Shown here: piece after piece, positions 1-64,000 of the stretch
Position numbering within the stretch: position 1 is the first letter of the stretch
Layout: every line of letters starts with the position of its first letter
Assembly: GCA_947503245.1 (NCBI GenBank)
Contig: CANNCV010000002.1
Location: 124,001-188,000 of the forward strand
DNA length: 64,000 bases
Direction of reading: 5' to 3'
Source of the DNA: an uncultured Sphingomonadaceae bacterium
Lineage (GTDB): Bacteria > Pseudomonadota > Alphaproteobacteria > Sphingomonadales > Sphingomonadaceae
Notes under the pieces: model-generated
What the model was told of the DNA's origin: nothing
The model's database searches: none
What the model saw: only the letters and a program-made list of their open reading frames with translations
Translations under genes and position numbers: made by a program

Positions 1-669
1 ACGGCAGAGATGCCCGGAATGTATGCCGATGGTGATTATGATCTTGCAGGCTTTTGCGTCGGCGCAGCTGAACGCGGTTCGCTTATCAACGGGTCAACCA
101 TTGCACCGGGCGATATTATTTTGGGCTTGTCCTCATCCGGCGTTCATTCCAACGGCTTTTCGCTGGTCCGCAAATTGGCAGAGGATAAGGGGTGGAAACT
201 GCAACGCCCTGCCCTGTTTGACCATGAGAAATTGCTGATCGATGCCTTATTAGAGCCGACACGCATCTATGTTGCATCATTAATGCCGCTTTTGCGCGGT
301 GGTACCATAAAGGGTCTGGCCCATATTACTGGCGGCGGCCTGCTGGAGAATATTCCGCGCATATTGCCTGATAATGTGCATGCACAGGTTGATGCCGATA
401 GCTGGTCATTGCCGCGCCTGATGGCGTTTTTGCAGGCAGAAGGGCAGATTGAGCCTATGGAAATGGCCCGCACGTTCAATTGCGGCATTGGCATGGCCAT
501 TGTCGTCGCGCCCGATAATGCAGTCGCAACCATCGCTGCTCTGCAAGAGGTTGGCGAAACCGTCCATCAAATCGGTGTGATTGAAGAAGGCGCAAAAGGG
601 TGCACCGTTAGCAGCGCCTCCGGCGGTTGGAGCGCCCGCGAACCATGGAGCAGCACGCATAATGGCTAA
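1..669 (+). CDS. purM: Phosphoribosylformylglycinamidine cyclo-ligase, C-terminal part
   Basis: Partial gene: the reading frame is open from base 1 and its start lies left of the window. AIR synthetase closes the imidazole ring of FGAM with ATP in cytosolic de novo purine synthesis. The visible 222 residues match the C-terminal half of Pur[33 protein letters not shown] and the late [11 protein letters not shown] segment are hallmark stretches of the AIRS C-terminal domain. The stop codon (667-669) overlaps the purN start (ATG at 662), so the two purine genes are translationally coupled. Identity is secure; only the N-terminal part is missing. Confidence 0.97.
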
Positions 670-1624
670 AGCCCGTGTCGCTGTCATGATCTCCGGAACG
701 GGCAGCAATATGGCCGCCCTTTTGTTCGCGTCAAAACGTGAAGGTTGCCCTTATGAAATTGTGCTGGTGGCCAGCAACAACCCTGATGCGCCGGGGCTTA
801 ATATTGCTGCGGCAGAAGGCATAGCAACCTTCGCCCGGTCCCACAAAAATATGCCGCGTGAAGACCATGATGCGCTGATGCATGCAGCATTGGTTGAGGC
901 AAAGACAGACTATGTTGCGCTGGCCGGCTATATGCGCGTCTTGAGCGACGAATTTGTGAACAAATGGCAGGACCGGATGCTCAATATTCACCCCAGCCTG
1001 TTGCCCAAATATAAAGGGCTGAATACGCACCAACGCGCCATAGATGCGGGCGATAGCCATGGCGGGGCTTCGGTACATCTGGTCACGCCTGAATTGGACG
1101 ACGGGCCGGTATTGGGGCAGATAAAGGTCGCCATATTGCCCAGTGACAATGCCGCAGCATTAGAAAGCAGCGTGCGCTATGCAGAGCACCAGCTTTACCC
1201 GCACATATTGGCCGAATATACGGGCCGCGAACACGATGCAGATTGGCTGTTACAAAAAGCTGATAGCCTCGCGCTCGCTCTGCCGCAAACCCATGCCCGG
1301 CCAAGCCATGGTTCGCCGGGCTGGCGCGTTGGCAGTGAAAAAACAGGCAAATATTTTGCGCATTTCAGCACCCAGCATCATGGCAGCGATGCCATTGGCA
1401 TCTTGGTCAAAACGAGCGGAGCGGATGAGCTGGAAACGTTGTGCGAAGAGCAGCCCGACATTTATTGGAAACCCGCTTATTACGGCGCATCGGGCTGGAT
1501 AGGCCTGCGCCTAAACCGCGGCGGCGTTGACTGGGACCATGTCAGCGAGTGGCTGGAGCGCAGCTGGCGCAGTGTCGCCCCCAAAAGCCTAACCAAGCTA
1601 ATGGATGCAGCGGACGCTTTCTGA
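662..1624 (+). CDS. purN: Phosphoribosylglycinamide formyltransferase with C-terminal MmcQ/YjbR-like extension
   Basis: PurN transfers a formyl group from 10-formyl-THF to GAR. Residues 1-190 form the formyltransferase domain, with SGTGSNM near residue 11, NIHPSLLP around 108-115 (Asn108, His110) and ELDDGPV with the catalytic Asp near 146. The protein is 320 residues, whereas family members are usually about 190-220. The extra residues from about 205 to 320 end in [16 protein letters not shown] and a [10 protein letters not shown] segment, which look like an MmcQ/YjbR (DUF419-type) domain. I chose ATG 662 because residues upstream in the frame are not PurN-like and because it overlaps the purM stop. 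The fusion is seen in sequence; the role of the second domain is unknown. Confidence 0.93.
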
Positions 1625-1627
1625 AAC

Positions 1628-1663
1628 AAAAAAGGCGCCCCGTTTGCACGAGACGCCCTTTTT
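1628..1663. terminator. Bidirectional hairpin terminator between purN and ndk
   Basis: Ten-base arms at 1634-1643 and 1648-1657 enclose a TTGC loop. On the minus-strand RNA every pair forms, two of them as G-U, followed by six U (bases 1633-1628), so it best serves ndk. On the plus strand the two wobbles become C-A mismatches but a T5 run follows, so it may also stop purN transcripts. Confidence 0.8.
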
Positions 1664-1688
1664 AAAAGAATTCAATGAACCACTGGAA

Positions 1689-2111
1689 CTAGCCAACAAT
1701 CTCATCATTATTGAAGAAAAACGCGATTTCTATTGCCGCATTTTCCTCGCTGTCTGAACCATGTACGGTGTTTTCACCAATAGACAGAGCGTGTGTTTTG
1801 CGGATGGTGCCTTCATCGGCATCTGCTGGATTGGTTGCGCCCATGATATCACGGTTGCGGGTCACAGCGTCTTCGCCTTCAAGAACCTGAACGACAACAG
1901 GCTCGCTCATCATAAAATCAACAAGCTCACCGAAAAAAGGGCGCTCTTTATGCACTGCGTAAAAGCCTTCGGCCTGTTCACGGCTCATATGAATACGCTT
2001 TGATGCAACAACGCGCAGGCCGGCTTCTTCCAGCATCTGTGTGACAGCGCCGGTCAGGTTGCGACGGGTAGCATCAGGTTTAATGATCGAAAATGTGCGG
2101 GTTACTGCCAT
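1689..2111 (-). CDS. ndk: Nucleoside diphosphate kinase
   Basis: The enzyme transfers the gamma phosphate of ATP to (d)NDPs through a phosphohistidine. The 140-residue length is normal for bacterial Ndk. Visible signatures are TFSIIKPDA with Lys11, RPFF near 57, [11 protein letters not shown] around 85-95, and the active-site NTVHGSDS with His117. It lies downstream of pepA-holC on the same strand, separated from holC by about 155 bases that should hold its own promoter, and ends at the hairpin at 1628-1663. Confidence 0.97.
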
Positions 2112-2267
2112 TGGGGATACTCCAGAATATATTTGATTTCGCGCGGGCCTTTACCGCTGCTTGAGCGCGTACGCAAGGCGCAAAATATCGCGCTAAATCT
2201 AACAGGCTGATTTTGCTGCACAGACAGCCATAATATATAGGCCATAACAATACGCGTTGCAGCGGTG

Positions 2268-2732
2268 CTAGCCTGCCTCAATCCACCGCCGACCTTCCTG
2301 ACGCCAATAATGGCGCGTGATGCCATCCTGATCTTTTAGGGATTTCCAGCTTTGCCGGGCTTCATCAATATGGTCTGGCGCAAATAGATAGAATATACGC
2401 TCCAGCCCATAAGCGCCCTGCAGCAAATCGGGGCGCCATTTGCTATCGGCAATGACCAAAAATTGCGCGCCATTGGCAAAAGCCTGCGGCGCATCTGGCG
2501 CATCGGGAAAGAGCAATATTGGCTGGCGGGCATCATTCTCTCCACCAGCAATATCATGAGCCAGAAAACTCTCTGCCTTGCGCGTCCAAAGCTGGTCAGA
2601 AATATTGTCCCTGAGCAGCTCTTCACTCGCAATAACGGCCAGTCTATTGCCTGCCTCTAACGTTTTTTCCGCCAGAACGGGCAACAGTTTTTCCGCTGGA
2701 TCGCGCGTCAACTGATAGAAATCGACCCGCAT
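2268..2732 (-). CDS. holC: DNA polymerase III chi subunit
   Basis: Chi links the clamp-loader psi subunit to SSB on lagging-strand templates. The 154-residue protein opens with MRVDFYQLTRDPAEKLLPVL, contains LAVIASEELLRDNISDQLW (residues about 31-50) and ends with a basic tryptophan-containing tail, as in alphaproteobacterial HolC. Its start lies 9 bases after the pepA stop, so the two form one transcription unit, a common pairing in this class. Confidence 0.9.
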   Translation of the reverse strand: MRVDFYQLTRDPAEKLLPVLAEKTLEAGNRLAVIASEELLRDNISDQLWTRKAESFLAHDIAGGENDARQPILLFPDAPDAPQAFANGAQFLVIADSKWRPDLLQGAYGLERIFYLFAPDHIDEARQSWKSLKDQDGITRHYWRQEGRRWIEAG

Positions 2733-2741
2733 GAGAACAAA

Positions 2742-4223
2742 TCAATCCTGTTCAAAATGCGTAGCGACCAACCGGTCCAGCAAGCGCACGCCATAGCCAG
2801 TGGCACCCTTGCCCCAAACATGGCCCGGCTTATCCGCCCAGACCATACCGGCAATATCGAGGTGCGCCCATTTAACGTCTTTTTGGATGAACCGCTGCAA
2901 AAACTGTCCTGCAGTAATCGAGCCAGCCTGACGCGGCCCGGAATTTTTAATATCGGCAATGGGCGAATCAATCAGCTTGTCATAATGCGCGCCCAGCGGC
3001 ATCCGCCACAATGGATCGCCTTCTTCTGCACCGGCATCAGTCAGCATAGTGGACAACCCGTCATCGTTGCTGAACAATCCACCATGCTCATGGCCAAGCG
3101 CCACAATCATCGCGCCTGTTAAAGTTGCCAGATTGACAACATATTCCGGCTTATATTCCTCTTGTGCCCAATGCAGCGCATCACATAGCACCAGCCGCCC
3201 TTCTGCATCGGTATTGATGACTTCAACCGTCTGGCCGGACATAGTGGTCACAACATCGCCTGGACGCTGCGCATTGCCGTCAGGCATATTTTCGACCAAC
3301 CCGCAAATGCCAATCACATCGGCTTTGGCCTTACGCCCTGCAAGCGCCTTCATCGCACCGGCAACCGCGCCTGCGCCGCCCATATCCCATTTCATGGCTT
3401 CCATACCAGCCGCAGGTTTGATGGAAATTCCGCCTGTATCAAAAGTAACACCCTTACCAACCAGAACCAGCGGGCGGCCATTATCATTGTCAGCACCTTT
3501 CCAGCGCATCACCAGCAGACGCGGCGGTCGAACGGAACCCTGAGCCACACCCAAAAGAGCGCCCATGCCCAATTTTGTCATCTCGTCCTTGTCTAGGACA
3601 GTAATTTCCACGCCTAGCTCTGCCAAATGCGTGCACCGATCAACAAATGATTCCGGGTAGATAATATTGGCTGGCTCAGCGACCAATTCGCGTGTCAGGA
3701 ATACGCCTTGTGCAATCGCATGAGCTTCATCCCAAAGCGCTGCCAGATCAGCACCACCGCCAGACAGCGAAATAGTCGTGAGGCTTGGCAATGCTTCTTT
3801 CGGTTTTGTCGTATGATATTGATCCATCCGCCAGCTGCGCAAATAGGCACCAGTCAACAGACTTGCCAAGGCCGCGTCATCCAGTTTGGTCGGTGAAGTA
3901 TCTGCCGCAATGCGAATATCAGTAACGCCGGATGTCAGATATTTTGCAGTAAGCGCTGCACCGGCTTTTTCCAGTTTCAACTTTGTGCGCTTCTCTCCAC
4001 CTATGCCGAGCAGAATGACACGATGAGCTTCGCCCTCACCAGCACCATCAACAAAAGTTTCAAACACATCACCTGGATTGCCACGAAAACGCGATTGTGC
4101 AGCAGCTGCCAAAACAGTGTGCGCAGGAAAGTCGCCCAAATTGCTGACGCCCATATCGGATGGCGACAATAAGAAACAGGTGACAGAAGAGGCAGTTTGT
4201 TCAGGGTTTATGGAAATTTGCAT
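2742..4223 (-). CDS. pepA: Leucyl aminopeptidase (M17)
   Basis: Cytosolic two-metal aminopeptidase that removes N-terminal residues from peptides. The 493-residue translation carries the M17 signature NTDAEGRLVL, the metal-site stretch VGKGVTFDTGGISIKP and the WDMGGAGAVAG segment. I start it at ATG 4221-4223 (MQISINPE) because GGAG lies eight bases upstream; an earlier ATG six codons upstream lacks such a site. It heads the pepA-holC unit and is divergent from lptD, with about 200 bases between them for both promoters. Confidence 0.96.
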   Translation of the reverse strand: MQISINPEQTASSVTCFLLSPSDMGVSNLGDFPAHTVLAAAAQSRFRGNPGDVFETFVDGAGEGEAHRVILLGIGGEKRTKLKLEKAGAALTAKYLTSGVTDIRIAADTSPTKLDDAALASLLTGAYLRSWRMDQYHTTKPKEALPSLTTISLSGGGADLAALWDEAHAIAQGVFLTRELVAEPANIIYPESFVDRCTHLAELGVEITVLDKDEMTKLGMGALLGVAQGSVRPPRLLVMRWKGADNDNGRPLVLVGKGVTFDTGGISIKPAAGMEAMKWDMGGAGAVAGAMKALAGRKAKADVIGICGLVENMPDGNAQRPGDVVTTMSGQTVEVINTDAEGRLVLCDALHWAQEEYKPEYVVNLATLTGAMIVALGHEHGGLFSNDDGLSTMLTDAGAEEGDPLWRMPLGAHYDKLIDSPIADIKNSGPRQAGSITAGQFLQRFIQKDVKWAHLDIAGMVWADKPGHVWGKGATGYGVRLLDRLVATHFEQD

Positions 4224-4421
4224 GACATTTTCTCCGGTCACAAAATAGATAGTATCTGGGCACTTGCTTGGCGATATTGGGTTATCAACTCGCTAGGCAG
4301 GGAATATGGGAACGAATCTCAAAATTTCACTGTCCGAGTATCCGGCTTTCATGTCTCTGTCCAATTTTTCACTCTTTGCCTTTTGCGAACATTGTGCAAG
4401 AGACGGTCGAAAGGCAGATAT

Positions 4422-6845
4422 ATGAGTCCGGCACAAACATTTTCCCCAACTCCAGATGATAGGAAGGTCTCGGCCGAGGCCTGTATGGCCGTGCGGAAAA
4501 TGGCGCGGCGGCTGCTTTGCGGCGTAACCTGCATTGTTCCTGCCCTGCTGCTTGGTTCAGAAGCATATGCCTCTCAACCAAATGCAGCGGTCTTTTCAGG
4601 CCAATCAGCACCGGAAAAATTGCAAGCAAAGCAAAAAGGTGGGCCGCAAGGTCAAGAAACTTCTGATCCAAAACCCTCAGAACAGACGGGGCAAAAGCCC
4701 AATAATGACGCAATCGATACAATGATTCGCGAAAATGTTCTGAATGGTCGTCAGATCGACTTTTCTGCAGAGACCATCCGTTATGATGATCCTTCGCAAA
4801 CTGTCACAGCGACGGGCGACGTTATTTTACGCAGCGGTAGCCAGTTTATCCGTGCAGAGCAAATCGTCTGGAAGCGTGAAACAGGCGATATCAGAGCAAT
4901 TGGTGCCGTACGGATTATTTCTGAAGACGGCTCTGTCGTATATGGCGAAGATATCCAACTGACCGAGGATATTCGCGATGCTGCCATCGAGAATATCTTA
5001 CTCGTTCTGGCAGAAGGCGGACGTATTGTTGCCAATCGCGGAACCCGCACCAATGGCGTGGTCACGCTTAACGAAGCAACCTATGCGCCTTGCCTGCCCG
5101 ATGATGATGTCTGCGCAGATTCGCCAAGTTGGCAGATTAGAGCGGTGCGCGTTGTTTATGATCCTGACCGCAAAAAAGTTTATTATGATGGCGCGCGCCT
5201 GGAGCTTTTCGGCTTACCACTTATCCCACTACCCGGGCTTAACCACCCTATAGATGCCGATAGCCGATCAGGGCTGCTGGTCCCAAACATTCGTTTAAGT
5301 GCGGCCAATGGGGCAGAATATTCACAACCCTATTATTTTGCACTGGCACCCAATCGCGACCTTACAACCAGTCTCAGTGTGTTCAGTTCGGTTTTGCCTC
5401 TTATCAGTGCACGTTACCGCGCGCTGACCGAAGATGGCGCCTACCAGGTCAGCGGCTATGCCACTGCCAGTACACCTATACCTGTTGGACAAACATCTGC
5501 TGTTGAAGAAAATACCCAATTTCGCGGGTATTTTGATGCCAATGGACGCTTTCAGCTGGACGAAAACTGGCAATTAAGTGGCTCGGTCCGGATTGCAACT
5601 GACCGTACATTTCTCAGACGCTATGACATCAGCCGCGACGACCGCTTGCGCTCCAACATTCAAGCAGAACGCACTGATGATGACAGTTATTTGGCCGTCA
5701 GTGCTTGGGGTACGCAAACGCTGCGCATTAACGATCCGCAAGGACAAGTGCCTGTCGCTCTGCCAATCATTGATTATCGCAAAAGACTGGATAACAAGTT
5801 TTTGGGCGGAAAGACTGAAGTGCGACTTAACAGCCTCGCCATCACGCGCTTTGATGGACAGGATACCCAACGCGCATTTGCATCCGTGCGATGGGATATG
5901 CGCAAAGTTACCCCGGGCGGTCAATTACTTACACTAACAGCCTATGGACGCGGTGACCTTTATAACAGCCGGCAAAATGGACAGACCTCAACGCTAATTT
6001 ATCAAGGCTTACCTGGCTTTCAGGCACGGGCCACAGGATCTTTGGCAGCAGACCTGCAATGGCCTTTTGTTGGCAAGGCTTTTGGCGGCACACAAACCAT
6101 AACACCGCGCGTCCAGCTTGTTGCCACTTCGCCAACGTCAAATCTGGATATCCCCAATGAGGACAGCAGGGCCATCGAGCTGGAAGATAACAATATCTTC
6201 GCCTTGAACCGATTGCCGGGATTTGACCGAATAGAAGATGGTGCGCGCATTGTTTATGGCTTTGATTGGCAATTACGCCGGCCAGGTTGGCAAATTGATA
6301 CGACTATTGGGCAAAGCTACCGGCTCAATGATAAATCCAGCGTCATCCCTAACGGGACGGGCCTTGGACAGAGAACATCGGATGTTGTTGGCCGCGCGCA
6401 GGTGCGGTTCCGTGATTTTGTTCAATTCACCCACCGTTTCCGGCTCGACAAAAACAATTTGCGTGTACGGCGCAACGAAATTGATGCTACTATCGGGTCA
6501 CGCCGCACCTATGGGCAAATAGGGTATTTACGCCTTAATCGTGATATTGGCCCAGAGATTGAAGATTTGCAGGATCGCGAAGAGTTTCGCGTCGCTGGCC
6601 GCTTGCAGGTCAACAAATATTGGTCTGTCTTTGGTTCAGGCAATTTCGATCTTACAGATGCAGAAGAAGATCCACTGAACTTTTCTGACGGATTTGAACC
6701 AATTAGAACACGTTTGGGCGTCGCATATGACGATGCATATATATCGCTCGGTCTTACATGGCGGCGCGATTTTATTGCGACAGGCGATGCTCAAAGAGGA
6801 AATACATTTCTCTTCCGCTTTGCCCTGCGAAACCTAGGTCTCTAA
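4422..6845 (+). CDS. lptD: LPS-assembly protein LptD, outer-membrane barrel
   Basis: LptD with LptE inserts lipopolysaccharide into the outer leaflet. From ATG 4422 (preceded by AAGGCAG) the product is 807 residues. A hydrophobic signal region follows MARRLLCG and probably ends at SEAYA, residues about 27-51. An OstA/LptA-type periplasmic domain spans about 105-220 (repeated ATGDVILRSG and AIGAVRII strands). The rest is a long barrel with alternating aromatic strands ending in FRFALRNLGL. Paired cysteines occur near PCLPDDDVCAD. In-frame ATGs at 4485 and 4500 are alternative starts. It is followed by surA, its folding chaperone. Confidence 0.93.
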   Translation: MSPAQTFSPTPDDRKVSAEACMAVRKMARRLLCGVTCIVPALLLGSEAYASQPNAAVFSGQSAPEKLQAKQKGGPQGQETSDPKPSEQTGQKPNNDAIDTMIRENVLNGRQIDFSAETIRYDDPSQTVTATGDVILRSGSQFIRAEQIVWKRETGDIRAIGAVRIISEDGSVVYGEDIQLTEDIRDAAIENILLVLAEGGRIVANRGTRTNGVVTLNEATYAPCLPDDDVCADSPSWQIRAVRVVYDPDRKKVYYDGARLELFGLPLIPLPGLNHPIDADSRSGLLVPNIRLSAANGAEYSQPYYFALAPNRDLTTSLSVFSSVLPLISARYRALTEDGAYQVSGYATASTPIPVGQTSAVEENTQFRGYFDANGRFQLDENWQLSGSVRIATDRTFLRRYDISRDDRLRSNIQAERTDDDSYLAVSAWGTQTLRINDPQGQVPVALPIIDYRKRLDNKFLGGKTEVRLNSLAITRFDGQDTQRAFASVRWDMRKVTPGGQLLTLTAYGRGDLYNSRQNGQTSTLIYQGLPGFQARATGSLAADLQWPFVGKAFGGTQTITPRVQLVATSPTSNLDIPNEDSRAIELEDNNIFALNRLPGFDRIEDGARIVYGFDWQLRRPGWQIDTTIGQSYRLNDKSSVIPNGTGLGQRTSDVVGRAQVRFRDFVQFTHRFRLDKNNLRVRRNEIDATIGSRRTYGQIGYLRLNRDIGPEIEDLQDREEFRVAGRLQVNKYWSVFGSGNFDLTDAEEDPLNFSDGFEPIRTRLGVAYDDAYISLGLTWRRDFIATGDAQRGNTFLFRFALRNLGL

Positions 6846-6999
6846 GCTTTGCGTGCATGGGATTATGTCGCGCAGCAATATTGCCTCGCCGCTTGGCATT
6901 CCGCGTAATTATCGTTAATGAGGCATCAGAAACTCAGCTTGTGTTCAGCGAATTTTATCTATGACGCAGTTTTGAACGTTGGAAATATATACTCATCAT

Positions 7000-8364
7000 A
7001 TGGTAAATAACATGAAGAATATTCGAATTTTGACCCGCAGCGGACTTGCTGCCATGGCGGCATTTATATTATTGCCAACCGGCAGTGTGGCGCAGACCGT
7101 CGCTAACGAATCTACGCCAACCACTCGGCTTAACATCCCTGAAAACGTTACGGTCTTTGCTAAGGACGATCCCAATGCTCGCCGTGCCACAGCCATCGTT
7201 AATGGCGAGATTATTACTGGTACAGATATTGATCAACGCCTTGCATTGCTGCTTGCATCAAATGAAGGACAGTTGAGTCAGGATGAGTTAAATGGCTTGC
7301 GCCTTCAAGTATTGCGCAATCTGATCGATGAAACACTGCAAATTCAAGAAGCGCAATCTAACGATATCGTGATTGATTCCGCACAGATCGAAGACACTTA
7401 TCGCCGCGTTGCGCAAAGCAATTTCCGTACTGATACTAAGGCGCTAGATAAGTTCCTGACGGACAATGGTTCCTCCCCTGTAAGCCTTAAGCGGCAAATC
7501 CATGGCGAGCTTGCATGGCAAAGTGTCGTTGATCGTAACATCGGCAGCCAAACCAATGTTTCAGAAGAACAGGTCAATGCCATTATCTCTCGCATTCTGG
7601 CTGCTAAAGGCCAAGACGAGTTTAATGTCGCAGAAATTTACCTTTCTGCCACACCCAATAATTCTACAGAAATTTTTGAAAATGGTCGTCGGATCATTCA
7701 ACAAATCCAACAAGGCGGAAACTTTGCCGCTTATGCTCAGCAATGGTCTGAAGCATCAACGGCTCCTCAAGGCGGACGCCTTGGCTGGATCAGACCAGCC
7801 TTATTGCCGCCTCAGCTTGCTCAGGCAGCGCAAACCATGGCAGTTGGACAAATTGCTGGCCCCATTGAGATTCCAGGCGGCTTTTCAATTCTCTACCTTA
7901 TAGATAAGCGCAAAATTGCTGCTCCTGACCCGCGCAATGCCCGACTTAACCTCAAACAGCTTGCAATTGGCTTTCCAACCGGAACGAGCGAAGCACAGGC
8001 GACACAAATAGCCTCGGGCTTCTCCTCGGCGATTGCCACTATCAAAGGCTGCGGGGACGCAGATCGGGTTGCAGCGCAGTTGGGCGCAACGGTAACCAGT
8101 AATGATGGTATCTTGGTCAAAGACCTCCCTCCGCAATTGCAACAAACCATGCTAACTTTATCTATTGGCGAAGCCTCACAACCCTTTGGTTCGGTTGAGC
8201 AAGGTGTCCGCACACTCGTGCTATGTGGCCGTGATGACCCGCAGGCGACCAATGTTCCAAGCGTCGAAGAAATGATGGCGCGAATGGAAGAGGAAAAAAT
8301 CACCAAACGTGCGCAAATCTATCTGCGTGATTTGCGGCGTGATGCCATAATCTCTTATAATTGA
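7000..8364 (+). CDS. surA: Periplasmic peptidyl-prolyl isomerase SurA
   Basis: SurA escorts outer-membrane proteins, LptD above all, across the periplasm. The 454-residue product has a signal peptide ending near GSVAQ, a SurA N-terminal domain (residues about 60-180, with VNGEIITGTDIDQRL and RNLIDETLQIQEA), and a parvulin domain at about 205-306 including GGRLGWIRPALLPPQL. A second PPIase-like region lies at about 310-420. The start is uncertain: TTG 6979, ATG 7000 and ATG 7012 are in frame and none has a strong ribosome site. Co-oriented with lptD, pdxA and rsmA, the classic order. Confidence 0.93.
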   Translation: MVNNMKNIRILTRSGLAAMAAFILLPTGSVAQTVANESTPTTRLNIPENVTVFAKDDPNARRATAIVNGEIITGTDIDQRLALLLASNEGQLSQDELNGLRLQVLRNLIDETLQIQEAQSNDIVIDSAQIEDTYRRVAQSNFRTDTKALDKFLTDNGSSPVSLKRQIHGELAWQSVVDRNIGSQTNVSEEQVNAIISRILAAKGQDEFNVAEIYLSATPNNSTEIFENGRRIIQQIQQGGNFAAYAQQWSEASTAPQGGRLGWIRPALLPPQLAQAAQTMAVGQIAGPIEIPGGFSILYLIDKRKIAAPDPRNARLNLKQLAIGFPTGTSEAQATQIASGFSSAIATIKGCGDADRVAAQLGATVTSNDGILVKDLPPQLQQTMLTLSIGEASQPFGSVEQGVRTLVLCGRDDPQATNVPSVEEMMARMEEEKITKRAQIYLRDLRRDAIISYN

Positions 8365-9386
8365 ACGAGGGCAATATCCTCTCCAATCCGGTCTTTGCTG
8401 TTTCGTCCGGTGATCCGGCAGGCATAGGCCCAGAGATTCTGATTAAATCCTGGCAAGCCCGGCATGAGCAGGGCTTGCCGGAGTTTTTTGTAATTGGCGA
8501 TGTCCAAACTTTTGATGCCATCATGCCCGGCATCACACAGCCAATTTCCAGTCCAGAAGAAGCGCGAAACGTTTTCGCGACCAAATTGCCGATATTGCAA
8601 GTTCATACATGCACGGACTTTACGCTTGGCCAGCCCAATGAAAGCTCTTCACAATGCGCCCTTCAGGCATTGGAAATGGCTGTCGGCCTAGCGCGTTCAG
8701 GCCGTGTCGATGGCATGGTCACAGGGCCGGTCTCCAAAGATGGTCTACACAATGTCGGCTTCACTCATCCCGGTCAGACAGAATTTGTCGCAGAACGGTG
8801 CGGCGTAGCGCGTGAAAATGCGAATATGATGCTGGCTGGCCCATCGTTGAAAGTTGTGCCCATAACTGTGCATATCCCCCTGCGTGAAATAGCTGCACAG
8901 CTCACAGCAGATCTTATCACCGCCCGCGTAAGGGCCGTTGCCAAAGCCATGCACCGCAATTTCGGCATTGCGAAACCCCGTATTGCCGTTGCCGGTCTAA
9001 ATCCACATGCCGGTGAAAATGGCCGAATGGGACAAGAAGAGAAACTGATTATCTCCCCTGCCCTCGATATATTACGTGATGAAGGCTATGATATTGACGG
9101 CCCGCTGGCAGCCGACAGCATGTTCCACAAAGCTGCCCGTGAAAATTACGATGTCGCCCTTTGCCAATATCACGACCAGGCCCTCATCCCATTGAAGACG
9201 CTCGATTTTGACGATGGTGTAAATATGACGCTTGGTCTGCCGATTATCAGAACATCGCCGGATCATGGCACTGCTTTCGCTATTGCCGGGCAAAATATAG
9301 CCAATCCGCAATCTATGATTTCTGCTTTGAAGATGGCGCAGCATGTGCGGCAATTCCGTCTGAAATACGATGCAGAAATGCTCTGA
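8361..9386 (+). CDS. pdxA: 4-hydroxythreonine-4-phosphate dehydrogenase
   Basis: PdxA oxidises 4-phosphohydroxy-L-threonine on the DXP-dependent pyridoxal phosphate route. The 341-residue protein shows VSSGDPAGIGPEI, MVTGPVSKDGL, the metal-binding HPGQTEFVAE, AVAGLNPHAGENG and QYHDQALIPLK. The best start is a TTG at 8361 that overlaps the surA stop (TTGA), implying translational coupling; no ATG precedes the conserved N-terminus. Expected to be transcribed with lptD-surA-rsmA. Confidence 0.95.
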   Translation: MNEGNILSNPVFAVSSGDPAGIGPEILIKSWQARHEQGLPEFFVIGDVQTFDAIMPGITQPISSPEEARNVFATKLPILQVHTCTDFTLGQPNESSSQCALQALEMAVGLARSGRVDGMVTGPVSKDGLHNVGFTHPGQTEFVAERCGVARENANMMLAGPSLKVVPITVHIPLREIAAQLTADLITARVRAVAKAMHRNFGIAKPRIAVAGLNPHAGENGRMGQEEKLIISPALDILRDEGYDIDGPLAADSMFHKAARENYDVALCQYHDQALIPLKTLDFDDGVNMTLGLPIIRTSPDHGTAFAIAGQNIANPQSMISALKMAQHVRQFRLKYDAEML

Positions 9387-9405
9387 TCACGCTATCAGCA
9401 TTGCC

Positions 9406-10233
9406 ATGACAAATTTGCCGCCCTTACGCGAAACCATCGCGCAATATGGATTGCAGGCAAAAAAGGCATTGGGCCAAAACTTTCTGCTCGACGAGAAGCT
9501 GCTCGCTCGCATTGCCGCACTGGCAGGTGATTTAAAAGGTCAGCGCATCGTCGAAATTGGCCCGGGTCCAGGCGGGCTTAGCAGAGCGATATTGCGTGCT
9601 GGCGGTCATCTCACCGCGATTGAGCGCGACGAACGTTGCCTGCCTGCACTTAATGAGTTGCAAAGTACTTTTCCCGGTCAGTTGGATATCATTTCCGGCG
9701 ATGCAATGCAGATTTCTCTGACCGATCATGTGCAGGCACCGTTCCATATCATGGCCAACCTGCCCTATAATATTGGGACAGCTTTATTGGTAAACTGGCT
9801 CACCAGCGCCAATTGGCAGCCAGATTGGCAATCACTGACTCTGATGTTCCAGCGTGAGGTTGCAGAACGGATTGTCGCAAAGCCCGGTGACAAGGCCTAT
9901 GGTCGGCTGTCTGTTCTTGGGCAATGGCGGTGCGATGCCCAACTGGCCATGAAAGTCCATCGCAGTGCTTTTACCCCGCCGCCCAAAATTATGTCTGCCG
10001 TGGTTTATATCACTCCCAAAGAAGCGCCACAGGGCGTTAAAAGCGACATATTACAGATGGTCACCGCTGCAGCTTTTGGGCAACGCCGCAAAATGTTGCG
10101 CCAAAGCCTACGCAGCATCACGGGCGCTCTCAATGCTCTGGAAAGCTGTGATATTGATCCGCAACGCCGCGCGGAGACAGTATCGGTCGCAGAATATATT
10201 GCCCTTGCCAGAACGCTCAGTGAAGCGGTGTAA
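9406..10233 (+). CDS. rsmA: 16S rRNA dimethyladenosine transferase
   Basis: RsmA (KsgA) dimethylates A1518 and A1519 of 16S rRNA late in 30S assembly. The 275-residue product carries KKALGQNFLLDEKLL, the SAM-binding VEIGPGPGGLSRAIL, NLPYNIGTALL (motif IV) and AFTPPPKIMSAVV. ATG 9406 fits the family N-terminus; the open frame from 9370 adds unrelated residues that overlap pdxA. It ends three bases before the convergent glcB stop. Confidence 0.96.
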   Translation: MTNLPPLRETIAQYGLQAKKALGQNFLLDEKLLARIAALAGDLKGQRIVEIGPGPGGLSRAILRAGGHLTAIERDERCLPALNELQSTFPGQLDIISGDAMQISLTDHVQAPFHIMANLPYNIGTALLVNWLTSANWQPDWQSLTLMFQREVAERIVAKPGDKAYGRLSVLGQWRCDAQLAMKVHRSAFTPPPKIMSAVVYITPKEAPQGVKSDILQMVTAAAFGQRRKMLRQSLRSITGALNALESCDIDPQRRAETVSVAEYIALARTLSEAV

Positions 10234-10236
10234 GGT

Positions 10237-12354
10237 TTAGGCTTTCCCTTTATATTCCTGACGAAAACGGTGCAGCAACGGCTCTGTATACCCACTTGGC
10301 TGTTCGCGCCCTGCAAATATTAACGCGCAGGCCGCATCAAATGCCAGACTATTCTTAAGGTCATCTGTCATGGGCTTATAAAGCGGATCACCTGCATTTT
10401 GCTCATCAACCTTTGCAGCCATACGCCGCAGTGTTTCCATAACCTGATCGCGGGTACACAGGCCATGATGCAACCAATTGGCAATATGCTGTGAGGAGAT
10501 ACGCAAAGTAGCGCGGTCTTCCATCAGGCCGATATCATTAATATCAGGCACTTTGGAGCAGCCCACACCATGATCAATCCAGCGCACAACATAGCCGAGC
10601 AAGCCTTGCGCATTATTATCTAACTCATGCTGAATGGCATCAGCTGATAAACCCTTTGCATCACATAATGGCAGGGTAAGCAGCGCATCTAGCGATGGTG
10701 TAGCTTTTTTCCCAATTTCTTGCTGATGCGCAAAAACATCGACCTGATGATAATGCATGGCGTGCAATGTCGCTGCCGTTGGGCTTGGCACCCACGCTGT
10801 ATTGGCACCGGTCAAAGGATGGCCTATTTTCTGTTCCATCATATCCGCCATCTTGTCCGGCGCTGCCCACATGCCCTTGCCAATTTGCGCCTTGCCGGAA
10901 AGACCACAAGCCAGACCTATCGTAACATTGCGATCTTCATAAGCGTTTATCCACGGCTCCTGCTTCATTGCGCCTTTGGGCGTAACGGCCCCTGCCTGCA
11001 TGATAGTGTGTATTTCATCGCCTGTACGGTCCAGAAAGCCCGTATTGATAAACACAATGCGTTCTTTCACAGCGTGTATGCAGGCTGCCAAATTGGCGGA
11101 TGTCCGGCGTTCCTCATCCATAACACCAATTTTCATGCTATAGCGATCCAGCCCCAGTGCATCCTCAATCGCATTAAAGCAACGATGTGAAAATGCACAT
11201 TCCTCTGGGCCATGCATTTTCGGCTTTACAATATAGATGGAGCCGTGCCGACTATTGCCAAATTGGCCTAATCCGCGAACATCATGGCTGCTAATCGTCG
11301 CAGTGAACCAGCCGTCCAATAATCCTTCAGGGGCTTCACTACCATCAGCTAGCAAAACCGCCGGATTGGTCATCAAATGGCCAACATTGCGAACAAATAA
11401 CAGACTGCGGCCGGGCAGCGAAAACGCATCACCTTGCGCATCTTCATAATGGCGATCAGCATTCAAAGTACGATGCATAGTCTTCCCACCTTTTTGAAAG
11501 GCAGAGGACAAATCACCGCATATAAGTCCGAACCAGTTGCGATATGCCGTGAGCTTGTCTTCACCGTCAACCGCTGCGACCGAATCTTCCATATCCACAA
11601 TAGTTGTGAGCGCAGCCTCAAGATGGACATCCGCGATATGCGCAGGGTCGGTCTTGCCTATCGGGTGTGCGGGGTCGATAATAATTTCTATGTGCAAGCC
11701 ATTATGATGGAAGAGATAATTATCCCCTCGTCTGCCGACAAAGGCCTCTGGGTCGGACAATGGCAAATCACCGCCCTGCCAATCATGCCATGACATGGCT
11801 TTTAGAGGCAATATATCGTCCAAAAACTCCCGCACGCGTTTGATAACCGCTGCGCCGCGCTGAGTGTCATAGCCGCCCGGCTGCGCTGGTGCCGCATCTA
11901 AAGCATCCGTGCCGTAAAAAGCGTCATATAGGCTACCCCAACGCGCATTCGCGGCATTTAGTACAAACCGGTCATTGAGCGAAGGCACCACAAGTTGCGG
12001 CCCTGCTAAACGTGCGATTTCCGCATCAACATTATCAGTGGTAATCGTAAATTCTGCTGGTTCATCAACCAAATAGCCAATATCTTTCAACATAGCCTGA
12101 TAGGCATTTTGGTCTTTAATAGGGCCGGGATTTTCTGCGTGCCAGCTATCCAATTTTTGCTGAATATTTTCCCGCTTGGTGAGCAGCGCTGCATTTTCGG
12201 GAGCAAATGTCTCCAAATAGCGTGCAAAATCTGACCAGTAACTGTCCGCTGCTATCTCCAAAGGCGGCAATACAGTGTCTTCAAAAAACGCCACCATTGG
12301 CGCATAGATTTTCAGGCCCCCGCGTTCGGTATAGTTTGCTGGAATATTTGTCAT
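10237..12354 (-). CDS. glcB: Malate synthase G
   Basis: Condenses glyoxylate with acetyl-CoA to malate in the glyoxylate/glycolate pathways. At 705 residues it is close to the usual 720 of the monomeric G isoform. Visible landmarks are TTIVDMEDSVAAVDGEDK, GRSLLFVRNVGHLMTNP, SIYIVKPKMHGPEECAF and the late EDRATLRISSQHIANW stretch containing the catalytic acid. No isocitrate lyase or glycolate oxidase gene lies in the window. Divergent from the M20 hydrolase gene, with about 190 bases in between. Confidence 0.97.
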   Translation of the reverse strand: MTNIPANYTERGGLKIYAPMVAFFEDTVLPPLEIAADSYWSDFARYLETFAPENAALLTKRENIQQKLDSWHAENPGPIKDQNAYQAMLKDIGYLVDEPAEFTITTDNVDAEIARLAGPQLVVPSLNDRFVLNAANARWGSLYDAFYGTDALDAAPAQPGGYDTQRGAAVIKRVREFLDDILPLKAMSWHDWQGGDLPLSDPEAFVGRRGDNYLFHHNGLHIEIIIDPAHPIGKTDPAHIADVHLEAALTTIVDMEDSVAAVDGEDKLTAYRNWFGLICGDLSSAFQKGGKTMHRTLNADRHYEDAQGDAFSLPGRSLLFVRNVGHLMTNPAVLLADGSEAPEGLLDGWFTATISSHDVRGLGQFGNSRHGSIYIVKPKMHGPEECAFSHRCFNAIEDALGLDRYSMKIGVMDEERRTSANLAACIHAVKERIVFINTGFLDRTGDEIHTIMQAGAVTPKGAMKQEPWINAYEDRNVTIGLACGLSGKAQIGKGMWAAPDKMADMMEQKIGHPLTGANTAWVPSPTAATLHAMHYHQVDVFAHQQEIGKKATPSLDALLTLPLCDAKGLSADAIQHELDNNAQGLLGYVVRWIDHGVGCSKVPDINDIGLMEDRATLRISSQHIANWLHHGLCTRDQVMETLRRMAAKVDEQNAGDPLYKPMTDDLKNSLAFDAACALIFAGREQPSGYTEPLLHRFRQEYKGKA

Positions 12355-12490
12355 ATCGGCTCCCGGCTCGCATCAATGGCGAAGTTATAATCATAGTTTT
12401 TCCGGGGGAGGAAAACCTTAAATAGTGATAAGTTGGCATATGTAAATACGCCAAAAACAATATGGGCTTTATTACACAGGGCGGGCTTTT

Positions 12491-12503
12491 TCCTGATACA
12501 GGA
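12491..12503. promoter_or_regulatory. Inverted repeat in the glcB/astrelated-hydrolase intergenic region
   Basis: TCCTG ATA CAGGA, a perfect 5-3-5 inverted repeat between two divergent genes. It could be an operator for either unit; nothing else supports a specific regulator. Confidence 0.3.
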
Positions 12504-12530
12504 TAAGGCGGTTGGCAATTTACCGCTCTT

Positions 12531-12544
12531 TGCCTAGACAGGCA
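12531..12544 (+). promoter_or_regulatory. Small hairpin over the ribosome site of the M20 gene
   Basis: TGCCT AGAC AGGCA forms a five-pair stem that ends two bases before the ATG at 12547 and contains the only purine-rich AGG that could act as a ribosome site. If formed in RNA it would mask initiation. Confidence 0.3.
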
Positions 12545-12546
12545 CA

Positions 12547-13761
12547 ATGAACGTCACACAGTCTCCACTTTCTACAGAAGAAAAGTCAGCCCTTGCGACC
12601 ATCGACCAGTCAGCGATGCTACAGCAAGTTATAAATTGGTCTGCCGTAAATAGCGGCACCACCAATCTTGCCGGTTTGGCAGAGATGGCACGTTTGTTAA
12701 GCGATGCATTTGCAACACTGCCGGGTGAGGTTATGTTGGTAGAACCCGCCCCCATCAGCAAAATGACACCTGATGGCAAAATTCAAGACATTAAGCGTGG
12801 CCAACATCTGCACATCTCAGTGCGACCAGAGGCAAAAGTACGGCTGTTATTTACTGGCCATATGGACACGGTTTTTCCAGCCGATCATAGTTTTCAGGAT
12901 CAGGTCTGGCTGGACGACAACACCCTTAACGGCCCGGGTGTTGCCGATATGAATGGCGGCATTGCCGTAATGCTGGCCGCGCTAAAGGCGGTTGAAGCTG
13001 TTGGCTGTGACATTGGTTATGATGTCATGATTAACAGCGATGAGGAAACAGGCTCTGGCGCATCTGCAGAATTGATCACAGCGCTCGCCAAGGGCAAGAC
13101 TGCTGCTCTGACCTATGAACCGGCACTGCCCGACGGCACTTTAGCGGGAGAACGCGGCGGTTCTGGCAATTTTTCCATTTGCTTTAGCGGCCGATCTGCC
13201 CATGCAGGGCGCAACCCCGAGGAAGGCCGCAATGCGGTTGTTGCCGCTGCCGCCTTGGCTGTGGCATTAAAAGCGCTAACACGGGATGGGCTCGCAGTTA
13301 ATCCAGCCAAAATCGATGGCGGCGGCGCAAACAATGTTGTGCCGGATCATGCGATTTTGCATGTGAACTTTCGTCCACGCACATTGGAAATGGAGGCATT
13401 TGCCAAAAGCGAGTTACAACGATTGGTTGCTGAGATAGCAACCGAGCATGAGGTGGAAACGCATATGCATGGCAGCTTTGGCCGCCCGCCCAAACCCATT
13501 GATGATGGCGCACAGAAACTATTTGATCTGGTCAAAAAATGCGGTGCTGATCTTGGTCTGACCATCGCACATCGCGCAACTGGCGGCGTGTGTGATGGCA
13601 ATAATATTGCGTCTTGTGGCATTCCCGTTGTTGACACTATGGGCGTGCGCGGCGGCGCGATCCATTCACCCGATGAGTTTTTGCTGGTAGATAGCTTGTC
13701 TGAGCGAGCACGGCTCTCTGCCCTCACCATTTTACGTATCGCTAAAAAAGGCAGTTTATGA
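12547..13761 (+). CDS. M20-family metallohydrolase of the arginine-succinylation operon
   Basis: A 404-residue co-catalytic zinc hydrolase of the ArgE/DapE/carboxypeptidase G2 type. Ligand stretches are visible: GHMDTVFPAD (about residue 104), GPGVADMNGG, NSDEETGSGA with the catalytic Glu pair, and HAGRNPEEGRNAV in the dimerisation domain; a late AIHSPDEF supplies the last His. It overlaps astA by ATGA and so is co-translated with it. By position it may cleave a succinylated or acylated amino acid in arginine breakdown, but the substrate cannot be read from sequence. The chain has no signal peptide. Confidence 0.88.
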   Translation: MNVTQSPLSTEEKSALATIDQSAMLQQVINWSAVNSGTTNLAGLAEMARLLSDAFATLPGEVMLVEPAPISKMTPDGKIQDIKRGQHLHISVRPEAKVRLLFTGHMDTVFPADHSFQDQVWLDDNTLNGPGVADMNGGIAVMLAALKAVEAVGCDIGYDVMINSDEETGSGASAELITALAKGKTAALTYEPALPDGTLAGERGGSGNFSICFSGRSAHAGRNPEEGRNAVVAAAALAVALKALTRDGLAVNPAKIDGGGANNVVPDHAILHVNFRPRTLEMEAFAKSELQRLVAEIATEHEVETHMHGSFGRPPKPIDDGAQKLFDLVKKCGADLGLTIAHRATGGVCDGNNIASCGIPVVDTMGVRGGAIHSPDEFLLVDSLSERARLSALTILRIAKKGSL

Positions 13762-14780
13762 GTTTTCTGATAAGGCCAGCGCGTTCCAGCGATCTGCAGG
13801 CGCTTTACGAAATGGCAAAATTGACTGGCGGCGGCTTTACCAACCTGCCGGCCAATCGGCCCGCACTGGAGAGCAAGCTAGAAGCGTCAGAGCAAGCTTT
13901 TGCCAATAGCAATGACGAGCTGACTGACGAGCGCTTTGTTATGGTGCTTGAGCATAAAGAAACCGGTGCCATTCGCGGCACTTGCCAGCTTTTCACAAAA
14001 GTTGGGCAGGTTTGGCCCTTTTATTCTTACCGGCTGAGCACATGGACCCAGCATAGCGAAGAGCTGGACAAAACAATACGCACCGAGATTTTGAGTTTGG
14101 TGACGGATCTGGAAGGGTGTTCAGAAGCTGGCGGCCTGTTCCTTCATCCTAATGAGCGGGCTGGTGGCCTTGGGTTATTGCTGGCGCGCAGCCGGTATCT
14201 TTTTATCGCTATGCACCGTAATCGCTTTGCCGATCAAACATTGGCTGAATTGCGCGGTGTGATTGATGATGCCGGAGAGTCGGCATTTTGGGACAATGTG
14301 GGCGGCAAGTTTTTCGATATGAGTTTTGCCGAAGCAGATATGTTTAATGCTTTGAACGGCAACCAGTTTATTGCCGACCTTATGCCCAAACACCCGATTT
14401 ACGTCGATATGCTTGATGAAGCTGCACGCAAGGTTATTGGTCGCCCCAATGTTAGTGGACGCGCGGCCATGCGGATGCTGGAGAATGAAGGTTTTTCTTA
14501 TGAAGGCTATGTCGATATTTTCGATGGTGGGCCATCAATGATCGCAAAGACTGACCGGATATCATCCATTGCCAATGCGGCCTCTCTGCCTATTCGTATA
14601 ACCGATATGTCTGAGCATACAGATAGTATCAAAGCCTTGGTGGCGACCGGTCATCTATCGGAGTTTCGCTGCGCTTATGGTCAGGTTGTAGCGGCCAAAG
14701 AGCATCTGGATATTGATAAAGAGGCAGCGGCCACCTTGAATATAGCTGATGGCGATCATGTTACATATGTTGCGCGATAA
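13758..14780 (+). CDS. astA: Arginine N-succinyltransferase
   Basis: AstA makes N2-succinylarginine from arginine and succinyl-CoA, the first AST step. The 340-residue product begins with IRPARSSDLQALYEMA and contains LFLHPNERAGGLGLLLARSRYLF and MRMLENEGFSYEGYVDIFDGGP, all characteristic of the family. It overlaps the upstream hydrolase stop (ATGA at 13758-13761) and precedes astB by 48 bases. Cytosolic. Confidence 0.96.
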   Translation: MSFLIRPARSSDLQALYEMAKLTGGGFTNLPANRPALESKLEASEQAFANSNDELTDERFVMVLEHKETGAIRGTCQLFTKVGQVWPFYSYRLSTWTQHSEELDKTIRTEILSLVTDLEGCSEAGGLFLHPNERAGGLGLLLARSRYLFIAMHRNRFADQTLAELRGVIDDAGESAFWDNVGGKFFDMSFAEADMFNALNGNQFIADLMPKHPIYVDMLDEAARKVIGRPNVSGRAAMRMLENEGFSYEGYVDIFDGGPSMIAKTDRISSIANAASLPIRITDMSEHTDSIKALVATGHLSEFRCAYGQVVAAKEHLDIDKEAAATLNIADGDHVTYVAR

Positions 14781-14828
14781 GCAATATGAGTCATTATAAT
14801 ACAGATATTTGTAGGAAGAATTTAAGCG

Positions 14829-16091
14829 ATGGCCGAGACAGAAATCAATTTTGACGGCATTATCGGGCCTAGCCATAATTATGCAGGACTCAGTCCGGGC
14901 AACATAGCCTCTGCCACCAATGCTGGTGAAAGTTCTTTCCCGCGTGCAGCTGCTTTGCAGGGCATTGCCAAAATGCGGCACAATATTGATTTGGGCCTTG
15001 CTCAAGGATTTTTTATGCCCCAGCCGCGGCCTGATCATGGCTGGCTGCAATCGCTAGGCACCACTATGGCCGAAGCGCAGCCGCATATACAAGCCGCTGC
15101 CTTTTCTGCGTCATCCATGTGGGCGGCAAATGCTGCTACGGTTAGCCCAGCCGCTGATACCAAAGATGGCAAATGTCATCTGACTGTGGCCAATTTGGTG
15201 ACCATGCCGCATCGCAGCCATGAATGGGGCTTTACGCTGAAACAGCTGCAAATGGCGTTTGGCGATACTAATAAATTTACGGTTCATGGGCCTGTACCTC
15301 CACCATTTGGTGATGAAGGCGCCGCAAACCATATGCGCCTGTGTGAGCAACATGATGCACCAGGTGTAGAGATTTTTGTCTATGGCACATCGGGCGGGCC
15401 CTTCCCTGCGCGGCAACATGTGGAGGCAAGCAAAGCCGTTGCCAGACGTCATGGTCTGTCCGCCGATAATATGCTGCTCATACAACAGTCGGAACAAGCA
15501 ATTGCCGCTGGCGCTTTTCATAATGACGTTGTTGCGGTGGCCAATGAGCATGTTCTGTTTGTTCATGAACAGGCATTTGCAGAACCACTTGCGGCCTATA
15601 ATGCCATTCGTGAAAAATGCCCTTGGGTTGAGATTGTTGAGGTTCCAGCATCTTCGGTCTCTTTAGCCGATGCCATTTCCAGCTATTTGTTCAATGCACA
15701 ACTGGTTACCCTGCCTGATGGTGGGGGCATGGCGCTTATCCTGCCCACAGAGGCGCAAGACAATGCGAATGTCTGGAACTGGTTACAGGCCATGACTGCC
15801 GGAAATGGGCCGATCAGAAAGCTGTTGCCGGTCAATGTGCGCCAATCCATGGCAAATGGTGGCGGCCCAGCCTGTCTAAGGCTCAGAGTGGTTGCCGACC
15901 CTGCATCTATTGATCAGCGCTTCATGGCCAATCATGACGTTTTGGATCGTTTGGAAGCACTGGTGACACGCTATTGGCCAGAACAAATCGCCCCTGCGGA
16001 CATCAGCAAGCCAGAGATTATTGCGCAGTGTGAGATGGCTCATGAAAAACTGCTCGATTTGCTGGAGTTGACAAGCCTAACGGAAAACTAG
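14829..16091 (+). CDS. astB: N-succinylarginine dihydrolase
   Basis: AstB releases two ammonia and CO2 from succinylarginine to give succinylornithine. The 420-residue product starts with the typical NFDGIIGPSHNYAGLS, has GSxxSA-like ASSMWAANAATVSP, GAFHNDVVAVANEHVLF with a catalytic His, and MANGGGPACLRLRVV with the nucleophilic Cys. AGGAAG lies upstream of ATG 14829. The later genes astC, astD and astE are not in the window. Confidence 0.97.
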   Translation: MAETEINFDGIIGPSHNYAGLSPGNIASATNAGESSFPRAAALQGIAKMRHNIDLGLAQGFFMPQPRPDHGWLQSLGTTMAEAQPHIQAAAFSASSMWAANAATVSPAADTKDGKCHLTVANLVTMPHRSHEWGFTLKQLQMAFGDTNKFTVHGPVPPPFGDEGAANHMRLCEQHDAPGVEIFVYGTSGGPFPARQHVEASKAVARRHGLSADNMLLIQQSEQAIAAGAFHNDVVAVANEHVLFVHEQAFAEPLAAYNAIREKCPWVEIVEVPASSVSLADAISSYLFNAQLVTLPDGGGMALILPTEAQDNANVWNWLQAMTAGNGPIRKLLPVNVRQSMANGGGPACLRLRVVADPASIDQRFMANHDVLDRLEALVTRYWPEQIAPADISKPEIIAQCEMAHEKLLDLLELTSLTEN

Positions 16092-16195
16092 GATTCTGTG
16101 AAAATCCCGTGTCGAGATATTTTACAATTTAGAAATTATTAACCATCAGACCCCCTGCCTTTCTGCCACTGGCACAGTTTGTGCTATGTTAGGGT

Positions 16196-16426
16196 ATGTT
16201 TAAAAAATTCCGTCGTCTCTTCCTGATCAAAACCAAATTTGAAGCGTTTCTGATCATTTACGCCTTGTCCCTTGGTGCCGTGGAGCGCGGGAGCAAATAT
16301 CTTGATCAATTTCCTGGAACTGGCGGCTGGTTGCTCTTTTTGTGCTGCACCGGAGCCGTCTTCATGGCAGGGGCGAAAATTCTGGACGCGATTGAATATC
16401 AACGCGCTTATGGTCCTGCCCAGTAA
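16196..16426 (+). CDS. Small two-helix membrane protein, unknown
   Basis: Seventy-six residues with a basic start (MFKKFRRLFLIK) and two hydrophobic segments, about 17-30 and 44-62, giving a likely hairpin in the inner membrane. TAGGG precedes the ATG at 16196. I do not recognise a named family, though similar small proteins occur in sphingomonads. It stands alone, about 100 bases after astB and facing ssrA. Function unknown. Confidence 0.6.
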   Translation: MFKKFRRLFLIKTKFEAFLIIYALSLGAVERGSKYLDQFPGTGGWLLFLCCTGAVFMAGAKILDAIEYQRAYGPAQ

Positions 16427-16504
16427 TAGGCATATCCAATGAAAAGCATTTGCGGATTGTTAGTCCTAAAATGCGCAAGCAACAAATATTGAGAATCTAA
16501 TGGA

Positions 16505-16858
16505 AATAGTGGGGGTTTCTGTTGCCCGGCACCCCCGAGCCGCTGGATTCCCTTCTGTTGCCCGGTAGGTCCAACCGCGCTTTTGTCTTCTAATCTCTAG
16601 GCGTTAGCCCACATGATTAGGCGGCAATTGCGAGTGCTTCATTATCATTTGCACTTAAGAGTTTGAGCCTATAGCGGGTTACTCAGCCCGGGCAAAAATC
16701 CTGCTTTTGAACACACGTCGATCCTGGTTCGGCCCCGTCAAATTGCCCGATATCGCCTAAACAATTCGGAATATTTGGTGGAGCCGCCGGGTACTGCCCC
16801 CGGGTCCGCTGTGTCTATTACACAGTATCATTTATTGCCATAGTCCACCGAAGCGAAC
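16505..16858 (-). ncRNA. ssrA: Permuted two-piece tmRNA
   Basis: Read on the minus strand, the gene first gives the acceptor piece, whose 3' end CGGCTCC-A-CCA stops at 16776. A 39-base intervening segment (16775-16737) follows, then the coding piece starting GGGGCCG at 16736. These arms pair over seven positions with a G-U at pair three, the alanine identity element. The tag frame lies at 16652-16617 and reads ANDNEALAIAA followed by TAA. This acceptor-first order is the permuted tmRNA of alphaproteobacteria. Outer ends (about 16858 and 16505) are estimates. A stem GGGGGT/ACCCCC (16536-16531 with 16516-16511) lies at the 3' end. Confidence 0.95.
16517..16565 (-). repeat. 13-base direct repeat inside ssrA
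   Basis: TTCTGTTGCCCGG occurs at 16517-16529 and again at 16553-16565, 36 bases apart, in the 3' part of the tmRNA coding piece. It may reflect duplicated pseudoknot arms. Confidence 0.7.
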
Positions 16859-16864
16859 AGCCTC

Positions 16865-16892
16865 TATATAGCGCATAAAAGCTGAATGAAAA
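16865..16892 (-). promoter_or_regulatory. Candidate ssrA promoter
   Basis: On the minus strand TTTTCA (16892-16887) and TATATA (16870-16865) are separated by 16 bases and lie just before the inferred 5' end of the acceptor piece. Weak -35, good -10. Confidence 0.4.
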
Positions 16893-16895
16893 GAG

Positions 16896-16927
16896 AATGG
16901 GGACAAACCTCTCGGTTCATCCCCATT
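16896..16927 (-). terminator. Terminator after mscL
   Basis: AATGGGGA (16896-16903) pairs with TCCCCATT (16920-16927); on the minus strand the hairpin is followed by a T-rich run. It separates mscL from the ssrA promoter. Confidence 0.65.
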
Positions 16928-16957
16928 TTTCTTGATGATCTCATCAACGCAAATGCG

Positions 16958-17383
16958 TTATTTTTTCAGCGAGTCACGGATTTCCGTCAACAAGTCAATT
17001 TCGCTTGGACCAGCTGGTTCTTCAACAGCTTCTTCTTTTGGTGTCATCTTATTGGCCTGACGGACAAGCATGAAGATAACAAAAGCCAGAATAACAAAAT
17101 TGATAAGCACGGTGACAAATTGACCATAGCCAATCATCGGCACGCCAGCCTCTTTCAATTCTGCATAGCTGGTGAGTGATCCTTCATAGCCTTCTGGAAC
17201 AGAGCCCAGCAAGATGAAGCTATTGGCGAAGTCCGCGCCGCCGAAAATCCAACCTACGATCGGCATGATAATATCTGCCGTCAGCGATGTTGTGATTGTG
17301 GCAAAAGCACCGCCAATGATGACCGCAACAGCCAGATCAATGACATTGCCACGCGCGATGAAATCCTTAAATTCTGCAAACAT
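16958..17383 (-). CDS. mscL: Large-conductance mechanosensitive channel
   Basis: MscL opens under membrane tension to release solutes on osmotic downshock. The 141-residue product shows FKDFIARGNVIDLAVAVIIG with the first helix, a second helix at about 75-100 (FVTVLINFVILAFVIFMLV) and the C-terminal LLTEIRDSLKK helix. Start ATG 17383 follows AAGGGGACGAAT, a strong ribosome site; the open frame begins five codons earlier. Divergent from lemA. Confidence 0.97.
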   Translation of the reverse strand: MFAEFKDFIARGNVIDLAVAVIIGGAFATITTSLTADIIMPIVGWIFGGADFANSFILLGSVPEGYEGSLTSYAELKEAGVPMIGYGQFVTVLINFVILAFVIFMLVRQANKMTPKEEAVEEPAGPSEIDLLTEIRDSLKK

Positions 17384-17461
17384 ATTCGTCCCCTTCAAAT
17401 GGTAAAACAGCTCTTAGCCAAAAGATCGGCTTTTGTCTCGTAACAATAGGTAACGTCTATT

Positions 17462-17516
17462 ATCTTGCTGAGGCAAGATTGAAAAACTGCTGTATTGCTA
17501 CTATATAACGGTTATA
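17462..17516. promoter_or_regulatory. Two inverted repeats between mscL and lemA
   Basis: ATCTTGC TGAG GCAAGAT (17462-17479) and the palindrome TATAAC G GTTATA (17504-17516) lie in the 160-base divergent gap. They may be operators for lemA; no regulator is identified. Confidence 0.35.
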
Positions 17517-17543
17517 AGAAAATTTGATATGAAGGGGCTAACA

Positions 17544-18131
17544 ATGAAATTGATGCGTATGTTTTTTGTTATGGCAGCGGCAGCCAGCCTGTCCGCTTGC
17601 GGGATCAACTCGGTTCCGGCTGCGGAAGAGGTTGCCAAAGCCAAATGGGCAGATGTGCAGGCAGCTTATCAGCGCCGTGCAGACCTTATCCCCAATCTGG
17701 TGAATACGGTGAAAGCAGCAGCGGCATCAGAGCAGCAGATTTTGACCGAAGTCACCGAAGCGCGTGCCAAAGCAACATCTATCCAAGTCAATGCTGATGA
17801 TTTGGGCGATCCGGCCAAGGTGCAGGAATTTGCCGACGCGCAGGCGCAATTGGGTGCTGGCCTGGGGCGTTTGCTGGCCAGCTTCGAGGCGTATCCGCAA
17901 ATTCAGTCCAATGCCAATTTCCGCGATCTGCAAAGCCAGATTGAAGGTACGGAAAACCGCATCAACATCACCCGCCGCGACTATAATGAAGCAGTGCGCA
18001 AATATAATACCACCATCCGCACCTTCCCGGACACTATTGGCGCCAACCTTATCCATGGTGCAGAGCCTATGGTGCCATTTCAGGCCGCAGCTGGTTCAGA
18101 TGTCGCTCCTAGCGTAAACTTTGACGAGTAA
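17544..18131 (+). CDS. lemA: LemA-family lipoprotein
   Basis: A 195-residue envelope protein with a lipoprotein signal ending in SLSAC (Cys about residue 19), then the LemA helical domain with WADVQAAYQRRADLIPNLVN and a long coiled segment. ATG 17544 is chosen because AAGGGG precedes it; an ATG five codons upstream overlaps that site. The stop overlaps the next gene (TAATG), so lemA and the TPM genes form one unit. The family's biochemical role is unclear; the association with TPM proteins is common. Confidence 0.93.
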   Translation: MKLMRMFFVMAAAASLSACGINSVPAAEEVAKAKWADVQAAYQRRADLIPNLVNTVKAAAASEQQILTEVTEARAKATSIQVNADDLGDPAKVQEFADAQAQLGAGLGRLLASFEAYPQIQSNANFRDLQSQIEGTENRINITRRDYNEAVRKYNTTIRTFPDTIGANLIHGAEPMVPFQAAAGSDVAPSVNFDE

Positions 18132-18964
18132 TGCCTGTCTATAAGGTAAAGCCCTATTGGTTATCGGCGCTGGCAGGACTGATGCTCCTGCTGGCGGCTT
18201 TACTGCCCGCTCCTGTGCTGGCGCAGGACTTTCCTGCATTAACCGGCCGCGTGGTGGACCAGGCCGATCTGCTCGACCCCGCACAAGAGGCAGCATTGAC
18301 CGAGCGGCTTGCTGCATTGGAGGCCAATTCCAACCGCCAATTGGTTGTGGCCACCATATCCAACCTGCAAGACTATCCTATTGAAGATTATGGCTATAAG
18401 CTGGGCCGTGAATGGGGCATTGGCCAAGCAGAAAATGGCGATGCGGAAAAAGATAATGGCGTCATCCTGCTGGTTGCGCCCAATGACCGCAAAGTGCGCA
18501 TTGAGGTCGGTTACGGCCTTGAGCCTATTTTGACAGATGCTCTGTCCAGCCGCATCATTCAGGGGGCAATCTTGCCGCAATTTAAGCAAGGCAATTTCCC
18601 CGCAGGCATAGATGCCGGCATTGATGCCATCTCTAACCAGCTAACCTTGCCACCAGAAGAAGCGGCCAAAGTCGCAAAGCAGGCGAGCCGCCGATCGAGC
18701 CAGTCTGATGGGCCACCTATTGGCCTAATCATATTCTGGTTGGCTGTTCTGATATTCATCATCCTGCCCGCAATTTTTAGCAGCGGCAAAAAAGGCCGTC
18801 GCTATCGCGGCGGTGCTGCGCCGGTTATACTCTGGGGCGGTGGTGGTTCCAATCACAGATCATCTTGGGGCGGCGGTTTCGGTGGCGGAGGCGGCGGCTT
18901 TGGTGGCGGTTTCGGCGGCGGGGGCGGCGGCTTTGGCGGCGGCGGTGCTTCCGGTGGCTGGTAA
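18131..18964 (+). CDS. Secreted TPM-domain membrane protein with glycine-rich tail
   Basis: The 277-residue product has a signal peptide ending at PVLAQ (about 32), a TPM domain (about 38-180) including VVDQADLLDP, DNGVILLVAPNDRKVRIEVGYG and LSSRIIQGAILP, one transmembrane helix (about 197-217, GLIIFWLAVLIFIILP) and a tail of Gly-Gly-Gly-Phe repeats ending GASGGW. This is the YgcG/TPM_phosphatase architecture. Start overlaps the lemA stop. Likely a membrane-anchored periplasmic domain; catalytic activity unproven. Confidence 0.9.
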   Translation: MPVYKVKPYWLSALAGLMLLLAALLPAPVLAQDFPALTGRVVDQADLLDPAQEAALTERLAALEANSNRQLVVATISNLQDYPIEDYGYKLGREWGIGQAENGDAEKDNGVILLVAPNDRKVRIEVGYGLEPILTDALSSRIIQGAILPQFKQGNFPAGIDAGIDAISNQLTLPPEEAAKVAKQASRRSSQSDGPPIGLIIFWLAVLIFIILPAIFSSGKKGRRYRGGAAPVILWGGGGSNHRSSWGGGFGGGGGGFGGGFGGGGGGFGGGGASGGW

Positions 18965-18985
18965 TGGCAAACAGGTGCGGATTTT

Positions 18986-19669
18986 ATGAAACGAATACAG
19001 CAATTAACAGCCAAAGAGCATAAGCTGGTCACCAATGCAGTGGCAGAGGCCGAGCGTGAAACCGATGGTGAGATTGTCACGATCGTCACGCCCTTGTCAG
19101 ACAAATATCATGATGCCGGACTGCATTGGGCGCTGGCCTTCACCTTTTTCTATCTGGGCAGCATTGCCGTCGCTCCGGCATTTTATCAGCGTTTCCTGCT
19201 TTGGCTAAGCGGTGGCTGGGACCATGATTATAATGTTTCAGAGCAGCTTGGTGTGGTTTTTGTCAGCACGGTTATCGTCTTTTTGATCGGCCGCTATCTG
19301 TTCGCCTATATGCCGCTGCGCCTCTTTCTGACACCCAAAGCCACAAAGGCCCGTCGCGTCAGACGCAGGGCGATTGATTTTTTCAAGGTCGGTGCAGAGC
19401 GGCGCACCATGGGGCTAACCGGCATACTTATCTATATGTCGATGGGTGAGCACCGCGCCGAAATTGTTGCGGACGAAGCGATTTTGGCGAAGGTCGAACC
19501 AGAGGTCTGGGGCGATGCCATGGCGGCTTTGGTCGATCATGTCCGGCAAGGACAGCCCGGCCAAGGCATGGCCGAAGCTGTGCGCCATGTCGGCATTGTG
19601 CTGAAAGAGCATTTCCCCAAAAGCCAGGATAACCCCAATGAACTGCCCGACCGCTTGATCGAGCTTTAG
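18986..19669 (+). CDS. Second TPM-domain membrane protein
   Basis: A 227-residue protein with a divergent TPM domain split by membrane helices: residues 1-40 contain AVAEAERETDGEIVTIV, helices lie at about 48-70 and 88-112, and the TPM remainder follows (FFKVGAERRTMGLTGILIYMSMGEHRAEIVAD). It sits 21 bases after the first TPM gene. The lemA-TPM-TPM triplet probably forms one membrane complex; this is inference from context. Confidence 0.85.
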   Translation: MKRIQQLTAKEHKLVTNAVAEAERETDGEIVTIVTPLSDKYHDAGLHWALAFTFFYLGSIAVAPAFYQRFLLWLSGGWDHDYNVSEQLGVVFVSTVIVFLIGRYLFAYMPLRLFLTPKATKARRVRRRAIDFFKVGAERRTMGLTGILIYMSMGEHRAEIVADEAILAKVEPEVWGDAMAALVDHVRQGQPGQGMAEAVRHVGIVLKEHFPKSQDNPNELPDRLIEL

Positions 19670-19707
19670 GCGCACCAACCACCCTACACCCAAATGAAAG
19701 TGTTTCT

Positions 19708-20268
19708 ATGACACAGCAAGCCAGCAATGCCGATCTCGACAAACCGGAAAAGATTATGTGGCAAGGTCGGTTTATTACCACCAAGCGCAAAGGCCGTTGG
19801 GAATTTGTGGCGCGGGCGCGTGGCATTAGAGCCGCCGTTATCATGGCGATAGTTGAGAATGACGTGCTGCTGGTCGAGCAATATCGCGTTCCGCTAGGGC
19901 GCAACTGCATCGAATTACCAGCCGGCCTTATCGGTGACGAAGATGCGAGCGAAGACCCGCTGATCGCGGCGGGCCGTGAGTTGGAAGAAGAGACCGGCTA
20001 TCGCGCTGCCAAGCTTATCGACCTTGGAGAATATTTTTCATCCCCCGGCATGGTCAGCGAATCCTATACTTTGGTAAAAGCCGAAGGTTTGGAGCAGGTT
20101 GGCCCGGGCGGAGGGGTTGAGGGTGAGAATATCACTGTCCACCGCGTGCCGCTGGATCAGCTAGATACATTTATCGCGCAGCAACGTGCATTGGGCAAAG
20201 CCGTTGATGGCAAATTGCTGATATTTTTGGGCGCACATGCGATTAGCAGCGCGCTCAAAAGTGATTAA
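19708..20268 (+). CDS. NUDIX hydrolase, ADP-ribose pyrophosphatase type
   Basis: The 186-residue product carries a Nudix box beginning at GLIGDEDA and ending GRELEEETGY (about residues 73-98) with the REXXEEXG core. The preceding VEQYRVPLGRNCIELPAGL is typical of NUDT5/ADP-ribose pyrophosphatases that hydrolyse nucleoside-diphosphate sugars. It follows the TPM gene by 38 bases and may share its transcript. Exact substrate is not readable. Confidence 0.88.
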   Translation: MTQQASNADLDKPEKIMWQGRFITTKRKGRWEFVARARGIRAAVIMAIVENDVLLVEQYRVPLGRNCIELPAGLIGDEDASEDPLIAAGRELEEETGYRAAKLIDLGEYFSSPGMVSESYTLVKAEGLEQVGPGGGVEGENITVHRVPLDQLDTFIAQQRALGKAVDGKLLIFLGAHAISSALKSD

Positions 20269-20293
20269 ACTGAATTTGTAAACAGCGGCGCAG

Positions 20294-20572
20294 TCAGCCG
20301 AAATTATCTGCATAAGCCTGCAATTTTAGGCGCTTTTCCGGTGTTGCTTTCACGCTGGCCGCAATGCCATATTTCTCTGCATAGGCTCTGGCGGCCTCTT
20401 GCGAAGGGAATGTCAGGCGCACTTGCTGCTGTGTATCGCCAGACCCTGCCCAGCCGGTCAGCGGATCAGGCTTCTTCGCCTCTGCCGGTTCAAATTCCAA
20501 AACCCAGATATGCGTTTTGGCTTTGCCGGATTGCATGGCGTTTTTCGGATTTTGATAGATACGCGCGGGCAT
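20294..20572 (-). CDS. NDUFS4-like complex I accessory protein
   Basis: A 92-residue protein of the ETC complex I subunit family: MPARIYQNPKNAMQSGK, THIWVLEFEP, DPLTGWAGSGDT and the SQEAARAYAEKYGI segment match the 18-kDa NDUFS4 family of mitochondrial and alphaproteobacterial complex I. It probably binds the peripheral arm of NADH dehydrogenase. Its gene stands apart from any nuo genes. Convergent with the NUDIX gene. Confidence 0.9.
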   Translation of the reverse strand: MPARIYQNPKNAMQSGKAKTHIWVLEFEPAEAKKPDPLTGWAGSGDTQQQVRLTFPSQEAARAYAEKYGIAASVKATPEKRLKLQAYADNFG

Positions 20573-20685
20573 GAATTTACCTTATCTGTTGATCGCCATC
20601 CCTTTGCCGCAAGCGCTCTGTTCAGGTCAAGCCTGTAATGCGTACTTCTTTGGATCGATTGGCAGTATTGTTGGGCCGTAAGGGG

Positions 20686-23163
20686 TTAGCCATCACGCCT
20701 TTGGGCATTTTTGGTTTTCAGGCTGGCCTTGGCATTGGCCGGATCATCAGGCCATACATGTTTTGGATAGCGCCCGCGCATATCTTTGGCGACATCTTGC
20801 CAACTCCCTACCCAAAAGGCCGGTAGATCGCGTGTTGTTTGGATCACCCGGCCCGCCGGTGATGTCAGCGCCAACACCAGTGCTATGGGCGGCTGACCGA
20901 CATTTGGGTGTGCTGATAGCCCATAAAGCGCCTGAACCCGTAACGTGACGCTGGGGCCAGCCTCGGCGCTATAATCGATACTGTGCTGGCTTCCGGCCGG
21001 ACTGGTGAACATTTTGGGGGCTTTCCGCTCAACCATGCTTAGCGCATCCCAGCCAAGCCGTGTCTGCATCGCCCCCATAAGCGCGTCATGGCCTATATCC
21101 CCAAAGCCGCGAACATCTGACAGCAAAGGCAATAACCATGAGTCCACATCATCCAGCAGCGGCGCATCATCCAGACAATCGAGCCCGCAAAAACGGGCGC
21201 GTTGCCGCAGGGCCATTAGCGCATCCCCCCAAGGGAGCACATCCAAACCATGCTGCCGAATAGCGCTTATAAGCCAACCCGCAATCTCTTCTGATTCAGC
21301 CGCAACATTGCCGCGTTTGATAACAATTGCGCCCAATACCCTTTTTTCTTCAACCAGCACTCGGTCCGATTTCCCGTCATATTGCGCCTCACGAAGCGTC
21401 GTAATCCGATTGGCGCAATAGGTTTCTATGTCAGCACTATTTACGGCAATCGCTGCGCCGATATTTGCCGCCCCTGCCTCACCATGTACATTGGCAATGG
21501 CCAGCCATTCAGCGCCGGAAAATTGCGCTGGCTCATAAAGCCGATACGCTCTGCCCCCAGCCGATAGCCAATCCTGCCCCTTGCCATCACGCCGCCGCGC
21601 GAGCTTTTCAGGGAAGGCACTGGCCAGCAGCAACCCCAAAGGTATTGCCGATTTTGCTTGCGCCTGCCCAGAACCGCGCACCAGTTTGCGTGCTTCTTCA
21701 GCCCAGCCTTGTGCCATCTTGCCCGCCTGAATATCGCGGCCGGCTTTGCTATTTTGAAACCGCTCCAGACGCAGCATCAGATCAATATCATTACCGCCCA
21801 AATTGCGCTCTTGCAGCAGCATGGCCAGTTTTGCAGCAAGCTCTTCTTGGCCATGCTGCGCCCCTGTCAGCACCATATGGGCCAAAGCAGGGGGTAAAGG
21901 CATCTGCGCCACATCGCGGCCATAAGCGGTGATGATATAATGGTCATCCAAAGCGCCAAAGGCGATAAGCTGTCTGCGCGCCGCAGATAATGCCGCAGGC
22001 TCCGGTGCATCCAACCAGCGCAATATGCGCGGATCGCTCTCACCCCAAATCGCGCATTGCAGCACCAAATCGGTCAGATCGCTCTGCAGGATCTCTGGCG
22101 TATCATAAGGAGGAAAACCTTGTGTTGCGGCCTTTTCCCATAAGCGGTAAACAACGCCCGGCCCTTGCCGCGCCGCACGCCCTGCCCTTTGCGTTGCCGA
22201 GGCTTGCGATATGCGCTGCGTCACCAGCACCATATCGCCAATTTTGTTATCATATCGCGCCTTACGCGCCATGCCGCCATCAATGACGATACGCACGCCA
22301 TCAATGGTCAGGCTGGTTTCGGCAATATTGGTCGCCAATATAACCTTGCGTATTCCAGGCGCTGCTGGCTGCAAAGCGCGCCTTTGATCGCTTAGTGACT
22401 GCGTACCGTAAAGCGGCAAAATTTGACAATTGTTATCAACAAAATGCTCCAGCTGATTGCCCAAATGGCGGATATCAGCAGTGCCCGGCAAAAAGCACAA
22501 TATATCGCCTGTCACTTCATCTTCCAAAGCCTGTCCAACAGCCTTTGCCATAGCGCTGCTCAACCGTTCATTGGGCCGCCGCCCCAAATAGCGCTCTTGC
22601 AGCGGATAGATACGCCCCTCGCTCTGAATAACAGGCGCATCATCCAACAGATCGGCAAAGCGTTCACCATCCAGTGTAGCCGACATTGCCATGATTTTCA
22701 GATCAGGTCGAAAGACACTTTGCGCTTCCAGTGTTAGCGCCAATGCAAAATCGCAATTCAAACTGCGCTCATGCACTTCATCGAACAATATGGCTGACAC
22801 CCCTGTGAGCTCGGGATCATTTTGCAGCATTTGCAGATAAAGCCCTTCGGTCAGCACCTCGACCTTAGTGTTTGGCCCAATCTTGCGATCCATCCGCACG
22901 GCATAGCCATAGGTTTCGCCCACTTTTTCACTGGCAAGCGCAGCCATACGCTCAGCCGCGGCGCGGGCGGCAACCCTGCGCGGCGACAATAATATAATCT
23001 TGCCACTGGCCCATGGCTGGGTGATCAGCTTAGGCGCAACCATAGTGGTCTTGCCCGCTCCTGGCGGCGCGATTAATACGGCCTTATTGACAGATAGCAA
23101 CGTCTCCGCCAGCTGCGGCAACACTGCCTCAATGGGCAAATGTGCGGGTTCCGGCTGCGCCAT
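20686..23163 (-). CDS. hrpB: ATP-dependent helicase HrpB
   Basis: A DEAH-type RNA helicase of 825 residues. Motif I APPGAGKTTMVAP (about 36-48), motif II FDEVHERS, motif III MSATLDG and motif VI QRAGRAARQGPG are all present, followed by the HA2 region and the HrpB-specific C-terminus with GRYPKHVWPDDP. Cellular substrate of HrpB is unknown in most bacteria. Upstream ispB-type gene ends 30 bases before its start. Confidence 0.95.
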   Translation of the reverse strand: MAQPEPAHLPIEAVLPQLAETLLSVNKAVLIAPPGAGKTTMVAPKLITQPWASGKIILLSPRRVAARAAAERMAALASEKVGETYGYAVRMDRKIGPNTKVEVLTEGLYLQMLQNDPELTGVSAILFDEVHERSLNCDFALALTLEAQSVFRPDLKIMAMSATLDGERFADLLDDAPVIQSEGRIYPLQERYLGRRPNERLSSAMAKAVGQALEDEVTGDILCFLPGTADIRHLGNQLEHFVDNNCQILPLYGTQSLSDQRRALQPAAPGIRKVILATNIAETSLTIDGVRIVIDGGMARKARYDNKIGDMVLVTQRISQASATQRAGRAARQGPGVVYRLWEKAATQGFPPYDTPEILQSDLTDLVLQCAIWGESDPRILRWLDAPEPAALSAARRQLIAFGALDDHYIITAYGRDVAQMPLPPALAHMVLTGAQHGQEELAAKLAMLLQERNLGGNDIDLMLRLERFQNSKAGRDIQAGKMAQGWAEEARKLVRGSGQAQAKSAIPLGLLLASAFPEKLARRRDGKGQDWLSAGGRAYRLYEPAQFSGAEWLAIANVHGEAGAANIGAAIAVNSADIETYCANRITTLREAQYDGKSDRVLVEEKRVLGAIVIKRGNVAAESEEIAGWLISAIRQHGLDVLPWGDALMALRQRARFCGLDCLDDAPLLDDVDSWLLPLLSDVRGFGDIGHDALMGAMQTRLGWDALSMVERKAPKMFTSPAGSQHSIDYSAEAGPSVTLRVQALYGLSAHPNVGQPPIALVLALTSPAGRVIQTTRDLPAFWVGSWQDVAKDMRGRYPKHVWPDDPANAKASLKTKNAQRRDG

Positions 23164-23193
23164 TAGCGGGGCAATCGCCTGACTATTACAGAC

Positions 23194-24207
23194 TTAATAG
23201 GCCCGCGAAATCGCGAACTCGACAGTTTCGATCATCGCTGATTTGGCCTGACTGGCTGGGAAGCTGGCAATCGCATCAATCGCTCTTTGGCCATAATGGC
23301 GCGCGCGGTCGATGGTTGCGTCAATGGCGCCGTTTTCCTGCATCAGGGCGATAGCATGCGCCAGATCTTCGTCCGATGCCTTATGGCCAATTATAGCACT
23401 TTCCCAAAATTTGCGCTGTTCAGCATTGCCGCGTGCATAGGAGAATATAACGGGCAATGTCATCTTACCCTCACGGAAATCATCGCCCACACCCTTGCCC
23501 ATTGTTGCTTGGTCAGATGTGTAATCAATGGCATCGTCAATCAGCTGAAAAGCGATACCCAAATTGCGGCCATATTGATCCAATGCGGTTTCCTGCGCTT
23601 CATCACGTTCTGCGACGACTGCGGCGATACGGCACGCCGCGGCAAATAAGGCTGCTGTCTTAGCACCGATAATCGCCAGATAGCGCTCTTCATCGGTCTC
23701 TATCCGGCGCTGCGCGGTTAGCTGGTCCACTTCGCCCTCAGCGATAACTGCCGATGCGTTGGACAGAATACGCAGCACTTTGAGCGAACCATCCTCAACC
23801 ATCAATTCAAAGGATCGGCTGAACAAAAAATCACCCACCAAAACTGTCGCCGGATTGCCGAACACCAAATTGGCCGCTGCTTTACCCCGGCGCATATCGG
23901 AACCATCCACCACATCATCATGAAGCAATGTGGCCGTGTGAATAAACTCAACTGCCGCCGCCAGCTTGTGATGGCGTGACCCGGGGTAATCGAGCAGTTT
24001 GGCGCTGGCCAATGTCAGCATCGGCCGCATCCGCTTACCGCCGCCAGCAATCAAATGCCCTGCAAGCTCTGGAATCAAAGGGATTTCCGACTGCATACGA
24101 TCCAATATGACACTGTTCACAGCGTTCATATCTTGCGCGACAAGAGACATTATCGGGTCAAGGCTTGGTGCCTTACCATCACGAATTGAGTGTATAGTTG
24201 CGGTCAT
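23194..24207 (-). CDS. ispB: Polyprenyl (octaprenyl/decaprenyl) diphosphate synthase
   Basis: Makes the long isoprenoid tail of ubiquinone. Start ATG 24207 gives 337 residues; the frame extends further upstream but the conserved start is MTATIHSIRDGKAPSLDP. First aspartate-rich motif is LLHDDVVDGSDMRRG, the second QLIDDAIDYTSD. Chain length of the product cannot be fixed from the sequence; Q-10 is usual in this order. Divergent from the chorismate mutase gene. Confidence 0.93.
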   Translation of the reverse strand: MTATIHSIRDGKAPSLDPIMSLVAQDMNAVNSVILDRMQSEIPLIPELAGHLIAGGGKRMRPMLTLASAKLLDYPGSRHHKLAAAVEFIHTATLLHDDVVDGSDMRRGKAAANLVFGNPATVLVGDFLFSRSFELMVEDGSLKVLRILSNASAVIAEGEVDQLTAQRRIETDEERYLAIIGAKTAALFAAACRIAAVVAERDEAQETALDQYGRNLGIAFQLIDDAIDYTSDQATMGKGVGDDFREGKMTLPVIFSYARGNAEQRKFWESAIIGHKASDEDLAHAIALMQENGAIDATIDRARHYGQRAIDAIASFPASQAKSAMIETVEFAISRAY

Positions 24208-24292
24208 TACAAAGGATGTGGCAATCAATACCGCCATTGGCAAGCGCAAATCAGCAATAGACACTATTGGCCCATATGCTAAGATCAGCGAC

Positions 24293-24583
24293 ATGCAGGA
24301 AGACCAGACTTTACGCTCTTATCGTGAGAGCATTGACAATATAGATGCCGCGCTGGTTTTCATGCTGGCCGAGCGCTTCAAAATCACCAAAGCCGTAGGG
24401 CAATATAAGGCCAAAACAGCTTTGCCGCCTGCCGATCCTTCGCGCGAAACAGCGCAGATAGAAAGGCTGAAGAAACTGGCAACCGATGCCAATCTTGATC
24501 CAGAATTTTCCACCAAATTTCTGCGCTTCATCATTGATGAGGTGATCCGCCACCATGAGCAGCTTCGAGACGAAAAAGCCTAG
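24293..24583 (+). CDS. Chorismate mutase, AroQ class
   Basis: A 96-residue all-helical enzyme converting chorismate to prephenate for Phe/Tyr synthesis. RESIDNIDAALVFMLAERFKITKAVGQYK (read in two parts, residues about 10-38) contains the conserved Arg, Asp and Lys positions of AroQ, and FLRFIIDEVIRHHE closes the fold. ATG 24293 is the natural start; the longer open frame upstream overlaps the ispB coding strand. Compare pheA fusions: here the domain stands alone. Confidence 0.9.
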   Translation: MQEDQTLRSYRESIDNIDAALVFMLAERFKITKAVGQYKAKTALPPADPSRETAQIERLKKLATDANLDPEFSTKFLRFIIDEVIRHHEQLRDEKA

Positions 24584-24601
24584 CTGGCATCAATATTCTG
24601 A

Positions 24602-26113
24602 TCATGCCGCCAATGGCAGAACCAGTTTAACCAGCAAGCCGCCAAGGTCTTCACTCTCATGCAAAGACACTGATCCGCCATAAATTTCTGCAACATCGCG
24701 AACAATGGCTAATCCAAGCCCCGTTCCCGGCTTGCCGCTATCCAGCCGCACTCCGCGATCAAAAATGCGCACACGCTCTTCTTCCGGAATACCCATGCCG
24801 TCATCTTCGACCCAGATTTCCGCATAGTCTTTCTGCGTCGCCTCGCCTTCAGATGCTATTTTATAAACGGTAACAAAAACACTTCCGCCACCATATTTTG
24901 CAGCATTCTCAATCAAATTGCCCAGCAACTCATCCAGATCTTGCCGTTCAACCGCTGCTTCAAGGTTTTTCTCACCATCAAGATCAAACCGCACATTGGG
25001 GTAAAGGCGCGTAACAGCGCGTTCGACAGCCTCTATGCTTTTGCGTATCTCTGCCCGGCTTTGGGACTGACCCCGCCTGCCCACCGCACGCGCACGTGCA
25101 AGATGGTGATCTACTTGGCGGCGCATCACGGCCGCTTCACGAATAACAATATCGCCAAGGTCATCGGCTTTTGCCGTCGCCGCGTTCATCACAACAGTCA
25201 AAGGGGTTTTCAATGCATGGGCAAGGTTACCCGCATGTCGCCGAGCTTCCTCAGCCTGATTCTCATTATGCGCCAGCAAGGCATTTAGCTCATCGACCAT
25301 CGGCATAACTTCGCGCGGCAGGCTTTCGGTGACGCGATTTTGCTGACCTGTCCGCATAGAATAAATAGCCTGTCGAACACGGCGCAATGGCCATAAGCCG
25401 TAAAATGTCTGGAGTGTAGCGAGAATAATCAGACCAAGACCCAAAAGCACGAAACTATAGAAAATGGTGCTACGGACTTCGACAATCTGGCTATCCAAAT
25501 CAGCGCGGTCCTGCGCGACGAGAAACCACCACCTGACATCAGAGCCAGGCAGATAGATACCGCGTTCGATAACCCGCAACTGCTCATCAGCAACGCCAAA
25601 TGCAGGCGTTTCTGATGCCGGTCCACCAGTGTCACCCTGGGCAAGAATATTATCAGGCACAACGCCCTCTAGAGCTTGTTGAATCTCAGAGCCTGCATCG
25701 TAAATATAGGCACCTTCCGCCTTTACTCGCCCACGCGGTATCAGGCTGCGGTCCCATAATGAACGCGATGCAAAATCCTCAAAGCCCTCGCCTCTGATTT
25801 GCCAGTAAAAACCACTATCAGGTTCCAGAAAGCGCTGATCACCCAAAGGTCTGTTGAACAAAACCTCGCCATCTTGGCCGATTTCGGCAGATGCAATCAT
25901 CGCGTTCAGAACATATTCGAGCTGCTCATCGAAATTGCGGGTGATCGTGTTTTCAAGAACGCGGTCTAATATCAAACCACCGCCCAGCAAAAGCACCATG
26001 ATCCATGCAGCCGCAATACTGATCATCCGGCGGTTCAGTGAGCCGGTATCTCCGGCCGATTGCGGCGCAACAACAGTTTCACCGTCATTATGTGGTGCAA
26101 CGGGGTAACTCAT
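24602..26113 (-). CDS. Sensor histidine kinase, PhoQ-like
   Basis: A 503-residue inner-membrane kinase. Two transmembrane helices (about residues 31-50 and 195-215) flank a periplasmic sensor; a HAMP-like linker follows. The H-box is GNLAHALKTPLTV, the N-box NLIENAAKYGG, the G1 box VEDDGMGIPEEE and the G2 box GTGLGLAIV. ATG 26113 is the first ATG; a TTG at 26152 is possible. It follows the response regulator by about 90 bases on the same strand and is its likely partner. The stimulus is unknown. Confidence 0.92.
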   Translation of the reverse strand: MSYPVAPHNDGETVVAPQSAGDTGSLNRRMISIAAAWIMVLLLGGGLILDRVLENTITRNFDEQLEYVLNAMIASAEIGQDGEVLFNRPLGDQRFLEPDSGFYWQIRGEGFEDFASRSLWDRSLIPRGRVKAEGAYIYDAGSEIQQALEGVVPDNILAQGDTGGPASETPAFGVADEQLRVIERGIYLPGSDVRWWFLVAQDRADLDSQIVEVRSTIFYSFVLLGLGLIILATLQTFYGLWPLRRVRQAIYSMRTGQQNRVTESLPREVMPMVDELNALLAHNENQAEEARRHAGNLAHALKTPLTVVMNAATAKADDLGDIVIREAAVMRRQVDHHLARARAVGRRGQSQSRAEIRKSIEAVERAVTRLYPNVRFDLDGEKNLEAAVERQDLDELLGNLIENAAKYGGGSVFVTVYKIASEGEATQKDYAEIWVEDDGMGIPEEERVRIFDRGVRLDSGKPGTGLGLAIVRDVAEIYGGSVSLHESEDLGGLLVKLVLPLAA

Positions 26114-26202
26114 AACGAGAGACGCAAAGCCGCTTCGCCATTTGGCTGCCAATATGTTTTTAAGATAAGCAAAACACTAAACACATTGGATATCGGCGCA
26201 TG

Positions 26203-26877
26203 TCACCCGACGCGCTCTTCCGGGTCTTCAAGACTATAACCCAAGCCGCGAATTGTGGTAATCACATCGCTGCCAAGCTTCTTCCGGATGCGCGTAACGA
26301 AAACCTCTATCGTATTGGAATCACGGTCAAAATCTTGATCATAAATATGCTCGATCAGCTCTGTTCGAGAAACAACCTTGCCCTTGTGATGCATCAAATA
26401 AGATAAGAGCTTATATTCCTGCGCTGTCAATTTAACCGGCTCACCATCCAGCGTTACCTTACCAGACCGCGTATCGAGACGCACTGGGCCAGCAGTGAGC
26501 TCAGAGCTAGCATTGCCAGTGGAACGGCGAATCAAGGCCCTTAGCCGAGCAATCAATTCTTCTGTCTGGAACGGTTTGGCGAGATAATCATCGGCGCCAG
26601 CGTCAAGGCCAGCCACTTTATCAGACCAGCTATCACGGGCAGTAAGCACCAATACAGGAAAGGTGCGGCCCTCTTTGCGCCACATGCCCAATACGGTCAG
26701 GCCATCAATTTCCGGCAAACCAAGGTCCAGAACCACAGCGTCATAATCTTCCGTTGACCCTAGAAAATGGCCATCCTCACCATCGGTTGACAGATCGACA
26801 GCATAGCCTGAACCTTCCAATGTGGTTTTGAGCTGTTGGCCCAATGTTGGTTCGTCTTCCACGATTAACAAACGCAT
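26203..26877 (-). CDS. OmpR/PhoB-family response regulator
   Basis: A 224-residue two-domain regulator. Receiver residues: acidic EDEP near residue 8, phospho-acceptor Asp51 in VVLDLGLPEIDG, Lys in LAKPFQTEEL. The winged-helix domain runs from about 125 to 220 (LTAQEYKLLSYLMHHKGKVV). Paired with the kinase downstream and a PepSY protein upstream, a PhoPQ-like arrangement. Confidence 0.94.
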   Translation of the reverse strand: MRLLIVEDEPTLGQQLKTTLEGSGYAVDLSTDGEDGHFLGSTEDYDAVVLDLGLPEIDGLTVLGMWRKEGRTFPVLVLTARDSWSDKVAGLDAGADDYLAKPFQTEELIARLRALIRRSTGNASSELTAGPVRLDTRSGKVTLDGEPVKLTAQEYKLLSYLMHHKGKVVSRTELIEHIYDQDFDRDSNTIEVFVTRIRKKLGSDVITTIRGLGYSLEDPEERVG

Positions 26878-27062
26878 TATTATCTCCCTATATGAGCGGG
26901 GCCAAAAACCCGCCCATGGTCTTAATTATATTTACGGCACAAAGCCATATTTGTCACCCGCTGGTCAAGATGATTACCCATCTTCATATATGAAAGCGAT
27001 TTAGAGGTAAAAGCTAGGTGCCAATGGTGAAAAGAAACATGCTTGCCGAACAGTATCGTAAA

Positions 27063-27374
27063 TTATTGTTGGCGTATAACCTTGCCAGTGCGCGCATCGA
27101 CATCAACAAAAACAACACGGTTTTCGCGGATAAATTTCAATCGGTAGATACGGGTGCGGGAATCATATTCGGGGCCAATATATTTCATACCGCGCATACG
27201 CGGAAGCACGCTGGCCTCAATTTCCTTGAGTGATTTCACCCTGCCATCCAGCATTTGCTGGCGCGCATCATCACCGGCACCGCGGCGTTGTGCATCGGCT
27301 GGCGAGGCAGCCATTACAGATAGAGACAAGCAAAGCAGGCCAACAAATGCCAGCAAACCGGTTTTTTCCATCAT
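27063..27374 (-). CDS. PepSY-domain periplasmic protein
   Basis: A 103-residue exported protein: signal peptide MMEKTGLLAFVG...ending near SPADAQ, then a short PepSY-type fold (YDSRTRIYRLKFI, VVFVDVDARTGKVI). It lies about 185 bases upstream of the response regulator on the same strand. Such small PepSY proteins often accompany PhoPQ-type systems and may modulate the sensor. ATG 27374 is chosen for the signal peptide; ATG 27371 or 27422 remain possible. Confidence 0.8.
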   Translation of the reverse strand: MMEKTGLLAFVGLLCLSLSVMAASPADAQRRGAGDDARQQMLDGRVKSLKEIEASVLPRMRGMKYIGPEYDSRTRIYRLKFIRENRVVFVDVDARTGKVIRQQ

Positions 27375-27606
27375 GCTTTTGGCCCGGATGTCCTTGCCAT
27401 AGGGGAGGTGTAAGCTTTTCATCGTGTCAAATGGATAGCAAAGGTGTTTTGAATAGCAAGTGAATGCATTGCGCTGACGATGTTCACCTTTGTGACATGA
27501 TGCAAAACTGCAACGATATATTGTGCGTCCAATATGCCAAAAGCATTCGCTGGCGGTAAATTTGCATGATTGCATTTGTCGTCGCATCACCATAGTTGAC
27601 GCTGAT

Positions 27607-29418
27607 ATGGCTACACCCCCAATTCTTTCTTATGAGCAGCTCGGCCTCAACCAGGGTACATCCTGGTTGTTTCGCGATATTGACCTGCATATCGGCCCTC
27701 AAGACAGGCTGGCGCTTATAGGTCGCAATGGCGCGGGCAAAACAACGATGCTGCGGCTTATCAATGATGATATTGAGGCAGATAAGGGGCGACGCACTGT
27801 CCTGCCCGGCACAAATATTGTCATGCTGGATCAAAATCCTGATTTTTCCTCCTATGATAGCCTTATGGATTTCTGCCTTGGCGGATTAGCCGCGCCGGAA
27901 GAACATGCCGTCGCCGCTATAGCCGATCAAATTGGCATAGATTTGTCTCGGCCAGCGATTACCGCAAGTGGCGGAGAACGCAGACGCGCCGCGATATGCC
28001 GCGCTTTGGCACAGGAACCCGATCTCCTGCTACTTGATGAGCCAACAAACCATCTCGACCTTGGTGCGATTAACTGGCTAGAGAGCTGGCTAGAGCGATA
28101 TAAGGGTGCTTTTGTTGTTATCTCGCATGACCGAACATTTCTTACCCGCTTGACCAAACAGACTTTATGGCTGGATCGCGGCAGTTTGCGCCGCAAAGAA
28201 ATAGGCTTTGGCGGATATGATGCCTGGCTGGAAAAAGTCTATGCAGAAGAAGCCCGCAATGCAGAGCGGCTGGATGCAAAACTGAAAATCGAAGCCCATT
28301 GGCTTGAGCGAGGCGTAACAGCACGGCGCAAACGCAATCAGGGTCGCCTAGAGAAATTGTTTCAAATGCGCGCTCAACGTGCAGCGATGATAGGCCCTAG
28401 TGGCAACGCCAATATGAAACTGGAAAGCGATAACTCAAAAACCAAATCGGTTATCGTCGCAGAGGATATCAGCAAAGGTTTTGGATCAGGTAATGACCGT
28501 GTAGAAGTGATCCGCAATTTCTCTTTACGCATCCAACGCGGAGACCGTATCGGCATTGTCGGGCATAATGGTGCTGGCAAAACAACTTTGCTCAAAATGC
28601 TAACCGGTGAGCTTCAACCCGATAGCGGAACCGTTACCCAGGCTAAGACCTTGGATGGTGTGATTATCGACCAACAGCGCGCCCTGATGACACCACAAAA
28701 GCGCGTGCGTGATGTATTAGCAGAAGGCGGCGATTGGATAGATGTTCGCGGCGTGCGTAAGCATGTTCAGGGCTATTTGAAAGAATTTCTGTTCGACCCG
28801 TCATTGGTTGATGCACGTATCGGAACTTTGTCAGGTGGCGAGCAATCTCGCCTTCTTTTGGCCCGTGAATTTGCCCGTGCATCGAACCTACTGGTTCTTG
28901 ACGAACCGACAAATGATCTGGACATGGAAACGCTGGACCTCTTGCAAGAAGTGATAGCCGATTATGACGGTACGGTGCTTATCGTCAGTCATGATCGGGA
29001 CTTTCTTGATAAGACCGTAACGGTCACTCTGGGGCTTGATGGCAGTGGTCATATTGATGTCATTGTTGGCGGTTTTGCAGAATGGGAAGCGCAGCGTAAA
29101 GCAACGTCAATAAAGGCCAAAAAACCTCCAAAAAAGACCGATAGTAAGGACAATGACAAACCCAAATCCAGCGTAACAAAAACCAAATTAAGCTATAAGG
29201 ATCAAAGGGATTATGATCTTCTTCCAGAAACTATCGAGGACATGGAGAAAGCAATAATTCATCTGGAAGAGCAGTTGGCAGATCCCAATCTTTACAGCAG
29301 TGACCCAGCAAGGTTTCAGAAGCTCAGCCTGGAATTGGACAAAACCCGCACGGATAAGGATACGGCCGAAGAGCGTTGGCTGCTATTGGCCGAAGAAGTG
29401 GAAGCACTGCAAGGCTAG
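27607..29418 (+). CDS. uup: ABC-F family ATPase, Uup type
   Basis: A soluble 603-residue protein with two ABC cassettes. First: GRNGAGKTT, SGGERRRAAICRAL, LLLLDEPTNHLD. Second: GHNGAGKTTLLKML, LSGGEQSRLLLARE, LLVLDEPTNDLDM. A lysine-rich linker then leads to a C-terminal coiled coil (about 530-603, LLPETIEDMEKAIIHLEEQL), the Uup signature. ABC-F proteins act at the ribosome E site; Uup is also linked to ribosome biogenesis and branched DNA. ATG 27607 fits the conserved start. Confidence 0.92.
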   Translation: MATPPILSYEQLGLNQGTSWLFRDIDLHIGPQDRLALIGRNGAGKTTMLRLINDDIEADKGRRTVLPGTNIVMLDQNPDFSSYDSLMDFCLGGLAAPEEHAVAAIADQIGIDLSRPAITASGGERRRAAICRALAQEPDLLLLDEPTNHLDLGAINWLESWLERYKGAFVVISHDRTFLTRLTKQTLWLDRGSLRRKEIGFGGYDAWLEKVYAEEARNAERLDAKLKIEAHWLERGVTARRKRNQGRLEKLFQMRAQRAAMIGPSGNANMKLESDNSKTKSVIVAEDISKGFGSGNDRVEVIRNFSLRIQRGDRIGIVGHNGAGKTTLLKMLTGELQPDSGTVTQAKTLDGVIIDQQRALMTPQKRVRDVLAEGGDWIDVRGVRKHVQGYLKEFLFDPSLVDARIGTLSGGEQSRLLLAREFARASNLLVLDEPTNDLDMETLDLLQEVIADYDGTVLIVSHDRDFLDKTVTVTLGLDGSGHIDVIVGGFAEWEAQRKATSIKAKKPPKKTDSKDNDKPKSSVTKTKLSYKDQRDYDLLPETIEDMEKAIIHLEEQLADPNLYSSDPARFQKLSLELDKTRTDKDTAEERWLLLAEEVEALQG

Positions 29419-29438
29419 TGAAAGGCCAAAAATGCCGA

Positions 29439-29885
29439 TCATTCACCAGGGATTTTATAATAGTCGGCAATACGGTCCAACGCTAATTTGAGCACCAATT
29501 TGCCTGATCGTACTGGCCAACCCATGTCTTTTTCAGCATGCGCCAGCGCCTCCCCTGCGCAAATGATCCGCCAGCAAATATCGCGCATATCTTTGCCGGC
29601 AGAATGAAGGGCGCCATCAAAGCGTGCTTTGGCAGAAATTTGTGCCTCGCTATGGCTTAGCCCGTTATTGTTCGCCCCGCGATAGCTTACTGGTGACCAA
29701 GACATTGTCGACATCCGGTTGAGCTGCGCATATTCGAAATCGCGCCTTAATGCCTCACCTGCATCAAATTGCCTCTGTGATAAATAACCACGCGAATATA
29801 GCCACGAAATTGGCGATTCATCGCGATTGAAACCCGGCATATCTTGGGCAGCAGAACGTTTCGATTTTTTGGTTTTAGTTGGCAA
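29439..29885 (-). CDS. DUF6456-type protein
   Basis: 148 residues, basic at the start, with ESPISWLYSRGYLSQRQFDAGEALRRDFEYAQL followed by a helical C-terminal region (split motif; key residues WL, AGE, RRDF). This matches the alphaproteobacterial DUF6456 family, whose members are often annotated as helix-turn-helix-like. The start is a TTG at 29885 preceded by AAGGGA; an ATG sixteen codons downstream is an alternative. Divergent from the XRE regulator, with 100 bases between, so each may control the other. Function unknown. Confidence 0.8.
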   Translation of the reverse strand: MPTKTKKSKRSAAQDMPGFNRDESPISWLYSRGYLSQRQFDAGEALRRDFEYAQLNRMSTMSWSPVSYRGANNNGLSHSEAQISAKARFDGALHSAGKDMRDICWRIICAGEALAHAEKDMGWPVRSGKLVLKLALDRIADYYKIPGE

Positions 29886-29985
29886 AATACATTCCCTTAT
29901 GGTTACTTATTACCTTGCTTATCGCTATAAAATTGCTATGTAGGAAAGTGATAAATTTGCCGATTTGGTTAATTAGGGAGGTTTT

Positions 29986-30549
29986 ATGCACAATCATATA
30001 CGCGCCATTCGCAAACAACAGGGGCTAACGCTCGCTGAATTAGCGGAAAAATGTACACCTGAAACCACAGCCCAAACCATTGGTCGTCTCGAAACTGGTA
30101 CACGCACCCTTTCGCTGACATGGCTTGAACGCATCGCCAGCGCCCTTAATGTCGATAGCGATGCGCTTCTGGCACGCGGGGATGAAGACATTCCTGCCCT
30201 GACAGCGATCATCAGTGCAGATGGTGCTGAGGCTGCAAAAGGCGCCAACTATCTGCCTATATTCAAGCCCGATGCAGACCAATTTGTCGTACAATTTGAG
30301 GCCAGCCTTGGCGATTACCGGTCAGGTGACGTAGTTTACCTAGATAGGTTGGATGGAGATGATCTGGCCAAAGCATTGAACCGGGATATTTTGCTGCCAC
30401 GACCCGGCGGACGTTTTGTTTTTGGTCGATTGCTGGCTATGGACGCAGAAAAAATACAGATATTGCCGCTAAAAGCAGGGGCGCGTCAGATTGTGATTAA
30501 TCGCCCTGAATGGCTGGGCGCTGCCAAGCAGCTATTTCGCAACCTTTAG
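29986..30549 (+). CDS. XRE-family regulator with S24-like C-terminal domain
   Basis: 187 residues. Helix-turn-helix at 1-65: IRAIRKQQGLTLAELAEKC and a recognition region TAQTIGRLETGTRTLS. The C-terminal half (about 90-187) resembles the S24/LexA-type beta domain (FEASLGDYRSGDVVYLDR, FGRLLAMDAEKIQILPL), without an obvious Ser-Lys catalytic pair that I can assign. GGGAGG sits four bases before the ATG. It is divergent from DUF6456 and 16 bases before a glycosyltransferase gene. Confidence 0.85.
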   Translation: MHNHIRAIRKQQGLTLAELAEKCTPETTAQTIGRLETGTRTLSLTWLERIASALNVDSDALLARGDEDIPALTAIISADGAEAAKGANYLPIFKPDADQFVVQFEASLGDYRSGDVVYLDRLDGDDLAKALNRDILLPRPGGRFVFGRLLAMDAEKIQILPLKAGARQIVINRPEWLGAAKQLFRNL

Positions 30550-30565
30550 CGTGTAGCTGGGCGAT

Positions 30566-31735
30566 ATGCGCATACTTACACTCTCGACATTATTCCCCAA
30601 TGCGGTGCAGCCCAATTTTGGTGTTTTTGTAGAGCGTCAATGCCAAAACCTTGTAGCAAGGCCAGATGTTGACCTGACAGTGATCAACCCTATCGCCATG
30701 CCGCCCTTCCCTTTGAGATATGCGCCGCCTTATAAAGCCTTGCGACAATTGCCGGAACATGAGCAATGGCATGGCCTTGATGTGCACCGGCCTCACTTTC
30801 CCATTCTGCCAAAAATCGGAGGGGCAGCCAATGCCCGCAATATTGCCAACGCGGTTCTGCCCTTGGCCAAGCAATTGCACGCACAAAACCCTTTTGATCT
30901 GATTGATTCAGAGTTTTTCTACCCAGATGGTCCTGCTGCAATGTTGCTATCAAAGGCTTTAAACCTGCCTTTCACAATTAAGGCACGCGGTGCGGACATT
31001 CACTATTGGGCGGGTAAAGGCGGTTGCAAAAACCAGATATTGGCTGCTGCGGACAAGAGCGCTGGTCTGTTAGCGGTTTCTCAGGCCATGAAAGACGATA
31101 TGGTCGCGCTCGGCATCAACAGAGACAAAATTACAGTTCATTATACTGGCTGTGACCAGAATATATTTCACCCCGATGCACAGGCACAGAGTGATATTGC
31201 GTCACTTATACCCACCCAGCCATATAGCATCACTGTTGGCGCCTTAATCGCGCGCAAAAACCCGTATTTGGTCCTGGAGGCGCTGGAGCAGGTGCCTGAT
31301 CTGCACCATGTGTTTGTTGGCGCAGGAGAGGAAGAGACTGCACTAAAAGCGGCTGCAGAGCGCTCTGGCTTGGCTGGACGGGTATATTTTACCGGCGCAC
31401 TGCCGCACGCTGCGCTGCCCGGATTGCTGGCCAATGCCAAAATGCTGATCCTGCCCTCTCAATCCGAAGGTTTGGCCAATGCCTGGGTCGAAGCACTGGC
31501 TTGTGGAACGCCGATTATCATCAGTGAAGCTGGCGGCGCACACGAACTGGTCAAAGATGATCGCTTTGGCCGTATTGTAGGGCAAACGGCCGATAATATT
31601 GCCGCAGCGATGAGAGAATTGCACGATCACACAGTCCCGCGTACCAAAATTCGTGCGAGTGTTTCAAATTTCACTTGGGAACGCAACGCAGCAGAGCTTG
31701 ATGGCTTTTTCAAAGGCATCATAAAAACGGCATAG
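30566..31735 (+). CDS. GT4-type glycosyltransferase
   Basis: 389 residues, two Rossmann-like domains. The N-terminal acceptor domain opens with MRILTLSTLFPNAVQPNFGVFVERQ (in two parts); the donor domain from about 210 includes VGALIARKNPYLVLEAL and the GT4 E-x7-E stretch LPSQSEGLANAWVEALACG. Retaining glycosyl transfer from a nucleotide sugar; substrate unknown. No neighbouring polysaccharide genes are seen. Probably co-transcribed with the XRE gene. Confidence 0.88.
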   Translation: MRILTLSTLFPNAVQPNFGVFVERQCQNLVARPDVDLTVINPIAMPPFPLRYAPPYKALRQLPEHEQWHGLDVHRPHFPILPKIGGAANARNIANAVLPLAKQLHAQNPFDLIDSEFFYPDGPAAMLLSKALNLPFTIKARGADIHYWAGKGGCKNQILAAADKSAGLLAVSQAMKDDMVALGINRDKITVHYTGCDQNIFHPDAQAQSDIASLIPTQPYSITVGALIARKNPYLVLEALEQVPDLHHVFVGAGEEETALKAAAERSGLAGRVYFTGALPHAALPGLLANAKMLILPSQSEGLANAWVEALACGTPIIISEAGGAHELVKDDRFGRIVGQTADNIAAAMRELHDHTVPRTKIRASVSNFTWERNAAELDGFFKGIIKTA

Positions 31736-31747
31736 CAGTGATCGCGG

Positions 31748-32134
31748 CTAAGCCTTGGCAAAGTGCAGAGGGAAGATTGCTGCGCTGATCCATCGCTCCT
31801 CTGCCCGCATCAGCCCCCATGTCCGCACAGCGGCACGGCTGTCCATGACTTCTAGTCCGATATTCAACATTTCGAGAGCTCTGCGAAGAGTTGCCGGTGG
31901 GTGGATTAAGCTGTTGCCGGTGCCCAGCAATAGAAATTCAGGCTCCGGCTGTAAGTCCAGCGCTTTTCCCAAATTATCAATTGCCAGATCACCAACCATG
32001 GGTGGTTCCCAGTCAAAAGCATTGTCAGGGTGCAAAACCAAGCCGCCAGGAACGCGCCTATCTGCGACGCGGAATCCCTCAGGACCGATTGCCGTAACCA
32101 ACGGACCGCTAATATCTTCGCGTTTGATTTCCAT
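31748..32134 (-). CDS. Mth938/NDUFAF3-like protein
   Basis: A 128-residue Mth938-like (DUF498) protein: ITAIGPEGFRV-like opening, a central LLLGTGNSLIHPPATLRRAL and the closing AIFPLHFAKA. Mitochondrial homologue NDUFAF3 helps assemble complex I, and in alphaproteobacteria this gene commonly follows secDF, as here (20 bases after secF). Role in bacteria is inferred. Confidence 0.9.
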   Translation of the reverse strand: MEIKREDISGPLVTAIGPEGFRVADRRVPGGLVLHPDNAFDWEPPMVGDLAIDNLGKALDLQPEPEFLLLGTGNSLIHPPATLRRALEMLNIGLEVMDSRAAVRTWGLMRAEERWISAAIFPLHFAKA

Positions 32135-32154
32135 AGGGAGAGCCTGAGTTAAGT

Positions 32155-33153
32155 CTAAACTACGGCGCCGTCATATCCTTCGCGCAGCTTATTCTGAGCC
32201 TTTTCTGTGTCAGACTCTTCCGGGATAAAGCTGTCCGGCCCTACACCGAGCCAGATCAATACTGGCGATGCAATATAGACCGAAGAGTAGGTACCGATGA
32301 CCACACCGAACAACATTGCCACAGAGAAACCGAAGATCACATCTGGACCCAATATAACAAGCGCAAGCAGTGCCAACACCATGGTCAAGCTGGTACTGAC
32401 CGTACGCGCCAGCGTTTCGTTGATGGACACATCGAGCAGATTGGCAATTTCCATCTTACGATATTTGCGCAGATTCTCACGTATCCGGTCGTCAATAACG
32501 ATAGTATCATTAAGTGAGTAACCGATAATGGTCAGCAAAGCCGCGATAATGTTGAGGTTAAACTCAAGCTGTGTCAGCGCGAAAAAGCCGAATGTCAGCA
32601 CCACATCATGGAACAGAGCGAATAAGGCACCAACGCCGAATTGCCATTCAAATCGCAGCCAAATATAGATTGAAATCGCGATCAATGCGAACACCAGCGC
32701 ATAGATACCTGTCGACAGCAATTCGCCCGACACCTTGCCGGAAACAGCATCAACACCATCAATCCGCGCGCCCTGTTCGGCGAATTCGCTTTCAATCATA
32801 TTGGTGATTTGCACAGTTGCACTATTGGCTTCTTGAAGATTGTCTTCAGATGTTTCTTCAAGACGCATCTTAATGGCAATTTCGTTCTTCTGGCCAAAAC
32901 CCTGAATAGCAGGGTCGCCAAAATTGAGCGCCTGTATCTTGCTGCGCACCTCAGGAATTGGTGCTTCTTCAACATTGTCAAACACAACACGTATCTGCTG
33001 GCCACCGGCAAAATCGACGCCAAAATTAAGGCCATTCACCATGACCAGCGCAATGGATGCGATAATCGTCAACACGCTGAAACCCACCGCAAAATTGCGA
33101 TGCTTCAAAAACGCGATATTCGTAATTTCTGGAACAAGTTTAAGAAGTTTCAT
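32155..33153 (-). CDS. secF: Protein translocase subunit SecF
   Basis: 332 residues with six predicted membrane helices. LNFGVDFAGGQQIRV after the first helix, then TLLTIIGYSLNDTIVIDDRIREN-type motif (GYSLNDTIVIDDRIREN) and ETLARTVSTSLT are SecF signatures. SecDF uses the proton gradient to pull preproteins from the SecYEG exit. Starts 12 bases after secD. Confidence 0.96.
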   Translation of the reverse strand: MKLLKLVPEITNIAFLKHRNFAVGFSVLTIIASIALVMVNGLNFGVDFAGGQQIRVVFDNVEEAPIPEVRSKIQALNFGDPAIQGFGQKNEIAIKMRLEETSEDNLQEANSATVQITNMIESEFAEQGARIDGVDAVSGKVSGELLSTGIYALVFALIAISIYIWLRFEWQFGVGALFALFHDVVLTFGFFALTQLEFNLNIIAALLTIIGYSLNDTIVIDDRIRENLRKYRKMEIANLLDVSINETLARTVSTSLTMVLALLALVILGPDVIFGFSVAMLFGVVIGTYSSVYIASPVLIWLGVGPDSFIPEESDTEKAQNKLREGYDGAVV

Positions 33154-33164
33154 GTGCCTCGCTC

Positions 33165-34775
33165 CTATATGACCAACTCTTTGGGACGTTTTGCTTTAAG
33201 CCAAAGGGCCACAAACATACGCGTCACAAAGACAGCCGTAAAAACAGATGTGATGATGCCGACAATAAGAACGATCGCAAAACCCTTAATCGGGCCAGAG
33301 CCGAACAGGAACAGCAATACGCCAGCGATAACGTTGGTGATATTGGCATCATAAATCGCGCGTGACGCCTCTTTATAACCCACGCTGATTGACTCTATCA
33401 CCTTGCGCCCTCGCCTTCGCTCTTCGCCTATGCGCTCGTTAATCAGCACATTGGCATCAACCGCAGAGCCGACTGTCAAGATGAAACCGGCAATGCCCGG
33501 CAATGTCAACGTAGCGTTTAACAAAGCCATTATGGCCAAGATCAGAAACAGGTTAAGCACCAACGCAATATTCGCATAAACGCCGAAACGGCCATACACC
33601 GCAATCATGTAAAGCAGGACCGCAGCCGTTCCCACGATACCGGCGATCGAACCTTTAACAATAGAGTCGCGGCCCAATTCTGCAGTGACAGTCCGCTCTT
33701 CAATAATCGTTAATTGCGTAGGCAGGGCACCAGAACGCAACTGAATGGCCAATTGGTTAGCAGTCTCGACTGAAAACCGGCCAGAAATTTGCGCTGCGCC
33801 GCCCAAAATTGGTTCATTAAATGATGGTGCTGAGATTACTTCGCCATCCAATATGATAGCAAAGCGTTTGCCAGTATTCTCGCTGCTCAATTTGGCAAAT
33901 TTCTGCGCGCCTTCTGAATCAAACTGTATATTTACAACCGCCTGGCTAGGGTTTTCAGGATTAAAGCTCTGCTGCGCGCCGGTCAGGCTGTCACCTTTAA
34001 TACCGCCCAAGCGCTTCACGGCGATAAAAGGCTGAGCTGCGCCACCTTCGGGATATGGATAGATTTCACTGCCTATCGGAGCGCGTCCGGCAATAACTTC
34101 ACTGAAATTGGCTTCAGCGTCGACCAGTTTAAACTGCAATTCGGCTGTTTTTCCTAGCAGTTCTTTCAGCTCATCAGGGTCTTGAAGCCCCGGCACTTGC
34201 ACAACGATACGCTCTGCCCCCTGGCGGATGATAGTCGGCTCACGTGTGCCCAGTTCATCAATACGTCGCCGCACAACTTCGGTTGCTGAGTTCATCGCAT
34301 TTTCGACAGCCTGATCCAGGCCGGCAGATGTTGGTGTCAGCACGAAACGGCTATCGTCGCGCACCGCAATATCCCAATCCCGTTGTCCGGTCAGACCTGC
34401 ACCGCTGGTCAAGGGCAGCAATGCTTCGCGCGCTGCATCAACCTGATTAGGATTGCGCAGCAAGAAGGAAAGCTGGTTATTCTCTCGTGAAATATCGCTG
34501 ATACCAATTGTTGGATTGGCATTTTTCAGTGCGTTGCGCACCGATTCTTCCATATTTTCAGTTTGCTTTTCGATAATGTCCGCTGGATCTGCCTCAAGCA
34601 GCAAATGGCTACCACCAGCCAGATCCAGACCGAGATTAACCTCCTCATTCGGCAGGAATGAAGGCCAATAGGCATTTTGTGTCTGTTCTGGCAAAAGGCT
34701 GGGAATAGACAGAAGAACGCCAAAGAGCAGCGTTAGACTAAGCGAAACAGTTTTCCAGCGAGGAAATTCCAACAT
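33165..34775 (-). CDS. secD: Protein translocase subunit SecD
   Basis: 536 residues. First helix, then NLGLDLAGGSHLLLE, periplasmic P1 domain with RRIDELGTREPTIIRQG and VQVPGLQDPDELKELLG, the P4/SecD-TM1 region and the membrane part with GIAGFILTVGSAVDANVLI and YDANITNVIAG. Separate from SecF, with yajC upstream and secF 12 bases downstream. Confidence 0.97.
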   Translation of the reverse strand: MLEFPRWKTVSLSLTLLFGVLLSIPSLLPEQTQNAYWPSFLPNEEVNLGLDLAGGSHLLLEADPADIIEKQTENMEESVRNALKNANPTIGISDISRENNQLSFLLRNPNQVDAAREALLPLTSGAGLTGQRDWDIAVRDDSRFVLTPTSAGLDQAVENAMNSATEVVRRRIDELGTREPTIIRQGAERIVVQVPGLQDPDELKELLGKTAELQFKLVDAEANFSEVIAGRAPIGSEIYPYPEGGAAQPFIAVKRLGGIKGDSLTGAQQSFNPENPSQAVVNIQFDSEGAQKFAKLSSENTGKRFAIILDGEVISAPSFNEPILGGAAQISGRFSVETANQLAIQLRSGALPTQLTIIEERTVTAELGRDSIVKGSIAGIVGTAAVLLYMIAVYGRFGVYANIALVLNLFLILAIMALLNATLTLPGIAGFILTVGSAVDANVLINERIGEERRRGRKVIESISVGYKEASRAIYDANITNVIAGVLLFLFGSGPIKGFAIVLIVGIITSVFTAVFVTRMFVALWLKAKRPKELVI

Positions 34776-34849
34776 GCGAATGACTTTTCTATTGGCTGGT
34801 TATATTTTGAGAAAAGGATATCAAGACAGATATCCGCAAAGCAGGATGA

Positions 34850-35179
34850 TTAATCATTGGCTGGCTTTTCGCCGCCCGGCGGCACGATATCTGTCAAGGT
34901 TGACTTCACGGCCTTTACCTTGGTGCCACCGCCAAGATCAATCTCAACATAATCATCATCGGCTTTGACAACTTTGCCAACCAATCCGCCACCAGTGACA
35001 ACTTTATCGCCGCGCTTAACGCCGCCGATTTTTTCCTGATGCTCTTTCATCCGCTTTTGTTGCGGACGGATAAGCAGAAAGTAGAAAATCACGAAAATGC
35101 CAACCAATGGCAGCATGGTCACCCAAAACGGTGCTTGTGCATTGGCAGGAGCAGCCGCCAAACCTAGCAATATCATCAT
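34850..35179 (-). CDS. yajC: Preprotein translocase subunit YajC
   Basis: 109 residues: one membrane helix (about 20-40, WVTMLPLVGIFVIFYFLLI) followed by RPQQKRMKEHQEKIGGVKRG and the basic/beta cytoplasmic tail, the standard YajC form. First gene of yajC-secD-secF-Mth938. The 200 bases upstream, up to tRNA-Pro, should hold its promoter; no clear box was picked. Confidence 0.95.
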   Translation of the reverse strand: MMILLGLAAAPANAQAPFWVTMLPLVGIFVIFYFLLIRPQQKRMKEHQEKIGGVKRGDKVVTGGGLVGKVVKADDDYVEIDLGGGTKVKAVKSTLTDIVPPGGEKPAND

Positions 35180-35380
35180 TGCGTTTAATCCTTAGAAATT
35201 TGCAAATTCATTGCACGCATATAGTGAAGTTCAGCAAAAAGAACAGCCCGATCATAACCATATCCGCATTAGTAGGAACAAATAGCCGATAAAGGCAATT
35301 GTCTGCTCAAAACCAGTGCAATCGCGCTTGCCAAATATTCGGCCCAGCCCTATATCCCGCGACTTGGGTAATCCCAAGGT

Positions 35381-35457
35381 CGGGACGTAGCGCAGCCTGG
35401 TAGCGCATCACACTGGGGGTGTGGGGGTCGGAGGTTCGAATCCTCTCGTCCCGACCA
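35381..35457 (+). tRNA. tRNA-Pro (GGG)
   Basis: 77 bases with encoded CCA. Acceptor arms CGGGACG and CGTCCCG pair fully, discriminator A at 35454. The anticodon loop CTGGGGG gives anticodon GGG. T arm GGAGG TTCGAAT CCTCT. An inverted repeat CTTGGG TAAT CCCAAG (35363-35378) lies just upstream in the leader. Confidence 0.97.
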
Positions 35458-35582
35458 ATTTTAAAAATCCTCCCATTTGATAATCTCTTCACGCTGAACG
35501 GTGGCTCTAAGGGTCAGCCTATTGGTCATCTTGCACACCATATAAACAGCGGATTTTCGAATATCATTATCGCTAAAGCAAA

Positions 35583-35615
35583 TCGGCGCGACAGAGATAT
35601 TCTCCGCCGCGCCGA
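35583..35615 (-). terminator. Probable terminator after the TonB-dependent receptor
   Basis: TCGGCGCG (35583-35590) pairs perfectly with CGCGCCGA (35608-35615), 17-base loop, followed on the minus strand by a short T-rich stretch. About 30 bases past the stop. The rest of 35458-35644 shows nothing else. Confidence 0.5.
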
Positions 35616-35644
35616 CTCTTATCTATTATCTAATGCCGACCAGC

Positions 35645-38600
35645 TTAGAAGCTCAGGGTCGCACCAAATTGGATACGGCGATCAGGAAGGCCTTGGAAAC
35701 AGAGCAAGGCATCTTCGTTTACACAGCTTTGTGTAATCCGTGATTTGGTGAGGTTCACACCTTCAATACCGACATTCAGGAAATCTGTAACGTCATAATT
35801 GATGCCAGCGTTCAACTGACCGCGAGACTCTGTTACCGGCGGGAAGCCGAGAGTAGAGTTCAAGGTCGCACCAGCAGCAGTATCCAAAGTACGGAAGGAA
35901 TCGCGCCATGTATAACGTGCCCGTGCTGAAATGCCGTATTTCTCGTAATAGAGAGTCACGTTGTAAGCATGTGGCGAGAAATCCAGCAAGCCCTGAACCC
36001 GGGTTACCGGAACAGCAATGTTCGGGTTAATCGCTTGGAAGATATCTTCACCGCGACCAGAGTTAGAGTTCGTAGCCTCACCACCGCTAAATTCCTGATA
36101 GGTATAGTTAGCGATGATACCAAAGCCTGATGCAAAGCCCAATGTGTCTTCGAATTGTGAGAGATCATATTGGAACGCAACTTCAATACCGGTCTGTCTG
36201 GTTGTTCCCGGATCATTGATGGTTGTGAGCAGAGGCGCACAAATACCATTACCAATAACCGGCGACAGAACGTTACGGCCTGCAATCGGGTTAAAGATAC
36301 CGCCGCCTTCACATGGTGGCGTGATATCACGGAAACCATTCTCATCTTCAAATGGATCATCCAATTGCGCCACAAACAAATTGGTTCTTTCTTTGTGGAA
36401 TACACCAACGCTCAGCACGGATGACGGAGCAAAATACCACGAGATAGACGCATCATAAGATTCGACTGTTTCTGGCGATAGATTTGGATTGCCTTGGTTA
36501 ACCGCGCTATTGCCCCCTGTTGGGAAAGCTAGTGAGAGCGAGAGATCGTCAAAGTCTGGACGGTTAATGTCCTCACCATAGCTAGCACGGATGACAATAT
36601 CATCGGTTGCATCAAAGATCAGGTTAACACGTGGCAGCAACTCTTGATAATTACCGGTCGCAGACACAGGCGTTACGATACCGCCACCAACATTGTTACC
36701 AATGGAGTTGATGCTGGTATTGATCCAGCGCAGACCGAAATTACCGCGCAAACGACCAAGTTCGAAATTCGCCTGACCATAGATAGAATGCGTTTCTTCC
36801 TCGACGCGGAAAGTCGCACCCAAGTTATTAGGCGTATTTGGATCCAGATCGCTCAACAAGCGGCCGCCATTGGCAATTGCAGCCTGACCGCCTGGCGTTC
36901 CATCCAAGACATCTTGCAACTGCGCAAACACTTCTGCTTGGTTAGAAAAAGACTGGTTAGGGTCAATCAAAAGGAAGTTACGGAACGCTAGCTCACGTCC
37001 GTCAAACTCACCGAAATTGCTAGGTCCTTGAACAAGCAGGTCAGCAAAAAGTGTACCACGCGGACTGTTTACGATAGCGCCAGTGCCGAAATTGGTTTCA
37101 ATTTGCGTGAAGTCTACTGACGTATCATTGTAGCGATAACCGACATCGAATGATGTGAAAAACGGTGTCAGATCTTCAACATCCAATGTCGTATCGATAC
37201 GGAATGCATTCTCAGAACTTTCCGTGCGGTTATTGCCTGCCTGCACCTGATCCAGCACGACATTTGCAGGATCAAGAAGATCAGCCACGGTCGGTGCAAA
37301 TGGTGAGTTAAAATCAACACCAAATGTCAATGCGCCGCCGGTCAGGTCGAAAATGAACGGTGTGCTGTTATCGTTGCTGGTGCCGTCGAGCGGCGTCAGC
37401 GGATTAGGGTTGATGAAGTTAAGCTGAGTGCTCAAATTCGGGTTAGTCGTGTCAGAATCAGTGCGCGATCCTTCGAGACGGACTGAGAAACGACCAAACT
37501 CCAACTCAGTACCGAGGCGATAAACTTGGCTATTGGTTACACGAGCGCCCACATCGCCAGAGAAACGCAAATTGGGATCATCATCATCAACAGCAATATT
37601 TGGCTGGATAGTACCCGTCAATGCAGCCTGAATACTGCCCAGTTCAACACCGTCAAGCGAACCGAAATCCACAGTCTCAAATGTGTCCGGAACGTTGTTC
37701 AGGTCAAGAGCACTAACGCCAGAACCTTGAATACGTGAGCTATCCTGTGTGCGGGTTTGATCGTTGATGATCGTATCAAAATAGAAAGACACATTATCAG
37801 ACGGTGCCCATTCCAATGTACCTGAGAAGTTAATGGTCTCAAATTCAAAATTCTCGGTTTCTTGGTTCAAGAACTGAATGCCCAAGAACGGAAAGTCCGG
37901 CCCGGGTGCACCAGAAGCAGTTACCGCAGCGCCTGCAGGAATAAGGTTATCCCGGTCGACACGTGGACGGAAAGATGTTGCTTCTAGCTCAGTATAGCTG
38001 CCGCTCAGTACGACACCAATCTCACCAACGCCTGTTGACCACACATTACCATAACTTCCAGAAATTCTGGGGCGGATGGTGTCGGACAGTTCACTATATT
38101 CACCCTGTACACGAACAGACAAAATCTGGTCTGTCAGATCAAGCGGCCGGATTGTCCGCAAATTGATGGTGCCGCCAACAGCGCCTTCAATGGTTTTGGC
38201 TTCCGGCGCTTTGATGACTTCAACCGAAGCAATAATCGCTGGGTTAATATCTTCAAAGCTAATGCCGCCACGGCCTGTGCCAGCGCTCAGCGTTGTAACA
38301 TCGTTGATCGCAGTCCGGTTGTCATTTGTACCGCGAATTTGCACGCCAGTACCAACACCTGCGGTTCTGGTAATCTGAACGCCAGTAATGTTTTCCAGCA
38401 CCTCAGCAAGGTTTTGGTCAGGAAGCTTACCAATATCTTCCGCCTGAATCACCTCGATAAGGCTGTCAGCATTACGTTTTTCGTTCAGGGCGCTTTGTAG
38501 TGAACTGCGAATACCTGTGACGATAATGGCATCGCCTTCTTCGCCTGCTTCTTCATCAGCAGCTGCCTCTTGCGCATATGCCGGGTTTGACAAAGCCATT

Positions 38601-38680
38601 AAGGCTGACCCCCCTAGCAATGCCATGGCAAATTTTTTCCGCGCAAGACCTTTGGCACGGATCAATCCGGTTTGTAACAT
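35645..38680 (-). CDS. TonB-dependent outer-membrane receptor
   Basis: 1011 residues. Signal peptide ends near NPAYAQ (about 36). DAIIVTGIRSSLQSALNEKR, near 50-70, is the TonB-box/plug start typical of the large carbohydrate-type receptors of sphingomonads and xanthomonads. The plug continues with LPDQNLAEVLENITGVQI and IRGTNDNRTAIND; the remainder is a 22-strand barrel ending in the terminal Phe of IQFGATLSF. Takes up a substrate across the outer membrane using ExbBD-TonB energy. No inner-membrane transporter or glycosidase lies next to it, so the substrate is unassigned. Confidence 0.93.
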   Translation of the reverse strand: MLQTGLIRAKGLARKKFAMALLGGSALMALSNPAYAQEAAADEEAGEEGDAIIVTGIRSSLQSALNEKRNADSLIEVIQAEDIGKLPDQNLAEVLENITGVQITRTAGVGTGVQIRGTNDNRTAINDVTTLSAGTGRGGISFEDINPAIIASVEVIKAPEAKTIEGAVGGTINLRTIRPLDLTDQILSVRVQGEYSELSDTIRPRISGSYGNVWSTGVGEIGVVLSGSYTELEATSFRPRVDRDNLIPAGAAVTASGAPGPDFPFLGIQFLNQETENFEFETINFSGTLEWAPSDNVSFYFDTIINDQTRTQDSSRIQGSGVSALDLNNVPDTFETVDFGSLDGVELGSIQAALTGTIQPNIAVDDDDPNLRFSGDVGARVTNSQVYRLGTELEFGRFSVRLEGSRTDSDTTNPNLSTQLNFINPNPLTPLDGTSNDNSTPFIFDLTGGALTFGVDFNSPFAPTVADLLDPANVVLDQVQAGNNRTESSENAFRIDTTLDVEDLTPFFTSFDVGYRYNDTSVDFTQIETNFGTGAIVNSPRGTLFADLLVQGPSNFGEFDGRELAFRNFLLIDPNQSFSNQAEVFAQLQDVLDGTPGGQAAIANGGRLLSDLDPNTPNNLGATFRVEEETHSIYGQANFELGRLRGNFGLRWINTSINSIGNNVGGGIVTPVSATGNYQELLPRVNLIFDATDDIVIRASYGEDINRPDFDDLSLSLAFPTGGNSAVNQGNPNLSPETVESYDASISWYFAPSSVLSVGVFHKERTNLFVAQLDDPFEDENGFRDITPPCEGGGIFNPIAGRNVLSPVIGNGICAPLLTTINDPGTTRQTGIEVAFQYDLSQFEDTLGFASGFGIIANYTYQEFSGGEATNSNSGRGEDIFQAINPNIAVPVTRVQGLLDFSPHAYNVTLYYEKYGISARARYTWRDSFRTLDTAAGATLNSTLGFPPVTESRGQLNAGINYDVTDFLNVGIEGVNLTKSRITQSCVNEDALLCFQGLPDRRIQFGATLSF

Positions 38681-38884
38681 AATACCTTCCCCTATAGTTA
38701 CTTTATAATATTATGAGCGTATAGTTTATGAACACGACCAATCTGTCAAGCCATTGAATATACCTATTCTCGATTTTTTTATCCCATTGGGCTGCAAATT
38801 GGTATGAAGAATATGCTTACCGGTGGTTGTTGAGCGCTTTCAAGGAGGGAAATTTGCGTATATTACGGCTCAGATGCCGATATA

Positions 38885-38905
38885 TGCAATTGCATTAGCT
38901 GCAAT
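38885..38905. promoter_or_regulatory. Palindrome and repeated half-site upstream of cydA
   Basis: TGCAATTGCA (38885-38894) is a perfect palindrome and TGCAAT recurs at 38900-38905, about 40 bases before cydA. It does not fit the FNR consensus. Possibly an operator for the oxidase operon. The remaining upstream region to 38681 shows no other feature. Confidence 0.3.
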
Positions 38906-38947
38906 CAGGGCCGACATAAATAGTTAAGCAGAGCAGGGTTTGAGACT

Positions 38948-40378
38948 ATGATCGAGAATGAATTTGCTATCTTATTGGCCCGCATACAGTTCGCTTTTAC
39001 GGTAAGCTTCCACTTTCTTTTCCCGGCCTTTTCCATAGGTTTGGCTAGTTATTTGGCCGTTTTGGAAGGGCTGTGGCTAAAGACCGGAAAAGGCGTCTAT
39101 GCTAATCTTTATCGTTATTGGTTAAAGATTTTTGCCATCGTCTTCGCCATGGGTGTCGTATCGGGCATTGTGATGTCATACCAATTTGGCACTAATTGGT
39201 CTGTTTTTTCAGACAGGGCGGGACCTGTAATCGGGCCATTAATGGCCTATGAGGTGCTTACAGCCTTTTTTCTAGAGGCAGGTTTTTTGGGAGTGATGCT
39301 TTTTGGCATCAATAAAGTCGGCAAAAAATTGCATTTTGCGGCAACGCTGGCCGTTGCAATTGGAACTTTCATATCGGCTTTCTGGATTTTGTCCGTGAAC
39401 AGTTGGATGCAAACACCTGTTGGCTATGAGATAACGGCCAATGGTCAATTTGTGCCAGGGGAGAGTTGGCTTACAATCATTTTCAACCCAAGCTTCCCCT
39501 ATCGCCTGATCCATACTTTAATGGCGGCCTATCTTACCACAGCCTTTGCCGTTGGCGCAGTTGGCGCTTGGCACTTGCTTAAGGACAAAGCGAATCCAGG
39601 CGCACGCAAAATGTTTTCGATGGCGATGTGGATGGCGGCAATTGTCGCGCCCTTGCAGATTTTTGCCGGCGATATGCACGGGTTGAATACACTGGAGCAT
39701 CAACCAGCAAAGGTCATGGCGATGGAAGGGCATTATGAGAGCCATCCTGAAGGTGCGCCGCTGATTTTGTTTGGCATACCTAACAGCAAAGAGAAGCGAG
39801 TCGATTATGCCATTGAAATTCCCAAGGCGAGCTCTCTCATATTAAAGCATGATTTGGATGCGCCGCTGGATGGGCTCGACACAATCCCGGACGAGGATGA
39901 ACCTCCTGTCGCCATCGTCTTCTGGTCTTTCCGTATCATGGTGGGTTTGGGCTTTGCCATGATGGGTATCGGTATATGGAGTCTTTTTGCACGGTGGCGC
40001 AAAAGCCTATATGATTGGCCATGGCTGCACCGGATCGCCATTATAATGGGTCCATCAGGATTTATCGCCGTACTCGCTGGCTGGGTAACGACTGAAGTGG
40101 GGCGTCAACCTTATACCATCTATGGATTGCTGCGCACTGCGGATAGTGCATCGCCATTAGACGCGCCCGCAGTCGCTGCTTCGCTTATTGCCTTTGTCAT
40201 TGTGTATTTTTTCGTTTTCGGCGCAGGCGTCTGGTATTTGTTGCAGCTTATGAAGAAACCTCCTCAGGCGCGCGAGGCAATGCTTGACGGCACACCCATT
40301 CGGTCCGCCGGTATTACCCCCGCTCCGGCTGTTGGAAAACAAAGGACTGATAGCAAGCAAGCGGAGCAAGACACATGA
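38948..40378 (+). CDS. cydA: Cytochrome bd-type quinol oxidase subunit I
   Basis: 476 residues with about nine membrane helices. The first helix holds RIQFAFTVSFHFLFPAFSIG with the haem-ligand His near 22. The periplasmic Q loop is short (GDMHGLNTLEHQPAKVMAMEG region with conserved Lys/Glu), as in CioA, the cyanide-insensitive type. GWVTTEVGRQPYTIYG is the usual motif except that Tyr replaces the common Trp after GRQP. Reduces O2 with quinol without pumping protons. Followed by cydB with ATGA overlap. Confidence 0.95.
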   Translation: MIENEFAILLARIQFAFTVSFHFLFPAFSIGLASYLAVLEGLWLKTGKGVYANLYRYWLKIFAIVFAMGVVSGIVMSYQFGTNWSVFSDRAGPVIGPLMAYEVLTAFFLEAGFLGVMLFGINKVGKKLHFAATLAVAIGTFISAFWILSVNSWMQTPVGYEITANGQFVPGESWLTIIFNPSFPYRLIHTLMAAYLTTAFAVGAVGAWHLLKDKANPGARKMFSMAMWMAAIVAPLQIFAGDMHGLNTLEHQPAKVMAMEGHYESHPEGAPLILFGIPNSKEKRVDYAIEIPKASSLILKHDLDAPLDGLDTIPDEDEPPVAIVFWSFRIMVGLGFAMMGIGIWSLFARWRKSLYDWPWLHRIAIIMGPSGFIAVLAGWVTTEVGRQPYTIYGLLRTADSASPLDAPAVAASLIAFVIVYFFVFGAGVWYLLQLMKKPPQAREAMLDGTPIRSAGITPAPAVGKQRTDSKQAEQDT

Positions 40379-41379
40379 CGGGCTTGGACCTTACCGTAAT
40401 TTGGGCCGCAATCATCGCCTTTGCTATTATAGCCTATGTCGTCATGGACGGCTTCGACCTAGGTATTGGTATGCTCTTCCCTCGCATCCCTGTCGGGAAA
40501 CAGCGTGATACGGCTATGAACAGCATCGCGCCTATATGGGACGGGAACGAGACTTGGCTGGTGCTTGGCGGCGGGGGCTTAATGGCCGCATTCCCATTGG
40601 CCTATGCCGTTATACTGCCGGCTTTATACGCTCCTCTAACCGCTATGTTGCTGGGCCTCATTCTGCGCGGCGTAGCATTTGAATATCGATGGCGTGACGA
40701 ACGGCATCGTGAAACATGGGATCGCGCCTTTTTCGCTGGGTCCTTTGTCGCTACATTTGCGCAAGGCGTTACATTGGGTGCTTTGCTGCAAGGCATAAGC
40801 ATAAGTGGCCGCTCTTATTCCGGCGGTTGGTGGGAATGGCTCTCACCCTTTTCTATGTTGACAGGTATCGGTCTATGCACCGGTTATGTGCTGCTCGGCA
40901 GCTGTTGGCTTATCATGAAAACAGAAGGGCCCTTGCAAGACAAAGCATATGGTTATGCGCGGTCAGCAACGATCAGCCTGTTGCTGGCAATTGCCGCTGT
41001 AAGTGCCGCCACGCCGTTTCTTGAAGAAAAATATCATGAACGCTGGCTTGAATATCCAAATATCATTGCCACTGCGCCAGTGCCCGTAGCAACATTGATC
41101 ATAGCTTTCTTGCTTTTCCGCAGCCTGATAAAACGCCTGGAAATAGCGCCTTTTCTGTATGCGCTTGGGCTGTTCGGTCTTTGCATTATCGGTTTGGGCA
41201 TATCAATCTGGCCAGATATCATCCCCGGGCGCATAACAATATGGGAGGCGGCATCCCCGCCGAGCAGCCAGCTTTTCATGCTGGTCGGGGCGGCTATCTT
41301 AGTACCTGTTATTTTGGCTTATACCGCTTATGCCTATTGGGTTTTTCGCGGCAAGGTTGAAAATGAAGGCTATCACTGA
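40375..41379 (+). CDS. cydB: Cytochrome bd-type quinol oxidase subunit II
   Basis: 334 residues, eight or nine membrane helices, starting MTGLDLTVIWAAIIAFAI with VVMDGFDLGIGMLFP and WDGNETWLVLGGGGLMAAFP, the CydB/CioB signature. Its ATG overlaps the cydA stop, so stoichiometric coupling is likely. Two bases separate it from the small third gene. Confidence 0.96.
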   Translation: MTGLDLTVIWAAIIAFAIIAYVVMDGFDLGIGMLFPRIPVGKQRDTAMNSIAPIWDGNETWLVLGGGGLMAAFPLAYAVILPALYAPLTAMLLGLILRGVAFEYRWRDERHRETWDRAFFAGSFVATFAQGVTLGALLQGISISGRSYSGGWWEWLSPFSMLTGIGLCTGYVLLGSCWLIMKTEGPLQDKAYGYARSATISLLLAIAAVSAATPFLEEKYHERWLEYPNIIATAPVPVATLIIAFLLFRSLIKRLEIAPFLYALGLFGLCIIGLGISIWPDIIPGRITIWEAASPPSSQLFMLVGAAILVPVILAYTAYAYWVFRGKVENEGYH

Positions 41380-41381
41380 TT

Positions 41382-41501
41382 ATGGACCAACCTCCCCAGC
41401 CTTTAATCAAGCAATTGATCTGGTTTGTCGGTCTATGGGCCATCAGCGTCCTGACACTCGGCATTATCGGCTTGGTTATAAAGTCTGTCTTATCGCCATA
41501 A
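41382..41501 (+). CDS. DUF2474-like small subunit of the bd oxidase
   Basis: 39 codons, too short for most ORF callers. The product starts MDQPPQPLIKQL and has one membrane helix (about 13-34, with WFVGLWAISVL) and a short basic end. Single-helix proteins of this type (DUF2474, functionally like CydX) follow CioAB genes in many proteobacteria and stabilise the oxidase. It starts two bases after the cydB stop. Confidence 0.8.
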   Translation: MDQPPQPLIKQLIWFVGLWAISVLTLGIIGLVIKSVLSP

Positions 41502-41574
41502 TTTAGGGCAAAGCGCCATTTGGCGAAGCTATATCGCCAAAGCCACGCAACACTGCATCGCGATACGCCATATC

Positions 41575-41614
41575 GTAGGAAAGCATCTGTCCTACAAATA
41601 ACCAATTAGGTTAT
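41575..41614. promoter_or_regulatory. Hairpin and palindrome upstream of the endolysin gene
   Basis: GTAGGA (41575-41580) and TCCTAC (41590-41595) form an inverted repeat; three bases on lies a perfect 6-5-6 palindrome, ATAACC AATTA GGTTAT (41598-41614), about 40 bases before the endolysin ATG. A good candidate operator controlling lysis genes. Confidence 0.45.
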
Positions 41615-41651
41615 ATACTCCTTTTTATATTCCAATAAGGAGTGTTGGCAA

Positions 41652-42197
41652 ATGGAGAAAGTTACTCAGCTCATCAACGATGTCATTGCGCGTGAAGGGG
41701 GATATAGCAACCACCCCGATGATCGCGGAGGCCCAACACGATGGGGCATTACCCAAAGCGTAGCCCGTAAGCAGGGATATTCAGGTGATATGAAACATCT
41801 GCCGCGCGAAAGCGCTATGGACATATATCGTCAGCTTTACTGGCTCGACCCCAAGCTGGATCAAGTTGCAGAGCGCGCACCTCTATTAGCCGCAGAGTTG
41901 TTCGATACCGCAGTGAATATGGGCACGGCCAGAGCGATCCGCTTTCTACAAAGGTCACTCAACGCACTACAACGCAGTGACAATGACCATTTGCTGACAC
42001 TTGATGGCGTTATCGGTTCGCAAACTTTGCGCATATTGGATGGTTTTCTGAAAAAGCGCGGTCGTCAGGGAGAGCGCGTGCTCACTCGCGCCGTCGATTC
42101 CCTACAAGGTGCCAAATATATAAGTCTTGCAGAGAGCAGACCAGCCAATCGATCTTTCTTATTTGGTTGGCTCGCGCACCGCATAGGTGTGGAATAA
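41652..42197 (+). CDS. GH108-type endolysin (muramidase)
   Basis: 181 residues. The GH108 core opens with IAREGGYSNHPDDRGGPTRWGIT, where Glu in REGGY is the catalytic acid; YRQLYWLDPKLDQV and AELFDTAVNMGTARAIRFLQRSLN follow, and a peptidoglycan-binding-like LDGVIGSQTLRIL region is near 120-135. AAGGAG precedes the ATG by nine bases. No signal peptide, so export requires the holin next door. Together they resemble rcc00555/rcc00556, the release genes of the Rhodobacter gene transfer agent. Confidence 0.92.
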   Translation: MEKVTQLINDVIAREGGYSNHPDDRGGPTRWGITQSVARKQGYSGDMKHLPRESAMDIYRQLYWLDPKLDQVAERAPLLAAELFDTAVNMGTARAIRFLQRSLNALQRSDNDHLLTLDGVIGSQTLRILDGFLKKRGRQGERVLTRAVDSLQGAKYISLAESRPANRSFLFGWLAHRIGVE

Positions 42198-42270
42198 ATC
42201 CACTTTCTCTGGTCGATACATCCCTTCGAGATAAACACCCTTCCCCGCAATTTACCAAAGGACAATCTTC

Positions 42271-42681
42271 ATGGCGATATTGGAAAACCTGATCAGCCCG
42301 ATCACATCTATAATAGACAAAATTATTCCTGACCCTGATGCAAGAGCCGAAGCAAAATTGGAGTTAATTAAATTACAGGGCAGCCAAGAATTGCAAGCAG
42401 TTGAAACGCGAATCGCTACCATATTGGCTGAAGCAAAGTCTGCAGATCCATGGACCAGTCGGGCGCGACCAAGCTTTCTTTACGTAATGTACGCTATGAT
42501 TTTATGGGCCATCCCGATGGGCGTGATAGCATCGATCCGTCCAGAAACCGCTTTTGCTATCGCCAATGGCATGAATGCCTATCTTTCCGGCCTTCCAGAG
42601 CCATTATATGCCTTATTCGGCACGGGATATTTGGGTTATACTGTTGCGCGACAATGGGGTAAAAATCGTGGAATCGAATAA
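42271..42681 (+). CDS. Holin, GTA_holin_3TM type
   Basis: 136 residues. N-terminal amphipathic part IISPITSIIDKIIPDPDARAEAKLEL-like (residues 8-35), a polar linker, then membrane segments at about 68-90 and 105-125 with SRARPSFLYVMYAMILW. This matches the Holin of 3TMs for gene-transfer release. Lets the endolysin reach the wall. 73 bases after the endolysin gene. No phage structural genes are near. Confidence 0.88.
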   Translation: MAILENLISPITSIIDKIIPDPDARAEAKLELIKLQGSQELQAVETRIATILAEAKSADPWTSRARPSFLYVMYAMILWAIPMGVIASIRPETAFAIANGMNAYLSGLPEPLYALFGTGYLGYTVARQWGKNRGIE

Positions 42682-42755
42682 AATTTATCTCTGTTTACGC
42701 AAAAAAAACTATCCTCCATGCGAAAAAATCTTGCCAGACGCATATTCATGCCAGT

Positions 42756-42777
42756 AAACAGGGCACTCTGTTTTTAA
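42756..42777 (+). terminator. Weak terminator after the holin gene
   Basis: AAACAG GGCACT CTGTTT forms a six-pair stem followed by TT. Weak, but located between the holin gene and the Cys-repeat gene. Confidence 0.4.
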
Positions 42778-42800
42778 GAATCCTACGAAGGGGAATGAAT

Positions 42801-43130
42801 ATGAAAAACTCTAACCTGGGCAAAATGCTCGCCATCGCTGGCGGTCTTGCACTTGCAACTGCTTGTACTCCTGAAGAAGCTGGCGACGCCGCTGCATGTG
42901 CAGCTTGTGCCGCTGAATGTGCTGCTGGTTGTGCAGCATGTGCCGCTGGTTGTGCAGCTTGCGCAGCTGGTTGTGCAGCATGTGCAGCAGCTTGTGGTGC
43001 AGCATGTGCAGCAGCTTGTGCAGCATGCGGCGCGGCTTGCGCAGCATGTGGCGCAGCATGTGCAGCTAGCGACGCCGCTTGTGCAGCAGCATGTGCAGCT
43101 TGTGCAGCAGTAGACGCTGTAACCGAGTAA
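42801..43130 (+). CDS. Exported lipoprotein made of Cys/Ala heptad repeats
   Basis: 109 residues. A lipoprotein signal (MKNSNLGKMLAIAGG, lipobox LATAC) leads to a mature chain that is nearly all Ala, Cys and a few Gly. I count twenty Cys. From residue about 33 cysteines lie 3 and 4 apart in alternation (C-AA-C-AAG-C-AA-C), the a/d spacing of a heptad, so a helix would present a continuous cysteine face. ATG 42801 has GGGG seven bases before it; ATG 42795 is too close. The DNA is a degenerate tandem repeat of about 21 bases. No family recognised. A second gene of the same design is at 55481-55777. Confidence 0.9.
   Translation: MKNSNLGKMLAIAGGLALATACTPEEAGDAAACAACAAECAAGCAACAAGCAACAAGCAACAAACGAACAAACAACGAACAACGAACAASDAACAAACAACAAVDAVTE
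42890..43105 (+). repeat. Coding tandem repeat (Cys/Ala)
   Basis: Degenerate repeats built from TGTGCAGCATGTGCAGCA-like units, about 21 to 24 bases, entirely inside the lipoprotein gene. They keep frame, so length changes would add or remove cysteines. Confidence 0.85.
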
Positions 43131-43222
43131 TTTTGCTGAAAAATTGAATTTGGCGGTTTACTGGCGGCCATATTGGCTTACATTCAATTCTAACTCAGAT
43201 TAGAATGGTTTAGTAAGATAAT

Positions 43223-43852
43223 ATGACCGAATCAGTAGACCGCCTTTTTCGTTTAACCGAACAAATTGTTGAAGAGGGTGTATCGCTAGTACCGCGTGTG
43301 GTACCTATGGATGCGCCTTTTGTTCAATATCAGCACTATCCCAAAGGCGATTGTATCGCTCCGGGGAATAAGTCACGCTGGTTTTACCATGCGCACAAAC
43401 CCGAAGAACGGGAAGAAGGCGAGCATGGTCATTTTCACATGTTTTTGCCGGGCGATGTTTTTAAAGGCGTAGAGCCGCTTAACGCTCCTCCTCACAAAAA
43501 AAACAAAAAGGGCAATTTCCCAGCCAAAGTCGTGCATTTTGCTGCACTTGGCTTTGATACTGCGGGTATGCCGCTTTATTGGTTCACAACAAATTATTGG
43601 GTCACGGCGGAATATATGATGCCAGCTGACGCCATTGCGCAACGCCTGAAGCTTTTTAACATGAAGGGTGCGCCTGGTGACCCGTTAGTCAATGATTGGC
43701 TGACAGCAGCAGTTGAGGTTTTCCGCGACCCCATCATCAGCCTGTTGGAAGAGCGCGATAAGATCATCGGCGCAGCTGTAGAAGAAGAAGGCGACAAAGC
43801 CTATCTCAACAAGAAGATAGAAATCCCTTCCAAAGCGGCTTTTGATTTATAA
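43223..43852 (+). CDS. DUF6969-like histidine-rich protein
   Basis: 209 residues. The striking feature is WFYHAHKPEEREEGEHGHFHMF, a His-rich core (written in parts: YHAH, then EHGHFHMF) near residues 53-74 that could bind metal; later QWFTTNYW-like and NDWLTAAVEVFRD helices. It resembles the DUF6969 family, whose role is unknown. Follows the Cys-repeat lipoprotein by about 90 bases on the same strand. No signal peptide is seen. Confidence 0.75.
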   Translation: MTESVDRLFRLTEQIVEEGVSLVPRVVPMDAPFVQYQHYPKGDCIAPGNKSRWFYHAHKPEEREEGEHGHFHMFLPGDVFKGVEPLNAPPHKKNKKGNFPAKVVHFAALGFDTAGMPLYWFTTNYWVTAEYMMPADAIAQRLKLFNMKGAPGDPLVNDWLTAAVEVFRDPIISLLEERDKIIGAAVEEEGDKAYLNKKIEIPSKAAFDL

Positions 43853-43881
43853 TCTATAGCAGCAATTCGCGCCAAAATATT

Positions 43882-43958
43882 TGGTGACCCCGGCGTGATT
43901 CGAACACGCGGCCTATTGATTAGGAATCAATTGCTCTATCCTGCTGAGCTACGGGGCC
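43882..43958 (-). tRNA. tRNA-Arg (CCT)
   Basis: 77 bases with encoded CCA. Acceptor GGCCCCG pairs with CGGGGTC (one G-U). Anticodon stem ATTGA/TCAAT holds the loop TTCCTAA, anticodon CCT, reading AGG. T arm contains GTTCGAAT. Confidence 0.97.
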
Positions 43959-44031
43959 CCCATCTATGGTCTAGCCATGCTATGAATACGCTTCAAGACC
44001 TAGCTTAGCTATACCCCATGCCTGTACGTGA

Positions 44032-44565
44032 TCAGTTTTCTTTATCAGGTCGCCTAATCGGCAGTGGCAAAGGCGCGATATTGATCCCCTCTTCCAGCAA
44101 TTCTTTCGCATCGTCCAAACTGGCCTCACCATGCACAGGTGCGACCTCCGCCTCACCATAATGCATAGCACGCGCGGTATCTGTGAAGTCTTCTCCCACC
44201 CAGCGCGATGACTCAAGCGCTTTTTCTTGTGCCTCAGCTAGCTTTGACAACATGGCCTTCATCTCAGTCATTGATGGCGCTGATGCACCCGTTGGAGTCG
44301 AGAGCTGTACTGCATCATTAGGCTTTGCGTTTTCTACTGACCCGACAGCATCTTCTTTTATCGGCGCAGGTATCAAATCTATAGCCGATTTCTGATTAGA
44401 TTTCGCGCCAATAGACGGCGCCATAACTGCTTTGGAAATATCATCTGCACCGCATATCGGACAGCTTATCAGGCCGCGCGCTGATTGATCTGTAAAATCA
44501 TCGCTCGATCCAAACCATCCTTCAAAAATATGGTGGTTTGGGCACTGCAGATCAAAAACAATCAC
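44032..44565 (-). CDS. DUF1178 family protein
   Basis: 177 residues starting MIVFDLQCPNHHIFEGWFGS, with a CPICG pair near residue 36 and Cys8, a probable zinc site. A low-complexity middle (Ala/Pro/Ser) is followed by FTDTARAMHYGEAE. Overlaps the upstream nitrilase stop by ATGA. DUF1178 after a nitrilase-type gene and grxC is a widely conserved alphaproteobacterial order. Function unknown. Confidence 0.92.
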   Translation of the reverse strand: MIVFDLQCPNHHIFEGWFGSSDDFTDQSARGLISCPICGADDISKAVMAPSIGAKSNQKSAIDLIPAPIKEDAVGSVENAKPNDAVQLSTPTGASAPSMTEMKAMLSKLAEAQEKALESSRWVGEDFTDTARAMHYGEAEVAPVHGEASLDDAKELLEEGINIAPLPLPIRRPDKEN

Positions 44566-45398
44566 TGGGTGAATATCCTGGGTGTCTTGGCAAAATCGCG
44601 TTGATTGGCGAGCGAGGGCAATTTTTTGCGTGTTTCACTCACTTTTTCAAGGTCAATTGACGCAAAACCAAGCCCGCTCTGATTATTCATATCCAGCAAA
44701 ACATCTCCCCAAGGGTCAATAACCAAAGAATGCCCATAGGTCTTGCGGCCATCTTCATGCTCACCATTTTGTGCAGCCGCTATAATAAAGCACTGCCCTT
44801 CAATAGCACGGGCACGCAACAGGCTGTGCCAATGGGCTTTACCGGTTGGCACAGTAAACGCAGCTGGAACCGTTATCACATGAGCGCCATTGGCCACCAA
44901 CGCAGCGTAGAGAGCGGGAAAGCGCATGTCATAACAGACTGTCATGCCCAGCTGCCCAATAGGGCTGTGCGTTAAAACGGCCTCTTGCCCTGCCCCATAA
45001 GCTGATGATTCGCGCCAATCATCGCCATTGCCCAATGTCACATCGAACAGATGAATCTTATCATAGCGCGCTGAAATACGGCCCTGCCTATCGAACAGTA
45101 TCGACCGGTTACGCCATTTTCCATCATCATGTGCCACAGCATGTGAGCCGATATGCAGTGCTATTTGCGCTTTGCTGCAAGCCTTGGCCATGTGCTGCAA
45201 AAAACCACTCTCGCCCTCACTAACGATATGCTGCGCCGCACGTTTACGGTCTCGGTCAAGCATGCCCGCCATTTCAGGGGTGAACAAAATTTCTGCCCCT
45301 TGATCGGCAGCCTGCTCAATAGCGGTTTCGATTATACATGCATTTTCTGACGGCTGTGTGCCGCTTTTCATCTGCAACAAGGCAATTTTGTGCGCCAT
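44562..45398 (-). CDS. Carbon-nitrogen hydrolase (Nit1/NIT2-like)
   Basis: 278 residues with the nitrilase triad: Glu in LFTPEMAG, Lys in YDKIHLFDV and Cys in TVCYDMRFPALY. Family members include deaminated-glutathione and omega-amidases, consistent with the grxC neighbour, but the exact substrate is not certain. In a block comF-grxC-nit-DUF1178, 33 bases after grxC. Confidence 0.92.
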   Translation of the reverse strand: MAHKIALLQMKSGTQPSENACIIETAIEQAADQGAEILFTPEMAGMLDRDRKRAAQHIVSEGESGFLQHMAKACSKAQIALHIGSHAVAHDDGKWRNRSILFDRQGRISARYDKIHLFDVTLGNGDDWRESSAYGAGQEAVLTHSPIGQLGMTVCYDMRFPALYAALVANGAHVITVPAAFTVPTGKAHWHSLLRARAIEGQCFIIAAAQNGEHEDGRKTYGHSLVIDPWGDVLLDMNNQSGLGFASIDLEKVSETRKKLPSLANQRDFAKTPRIFTQ

Positions 45399-45431
45399 CA
45401 GCCAACCATCAAAAATCTTAAAGCTGGCAGC

Positions 45432-45689
45432 TTAACCAGCAAGCAAAGCGTCCAACTTACCCGCAGCTTCCAATGCAGCAAGATCATCAGAACCGCCAAT
45501 ATGGTTATCATTGATAAAAATTTGCGGCACAGTGGTGCGGCCATTGGCACGTTCAATCATTTCGGCACGCTTTGCGCCGCCCATGCTGATCTCATATTCT
45601 TCAAATGACGCCCCTTTTTGTTTCAAAAGGTCTTTCGCCCGATAACAAAAAGGGCAAGTAAATTTGGTATAGATTTCAATTTTGGTCAT
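45432..45689 (-). CDS. grxC: Glutaredoxin 3
   Basis: 85 residues with the CPFC redox pair in KFTCPFCYRAKDLL, TTVPQIFINDNHIGGSDDL (cis-Pro and glutathione site). Reduces protein disulfides with glutathione. ATG 45689 follows GAGGAATT; the open frame begins earlier without support. Confidence 0.96.
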   Translation of the reverse strand: MTKIEIYTKFTCPFCYRAKDLLKQKGASFEEYEISMGGAKRAEMIERANGRTTVPQIFINDNHIGGSDDLAALEAAGKLDALLAG

Positions 45690-45762
45690 AATTCCTCTTT
45701 CCATAAGCATATGGTCATTCATGCCGCCCTGTTCAACAAGACTATACGCGACCGTAAAAGCG

Positions 45763-46542
45763 TTAATGCATCGCTTCTAATCCGGCCTCTCCATCTCGCA
45801 ACACCCTTGCCCAACACATGATTTCAACCCTGCTTGCTCCGGCTTTTTTAAGCACTTTAACGCAAGCATGGCTGGTCGCCCCGCTGGTATAGACATCATC
45901 GACAAGCATTATCTTGCGCCCACTTAGCTGACCAGCTTTTTTAGGATTAACAGCAAATACATTTTTCACGGCCTCTTTTCGCTGCCTTAATGTCATATTT
46001 TTGAGCGGCGGCGTGGCTTTGGTCCTCAGCAATGCATCGGCGCTGATTGCTGTTCCGTGCATATGCGCCAATTGCGATGCGATGAGTTGCGACTGATTAA
46101 ACCCTCGCCGCCATAACCGCCATCGGTGCAAAGGCACTGGCACCAACAGCCAATCTTCCTCCAAGTCGGGCATTTGACGCAGCAGCTGCCCTGCAATAAG
46201 CTTGGCAAGGCCAATGCGCCCTGCATGTTTCAGGCGTAATGCAATACGCCGTGACAGATCATCATATATAGCAACGGCACGAATGCCATCATGCGGTGGT
46301 GGCTCAGCCAGACATGGGCCGCATATCAACTGATCCTGCTCTGAATGAGAGTGATCTGCGCCCAATGGACGGCCGCAATTGCCACATTGCGGCGCAGATA
46401 TAAGGCGCAGCCTTGGCCAGCAATCGCCGCAAAAGCCGCCTTGTTCCAGCACCATTTCACCGCATAAAGGGCATCGCGGTGGCAGGATCAGATCGACAAA
46501 GCCGCCCAAAGCGTGACGATAATGATCGCTCACCTTGCCCAT
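45763..46542 (-). CDS. ComF-family phosphoribosyltransferase-like protein
   Basis: 259 residues. N-terminal double zinc-finger-like region (CPLCGEM, CGDC, CGNCG, CGPC; residues about 21-65) then a phosphoribosyltransferase domain with MLVDDVYTSGAT near 218. Linked in other bacteria to DNA uptake or to DNA metabolism. First gene of the block before grxC; divergent from the methyltransferase. Confidence 0.93.
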   Translation of the reverse strand: MGKVSDHYRHALGGFVDLILPPRCPLCGEMVLEQGGFCGDCWPRLRLISAPQCGNCGRPLGADHSHSEQDQLICGPCLAEPPPHDGIRAVAIYDDLSRRIALRLKHAGRIGLAKLIAGQLLRQMPDLEEDWLLVPVPLHRWRLWRRGFNQSQLIASQLAHMHGTAISADALLRTKATPPLKNMTLRQRKEAVKNVFAVNPKKAGQLSGRKIMLVDDVYTSGATSHACVKVLKKAGASRVEIMCWARVLRDGEAGLEAMH

Positions 46543-46612
46543 ATCGCGCTCCTTTTACGCTAGCAGCAATTTGCCACTTGCCCGAATGATGACAAATCGC
46601 CACATCGCAAAT

Positions 46613-47497
46613 ATGCAAGACCCGTCAGAACCGAACAAAATTTTTGACCCACAACGTCAACGCCAGAACCGCCAACGTCGCATGACAATGTTGCAACGGC
46701 AAGCGGATAGTGACTTTTTGGGCGACCTGATGGCCGATGATATAATTGCCAGGCTGGATGTCGTTACCAGATCATTTTCTAAAGCTTTGATCATCGGCAA
46801 TTGCTCAGACACTCTCTTGGATTGGCTCAAAGAACGCAGCATTGAGACAGCAATTATTGATATGGTGCCTGCTCCTGCGCACAGGCCCAATATGCCGCCG
46901 CATCTCATCTGCAAGGAATGGGATAAAATTCCTGATCTGCCATTCCGACCGGATTTGATCATTATGATTGGCGTGCTGGATGCTGCCAATGATGTACCTG
47001 GCCTATTGGTGCAGTTGCGCAGAACTTTACGCCCTGATGGATTGTTGCTTGCTGAGTTTTTTGGTGTTGGCAGTTTGCCATTGTTAAAGCGTGCAATGTT
47101 GGTCGCGGATGGCGATATGCCGCGGCCACATATACACCCGCAAATCGATGTTCGCTCAGGCGGCGATCTTTTAAGCCGTGCCGGCTTTGCTATGCCCGTG
47201 GCAGATATTGATATGTTGAGCGTTCGCTACAGGTCAGTCCGGCAATTACTGCGCGACATTCGCAGCTTTGGCGGCGGTTATGCCCTTACCAACAAAATTG
47301 TGCGTTACAGCAAAGGCCAATGGGCGCTGCTTAATGATTATATCGCATCACAAGTAGATAGTGATGAAAGGGCTACCGAGAGTTTTGCGCTTGTATCGCT
47401 TAGCGGATGGGCACCCTCGCCAGACCAACCAAAGCCGGCAAAACGTGGAAGCGCAACAATGTCACTCGCCAGCCAGCTTGGTAAAAAGCCTGACTGA
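46613..47497 (+). CDS. SAM-dependent methyltransferase, NDUFAF5/BioC-like
   Basis: 294 residues. FDPQRQRQNRQRR near the start matches the opening of the NDUFAF5-type proteins; KALIIGNC stands at the SAM-site position but its glycine-rich loop is shortened. DLIIMIGVLDAANDVPGLL and LRPDGLLLAEFFG follow the Rossmann order. NDUFAF5 acts in complex I assembly. ATG 46613 is chosen for the conserved start; ATG 46589 is an alternative. Faces a SPOR gene. Confidence 0.85.
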   Translation: MQDPSEPNKIFDPQRQRQNRQRRMTMLQRQADSDFLGDLMADDIIARLDVVTRSFSKALIIGNCSDTLLDWLKERSIETAIIDMVPAPAHRPNMPPHLICKEWDKIPDLPFRPDLIIMIGVLDAANDVPGLLVQLRRTLRPDGLLLAEFFGVGSLPLLKRAMLVADGDMPRPHIHPQIDVRSGGDLLSRAGFAMPVADIDMLSVRYRSVRQLLRDIRSFGGGYALTNKIVRYSKGQWALLNDYIASQVDSDERATESFALVSLSGWAPSPDQPKPAKRGSATMSLASQLGKKPD

Positions 47498-47514
47498 CGA
47501 TTTGACAGGTTATC

Positions 47515-48789
47515 TTAGCGACGCGCGGCCAAGCGGGCTGAACCTGAGCCACCATTGCCGGATTTGCGCACAATACAGCTGCCGCCGCGTGCTTTAATAC
47601 CGTCACAAAGAGCTTTTGCAGATTGCTCATTACCAAAACCCGTCGCTGCAAGGCGATATAGTGTCCGGCCATTTGATTTTACCGTAGAACTGGCATTTCC
47701 AAAGGGTGCAAGCTCGCGATATTGCGTGGTCAGTTGCGACCATGCTTTTTGCGCGCCTTGCTGCGAGGAGAATGCGCCAAGCTGCAAGATATATTGGCCT
47801 TTAGCGACGCGTTGCCGCGCTGCTGGAGCTGGCTTCGCTGTAGGTGCAGGTTTCGCGATGCGTGATGGTGCAACACCCGCAGTCTCAACAATTGGCGCCT
47901 TTTTGGCTTTAGCCGGTTTGGCAATGGGTTTTGCAGCCGGTTTTGGCGCCGGAATGGCAATCGGTGCAGCAGATGCCAACGTTATCGGCTTAGGCGCGGC
48001 TTTAGGAGCAGGCGCCGGAGCAGCTTTGGCGGGTGCTTTCGCAGCAATAGCGACGGCCTGCGCATTTTCGCTTTGCGGACGTAGCGCCAACTGTACTGGC
48101 TGCCCATTATCAACCGCTGCAGGGCTTACGCCCAGAAGAGAAGCAACACGTGCCTGATAAGCATTTGGCCGTGCAAGCTGTGCCCATTGCAGGATACGCG
48201 CATTAACATCATCAGGCTTTACATCTTGACCAGCCATCAACTTGGCTTCGCGCCAGCGGCCATCCAAGGCATAAGCAAAAGCAAGATTTTGACGAACCTT
48301 TGGTGAATTGACACCTGTACGGATAAGGCCGGATAGCACGTCAACACCGCGGCGCGTTTCACCAGCAAGCGCCAGGGCGAGACCATAATCGCTAGGCGGC
48401 AGAACCGATTGTTTGGCATTGAGCAGTTTAAGCGCGTCTTGCTGCTTGCCTTGCGCAATTTGCGTCAGCGACATGCTGATAATGGTGCGCGCACTGTTAT
48501 CACCCAATGCAATGGCATCTTCAAATGTCTTTTCAGCAGATCTGAAACGTCCATCCTTAAGATATGCCTGCGCTAATATACGGCGTGCCTCTGCGTCACG
48601 CGGCGCAATCAGCACAGCCTCTTCGGCAGTCGCAATCGCTTTGGCAGTCTTGCCTTTGGACAATGACTTCTCAGCTTTTTGTGTCAGATTTGCAGGCCCG
48701 CCGCTTTGACCGGGGGTACTACAACTGGCCAATGTCACGCCAAATATCAGCGTAGATACGGCCATTTTCAGCATTGCCTTGTTCGTCAT
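47515..48789 (-). CDS. TPR lipoprotein with SPOR domain
   Basis: 424 residues. Lipoprotein signal ending LASC, TPR repeats (about 35-170, SKGKTAKAIATAEEAVLIAPRD), a Pro/Ala/Lys linker (about 255-325) and a C-terminal SPOR domain (about 330-415, YILQLGAFSSQQGAQKAW). SPOR binds denuded septal glycan. ATG 48789 follows AAGGA with eight-base spacing. Next to the RHH/ParA genes on the same strand. Confidence 0.9.
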   Translation of the reverse strand: MTNKAMLKMAVSTLIFGVTLASCSTPGQSGGPANLTQKAEKSLSKGKTAKAIATAEEAVLIAPRDAEARRILAQAYLKDGRFRSAEKTFEDAIALGDNSARTIISMSLTQIAQGKQQDALKLLNAKQSVLPPSDYGLALALAGETRRGVDVLSGLIRTGVNSPKVRQNLAFAYALDGRWREAKLMAGQDVKPDDVNARILQWAQLARPNAYQARVASLLGVSPAAVDNGQPVQLALRPQSENAQAVAIAAKAPAKAAPAPAPKAAPKPITLASAAPIAIPAPKPAAKPIAKPAKAKKAPIVETAGVAPSRIAKPAPTAKPAPAARQRVAKGQYILQLGAFSSQQGAQKAWSQLTTQYRELAPFGNASSTVKSNGRTLYRLAATGFGNEQSAKALCDGIKARGGSCIVRKSGNGGSGSARLAARR

Positions 48790-48842
48790 TGTGTCCATCC
48801 TTGTTCTGGTCACTTAAATAAGTTTGTGTTCTTCAATTCTGT

Positions 48843-49883
48843 TTACGTAGCTGCCTGACCATCTTGGTCAGATATGCTGCCGGTCATCGCATCGAGCTCT
48901 GGAAAGCCTGCAAGAAACTCATCCAATGCTTGAGTCACCATATTTTGTGCAGACTGGTTGCGGATCGCACAGGCTAGACGCAGACGCAGATGCCGCTGCG
49001 CATCAAGCCGCAATGTGAATGCTGCCCGTTTGCCGGAAGCCACTTTGGAAGTGCTAGCAGCGCGTTTTTTGACACTCTTAGCTTTAACAGCAGTAGATTT
49101 TGCAGCAGCAGGTTTGGCAGAAGTAGCTTTCAAAGCAGCTTCGGACCGCCCCAATTTCTTGGCTTTTTCGTCGACCTTTGCCTGTATCTTTGCCGGTTTC
49201 TTGGACAATACCGAACGCGCCGCAGCAATATTAGCTGCTTCAGCTTCCGGACTTGGTTCAACAACAGGAGGCGCTTCAAAGGGCGCATCATCTACGGGTG
49301 GCAAAATCGCGCTCGCTTTATCAGCGCCAGGTTTGGTCCATAGCGGTGATGTGTTGACCGGCGCAATCGCATCAGACTTATCTGCTGGTTCAACCGTTTC
49401 AGCTTTCGCTTCAGCAGGTGCGACTTTGTCGATAGCCTCTTCATCAGCCGTTTTGGCTGTAATTAATGGCTTCTCTTCAGGCTGTGTGCCTTCATCCGCA
49501 CCTTCTGGTTCTACAGTGGCATGTTGCGCACCCAGAAGCGGGCTGTTTGCTGTCTCATCAGGTGCTGCCTCGGCATTTGCGTTGCCATTGGCAAAATTGC
49601 GCTGCAATGCATCTTGCTGTTTCACAACTTCCGGAATAGCCGCTGACAATATACCAGCTTTGCGCTCGTCTTCGCCGTCACTTTCAGGCTTGATCGCTTG
49701 AGGCCCAGTGCTTTGCGGCGGATCAACATCATAGCCCATATCGTTCCAACCCAGATCATCTTGTGTTGATGAGCTTGCTGCTGGAGCGGACATGATATTT
49801 TGTCTGCGCATAGCTGGCCTTGCGGCCCCCTTACGGGCAAGAAGGCCCGAAGAAAGAGATGCGAGTGGTTTGGTGTCACTCAT
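48843..49883 (-). CDS. Low-complexity protein with C-terminal ribbon-helix-helix-like end
   Basis: 346 residues. The first 250 are disordered and rich in Ala, Glu, Asp, Lys; the last about 70 (KRAAFTLRLDAQRHLRLRLACAIRN, then QNMVTQALDEFL) look like an RHH DNA-binding fold, preceded by a Lys/Ala-rich basic stretch. Lies 17 bases after parA, so it is likely its partner, a centromere-binding or localisation factor. No family named. Confidence 0.75.
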   Translation of the reverse strand: MSDTKPLASLSSGLLARKGAARPAMRRQNIMSAPAASSSTQDDLGWNDMGYDVDPPQSTGPQAIKPESDGEDERKAGILSAAIPEVVKQQDALQRNFANGNANAEAAPDETANSPLLGAQHATVEPEGADEGTQPEEKPLITAKTADEEAIDKVAPAEAKAETVEPADKSDAIAPVNTSPLWTKPGADKASAILPPVDDAPFEAPPVVEPSPEAEAANIAAARSVLSKKPAKIQAKVDEKAKKLGRSEAALKATSAKPAAAKSTAVKAKSVKKRAASTSKVASGKRAAFTLRLDAQRHLRLRLACAIRNQSAQNMVTQALDEFLAGFPELDAMTGSISDQDGQAAT

Positions 49884-49900
49884 TTCTGTATCGCCCCCGA

Positions 49901-50626
49901 TTATCCGATAACCCGGCGGCCAAAGCCACCCATGGGACGCGGAGTACCTGGCTGAGCAGGCATCACACTTTTGGAAGCAGGTGCACTAAACACTGTCCGA
50001 CGGAAATTCTTTTCCAGACGGTCAGCAATATAGCCCCATAGCTCGACGACCTCACCAGCGGACTTGCCACCCGGATCAATCTCCATAACCGTGCGGCCAT
50101 CAATCATTGATGCGGCAAAGTCTGTCCGGTGGTGCAATGTTGTTGGCGCCACCGTGCCATGCTGTGATAGAGCAACCGCTGCTTCGGATGTAATTTTTGC
50201 TTTTGGCGTCGCTGCGTTCACAACGAATACCAACGGCTTGCCTGCGCGTTCGCACAGGTCAACCGTTGCGCCGACTGCACGCAAATCATGCGGGCTCGGT
50301 CTGGTTGGAACGACAATCAATTCAGCCACGGATATAACGCTTTGTATAGCCATAGTGATGGCTGGCGGTGTATCAATGACAGCAAGTTTGAAGCCTTGTT
50401 GGCGTAAGACAGCCAGATCTGCGGCCAGACGAGCGACAGTGGTTTGCGCAAAGGCGGGATATTCGTCTTCACGTTCATTCCACCAATCGGCAAGCGAACC
50501 CTGAGGATCGATGTCAATCAATACTACAGGCCCAGCGCCCGCCAATTGTGCCTGAACAGCGAGGTGTCCGGACAATGTGGTCTTTCCGGACCCGCCTTTT
50601 TGTGATGCTAATGCGAGAACGCGCAC
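49901..50626 (-). CDS. ParA-family ATPase
   Basis: 241 residues. Deviant Walker A ASQKGGSGKTTLSGHLA near the start, VLIDIDPQGSLADWW (Walker A' region), LAVIDTPPA (Walker B). The start is a GTG at 50624-50626 preceded by AAGGGG with a six-base gap; the open frame from 50653 adds nine codons without a site. Orphan ParA next to a RHH-like gene and flanked by two SPOR genes, suggesting positioning of a cell-pole or division component. It is not beside parB. Confidence 0.92.
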   Translation of the reverse strand: MRVLALASQKGGSGKTTLSGHLAVQAQLAGAGPVVLIDIDPQGSLADWWNEREDEYPAFAQTTVARLAADLAVLRQQGFKLAVIDTPPAITMAIQSVISVAELIVVPTRPSPHDLRAVGATVDLCERAGKPLVFVVNAATPKAKITSEAAVALSQHGTVAPTTLHHRTDFAASMIDGRTVMEIDPGGKSAGEVVELWGYIADRLEKNFRRTVFSAPASKSVMPAQPGTPRPMGGFGRRVIG

Positions 50627-50766
50627 AATGATCCCCTTGGTTAGAAAACTCAAAATGGGTTTCGCAGAACAGCCCTAATTTTGAGTTAACGGGGAAAAGA
50701 AATTGTAAAAAACCTCAAAAAACTGTTCGAAATGGCCAAATGCTAGGGTTCCTATTGCCTGTCCAT

Positions 50767-50807
50767 GTTACGCTAACACTTCGTTAGTTATGTTTTGCTA
50801 ATGTTAG
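50767..50807. promoter_or_regulatory. Phased GTTAG half-sites upstream of parA
   Basis: CTAAC (50773-50777), GTTAG (50783-50787) and GTTAG (50803-50807), with GTTAC at 50767-50771, form an inverted pair plus a direct copy at 20-base spacing. The gap between parA and the SPOR gene (50627-50906) holds nothing else I can name. Candidate operator, possibly for the RHH protein. Confidence 0.4.
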
Positions 50808-50906
50808 GAAATTAGAAATTTATGTGCAGTGTCGAACATATGAAGCTGCGCATCAGGATTAATATATAGGCCAATGATATGGCATATATAAAAAGCGGAG
50901 TTTGAT

Positions 50907-52067
50907 ATGCCTTTTCCATTTATCTCGCCTGCGCGTACCCGTGCGACATCTGCCCGTACGACATCTGTTGCTTTGACCGCACTTATTATGGCGGCCCTTC
51001 CACAAAGTGCATTTGCCGATGTGAAAGCTGGTGTCGATGCCTGGGGGCGCGGTGATTATGAGACTGCGATCAAAGAATGGCGCAAACCGGCTCTAGACGG
51101 CGATGCGGACGCGCAGTTCAATATGGGTCAGGCGCACAAATTTGGTCGCGGTGTGCCCATGGATTTGAACATTGCCGCAGACTGGTTCCGTCAAGCAGCA
51201 GAAAAAGGCCATTTACAGGCCGCCGATAATTATGGCCTCATCCTTTTCCAAAATGGCCAGCGCAAAGACGCTCTGCCATGGCTGGAATCATCGGCAGCCA
51301 GAGGCGAGCCACGCGCGCAATATATTATGGGCACTGCTTATTTTAACGGTGAGTTGGTAGCAAAAGACTGGGTAAGGGCCTATGCTTTGATGACTCGCGC
51401 ATCCTCATCAGGCTTGCCGCAAGCATCACAAAATCTCGCCGCTATGGACCGCTATCTAACCCCGAATCAGCGCCAAGAGGGCATCGCCCTTGCTGGAAAA
51501 TTGCAGCAACAGGCTGATCGTGAACGCCAACAGCAATTGGCTGCGGCAACATTGCCGCCAGTAGCAAGTGGCAATTTGCCAGCGCGCCCCTCTGCCTCAA
51601 CAGGCCCATTACAAACGGCGGCCCTGCCACCATCGCGCCCGACGCCGCGTCCGACACCGCGCCCAGTTACAAAGCCATCTGTCACGCCTCCGGCAAGCAC
51701 TGGTACTTTTTCAGCCTCATCCAATGCAGGCGCAGATTTCTCTCTGCCAGGGACACCCAGACCAGCGCCAGCACCGGTTGCTGCACGCCCTGCTCCAGTA
51801 GCTGCAACACCGGCTCCCCGTCCCGTAGCAGCAACAGGTTCATGGCGACTGCAATTGGGTGCCTTCGGCTCTCAGAGCAAAGCTGAATCGCTGTGGTCAT
51901 CGCTTGAAAGCCGCAACAGCAACTTGCAAGGCTTACAACCCTATCTGGTGAAAGCAGGCAAGGTAACGCGGCTTCAAGTTGGCAATTTTGCCAGCCGCAG
52001 CGAAGCCGACAGGCTGTGCGGCCAACTCAAAGCCTCTGGTCAGGCCTGTTTCTCTATCAAGAAGTAA
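50907..52067 (+). CDS. Secreted SEL1-repeat protein with SPOR domain
   Basis: 386 residues. Signal peptide ending SAFA (about 37), SEL1-like repeats to about 190 (MGQAHKFGRGVPMDLNIAADW, AQYIMGTAYFNG), a Pro/Ala/Thr linker and a SPOR domain (about 310-385, WRLQLGAFGSQSKAESLW). It ends 11 bases inside the serB coding tail on the other strand. Divergent from parA. Likely septal periplasmic protein. Confidence 0.9.
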   Translation: MPFPFISPARTRATSARTTSVALTALIMAALPQSAFADVKAGVDAWGRGDYETAIKEWRKPALDGDADAQFNMGQAHKFGRGVPMDLNIAADWFRQAAEKGHLQAADNYGLILFQNGQRKDALPWLESSAARGEPRAQYIMGTAYFNGELVAKDWVRAYALMTRASSSGLPQASQNLAAMDRYLTPNQRQEGIALAGKLQQQADRERQQQLAAATLPPVASGNLPARPSASTGPLQTAALPPSRPTPRPTPRPVTKPSVTPPASTGTFSASSNAGADFSLPGTPRPAPAPVAARPAPVAATPAPRPVAATGSWRLQLGAFGSQSKAESLWSSLESRNSNLQGLQPYLVKAGKVTRLQVGNFASRSEADRLCGQLKASGQACFSIKK

Positions 52068-52995
52068 CCTGCCACTCGCTGCTGGGAATGCCCAGAGCAT
52101 AGAGTATCGCGCTTAAATCATTATGGCGAAGCGGGAAATCCACCGCTTCATTCACAACCGGTTTTGCGTGATAACCAATGCTCAGCCCAGCAAGGGCGAG
52201 CATCGGCAAATCATTGGCGCCATCGCCAACCGCAAAGCTATTGGCATGATCAATATCTTTTGCAGCGGCGACCTGTGCCAATATATCGGCTTTGCTTTGG
52301 GCACCGAATAGCGGGGGTATTAGGCCGCCGGTCAATTTACCGTCCTTAACGTCCAGCCGGTTGGCATGCACACCGTGAAAGCCAAGATCTGCGCCAATAT
52401 GATCGGCAAAATGATGAAAGCCGCCGGACACCAATAAACAATGCACATTTTTGGCGCGCAACGTCGCCAATAATGTTTTTGCGCCGGCATTGGGCGTTAC
52501 CCGTTGGTGCAAACATTCGGCCACCAGCGCTTCATCGAGATTGGCCAATTTTGCCACCCGCTCACGCAGAGATGCCGCAAAGTCCAGCTCGCCGCGCATT
52601 GCGCGTTCGGTTATCGCCGTAATCTCGTCTCGCACACCGGCATAATCGGCCAGTTCGTCAATACATTCCTGCCCTATCATCGTGCTATCCATATCGGACA
52701 GAAACAGAGATTTCTCTCGATGAGAAACGTATTGAACTGCAATGTCGCAGCGATCTGTGAATGATGACAAGGCCCCAGCTATACGCGGTTGCATTGCCCC
52801 CTGCCCGCTATCACTTTGGCCATCTATGCAAATGTCCAGAGCTTTGCCTTTATCAATCCATTCACGGCGTGTGACGATCATACCTTTAGCCGCAAGCGCA
52901 TTGGTCGCCTGAACATAATCATCTTCGGTCAGTGCAGCCATATTGTCGCCACTAAGGCTTGTCGCATTGGCAGCAATCAGTGTAGCAACCAGCAT
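52057..52995 (-). CDS. serB: Phosphoserine phosphatase
   Basis: 312 residues, HAD fold. SLFLSDMDSTMIGQE gives the DxDST nucleophile near 101-105; LLVSGGFHHFADHIG and VGDGANDLPML complete the HAD motifs. Makes serine from O-phosphoserine. Its start codon (ATG at 52995-52993) overlaps the miaA ATG on the opposite strand. Convergent overlap of 11 bases with the SEL1/SPOR gene. Confidence 0.94.
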   Translation of the reverse strand: MLVATLIAANATSLSGDNMAALTEDDYVQATNALAAKGMIVTRREWIDKGKALDICIDGQSDSGQGAMQPRIAGALSSFTDRCDIAVQYVSHREKSLFLSDMDSTMIGQECIDELADYAGVRDEITAITERAMRGELDFAASLRERVAKLANLDEALVAECLHQRVTPNAGAKTLLATLRAKNVHCLLVSGGFHHFADHIGADLGFHGVHANRLDVKDGKLTGGLIPPLFGAQSKADILAQVAAAKDIDHANSFAVGDGANDLPMLALAGLSIGYHAKPVVNEAVDFPLRHNDLSAILYALGIPSSEWQVTS

Positions 52996-53983
52996 GATGA
53001 ACGATACTCCGGAAAATCAGACATTTGAGGCACAAGACGGCCATGAAAACCGGCTTGCTTCGCTTTTGCTTATTGCCGGTCCCACTGCAAGCGGCAAGAG
53101 CGGATTGGCCATTGCTGCTGCAAAAACCATCAAAGAGTGTGGCAAGCAGCCTGTCATCATCAATGCTGATGCCAGTCAGGTTTATGCCGATCTGGATATT
53201 GTGTCAGCCCGGCCCAGCACAGCCGAGATGGAAGATATTCCGCACAGATTATTTGGATATCGCGATGGTGCCACGGCTTGCTCAGCCGCTGATTGGGCCA
53301 AAGATGCAAAGCAGCAGATAAAAACAGCTATTGCAGCTGGATCATACCCCATATTGGTGGGAGGCACTGGTCTGTATATCAGCACATTGCTGGATGGCAT
53401 CGCGCCTATTCCTGATATTGATCCCGATTTACGCGCAAAGATACGCCAGACGGAACAGGCACAAGCCTATGCCCAATTGCAGGAAACCGACCCTTCAATC
53501 GCTGCCAAGCTCAACCCAAATGACAAAAGCCGCGTTCAACGTGCGCTAGAAGTTGTCTTGCAAACAGGACAAAGCATTGCGATTTGGCGCAACAAGCGTG
53601 AAGGCGGCATCGCCAAGCATATCAATTTGCATCCTTATATATTGCTGCCCGAGCGCGAATGGCTCTATGCACGCTGCAATCAGCGTTTTGTGGAAATGCT
53701 GGACCAAGGCGCGATACGCGAAGTGGAAAGCTTATTATCACGTGATCTGCCCATGGACCTACCCGTTATGCGGGCCATAGGTGTGGCAGAGATTAGCAGC
53801 TATTTGCGCGGGCAATGCTCTTATGATGAAATGGTAGAGGCTGGCCAGATGGCAACGCGGCGCTATGCCAAGCGGCAATATACCTGGCTGCGCAATCAGC
53901 CTCCCCAAGACTGGCCCCGTCTTTCACCTGATTCACAACAAATGGAACCCAAAGGGCTGTTCGCGAATTGGTTAGATAGCTAA
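52994..53983 (+). CDS. miaA: tRNA dimethylallyltransferase
   Basis: MiaA isopentenylates A37 of tRNAs reading U-starting codons. The 329-residue product has the P-loop IAGPTASGKSGLA near 29, INADASQVYADLDIVSARPS and LVGGTGLYISTLLDG. ATG 52994 or 52997 are both possible; neither has a ribosome site. Head-to-head with serB, the two start codons overlapping. Confidence 0.94.
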   Translation: MMNDTPENQTFEAQDGHENRLASLLLIAGPTASGKSGLAIAAAKTIKECGKQPVIINADASQVYADLDIVSARPSTAEMEDIPHRLFGYRDGATACSAADWAKDAKQQIKTAIAAGSYPILVGGTGLYISTLLDGIAPIPDIDPDLRAKIRQTEQAQAYAQLQETDPSIAAKLNPNDKSRVQRALEVVLQTGQSIAIWRNKREGGIAKHINLHPYILLPEREWLYARCNQRFVEMLDQGAIREVESLLSRDLPMDLPVMRAIGVAEISSYLRGQCSYDEMVEAGQMATRRYAKRQYTWLRNQPPQDWPRLSPDSQQMEPKGLFANWLDS

Positions 53984-54069
53984 TTTCGCGTAACATGCTT
54001 TCCTATTGCCGTATGCGCGGAGATGATGCAGTTTCACTTTTCTTGTCACTCACCCCGAAGGACCCTCAC

Positions 54070-54690
54070 ATGAACAAGACACTTACAATATTGGCACTGG
54101 CCGTAGCAACGCCTCTCGCCGCACAATCATCGACCACACCGGGCGCAGTTGATACTAGCCATGTTGAAGCAGGTACCTACAGCGTTGATGCAGGCCATAC
54201 TTTGGTCGGCTGGCGCGTAAACCATTTCGGTTTCAATGATTATTTCGGCATTTTCGGTGACTCAACCGGCACGCTGACCATTGATCCTGCAAATCTCAGC
54301 ACAGCAAAGGTTGATATCACCATTCCGGTTGGAAAAGTAACAACGGCAAGCGCGGGCCTGACCAATCATTTGTTGCGTCCGGGCAAAGACGGCAAAGCCG
54401 CAGACTTTTTTGGTGCAGAACCGGCAGATGCGCGCTTTGTTTCTACATCGGTAGTGGCCGATGGTCTAACCGCTGACATTACCGGCAATCTTACCCTGAA
54501 CGGCGTCACCAAGCCTGTTACCCTCGCGGCTGAGCTTACTGGCGTTGGCGATAACCCGTTCAACAAAAAGCTAACTGTTGGTTTTGAAGCAACGACAAGC
54601 ATCAAGCGCAGCGAATTTGGCATTGGCTATGGCCTTGGCCTTATTGGTGATGAGGTTGAGTTGGACATCAGTGTCGCATTTGAAAAATAA
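54070..54690 (+). CDS. YceI family periplasmic protein
   Basis: 206 residues, signal peptide ending PLAAQ (about 17), then the lipocalin-like YceI domain: GTYSVDAGHTLVGWRVNHFGF, KVDITIPVGKVTT, and IKRSEFGIGYG near the end. Binds isoprenoid-type ligands in known members. ATG 54070 follows AAGGA with a seven-base gap. Convergent with the first YHS gene, sharing the terminator at 54709-54742. Confidence 0.92.
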   Translation: MNKTLTILALAVATPLAAQSSTTPGAVDTSHVEAGTYSVDAGHTLVGWRVNHFGFNDYFGIFGDSTGTLTIDPANLSTAKVDITIPVGKVTTASAGLTNHLLRPGKDGKAADFFGAEPADARFVSTSVVADGLTADITGNLTLNGVTKPVTLAAELTGVGDNPFNKKLTVGFEATTSIKRSEFGIGYGLGLIGDEVELDISVAFEK

Positions 54691-54708
54691 ATTCTTCTCC
54701 ATAGAAAC

Positions 54709-54742
54709 AAAAAGGGGCGCCCGATTGGACGCCCCTTTTTTT
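54709..54742. terminator. Bidirectional terminator between yceI and the YHS lipoprotein gene
   Basis: GGGGCG (54714-54719) pairs with CGCCCC (54730-54735); A5 lies before and T7 after, so it works on both strands. Confidence 0.85.
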
Positions 54743-54759
54743 GTTATGTCACCAACAGA

Positions 54760-55296
54760 TTATGATGCATAATGCTCGCTGGGGTCATGCTTAGGATAAT
54801 TCTCGTCAGCTGAAGTGATAAAGTTCTCTTTATCTTTCTGCCAATTGCCTTGAACCTGTTCATTGAAGTTCAGGTACAATTTGCCGTCTACGATTTCATA
54901 AACATTTGGATTGCCCGGTGCCAGCGCATCATTGGCGCCGATCGCCCATGCGCAATACCCGCCATATTGTGGGGCATATTTTGCAGGATCAGCAGAGAAT
55001 TTTTCGGCATTTTCGGCGCTGGCAAAGCGATATTCATAGCCTTGATACAGAACAGTATTTTCTTCAGCGCCTTCTACAGGAACGCCATCACCAACAAAAT
55101 AGCTTACGGCATCATAACCGGAAAGAGCCAAAGTCTCACCAGCATTTTCGGTGTAGATCGGGCCAGTAGCTTCCCCGCCAGCATTCAGTCCTGCAGTTTC
55201 GGCTGCGACTTCTGTGTCTTCTGCAGTTGTGTTACCGCCACCACAAGCGACCAATGCCAAGCTTGCAGCAGCAACGAAAAATAGGGATTTCTTCAT
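54760..55296 (-). CDS. YHS-domain lipoprotein
   Basis: 178 residues. Lipoprotein signal ending LVAC (Cys18), then a low-complexity Thr/Glu/Ala linker and a YHS-type domain (about 50-150): ALSGYDAVSYFVGDGVPVEG, YRFASAENAEKFSADP and GGYCAWAIGAND. The family's Tyr-His-Ser core is only loosely kept and one Cys remains. Own promoter in 55297-55423. A paralogue lies at 55859. Confidence 0.88.
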   Translation of the reverse strand: MKKSLFFVAAASLALVACGGGNTTAEDTEVAAETAGLNAGGEATGPIYTENAGETLALSGYDAVSYFVGDGVPVEGAEENTVLYQGYEYRFASAENAEKFSADPAKYAPQYGGYCAWAIGANDALAPGNPNVYEIVDGKLYLNFNEQVQGNWQKDKENFITSADENYPKHDPSEHYAS

Positions 55297-55423
55297 CTTA
55301 AATACTCCGTTTAATTGCGATGTTACCCATTGTTCGTAGGCATATCGGAATGCGTTACACTATCATAATGTTTTATTTTGTGACGCAGAATCTTTAATCC
55401 GGCTGTGTAAATTGTGTTGCGCA

Positions 55424-55459
55424 AAGAAAAAGCCCTCCCGTGCCAAAGCACAGAAGGGC
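55424..55459 (-). terminator. Strong terminator after the Cys-repeat gene
   Basis: GCCCTTCTGTGC TTTG GCACGGGAGGGC: twelve pairs including two G-U on the minus strand (arms 55459-55448 and 55443-55432), followed by a T run with one C. Confidence 0.9.
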
Positions 55460-55480
55460 CTCCTCTAATCAGTTATGTGA

Positions 55481-55777
55481 TTAAGCTGAAGGCGCGCACG
55501 CACCACAAGCTGCACAGGCTCCGCAATCAGCTGCACATGCACCGCAAGCCGCTGCACATGCACCGCAAGCCGCTGCACATGCACCGCATGCTGCTGCGCA
55601 TGCACCGCATGCTGCTGCACAAGCGCCACAAGCCGCTGCGCATGCACCACAAGCTGCGCATTGAGCAGCACATTGTGCGTGATGGGTTGGTGCTTCTGCG
55701 GCTTGTGCGGGGGCAGCAGCCATTGTCATTCCGCCAGCAACAGCCAACATCGCAGAAAGGTTTTTAGCAATCGTCAT
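55481..55777 (-). CDS. Secreted Cys/Ala heptad-repeat protein
   Basis: 98 residues. A Sec signal ends near APAQA (about 26). The mature part starts AEAPTHHAQCAAQCAA and then consists of repeated CGACAAA heptads (five exact, one ending D, then shortened copies), eighteen Cys in all. Every Cys lies at a or d of a heptad (spacing 3,4). ATG 55777 has GGAG ten bases before it. Gene follows the second YHS gene (gap 81 bases with a structured leader) and ends at a strong terminator. No known family recognised; the other copy of this design is at 42801-43130. Confidence 0.9.
   Translation of the reverse strand: MTIAKNLSAMLAVAGGMTMAAAPAQAAEAPTHHAQCAAQCAACGACAAACGACAAACGACAAACGACAAACGACAAACGACAADCGACAACGACAPSA
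55500..55660 (-). repeat. Coding 21-base tandem repeat
   Basis: Successive 21-base units, for example the same unit at 55541-55561 and 55562-55582, encode CGACAAA. Near identity of some units suggests recent expansion. Confidence 0.9.
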
Positions 55778-55797
55778 AATTTTTCTCCATGAAAAGG

Positions 55798-55847
55798 TGT
55801 CAGGGTTCGGTTGAAATCCTGACAAAGTGATCCGGTTTTCAACCGAA
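55798..55847 (-). promoter_or_regulatory. Leader with two mutually exclusive hairpins before the Cys-repeat gene
   Basis: On the minus strand four blocks A-B-C-D run: A TTCGGTTGAAA (55847-55837), B TGTCAGG (55824-55818), C TTTCAACCGAA (55816-55806), D CCTGACA (55804-55798). A pairs fully with C, and B with D; the two stems are interleaved and, with single-base loops, cannot both form. D lies close to the GGAG site at about 55788. Confidence 0.6.
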
Positions 55848-55858
55848 TGATTATCGAC

Positions 55859-56344
55859 TTAGCTGCCGAATTTTGCAGTGTCTGGGAATGAAGGCCACTT
55901 TACGTCACCTTTTTTGATGAACCCGGGAACATCTTTGTTCCAACGTGTTTGAACGCCTTTGTTGAAGTTCAGGTACAATTTTCCATCGACAACTTTGTAA
56001 ACTGTTGGATCTCCCGGTGCCAATGCGCCATTTGCGCCCAGTGCCCATGCGCAATGTCCGCCATATTGAGGAGCATATTTTGCAGGGCTTTTCTTAAACT
56101 TCGCAGCATTTGCAGCTGTAGCGAAGAAATAATCAGCGCCTTTATAGGTCACTTTAAACTGCTTCTTGCCTTTGACAGGAACGCCGTCACCAACAAAATA
56201 AGATACGGCATCATAACCTTTAAGCGCCGTCGTGCCTTCGAGACCGGTATATGTTGGGCCAGCCAATGCCGGAGCAGAAACAGCAATTGTGCCGACCGAT
56301 GTCACGGCCAATGCCAACGCCAAAGTTGTCATAATTTTTTTCAT
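55859..56344 (-). CDS. YHS-domain periplasmic protein
   Basis: 161 residues. Signal peptide ending APALA (about 28), then the same YHS-like fold as the neighbour: ALKGYDAVSYFVGDGVPVKG, YFFATAANAAKFKKSPAKYA, GGHCAWALGANG. ATG 56344 follows AAGGAAG; the open frame from 56452 lacks support. First gene of the operon with the Cys-repeat gene. The two YHS proteins look like a local duplication with one lipid anchored and one free. Confidence 0.88.
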   Translation of the reverse strand: MKKIMTTLALALAVTSVGTIAVSAPALAGPTYTGLEGTTALKGYDAVSYFVGDGVPVKGKKQFKVTYKGADYFFATAANAAKFKKSPAKYAPQYGGHCAWALGANGALAPGDPTVYKVVDGKLYLNFNKGVQTRWNKDVPGFIKKGDVKWPSFPDTAKFGS

Positions 56345-56589
56345 CAAAAACTTCCTTTCATCATAACTCTGAGAAGCTGCATCAATATGGTGCAGACCCT
56401 TACAGTGTCGTCCATATCCTTCTGTTCGCGCCAAACAGCGAAAAGGTTTCACCAGTGGAAAGATTTATATGACCATCAGCCGGTTGATAGACTATTAGCG
56501 TTTTAATCATGCGGTTAAATTGTGTTGATGCTGACAAAATTTGCGCTAATGCAGAGACCATAATCAAAAATTGCATTTGGAGTGTGTTC

Positions 56590-57558
56590 ATGTCTTTGCC
56601 CCCGTTATTTGACAATCTTCGCCTGCCGGTCATTGGATCACCTCTTTTCATCATATCCGGGCCAGAGCTGGTTATTGCGCAGTGCAAAGCAGGGATTGTT
56701 GGATCGTTCCCTGCGTTGAACGCGCGTCCACAATCGCTTCTCGATGAGTGGTTGCATCAAATTACCGAAGAATTGGCCGCTCATAATCGCGAAAATCCTG
56801 ATCGCCCAGCCGCGCCTTTTGCGGTGAATCAGATTGTCCATAAGTCAAATGACCGACTGGATCAGGACATGGCGACCTGTGCAAAATGGCAGGTACCTAT
56901 GTTGATCACCTCATTGGGGGCCATTGAGGACCTTAACAAGGCCGCACATAGCTGGGGCGGTATTGTCATGCATGACGTGATTAATGACCGTTTTGCCCAT
57001 AAAGCCATTGAGAAAGGCGCTGATGGCCTGATCCCTGTAGCAGCGGGTGCCGGCGGCCATGCCGGGGTTACTTCACCCTTTGCGCTGATACAGGAAATTC
57101 GCGAATGGTTTGATGGTCCTGTCGCGCTGTCCGGTTCAATTGGTAGCGGCGCATCGGTTCTGGGCGCACTCGCAATGGGCGCAGACTTTGGCTATATCGG
57201 TTCGGCGTTTATCGCCACTGAAGAAGCCAATGCCGATATGGGCTATAAGCAGGGTATTGTGGACGGCAAGGCTTCAGACATTATCTATTCGGACCTGTTC
57301 ACTGGTGTCAGCGGCAATTATCTGCGCAAATCTATTGAACAAGCTGGGCTTGATCCAGACAATCTGCCCGAAGGTGATTATAGCACCATGAACTTCGGTT
57401 CCGGTGGCAATACAGAGAAAAAAGCCTGGAAAGATATTTGGGGCAGCGGCCAGGGGATTGGCGCGGTCAAGGATGTGGTTACGGTTGCCCAGATGGTGGA
57501 CCGCCTGGAAGAAGAGTTTGTCACAGCATTGGAAAGACTCAACAAACGCGCAAGCTAA
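56590..57558 (+). CDS. Nitronate monooxygenase / 2-nitropropane dioxygenase type
   Basis: 322-residue FMN TIM barrel: LPVIGSPLFIISGPELVIAQ, ADGLIPVAAGAGGHAGVTSP with a flavin-binding loop, GSIGSGASVLGALAMGADFGYIGS. Oxidises nitronates in known members; physiological role in sphingomonads is unclear. ATG 56590 is preceded by GGAG seven bases away. Divergent from the YHS gene. Confidence 0.9.
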   Translation: MSLPPLFDNLRLPVIGSPLFIISGPELVIAQCKAGIVGSFPALNARPQSLLDEWLHQITEELAAHNRENPDRPAAPFAVNQIVHKSNDRLDQDMATCAKWQVPMLITSLGAIEDLNKAAHSWGGIVMHDVINDRFAHKAIEKGADGLIPVAAGAGGHAGVTSPFALIQEIREWFDGPVALSGSIGSGASVLGALAMGADFGYIGSAFIATEEANADMGYKQGIVDGKASDIIYSDLFTGVSGNYLRKSIEQAGLDPDNLPEGDYSTMNFGSGGNTEKKAWKDIWGSGQGIGAVKDVVTVAQMVDRLEEEFVTALERLNKRAS

Positions 57559-57583
57559 GCTTGCTCGGCCAAAAAATCTTCCC

Positions 57584-58096
57584 TCAACATTCGGCAGTTG
57601 CTGGCCATAGCCTATCAATAGCGGCATCCAAATGGCCAAAGTCCATATCGCTATGCAGCGGGTCTCGCCGGTTCAAAAGCAGTGGCTTTGGCCTTTTTGC
57701 GTGATTGATCAAAGTTTTCCGCAAGGCGCTTTGCATGGTTTTAAGCCGGATGGCCGTTTCAGACGCCGATAATGCTGCCGATGTTCGGCCGATATTGGCC
57801 AACCTTTGATGCACAAGCTCAGAATAAAGTGGATGCGGTCCGCGGTGCAGCGGCAATCTGGCCATAGCTGCAATACGCTCTTCTGCAGGCAGCAACAGGC
57901 CATTTTCTGCAAAATTATTGAGCGAAAGATCGGCTTTATCAAACATATCACGGAAGATATTATACCGTCTTGTGCTGAGCGGAATAAGATGGTGTTTTTG
58001 AAAGCTGGGCCGATACATTGGTGAGGATGGTTTGTTTATCGCAGAGAAGCCAATATAATGTTTTTGGCAGCACAGTCTTTGCGGATTGCCAACCAT
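57584..58096 (-). CDS. AHH-motif nuclease-like protein
   Basis: 170 residues. SFQKHHLIPLSTRRYN (about 31-46) carries the paired His of the AHH/HNH group, and LPLHRGPHPLYSELVHQRL (about 83-101) the downstream His; LLLNRRDPLHSDMDF closes. AHH nucleases are usually toxin tips or restriction-type enzymes; here the domain stands alone with no secretion signal. ATG 58096 follows AAGGGTGAG and lies eight bases after the upstream stop, so the two genes are co-translated. Confidence 0.75.
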   Translation of the reverse strand: MVGNPQRLCCQKHYIGFSAINKPSSPMYRPSFQKHHLIPLSTRRYNIFRDMFDKADLSLNNFAENGLLLPAEERIAAMARLPLHRGPHPLYSELVHQRLANIGRTSAALSASETAIRLKTMQSALRKTLINHAKRPKPLLLNRRDPLHSDMDFGHLDAAIDRLWPATAEC

Positions 58097-58103
58097 TAAA
58101 CGC

Positions 58104-58853
58104 TCACCCTTTTGCCATTACCGCCTCAACCATAGGTGCTTTGCCCGTCTCTGCATAATGCACAGATGGCTCACAAAAGGAAATTATAACATCATCGGCA
58201 TAGCCCGGTATCGCATCGCCCATTGCAAAGTCACCTTGCATAATAATATCGTTCACTAAGCGAACCAATATACGCATTGCGATGTTAACCGGTAGATCGG
58301 GTAAAGCGTTTAGTCGCAATTCATAGCCAGAGAAGCCAGATAAACCTTCTGTTTCATAGATGTTATTGGCAATATCCATCAGCCCGACAAAGCCAAGCAC
58401 TGGAAAAACGCCGCCATTTACAAATCGCTGAACGGCATCATCATAATAATCAAAGCCCATAGCATTTCGCGAAGCATTCCAACCTATAGCCTTTGCCTGC
58501 AACGCTTTGCCCAATATGCGCCCTGCCTCAACAAGAGTTTCAAAGACAGGCAGGCTAAAGCATTGTTGTGCAACATGCTTACCCAATGACATTCCCAGTT
58601 GGTTTAACTGTGAAAGATCATCATTGACGAGGATTTGACGATATATTGTTTCTTTGCGCAACGCCGGCGCGCTGTGCGTTGTAAAACCAACATCCATTGA
58701 CATGGCATTGAAATAGATGCTGCGCCCTTGTTCGTGCCGACCAGGGCTTTCAACAAACAGCGCTGTTTCAGTATTAAATTGATCAATTACAGACAGAGCA
58801 TCGGCTTCGGCAATATCTGTGAAAATGACGAGATCATATTCACGCATATCCAT
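58104..58853 (-). CDS. Upstream partner of the AHH gene, unknown
   Basis: 249 residues, mixed alpha/beta, no signal peptide, no clear motif I can name. Contains RLVNDIIMQGDFAMGDAIPGY and ends in VEAVMAKG. It could be a DUF4261-like or immunity-like protein, but this is a guess. It precedes the AHH gene by eight bases with shared translation, which argues for a functional pair. The 196 bases up to the kup stop show nothing else. Confidence 0.5.
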   Translation of the reverse strand: MDMREYDLVIFTDIAEADALSVIDQFNTETALFVESPGRHEQGRSIYFNAMSMDVGFTTHSAPALRKETIYRQILVNDDLSQLNQLGMSLGKHVAQQCFSLPVFETLVEAGRILGKALQAKAIGWNASRNAMGFDYYDDAVQRFVNGGVFPVLGFVGLMDIANNIYETEGLSGFSGYELRLNALPDLPVNIAMRILVRLVNDIIMQGDFAMGDAIPGYADDVIISFCEPSVHYAETGKAPMVEAVMAKG

Positions 58854-59049
58854 AACTCTCGGATTTACAGCCTAATTTGCTCTCAATTTTCAGTTTTAAC
58901 CCCACAAGCGTAACCAGACTCTCATTTCTGTAACGACCATATCATGGGCATAATAATCAGTTTTTCAGCAATTATCAGCCATAGTGATGTAATGTATAGC
59001 AAAATGGATCAAATTCTTGTGACCAACTGCACATTCTCGCAGAGTCAGC

Positions 59050-60999
59050 TTATATTTCGACCTGACTGCCTAGCTCCACCACGCGGTTGCTTGGCAGCCT
59101 GAAAAATTCCATCGGGCGTGCGGCGTTGCGCAACATCCATGCAAAAACCTTCTCACGCCAAACCGGCATTTTGGGTTTATCCGAAATCAGCAAAGTCTGC
59201 CGCGAGAGGAAGAAGCTCGTCTCCATCATCTCAAATGGCAGACCACAATTATCGACATACTTCAAAGCTTCCGGAATGTCGGTTTCCTGCATGAAGCCGA
59301 AATGCAATATCAGCCTGAAAAATCCATCACCCAAATCTGTCAACTCACAGCGTGTATCAGGAGCAATATAGGGCACTTCTTCAATCTGCGCAGTCAAAAC
59401 GACCACACGCTCATGAATCACCTTATTATGCTTCATATTATGCAGCAATGCCGGCGGAACACCATGCGGGTTAGTCACCATGAAGATTGCCGTACCTGGC
59501 ACACGTTTGAGACTGTTTTTGGGTGATTTGGCAAACATCTCTAGCGGCAAGACACCATTGTCCATGCTCTGCCGCATGATCTTGCGGCCACGCGCCCATG
59601 TCGTCAGCAAAGTAAAGGCAATCGCGCCGACCAGAAGCGGGAACCAGCCGCCATCTGGTACCTTGGTCAAATTGGCCGCGAAATAGGCACCATCAACAAC
59701 AAAAAAGACAATGATAAGCGGGATTGCTTGCCATGGCTTCCATTTCCAAACGGTCAACAGCAAAACTGCAAGCAGGCAGGTATCAATGGTCATCGCGCCT
59801 GTCACTGCGATGCCATAAGCAGAGGCCAAATTACTGGAATCGCGGAAAGTCAGCACCAGTATCAAAACAGCCACCATCAAGGTCCAGTTGATGACAGGAA
59901 TGTAAATCTGTCCAGCCTCAGAAGCGCTGGTATGCTTGATGGAAAGACGCGGGACGAAACCCAGTTGGATAGCCTGATGAGTAATCGAGAAAGCGCCAGT
60001 AATAACCGCCTGACTGGCGATAAAAGTCGCGACAGTAGCCAACAGCACCAAAGGCAGACGCAGCATCTCTGGTGCCAAAAGGAAAAACGGACTTTTGATA
60101 AATTCGCTTGCCTCTGCATTGTTTAGGCTATCCAGCATGGCCGCTTGCCCAAAATAATTGAGCAACAGCGCAGGCATCACAAATCCAAACCAGGACAGGC
60201 GCATTGGTCCGCGTCCAAAATGGCCAATATCAGCATAAAGTGCTGCCGAACCTGTTACCGCCAATACTACAGAGCCTAGAGCCAGAAAGGCCTGCCAACC
60301 ATCGACCAGGAAGAATTGCACGGCATACCAAGGGTTAAGCGCAAGCAATATTTGCGGATTGCCGAAAATCTGAATGGTGCCCAGTGTTGCGATAACAGCA
60401 AAATAGATAATCATTATCGGCGCGAACAAAATGCTGATCTTGTTGGTACCGCGCGATTGTAGGACAAACAGAAAGACCAGAAGCGCAAGAGCAATAGGCA
60501 GAACCAGTGGCTGAAAACCAGCGTTTACGATGGTAAGGCCCTCAACAGCAGACAGCACCGAAATGGCCGGCGTAATCATGCTGTCGCCATAAAATAAAGA
60601 GGTTGCAAAAACGCCCAGCAATATAATCAAGGCGCCGTAGCGGTTTCTGCTGACACTGCGCGAAATAAGGGCAACCAAAGCAAGGCTGCCCCCCTCTCCC
60701 TTATTATCAGCACGCATCAAAATGGTGACATATTGAATGGCCACAACCAATGTCATTGACCAGAAGATCAAACTCACCACGCCATATATATGCAGCTTAT
60801 CCAGCGCCAATTGGTGGGCACCGACAAATGTCTCACGAAAAGCGTAAAGCGGGCTGGTGCCGATATCGCCAAAAACAATGCCAACTGCGCCCAAAGCCAG
60901 TTTCACAACTGCTTTGTCGTGATCACTCATCTTGCCGGGATTATGGCTGACGCCATCACCCTCAGGCTCTTGCCCGGATTTGGTGTTATCATCCGCCAT
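59050..60999 (-). CDS. kup: Kup-type potassium transporter
   Basis: 649 residues with twelve membrane helices: [26 protein letters not shown] start, [20 protein letters not shown], and a cytosolic C-terminal domain (about 490-649). Proton-coupled K+ uptake. ATG 60999 follows acidic Asp/Glu-rich leader [16 protein letters not shown]. Upstream 61000-61184 should hold its promoter. Confidence 0.96.
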
Positions 61000-61184
61000 G
61001 AATTATCGGCCTAGCCGTTGCATCCGGTCAAGAAAGAGAAATAGCGGTGCATAGCCGTTCCAAATAACTGCGCCTGATTGTTGCGCTTTCGGCGCGAATT
61101 ATCACGGTGCGGCTGGCAAGGCAAGGTGCGCGCATATTGGCCGAACTTTCCTTTATTATAGCCTATTTTACAACGGCTTGCAGG

Positions 61185-61862
61185 TTATTGTTCGGTTTGC
61201 GGCACTGGTGTTTGGTTTGGTGAAGATGTGGGTTCTGCGCTTTGCACGCCCAACGCAGCATCGAGTCGCGCCAATCTCTCTTCAAGATCGGGCCGCCATG
61301 GTGCGTCTTGCGTGCTGCGATCAAGCAATTCCTGCCATATGGTCCGCGCATCATCCAAACGGCCTGATTGCGCCAATGACAATCCCATAAAAAAGGGCGG
61401 ACCGGGGTGCTCTGGCGAAACATTGGCCGCTTCTTGAAAGGCAAATGTCGCAGCCGGGGAGATAAAGCCATCTCCATGACCGACCAAGGCGTTGCCGAGC
61501 GCCAACCATAGATCAACATCTTTCGGGTTTTCCCGAACCGCGTTGCGCAGCAATGCCGCGGCATTGGCGAATTTGCCCTGACGGCTCTGTGCATCGGCAA
61601 TAACTAACCAGTCACGGCTACCACTAAACCTGTTTCCCATGGCCTGGCGCAAAGCAATCGCTTCGTCATTCGGATTGGCAATGGCAGCGGCGTTCTCCTT
61701 TGGCGCACCTTTTTGCGCAGGCTCCCCCTGCCAAGCATAGCCCGCCAGCCCGATACAAAATGCAGCAGCCAGCAGTTCGATGCCGCCGCGCTTAGGCCGT
61801 GCTAACAGGAATGTGCCAGCAATCGCCAGTCCGACGAAAATGATAATGACGAGAAAGACCAT
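61185..61862 (-). CDS. CcmI/CycH-like TPR protein
   Basis: 225 residues. Two N-terminal membrane segments, then three TPR units (about 80-190, RDWLVIADAQSRQGKFANAAALL). Corresponds to the CcmI chaperone that holds apocytochrome c for haem ligation. Overlaps ccmH stop/start by ATG-TGA-type contact at 61862. Confidence 0.85.
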   Translation of the reverse strand: MVFLVIIIFVGLAIAGTFLLARPKRGGIELLAAAFCIGLAGYAWQGEPAQKGAPKENAAAIANPNDEAIALRQAMGNRFSGSRDWLVIADAQSRQGKFANAAALLRNAVRENPKDVDLWLALGNALVGHGDGFISPAATFAFQEAANVSPEHPGPPFFMGLSLAQSGRLDDARTIWQELLDRSTQDAPWRPDLEERLARLDAALGVQSAEPTSSPNQTPVPQTEQ

Positions 61863-62284
61863 CAGTCCTCAACCTTTCGCACAAAGCGCCCACGCAGCAG
61901 AAACAGGGCCAAAGCAATTATGACCAAAGGAAAAGCCCAAAGCGGCCATGTTATAGGTTTGACTGTTGGTTCATAAGAAACCCAATCGCCGTAACGGGCA
62001 ATCATCCATTGCCGGATCGATTCAGGATCTTCACCAGCAGCGATACGCGTGCGGACCTGATGGCGCATATCACCCGCCAGAGAAGCATCAGAATCAGCGA
62101 TGGATTGGCTTTGGCACGTCACGCAGCGCAATGTCAGCATAAGATCGGCAGCTAGCGCCTCTTGCTCTGGGTCTGCCAATTGCTGATTGGCATAAGGCGC
62201 ATCTGGCAATCTGCTCTGCGCACAAATAGGCTGCGTCAACATGGCAGCCAATGCAAAGGATATGATCAGTACAACGCGCATCAC
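61862..62284 (-). CDS. ccmH: Cytochrome c-type biogenesis protein CcmH
   Basis: 140 residues. Signal peptide ending PICAQ (about 23), LRCVTCQSQSIADSDASLAGDM holding the RCxxC redox pair, and a C-terminal membrane helix (about 110-132). Reduces the CXXCH motif of apocytochromes. ATG 62284 overlaps ccmG stop. Confidence 0.95.
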   Translation of the reverse strand: MMRVVLIISFALAAMLTQPICAQSRLPDAPYANQQLADPEQEALAADLMLTLRCVTCQSQSIADSDASLAGDMRHQVRTRIAAGEDPESIRQWMIARYGDWVSYEPTVKPITWPLWAFPLVIIALALFLLRGRFVRKVED

Positions 62285-62838
62285 CGTGCCTCTTCCAATT
62301 TGGCAAGCAGCACCGGGATTGTATCACTGCGAATATCACCAATATGCTGATAGACTATTTTGCCTTTGCCATCGATAACAAAGGTTTCCGGTACACCTGA
62401 AGAACCAAGGTTTAATTGCAGTGCGCTTATGCGATCAGATGCGATACGTTCATAAGGATTGCCATTGCGCGCCAGGAAGCGGTTAATATCGGGGCTGCTA
62501 TCACGAATAGCGACACCATAGATTTTCGCGCCTCTGGCTTTCAATGTCTCCAGATGCGGTGCCTCAGCAATGCACGGCACGCACCAGCTTGCAAAAATAT
62601 TGAGCAATTTGGGTTGGCCATCAGCAAAATCACTACGGCTCAGGCCGGGCTGTCCGTCAAAAGCGGCTGGCAAATCAAATTGCGGCAAATCCAAACCGAC
62701 CAGCTTTGATGTGATAACGCGTTCAGATGGGTTGGAAAGGCTGTAAGCGGCTATAGCCAGAATCGCGACGACAAGGATTAACGGCAGCCAAAGCGCCAAA
62801 CGAAAGCCCGATTTTGCTGGATTTTCTGTCATCATCAC
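62281..62838 (-). CDS. ccmG: Thiol:disulfide oxidoreductase CcmG/DsbE
   Basis: 185 residues. Membrane anchor (about 13-32) then thioredoxin fold with LLNIFASWCVPCIAEAPHLE (redox WCVPC) and GVPETFVIDGKGKIVY (cis-Pro). Keeps apocytochrome cysteines reduced in the periplasm. Overlaps ccmH start. Confidence 0.95.
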   Translation of the reverse strand: MMMTENPAKSGFRLALWLPLILVVAILAIAAYSLSNPSERVITSKLVGLDLPQFDLPAAFDGQPGLSRSDFADGQPKLLNIFASWCVPCIAEAPHLETLKARGAKIYGVAIRDSSPDINRFLARNGNPYERIASDRISALQLNLGSSGVPETFVIDGKGKIVYQHIGDIRSDTIPVLLAKLEEAR

Positions 62839-62849
62839 TGCCCTGACAA

Positions 62850-64000
62850 TTACGCCATCGCCGGATCGGTGGAACCCTGTCCAGCCTCAGCCTTAACCGG
62901 CCTGCGCCTGACTTGAACCAGCCTACCGATCAAGGACAATAAGCCGCCAAAACCGATTAAAAGACCACCAAGCCATATAAAGTGCACAAAAGGCTTCCAC
63001 CAAAGGCGCAATTGCCAGCGTCCATCTGCCGCCTGCTCCCCAAGCACAGCATAAAGCTGGCCGCCAAACCACTGAGTATGCAAAGCGGCTTCGCTGGTAT
63101 TGGTGAAAGGTTTAACAAAGTTGCGTGATTGCGGCTCAAGCATAACCACCTGACCACCCGATTTTGCACTTATACGTGCCGCAAGTGCTGTCCAATTAGG
63201 GCCAGCCACCGGCTCAATACCCTCAAGCGTTACCGTCCAACCAGCAACCTCATGGCTTTCTCCAACTTGGGATGCCACTAGGCGTTCTGTCGTAAAGGCG
63301 GACTCTGTGGCCATTCCAGCAAGACTGACCGCCACACCAAGATGTGCCAAGACCATGCCATAGGTGGGCAATGGGGTGCGGCGCAGATTGCGTTTCCATA
63401 AGGGGTAAAGGCTGGCAATCGCCAACCCTGCAGCCAAGACCAGACCAATTGATGGCAACAGGCCAGCATCCGGTGCGAATATAACCAGAGCAAGCAACGC
63501 CAAAGCCGCCGCCATTGCAGATATGGCCATGGCAGTGGTCACGCGCTGCAAACTGTCTTTGCGCCAACGCAGCATTGGCCCAACCGCCATAACAATCAGC
63601 ATAGGCACAAAAAAGATCGCGGAAACCGGATTGAAATAGGGTGGACCGACAGAAACCTGCTCGCCCATCGCTTCTGTGACCAAGGGATATAAGGTGCCCA
63701 TCAAGACAATGGCCAACAAAGCCATCAGCAAGACATTATTGGCAACCAGTGCGGTTTCACGGCTTACAATCTGAAACTTCGCACCCTCGGTCACGGTGTT
63801 TGCCCGCAAACCAAATAATGCCATTGCGCCGCCAATATAAACTGCCAGCAAAATCAGAATGAATGTGCCGCGCTCAGGGTCCACCGCAAAAGCGTGAACA
63901 CTGGTCAAAATACCGGATCGTACCAAGAATGTACCGACCATCGACATAGAAAAAGCAACAACGGCCAGCATAACTGTCCAAGCCTTCAAAGCGCCGCGCG
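62850..64000 (-). CDS. ccmF: Cytochrome c haem lyase CcmF, C-terminal part
   Basis: Partial: frame open to the right edge, where the sequence reads ALKAWTVMLAVVAFSMSMVG. GTFLVRSGILTSVHAFAVDP (conserved His) and late membrane helices with FVHFIWLGGLLIGFGG are CcmF hallmarks. CcmF attaches haem to apocytochromes. Nine to twelve bases before ccmG. The N-terminal part and the tryptophan-rich loop lie outside. Confidence 0.95.
   Translation of the reverse strand, partial: RGALKAWTVMLAVVAFSMSMVGTFLVRSGILTSVHAFAVDPERGTFILILLAVYIGGAMALFGLRANTVTEGAKFQIVSRETALVANNVLLMALLAIVLMGTLYPLVTEAMGEQVSVGPPYFNPVSAIFFVPMLIVMAVGPMLRWRKDSLQRVTTAMAISAMAAALALLALVIFAPDAGLLPSIGLVLAAGLAIASLYPLWKRNLRRTPLPTYGMVLAHLGVAVSLAGMATESAFTTERLVASQVGESHEVAGWTVTLEGIEPVAGPNWTALAARISAKSGGQVVMLEPQSRNFVKPFTNTSEAALHTQWFGGQLYAVLGEQAADGRWQLRLWWKPFVHFIWLGGLLIGFGGLLSLIGRLVQVRRRPVKAEAGQGSTDPAMA

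Follow-up and report, generated by a model that had tools for sequence, protein, structure and literature searches.

Genes at the locus

The window, by which we mean the whole analysed stretch of 64,000 nucleotides from an uncultured Sphingomonadaceae bacterium, carries two genes for small exported proteins rich in alanine and cysteine, one adjoined by a gene of the DUF6969 family and the other flanked by two genes for YHS-domain proteins. The tmRNA of the window marks it as alphaproteobacterial, and those of its sequence neighbours that bear names belong to the Sphingomonadaceae. The features used below are the following.

42801..43130, + strand: Ala/Cys-array lipoprotein (array 1), 109 aa with 20 Cys; from the ORF and its relatives
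43223..43852, + strand: DUF6969 (PF22308) partner protein, 209 aa; Pfam E 6.5e-56; conserved His/Glu/Asp set
54760..55296, - strand: exported YHS-domain protein (YHS2), downstream of array 2; PF04945, NF041384
55333..55358, - strand: sigma-F-like site GTAACG-N16-CGAA, 1 mismatch; 62 nt before YHS2
55481..55777, - strand: second Ala/Cys array protein (array 2), 98 aa with 18 Cys and a Sec signal
55859..56344, - strand: exported YHS-domain protein (YHS1), upstream of array 2; PF04945, NF041384; longest ORF to 56452
56425..56450, - strand: sigma-F-like site GAAACC-N16-CGAA, 1 mismatch; starts 106 nt before the YHS1 ATG at 56344

The start of array 1 was placed at ATG 42801 rather than at ATG 42795 because AAGGGG lies 7 nt 5' of the former. 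The translation consists mainly of 53 Ala, 20 Cys and 10 Gly in 109 residues, which agrees with the 20 cysteines counted in the first-pass annotation, and the export signal and lipobox claimed there were also found, the signal MKNSNLGKMLAIAGGLALATA being followed by the lipidation cysteine C22 of an A-T-A-C lipobox. The cysteines had further been described as alternating at spacings of 3 and 4; the gaps in order are 11,3,4,4,3,4,3,4,3,4,4,4,3,4,3,4,7,4,3, so that 17 of 19 are indeed 3 or 4 while strict alternation does not hold. Modelled by AlphaFold2 from the single sequence and as a single chain only, the protein gave two helices, 30-65 and 67-108, with a mean pLDDT of 73.8, and a helical structure is thus possible for this member.

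At the DNA level array 1 is a tandem array of a 21-nt repeat, whose copies differ at 9/65, 12/65 and 30/65 of codon positions 1, 2 and 3, respectively; the corresponding values for array 2 are 12/61, 11/61 and 27/61. The differences thus fall mostly on the third position, which argues that the protein, and not merely a DNA repeat, has been kept. The array 1 lipoprotein matched nothing in Pfam, NCBIfam or PHROGs, with no Pfam family at E <= 1, and the protein search found it solely in its own genus (3 of 59 genomes, its own included), which we ascribe to the fast divergence of such arrays. Its orthologues in the two congeneric genomes each adjoin DUF6969, and an upstream stretch, GCAAAAAAA...ATGCGAAAA, is common to the array 1 loci of the three congeners; no sigma-70 promoter or terminator above chance was found at the array 1 locus. 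The codon-position pattern, the congeneric orthologues and the distant relatives at the same partner (see below) together argue that array 1 is more than a chance reading frame.

Directly upstream of the pair lie a GH108 muramidase gene (41652-42197, +) and a GTA-type holin gene (42271-42681, +), which may represent a cassette for lysis or release that has been domesticated; no phage genes were seen around them in the stretch of the window that was read. Among 47 DUF6969 loci, a holin gene is present in 9 and a GH108 gene in 7.

The DUF6969 partner

The partner gene is the most informative feature of the locus, though one that only computational tools could reveal. No signal peptide is apparent in the sequence of the DUF6969 protein of the window. 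An alignment of 40 DUF6969 proteins showed that P40, H56, H58, E67, G69, H70, H72, H105, V127, R178 and D179 are invariant and that H38, Y39, D43, Y55, H68, F71, G115 and N124 are kept in 39 of 40. For a soluble protein, seven histidines kept in 39 or all of the 40 members, together with the acidic residues, suggest a putative metal site. A structural model built from three sequences reached a mean pLDDT of 71.0 and a pTM of 0.74; its comparison with the PDB gave nothing better than E 0.31 by Foldseek and nothing above Z 4.2 by VIA-align, and because the alignment is so shallow the fold can be called neither new nor old on this showing. A profile search of PDB sequences returned one match at E 2.7, judged to be chance. 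A phage origin of the family was considered and rejected, the phage records being without DUF6969; of five candidate stretches in viral contigs, one could be confirmed, and it is a fragment lying at the end of its contig. The family was not found in 14 control genomes, including that of Caulobacter vibrioides.

Pairing of exported cysteine arrays with DUF6969

The DUF6969 gene, which lies 92 nt downstream of array 1, served as the anchor for searching other genomes and was present in 30 of 249 genomes of the family, 20 of 398 of the phylum and 90 of 385 of the alphaproteobacterial class. Reading of the neighbours showed that an exported Cys array adjoins DUF6969, often directly upstream and on the same strand. 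To count such arrays, a strict filter (6 or more Cys per 45 residues, with 95% or more of the residues drawn from CAGNPKSEDTQ, and no further away than 3 kb or the locus end) and a looser one, which is poor in GC-rich loci, were used. By the strict filter an array lies near DUF6969 in 25 of 31 family loci (the window included, and most of them extending only about 1.5 kb), 9 of 17 phylum loci and 16 of 39 held-out class loci, in comparison to 1 of 31, 0 of 17 and 0 of 39 in the reversed DNA; the held-out loci were previously unexamined, one per family from the class search, and the strict filter was fixed after the result of the looser filter on them was known. The looser filter found an array in 29 of 31 family and 8 of 17 phylum loci, with nulls of 1 and 1 and with 3 of 52 distal segments positive, and in 25 of 39 held-out loci in comparison to 10 of 39 when reversed. 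Both filters cover the same 17 phylum matches, the strict one mostly on longer loci. At 23 of the 39 held-out DUF6969 loci the strict filter detected no array, and DUF6969 loci without a detected array are also found in Azospirillum (L134, L135), on pSymB (L137) and in L103 and L109.

The pairing occurs in alpha-, beta- and gammaproteobacteria, and the window pair (42801-43130 with 43223-43852) fits the class by its export signal, its Cys-dense low-complexity array and the adjacent PF22308 gene. A separate pattern scan of genome contigs gave 24 stretches, of which five (from four genomes) belong to Sphingomonadaceae and were used, and the other 19 were set aside after their ORFs had been read. 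In the open-licence literature searched, we found neither a description of the array-DUF6969 pair nor the name DUF6969.

Diversity of the arrays

The repeat unit changes from locus to locus. It is CAACAAG in the window and L021, GCCAAEG in L111-L113, CCAA in L117 and L120, NPCAANPC or NPCSAK in L114, L116, L119 and L124, KPCAPK in L123, CGAKCGAK in L100, KCAPKC on a Burkholderia glumae BGR1 plasmid (L139), APCAAGAPC on pSymA of Sinorhizobium meliloti 2011 (L138) and NPCAAK in Skermanella (L140). A regular expression found a lipobox in 19 of 43 array proteins (44 were listed, with L125 left out), and the variants in relatives are TSAC, TAAC, LQAC and LSAC. In NCBIfam the B. glumae array gave a sub-threshold match, E 0.044, to a family of rSAM-modified Cys-rich RiPPs.

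The first-pass annotation had placed all the cysteines on one helix face and compared the protein with the four-helix bundles of copper storage proteins (Csp). The helical Cys moment is indeed high for array 1 (0.86), L021 (0.86) and L115 (0.89), but this geometry is not kept across the family: of the 42 array proteins that have two or more Cys, 26 show a moment of at most 0.42, among them L046 (0.38) from a congener, and 17 of 43 array proteins have at least 10 Pro after residue 25 (fused domains counted). Judged from these sequences, the heptad Cys stripe of array 1 is a local variant and the gene pair is what recurs.

Some arrays are joined to further domains. In L102 and L105 a SoxA/TsdA-like cytochrome c domain comes after the array, and L099 and L104 contain a similar domain. 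Seven further array proteins were scanned: six match cytochrome P460, all at E <= 1.8e-4 and three above the curated cut-off, and one is an unfused array. Others are poor in Cys: most Cys are lost from L058 and L074, and in L074/L127 the signal peptide is kept and all Cys but one are gone. In L058/L121, L066/L125 and L047 most array cysteines are replaced by Glu or Asp while the signal peptide and the position next to DUF6969 are kept, which perhaps reflects a shift of ligand or a loss of function.

The second array and its YHS neighbours

The design was said to recur 12 kb away, and a second Ala/Cys array does lie 12.4 kb off; it differs in having a Sec signal (AQA|A) without a lipobox. A search of the whole genome for further proteins with the 3/4 Cys spacing, proposed in the same annotation, returned arrays 1 and 2 alone, the 24-nt C-x2-C-x3-C Ala/Gly pattern giving 10 matches at two loci and a control pattern 0. 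The genes flanking array 2 score 46.9 and 35.3 bits against PF04945 (cut-off 30.3). Both thus belong to the YHS-domain (seleno)proteins of NF041384 and PF04945, a family that differs from the present one in that its member is the neighbour of the array protein and not the array protein. The available text of one report describes a YHS domain as the probable copper sensor of an M. phlei cyclase (PMC4626032). In L114 and L124 the YHS, array and DUF6969 genes are consecutive, which ties the array 1 and array 2 loci of the window together, and array 2, which lies between its two YHS proteins, is probably a metal-stress-induced branch of the same system as array 1. A protein with an AHH-type HNH nuclease domain (PF14412) is encoded nearby at 57584-58096 (-).

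Metal and redox neighbours and comparison with bufferins

A profile-free search of the 47 DUF6969 loci found as neighbours MNIO in 3 (L100, L104, L129), ECF sigma in 8, NrsF in 2, CcdA in 2, DoxX in 4 and YHS in 3, and the Skermanella record names an NrsF-family gene. L100 has the order MNIO-DUF2063-DoxX-array-DUF6969, and another 2.6 kb on lies an ECF sigma gene. In L118 ECF sigma, NrsF, thioredoxin and DsbD genes adjoin the pair, and thioredoxin-CcdA neighbours are present in L118 and L139. The L139 pair, on the B. glumae BGR1 plasmid bglu_2p (117493-132038), also lies among genes annotated as arsenosugar biosynthesis, thioredoxin, CcdA, ECF sigma factor and DoxX. DUF3179 genes occur in 5 of the 47 loci (L102, L104, L105, L100, L123), as do CMD-family genes (L100, L102, L118, L119, L123), and both are possible further members of the system.

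The MNIO proteins (PF05114, formerly DUF692) are RiPP enzymes whose precursors include the bufferins and Buf_EGKCG/oxazolins. The arrays resemble these precursors in being small exported Cys proteins, array 1 with both signal and lipobox, and in L100 the array-DUF6969 pair directly follows MNIO-DUF2063-DoxX. There are also differences. No MNIO or DUF2063 gene lies by the window pair (34001-52000), and the two MNIO genes of the genome are elsewhere; the tested arrays have no match to DUF2282 (Buf1) at E <= 1, whereas the DUF2282 protein of the own genome scores 83.6 bits; and the constant partner of the arrays is DUF6969, with repeats that are Ala/Cys, NPCAAK and the like rather than EGKCG. The own-genome bufferin operon contains DUF2282, MNIO and NrsF, with DUF2063-, DoxX- and sigma-like genes, named by position, in between, and an exact sigma-F motif 103 nt before the DUF2282 gene. 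The second MNIO gene (L143, G000:C2:511500-518500) follows a 235-aa ORF with 12 Cys and has no exact sigma-F site nearby. According to the available text of PMC12452194, a lipoprotein signal is found in some bufferins (about 16% of Buf2) and a cytochrome c fusion in some, and DoxX, ECF sigma and NrsF genes lie near bufferin genes.

Sigma-F-type promoter motifs

The available text of the Caulobacter reports gives the sigma-F motif as GTAACC-N16-CGAA (PMC3511200) and describes the SigF regulon as copper-induced, the sigF mutant as copper-sensitive, and SigF as tied also to oxidative stress in stationary phase (PMC8224329). This motif occurs 22 times in the 754,745 bases of the 47 DUF6969 loci, in comparison to 1.15 in shuffles, 0 to 2 for each of eight other spacers, 2 for the reversed pattern, and a mean of 1.1 with a maximum of 7 for 60 letter-permuted patterns. 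It lies within 250 nt upstream of 9 of 44 array-like ORFs, several of these ORFs being spurious (two in L104 and one each in L117, L118, L120, L123, L126, L128 and L129); the shuffle null, with a looser pattern, has a mean of 1.3 and a maximum of 5. The motif also precedes the L140 array and the Cys-poor remnant of L127. Three of the 39 held-out loci have one exact site each; in L202 and L206 it precedes an array, and in L183 the locus has no array. Other spacers give 0 to 2.

In the window, the sites before YHS1 and YHS2 are the sole ones with at most 1 mismatch in 64 kb; shuffles average 3.4 such sites anywhere, and none of 30 shuffles of the window has sites near both YHS starts. One-mismatch sites are likewise near the YHS starts of L023, L028, L114 and L124, but not of L027. 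Upstream of array 1 no site with at most 1 mismatch was found, the best having 2 mismatches and a spacer of 17. The likeness to the Caulobacter SigF-NrsF (group ECF16) heavy-metal regulon consists in its promoter motif at many DUF6969 loci and in the own-genome NrsF gene next to the DUF2282-MNIO operon with its exact site, whereas the array 1 lipoprotein gene differs in lacking a clear site. DUF6969 was not found in the available part of the Caulobacter SigF regulon tables. For S. meliloti, the available text of PMC6180224 reports that the tested RpoE7 targets were unresponsive to Cd, chromate and H2O2.

Interpretation

The genomes themselves display the pairing, the export signals, a Cys density kept despite the change of unit, the cytochrome fusions and the sigma-F-type motifs. 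The best explanation, to which we give a probability of about 0.58, is that the arrays form, in the envelope, a bufferin-like scaffold whose thiols would bind Cu(I) or other soft metals, DUF6969 being a cytosolic partner and possibly a modifying enzyme. Array 1 looks like an undescribed counterpart of the copper-soaking bufferins, and we lean towards assigning it to a widespread and rapidly changing class of exported Cys arrays paired with DUF6969. The array would be synthesized in the cytosol under stress, would meet and may be modified by DUF6969 there, and would then be exported, array 1 becoming lipid-anchored; its reduced thiols could then chelate or buffer Cu(I) or other thiophilic metals in the envelope under metal stress, and in some relatives the thioredoxin-CcdA pair may keep the array reduced.

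The soft-metal role, already proposed in the first-pass annotation, draws its support from context, namely the sigma-F-type motifs, the MNIO, DoxX and YHS genes that adjoin the arrays of relatives, and what has been published on SigF and copper. The metal-buffer reading is favoured by the DUF6969 pairing, the codon-position selection pattern, the excess of sigma-F motifs, the SigF copper phenotype, the MNIO-DUF2063-DoxX genes of L100, the YHS rows, and the ECF-NrsF-thioredoxin-DsbD genes of L118. It is weakened by the want of a convincing sigma-F site at array 1, the many DUF6969 loci at which no array was detected, the Cys-poor arrays (L058, L074), the exact sigma-F sites in just 3 of 39 held-out loci, and the unresponsive RpoE7 targets in the available text on S. 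meliloti (PMC6180224).

The arrays might instead be an envelope redox device, that is, a thiol/disulfide reservoir, a sacrificial scavenger of oxidants and electrophiles, or a relay that passes electrons to the fused cytochromes, kept reduced by CcdA-thioredoxin. The fusions to SoxA/TsdA-type cytochrome c and cytochrome P460 domains, the thioredoxin-CcdA neighbours in L118 and L139, the CMD-family neighbours in 5 of 47 loci and the tie of SigF to stationary-phase oxidative stress, in the available text of PMC8224329, all point that way, but the adjoining MNIO, DoxX and YHS genes and the copper phenotype of SigF indicate metals, and bufferin domains are likewise fused to cytochrome c (PMC12452194, available text), and we consider this explanation unlikely. 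A copper storage protein in the strict sense, a Cys-lined four-helix bundle, appears very unlikely. Like Csp, array 1 is a small and possibly helical protein with many cysteines at a mixture of 3 and 4 spacings, its single-sequence model has two helices, and it could plausibly serve to store Cu(I) on its thiols; yet no sequence match links the two, array 1 offers beyond Ala and Cys no side chains for the usual hydrophobic core, and helix-compatible spacing is not kept among the relatives. As a common design we reject the bundle in view of the differing units, the low Cys moments and the Pro-rich arrays that occupy the same genomic slot, as well as the fusion of some arrays to cytochrome domains.

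That the arrays are neutral low-complexity repeats, growing by slippage and functionless beyond the signal peptide, would agree with the tandem 21-nt structure, the quick change of length and unit, and the existence of Cys-poor remnants; against this stand the third-position excess among copies in both window arrays, the DUF6969 pairing across three proteobacterial classes and the promoter motifs, which make it extremely improbable.

Within the metal-buffer reading, we put forward only tentatively, and with some doubt, that DUF6969 is a new family of cytosolic multi-His metalloenzymes that would modify array cysteines before export, an MNIO-free route to envelope metal-binding peptides. Through its association with exported Cys arrays and a metal-stress promoter, DUF6969 becomes a candidate that can be tested, either as part of a bufferin-like defence against metals or as a new enzyme of peptide modification, and the pairing gives a context to Ala-Cys proteins that escape ordinary annotation because of low-complexity filtering and fast divergence. 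A possible further relative of the class is a Cys-dense array ORF at 376-684 of L015, which comes from a bacterial MAG without classification (JAPPGE010000006.1); the signal region of this ORF is similar to those of class-level arrays such as L175.
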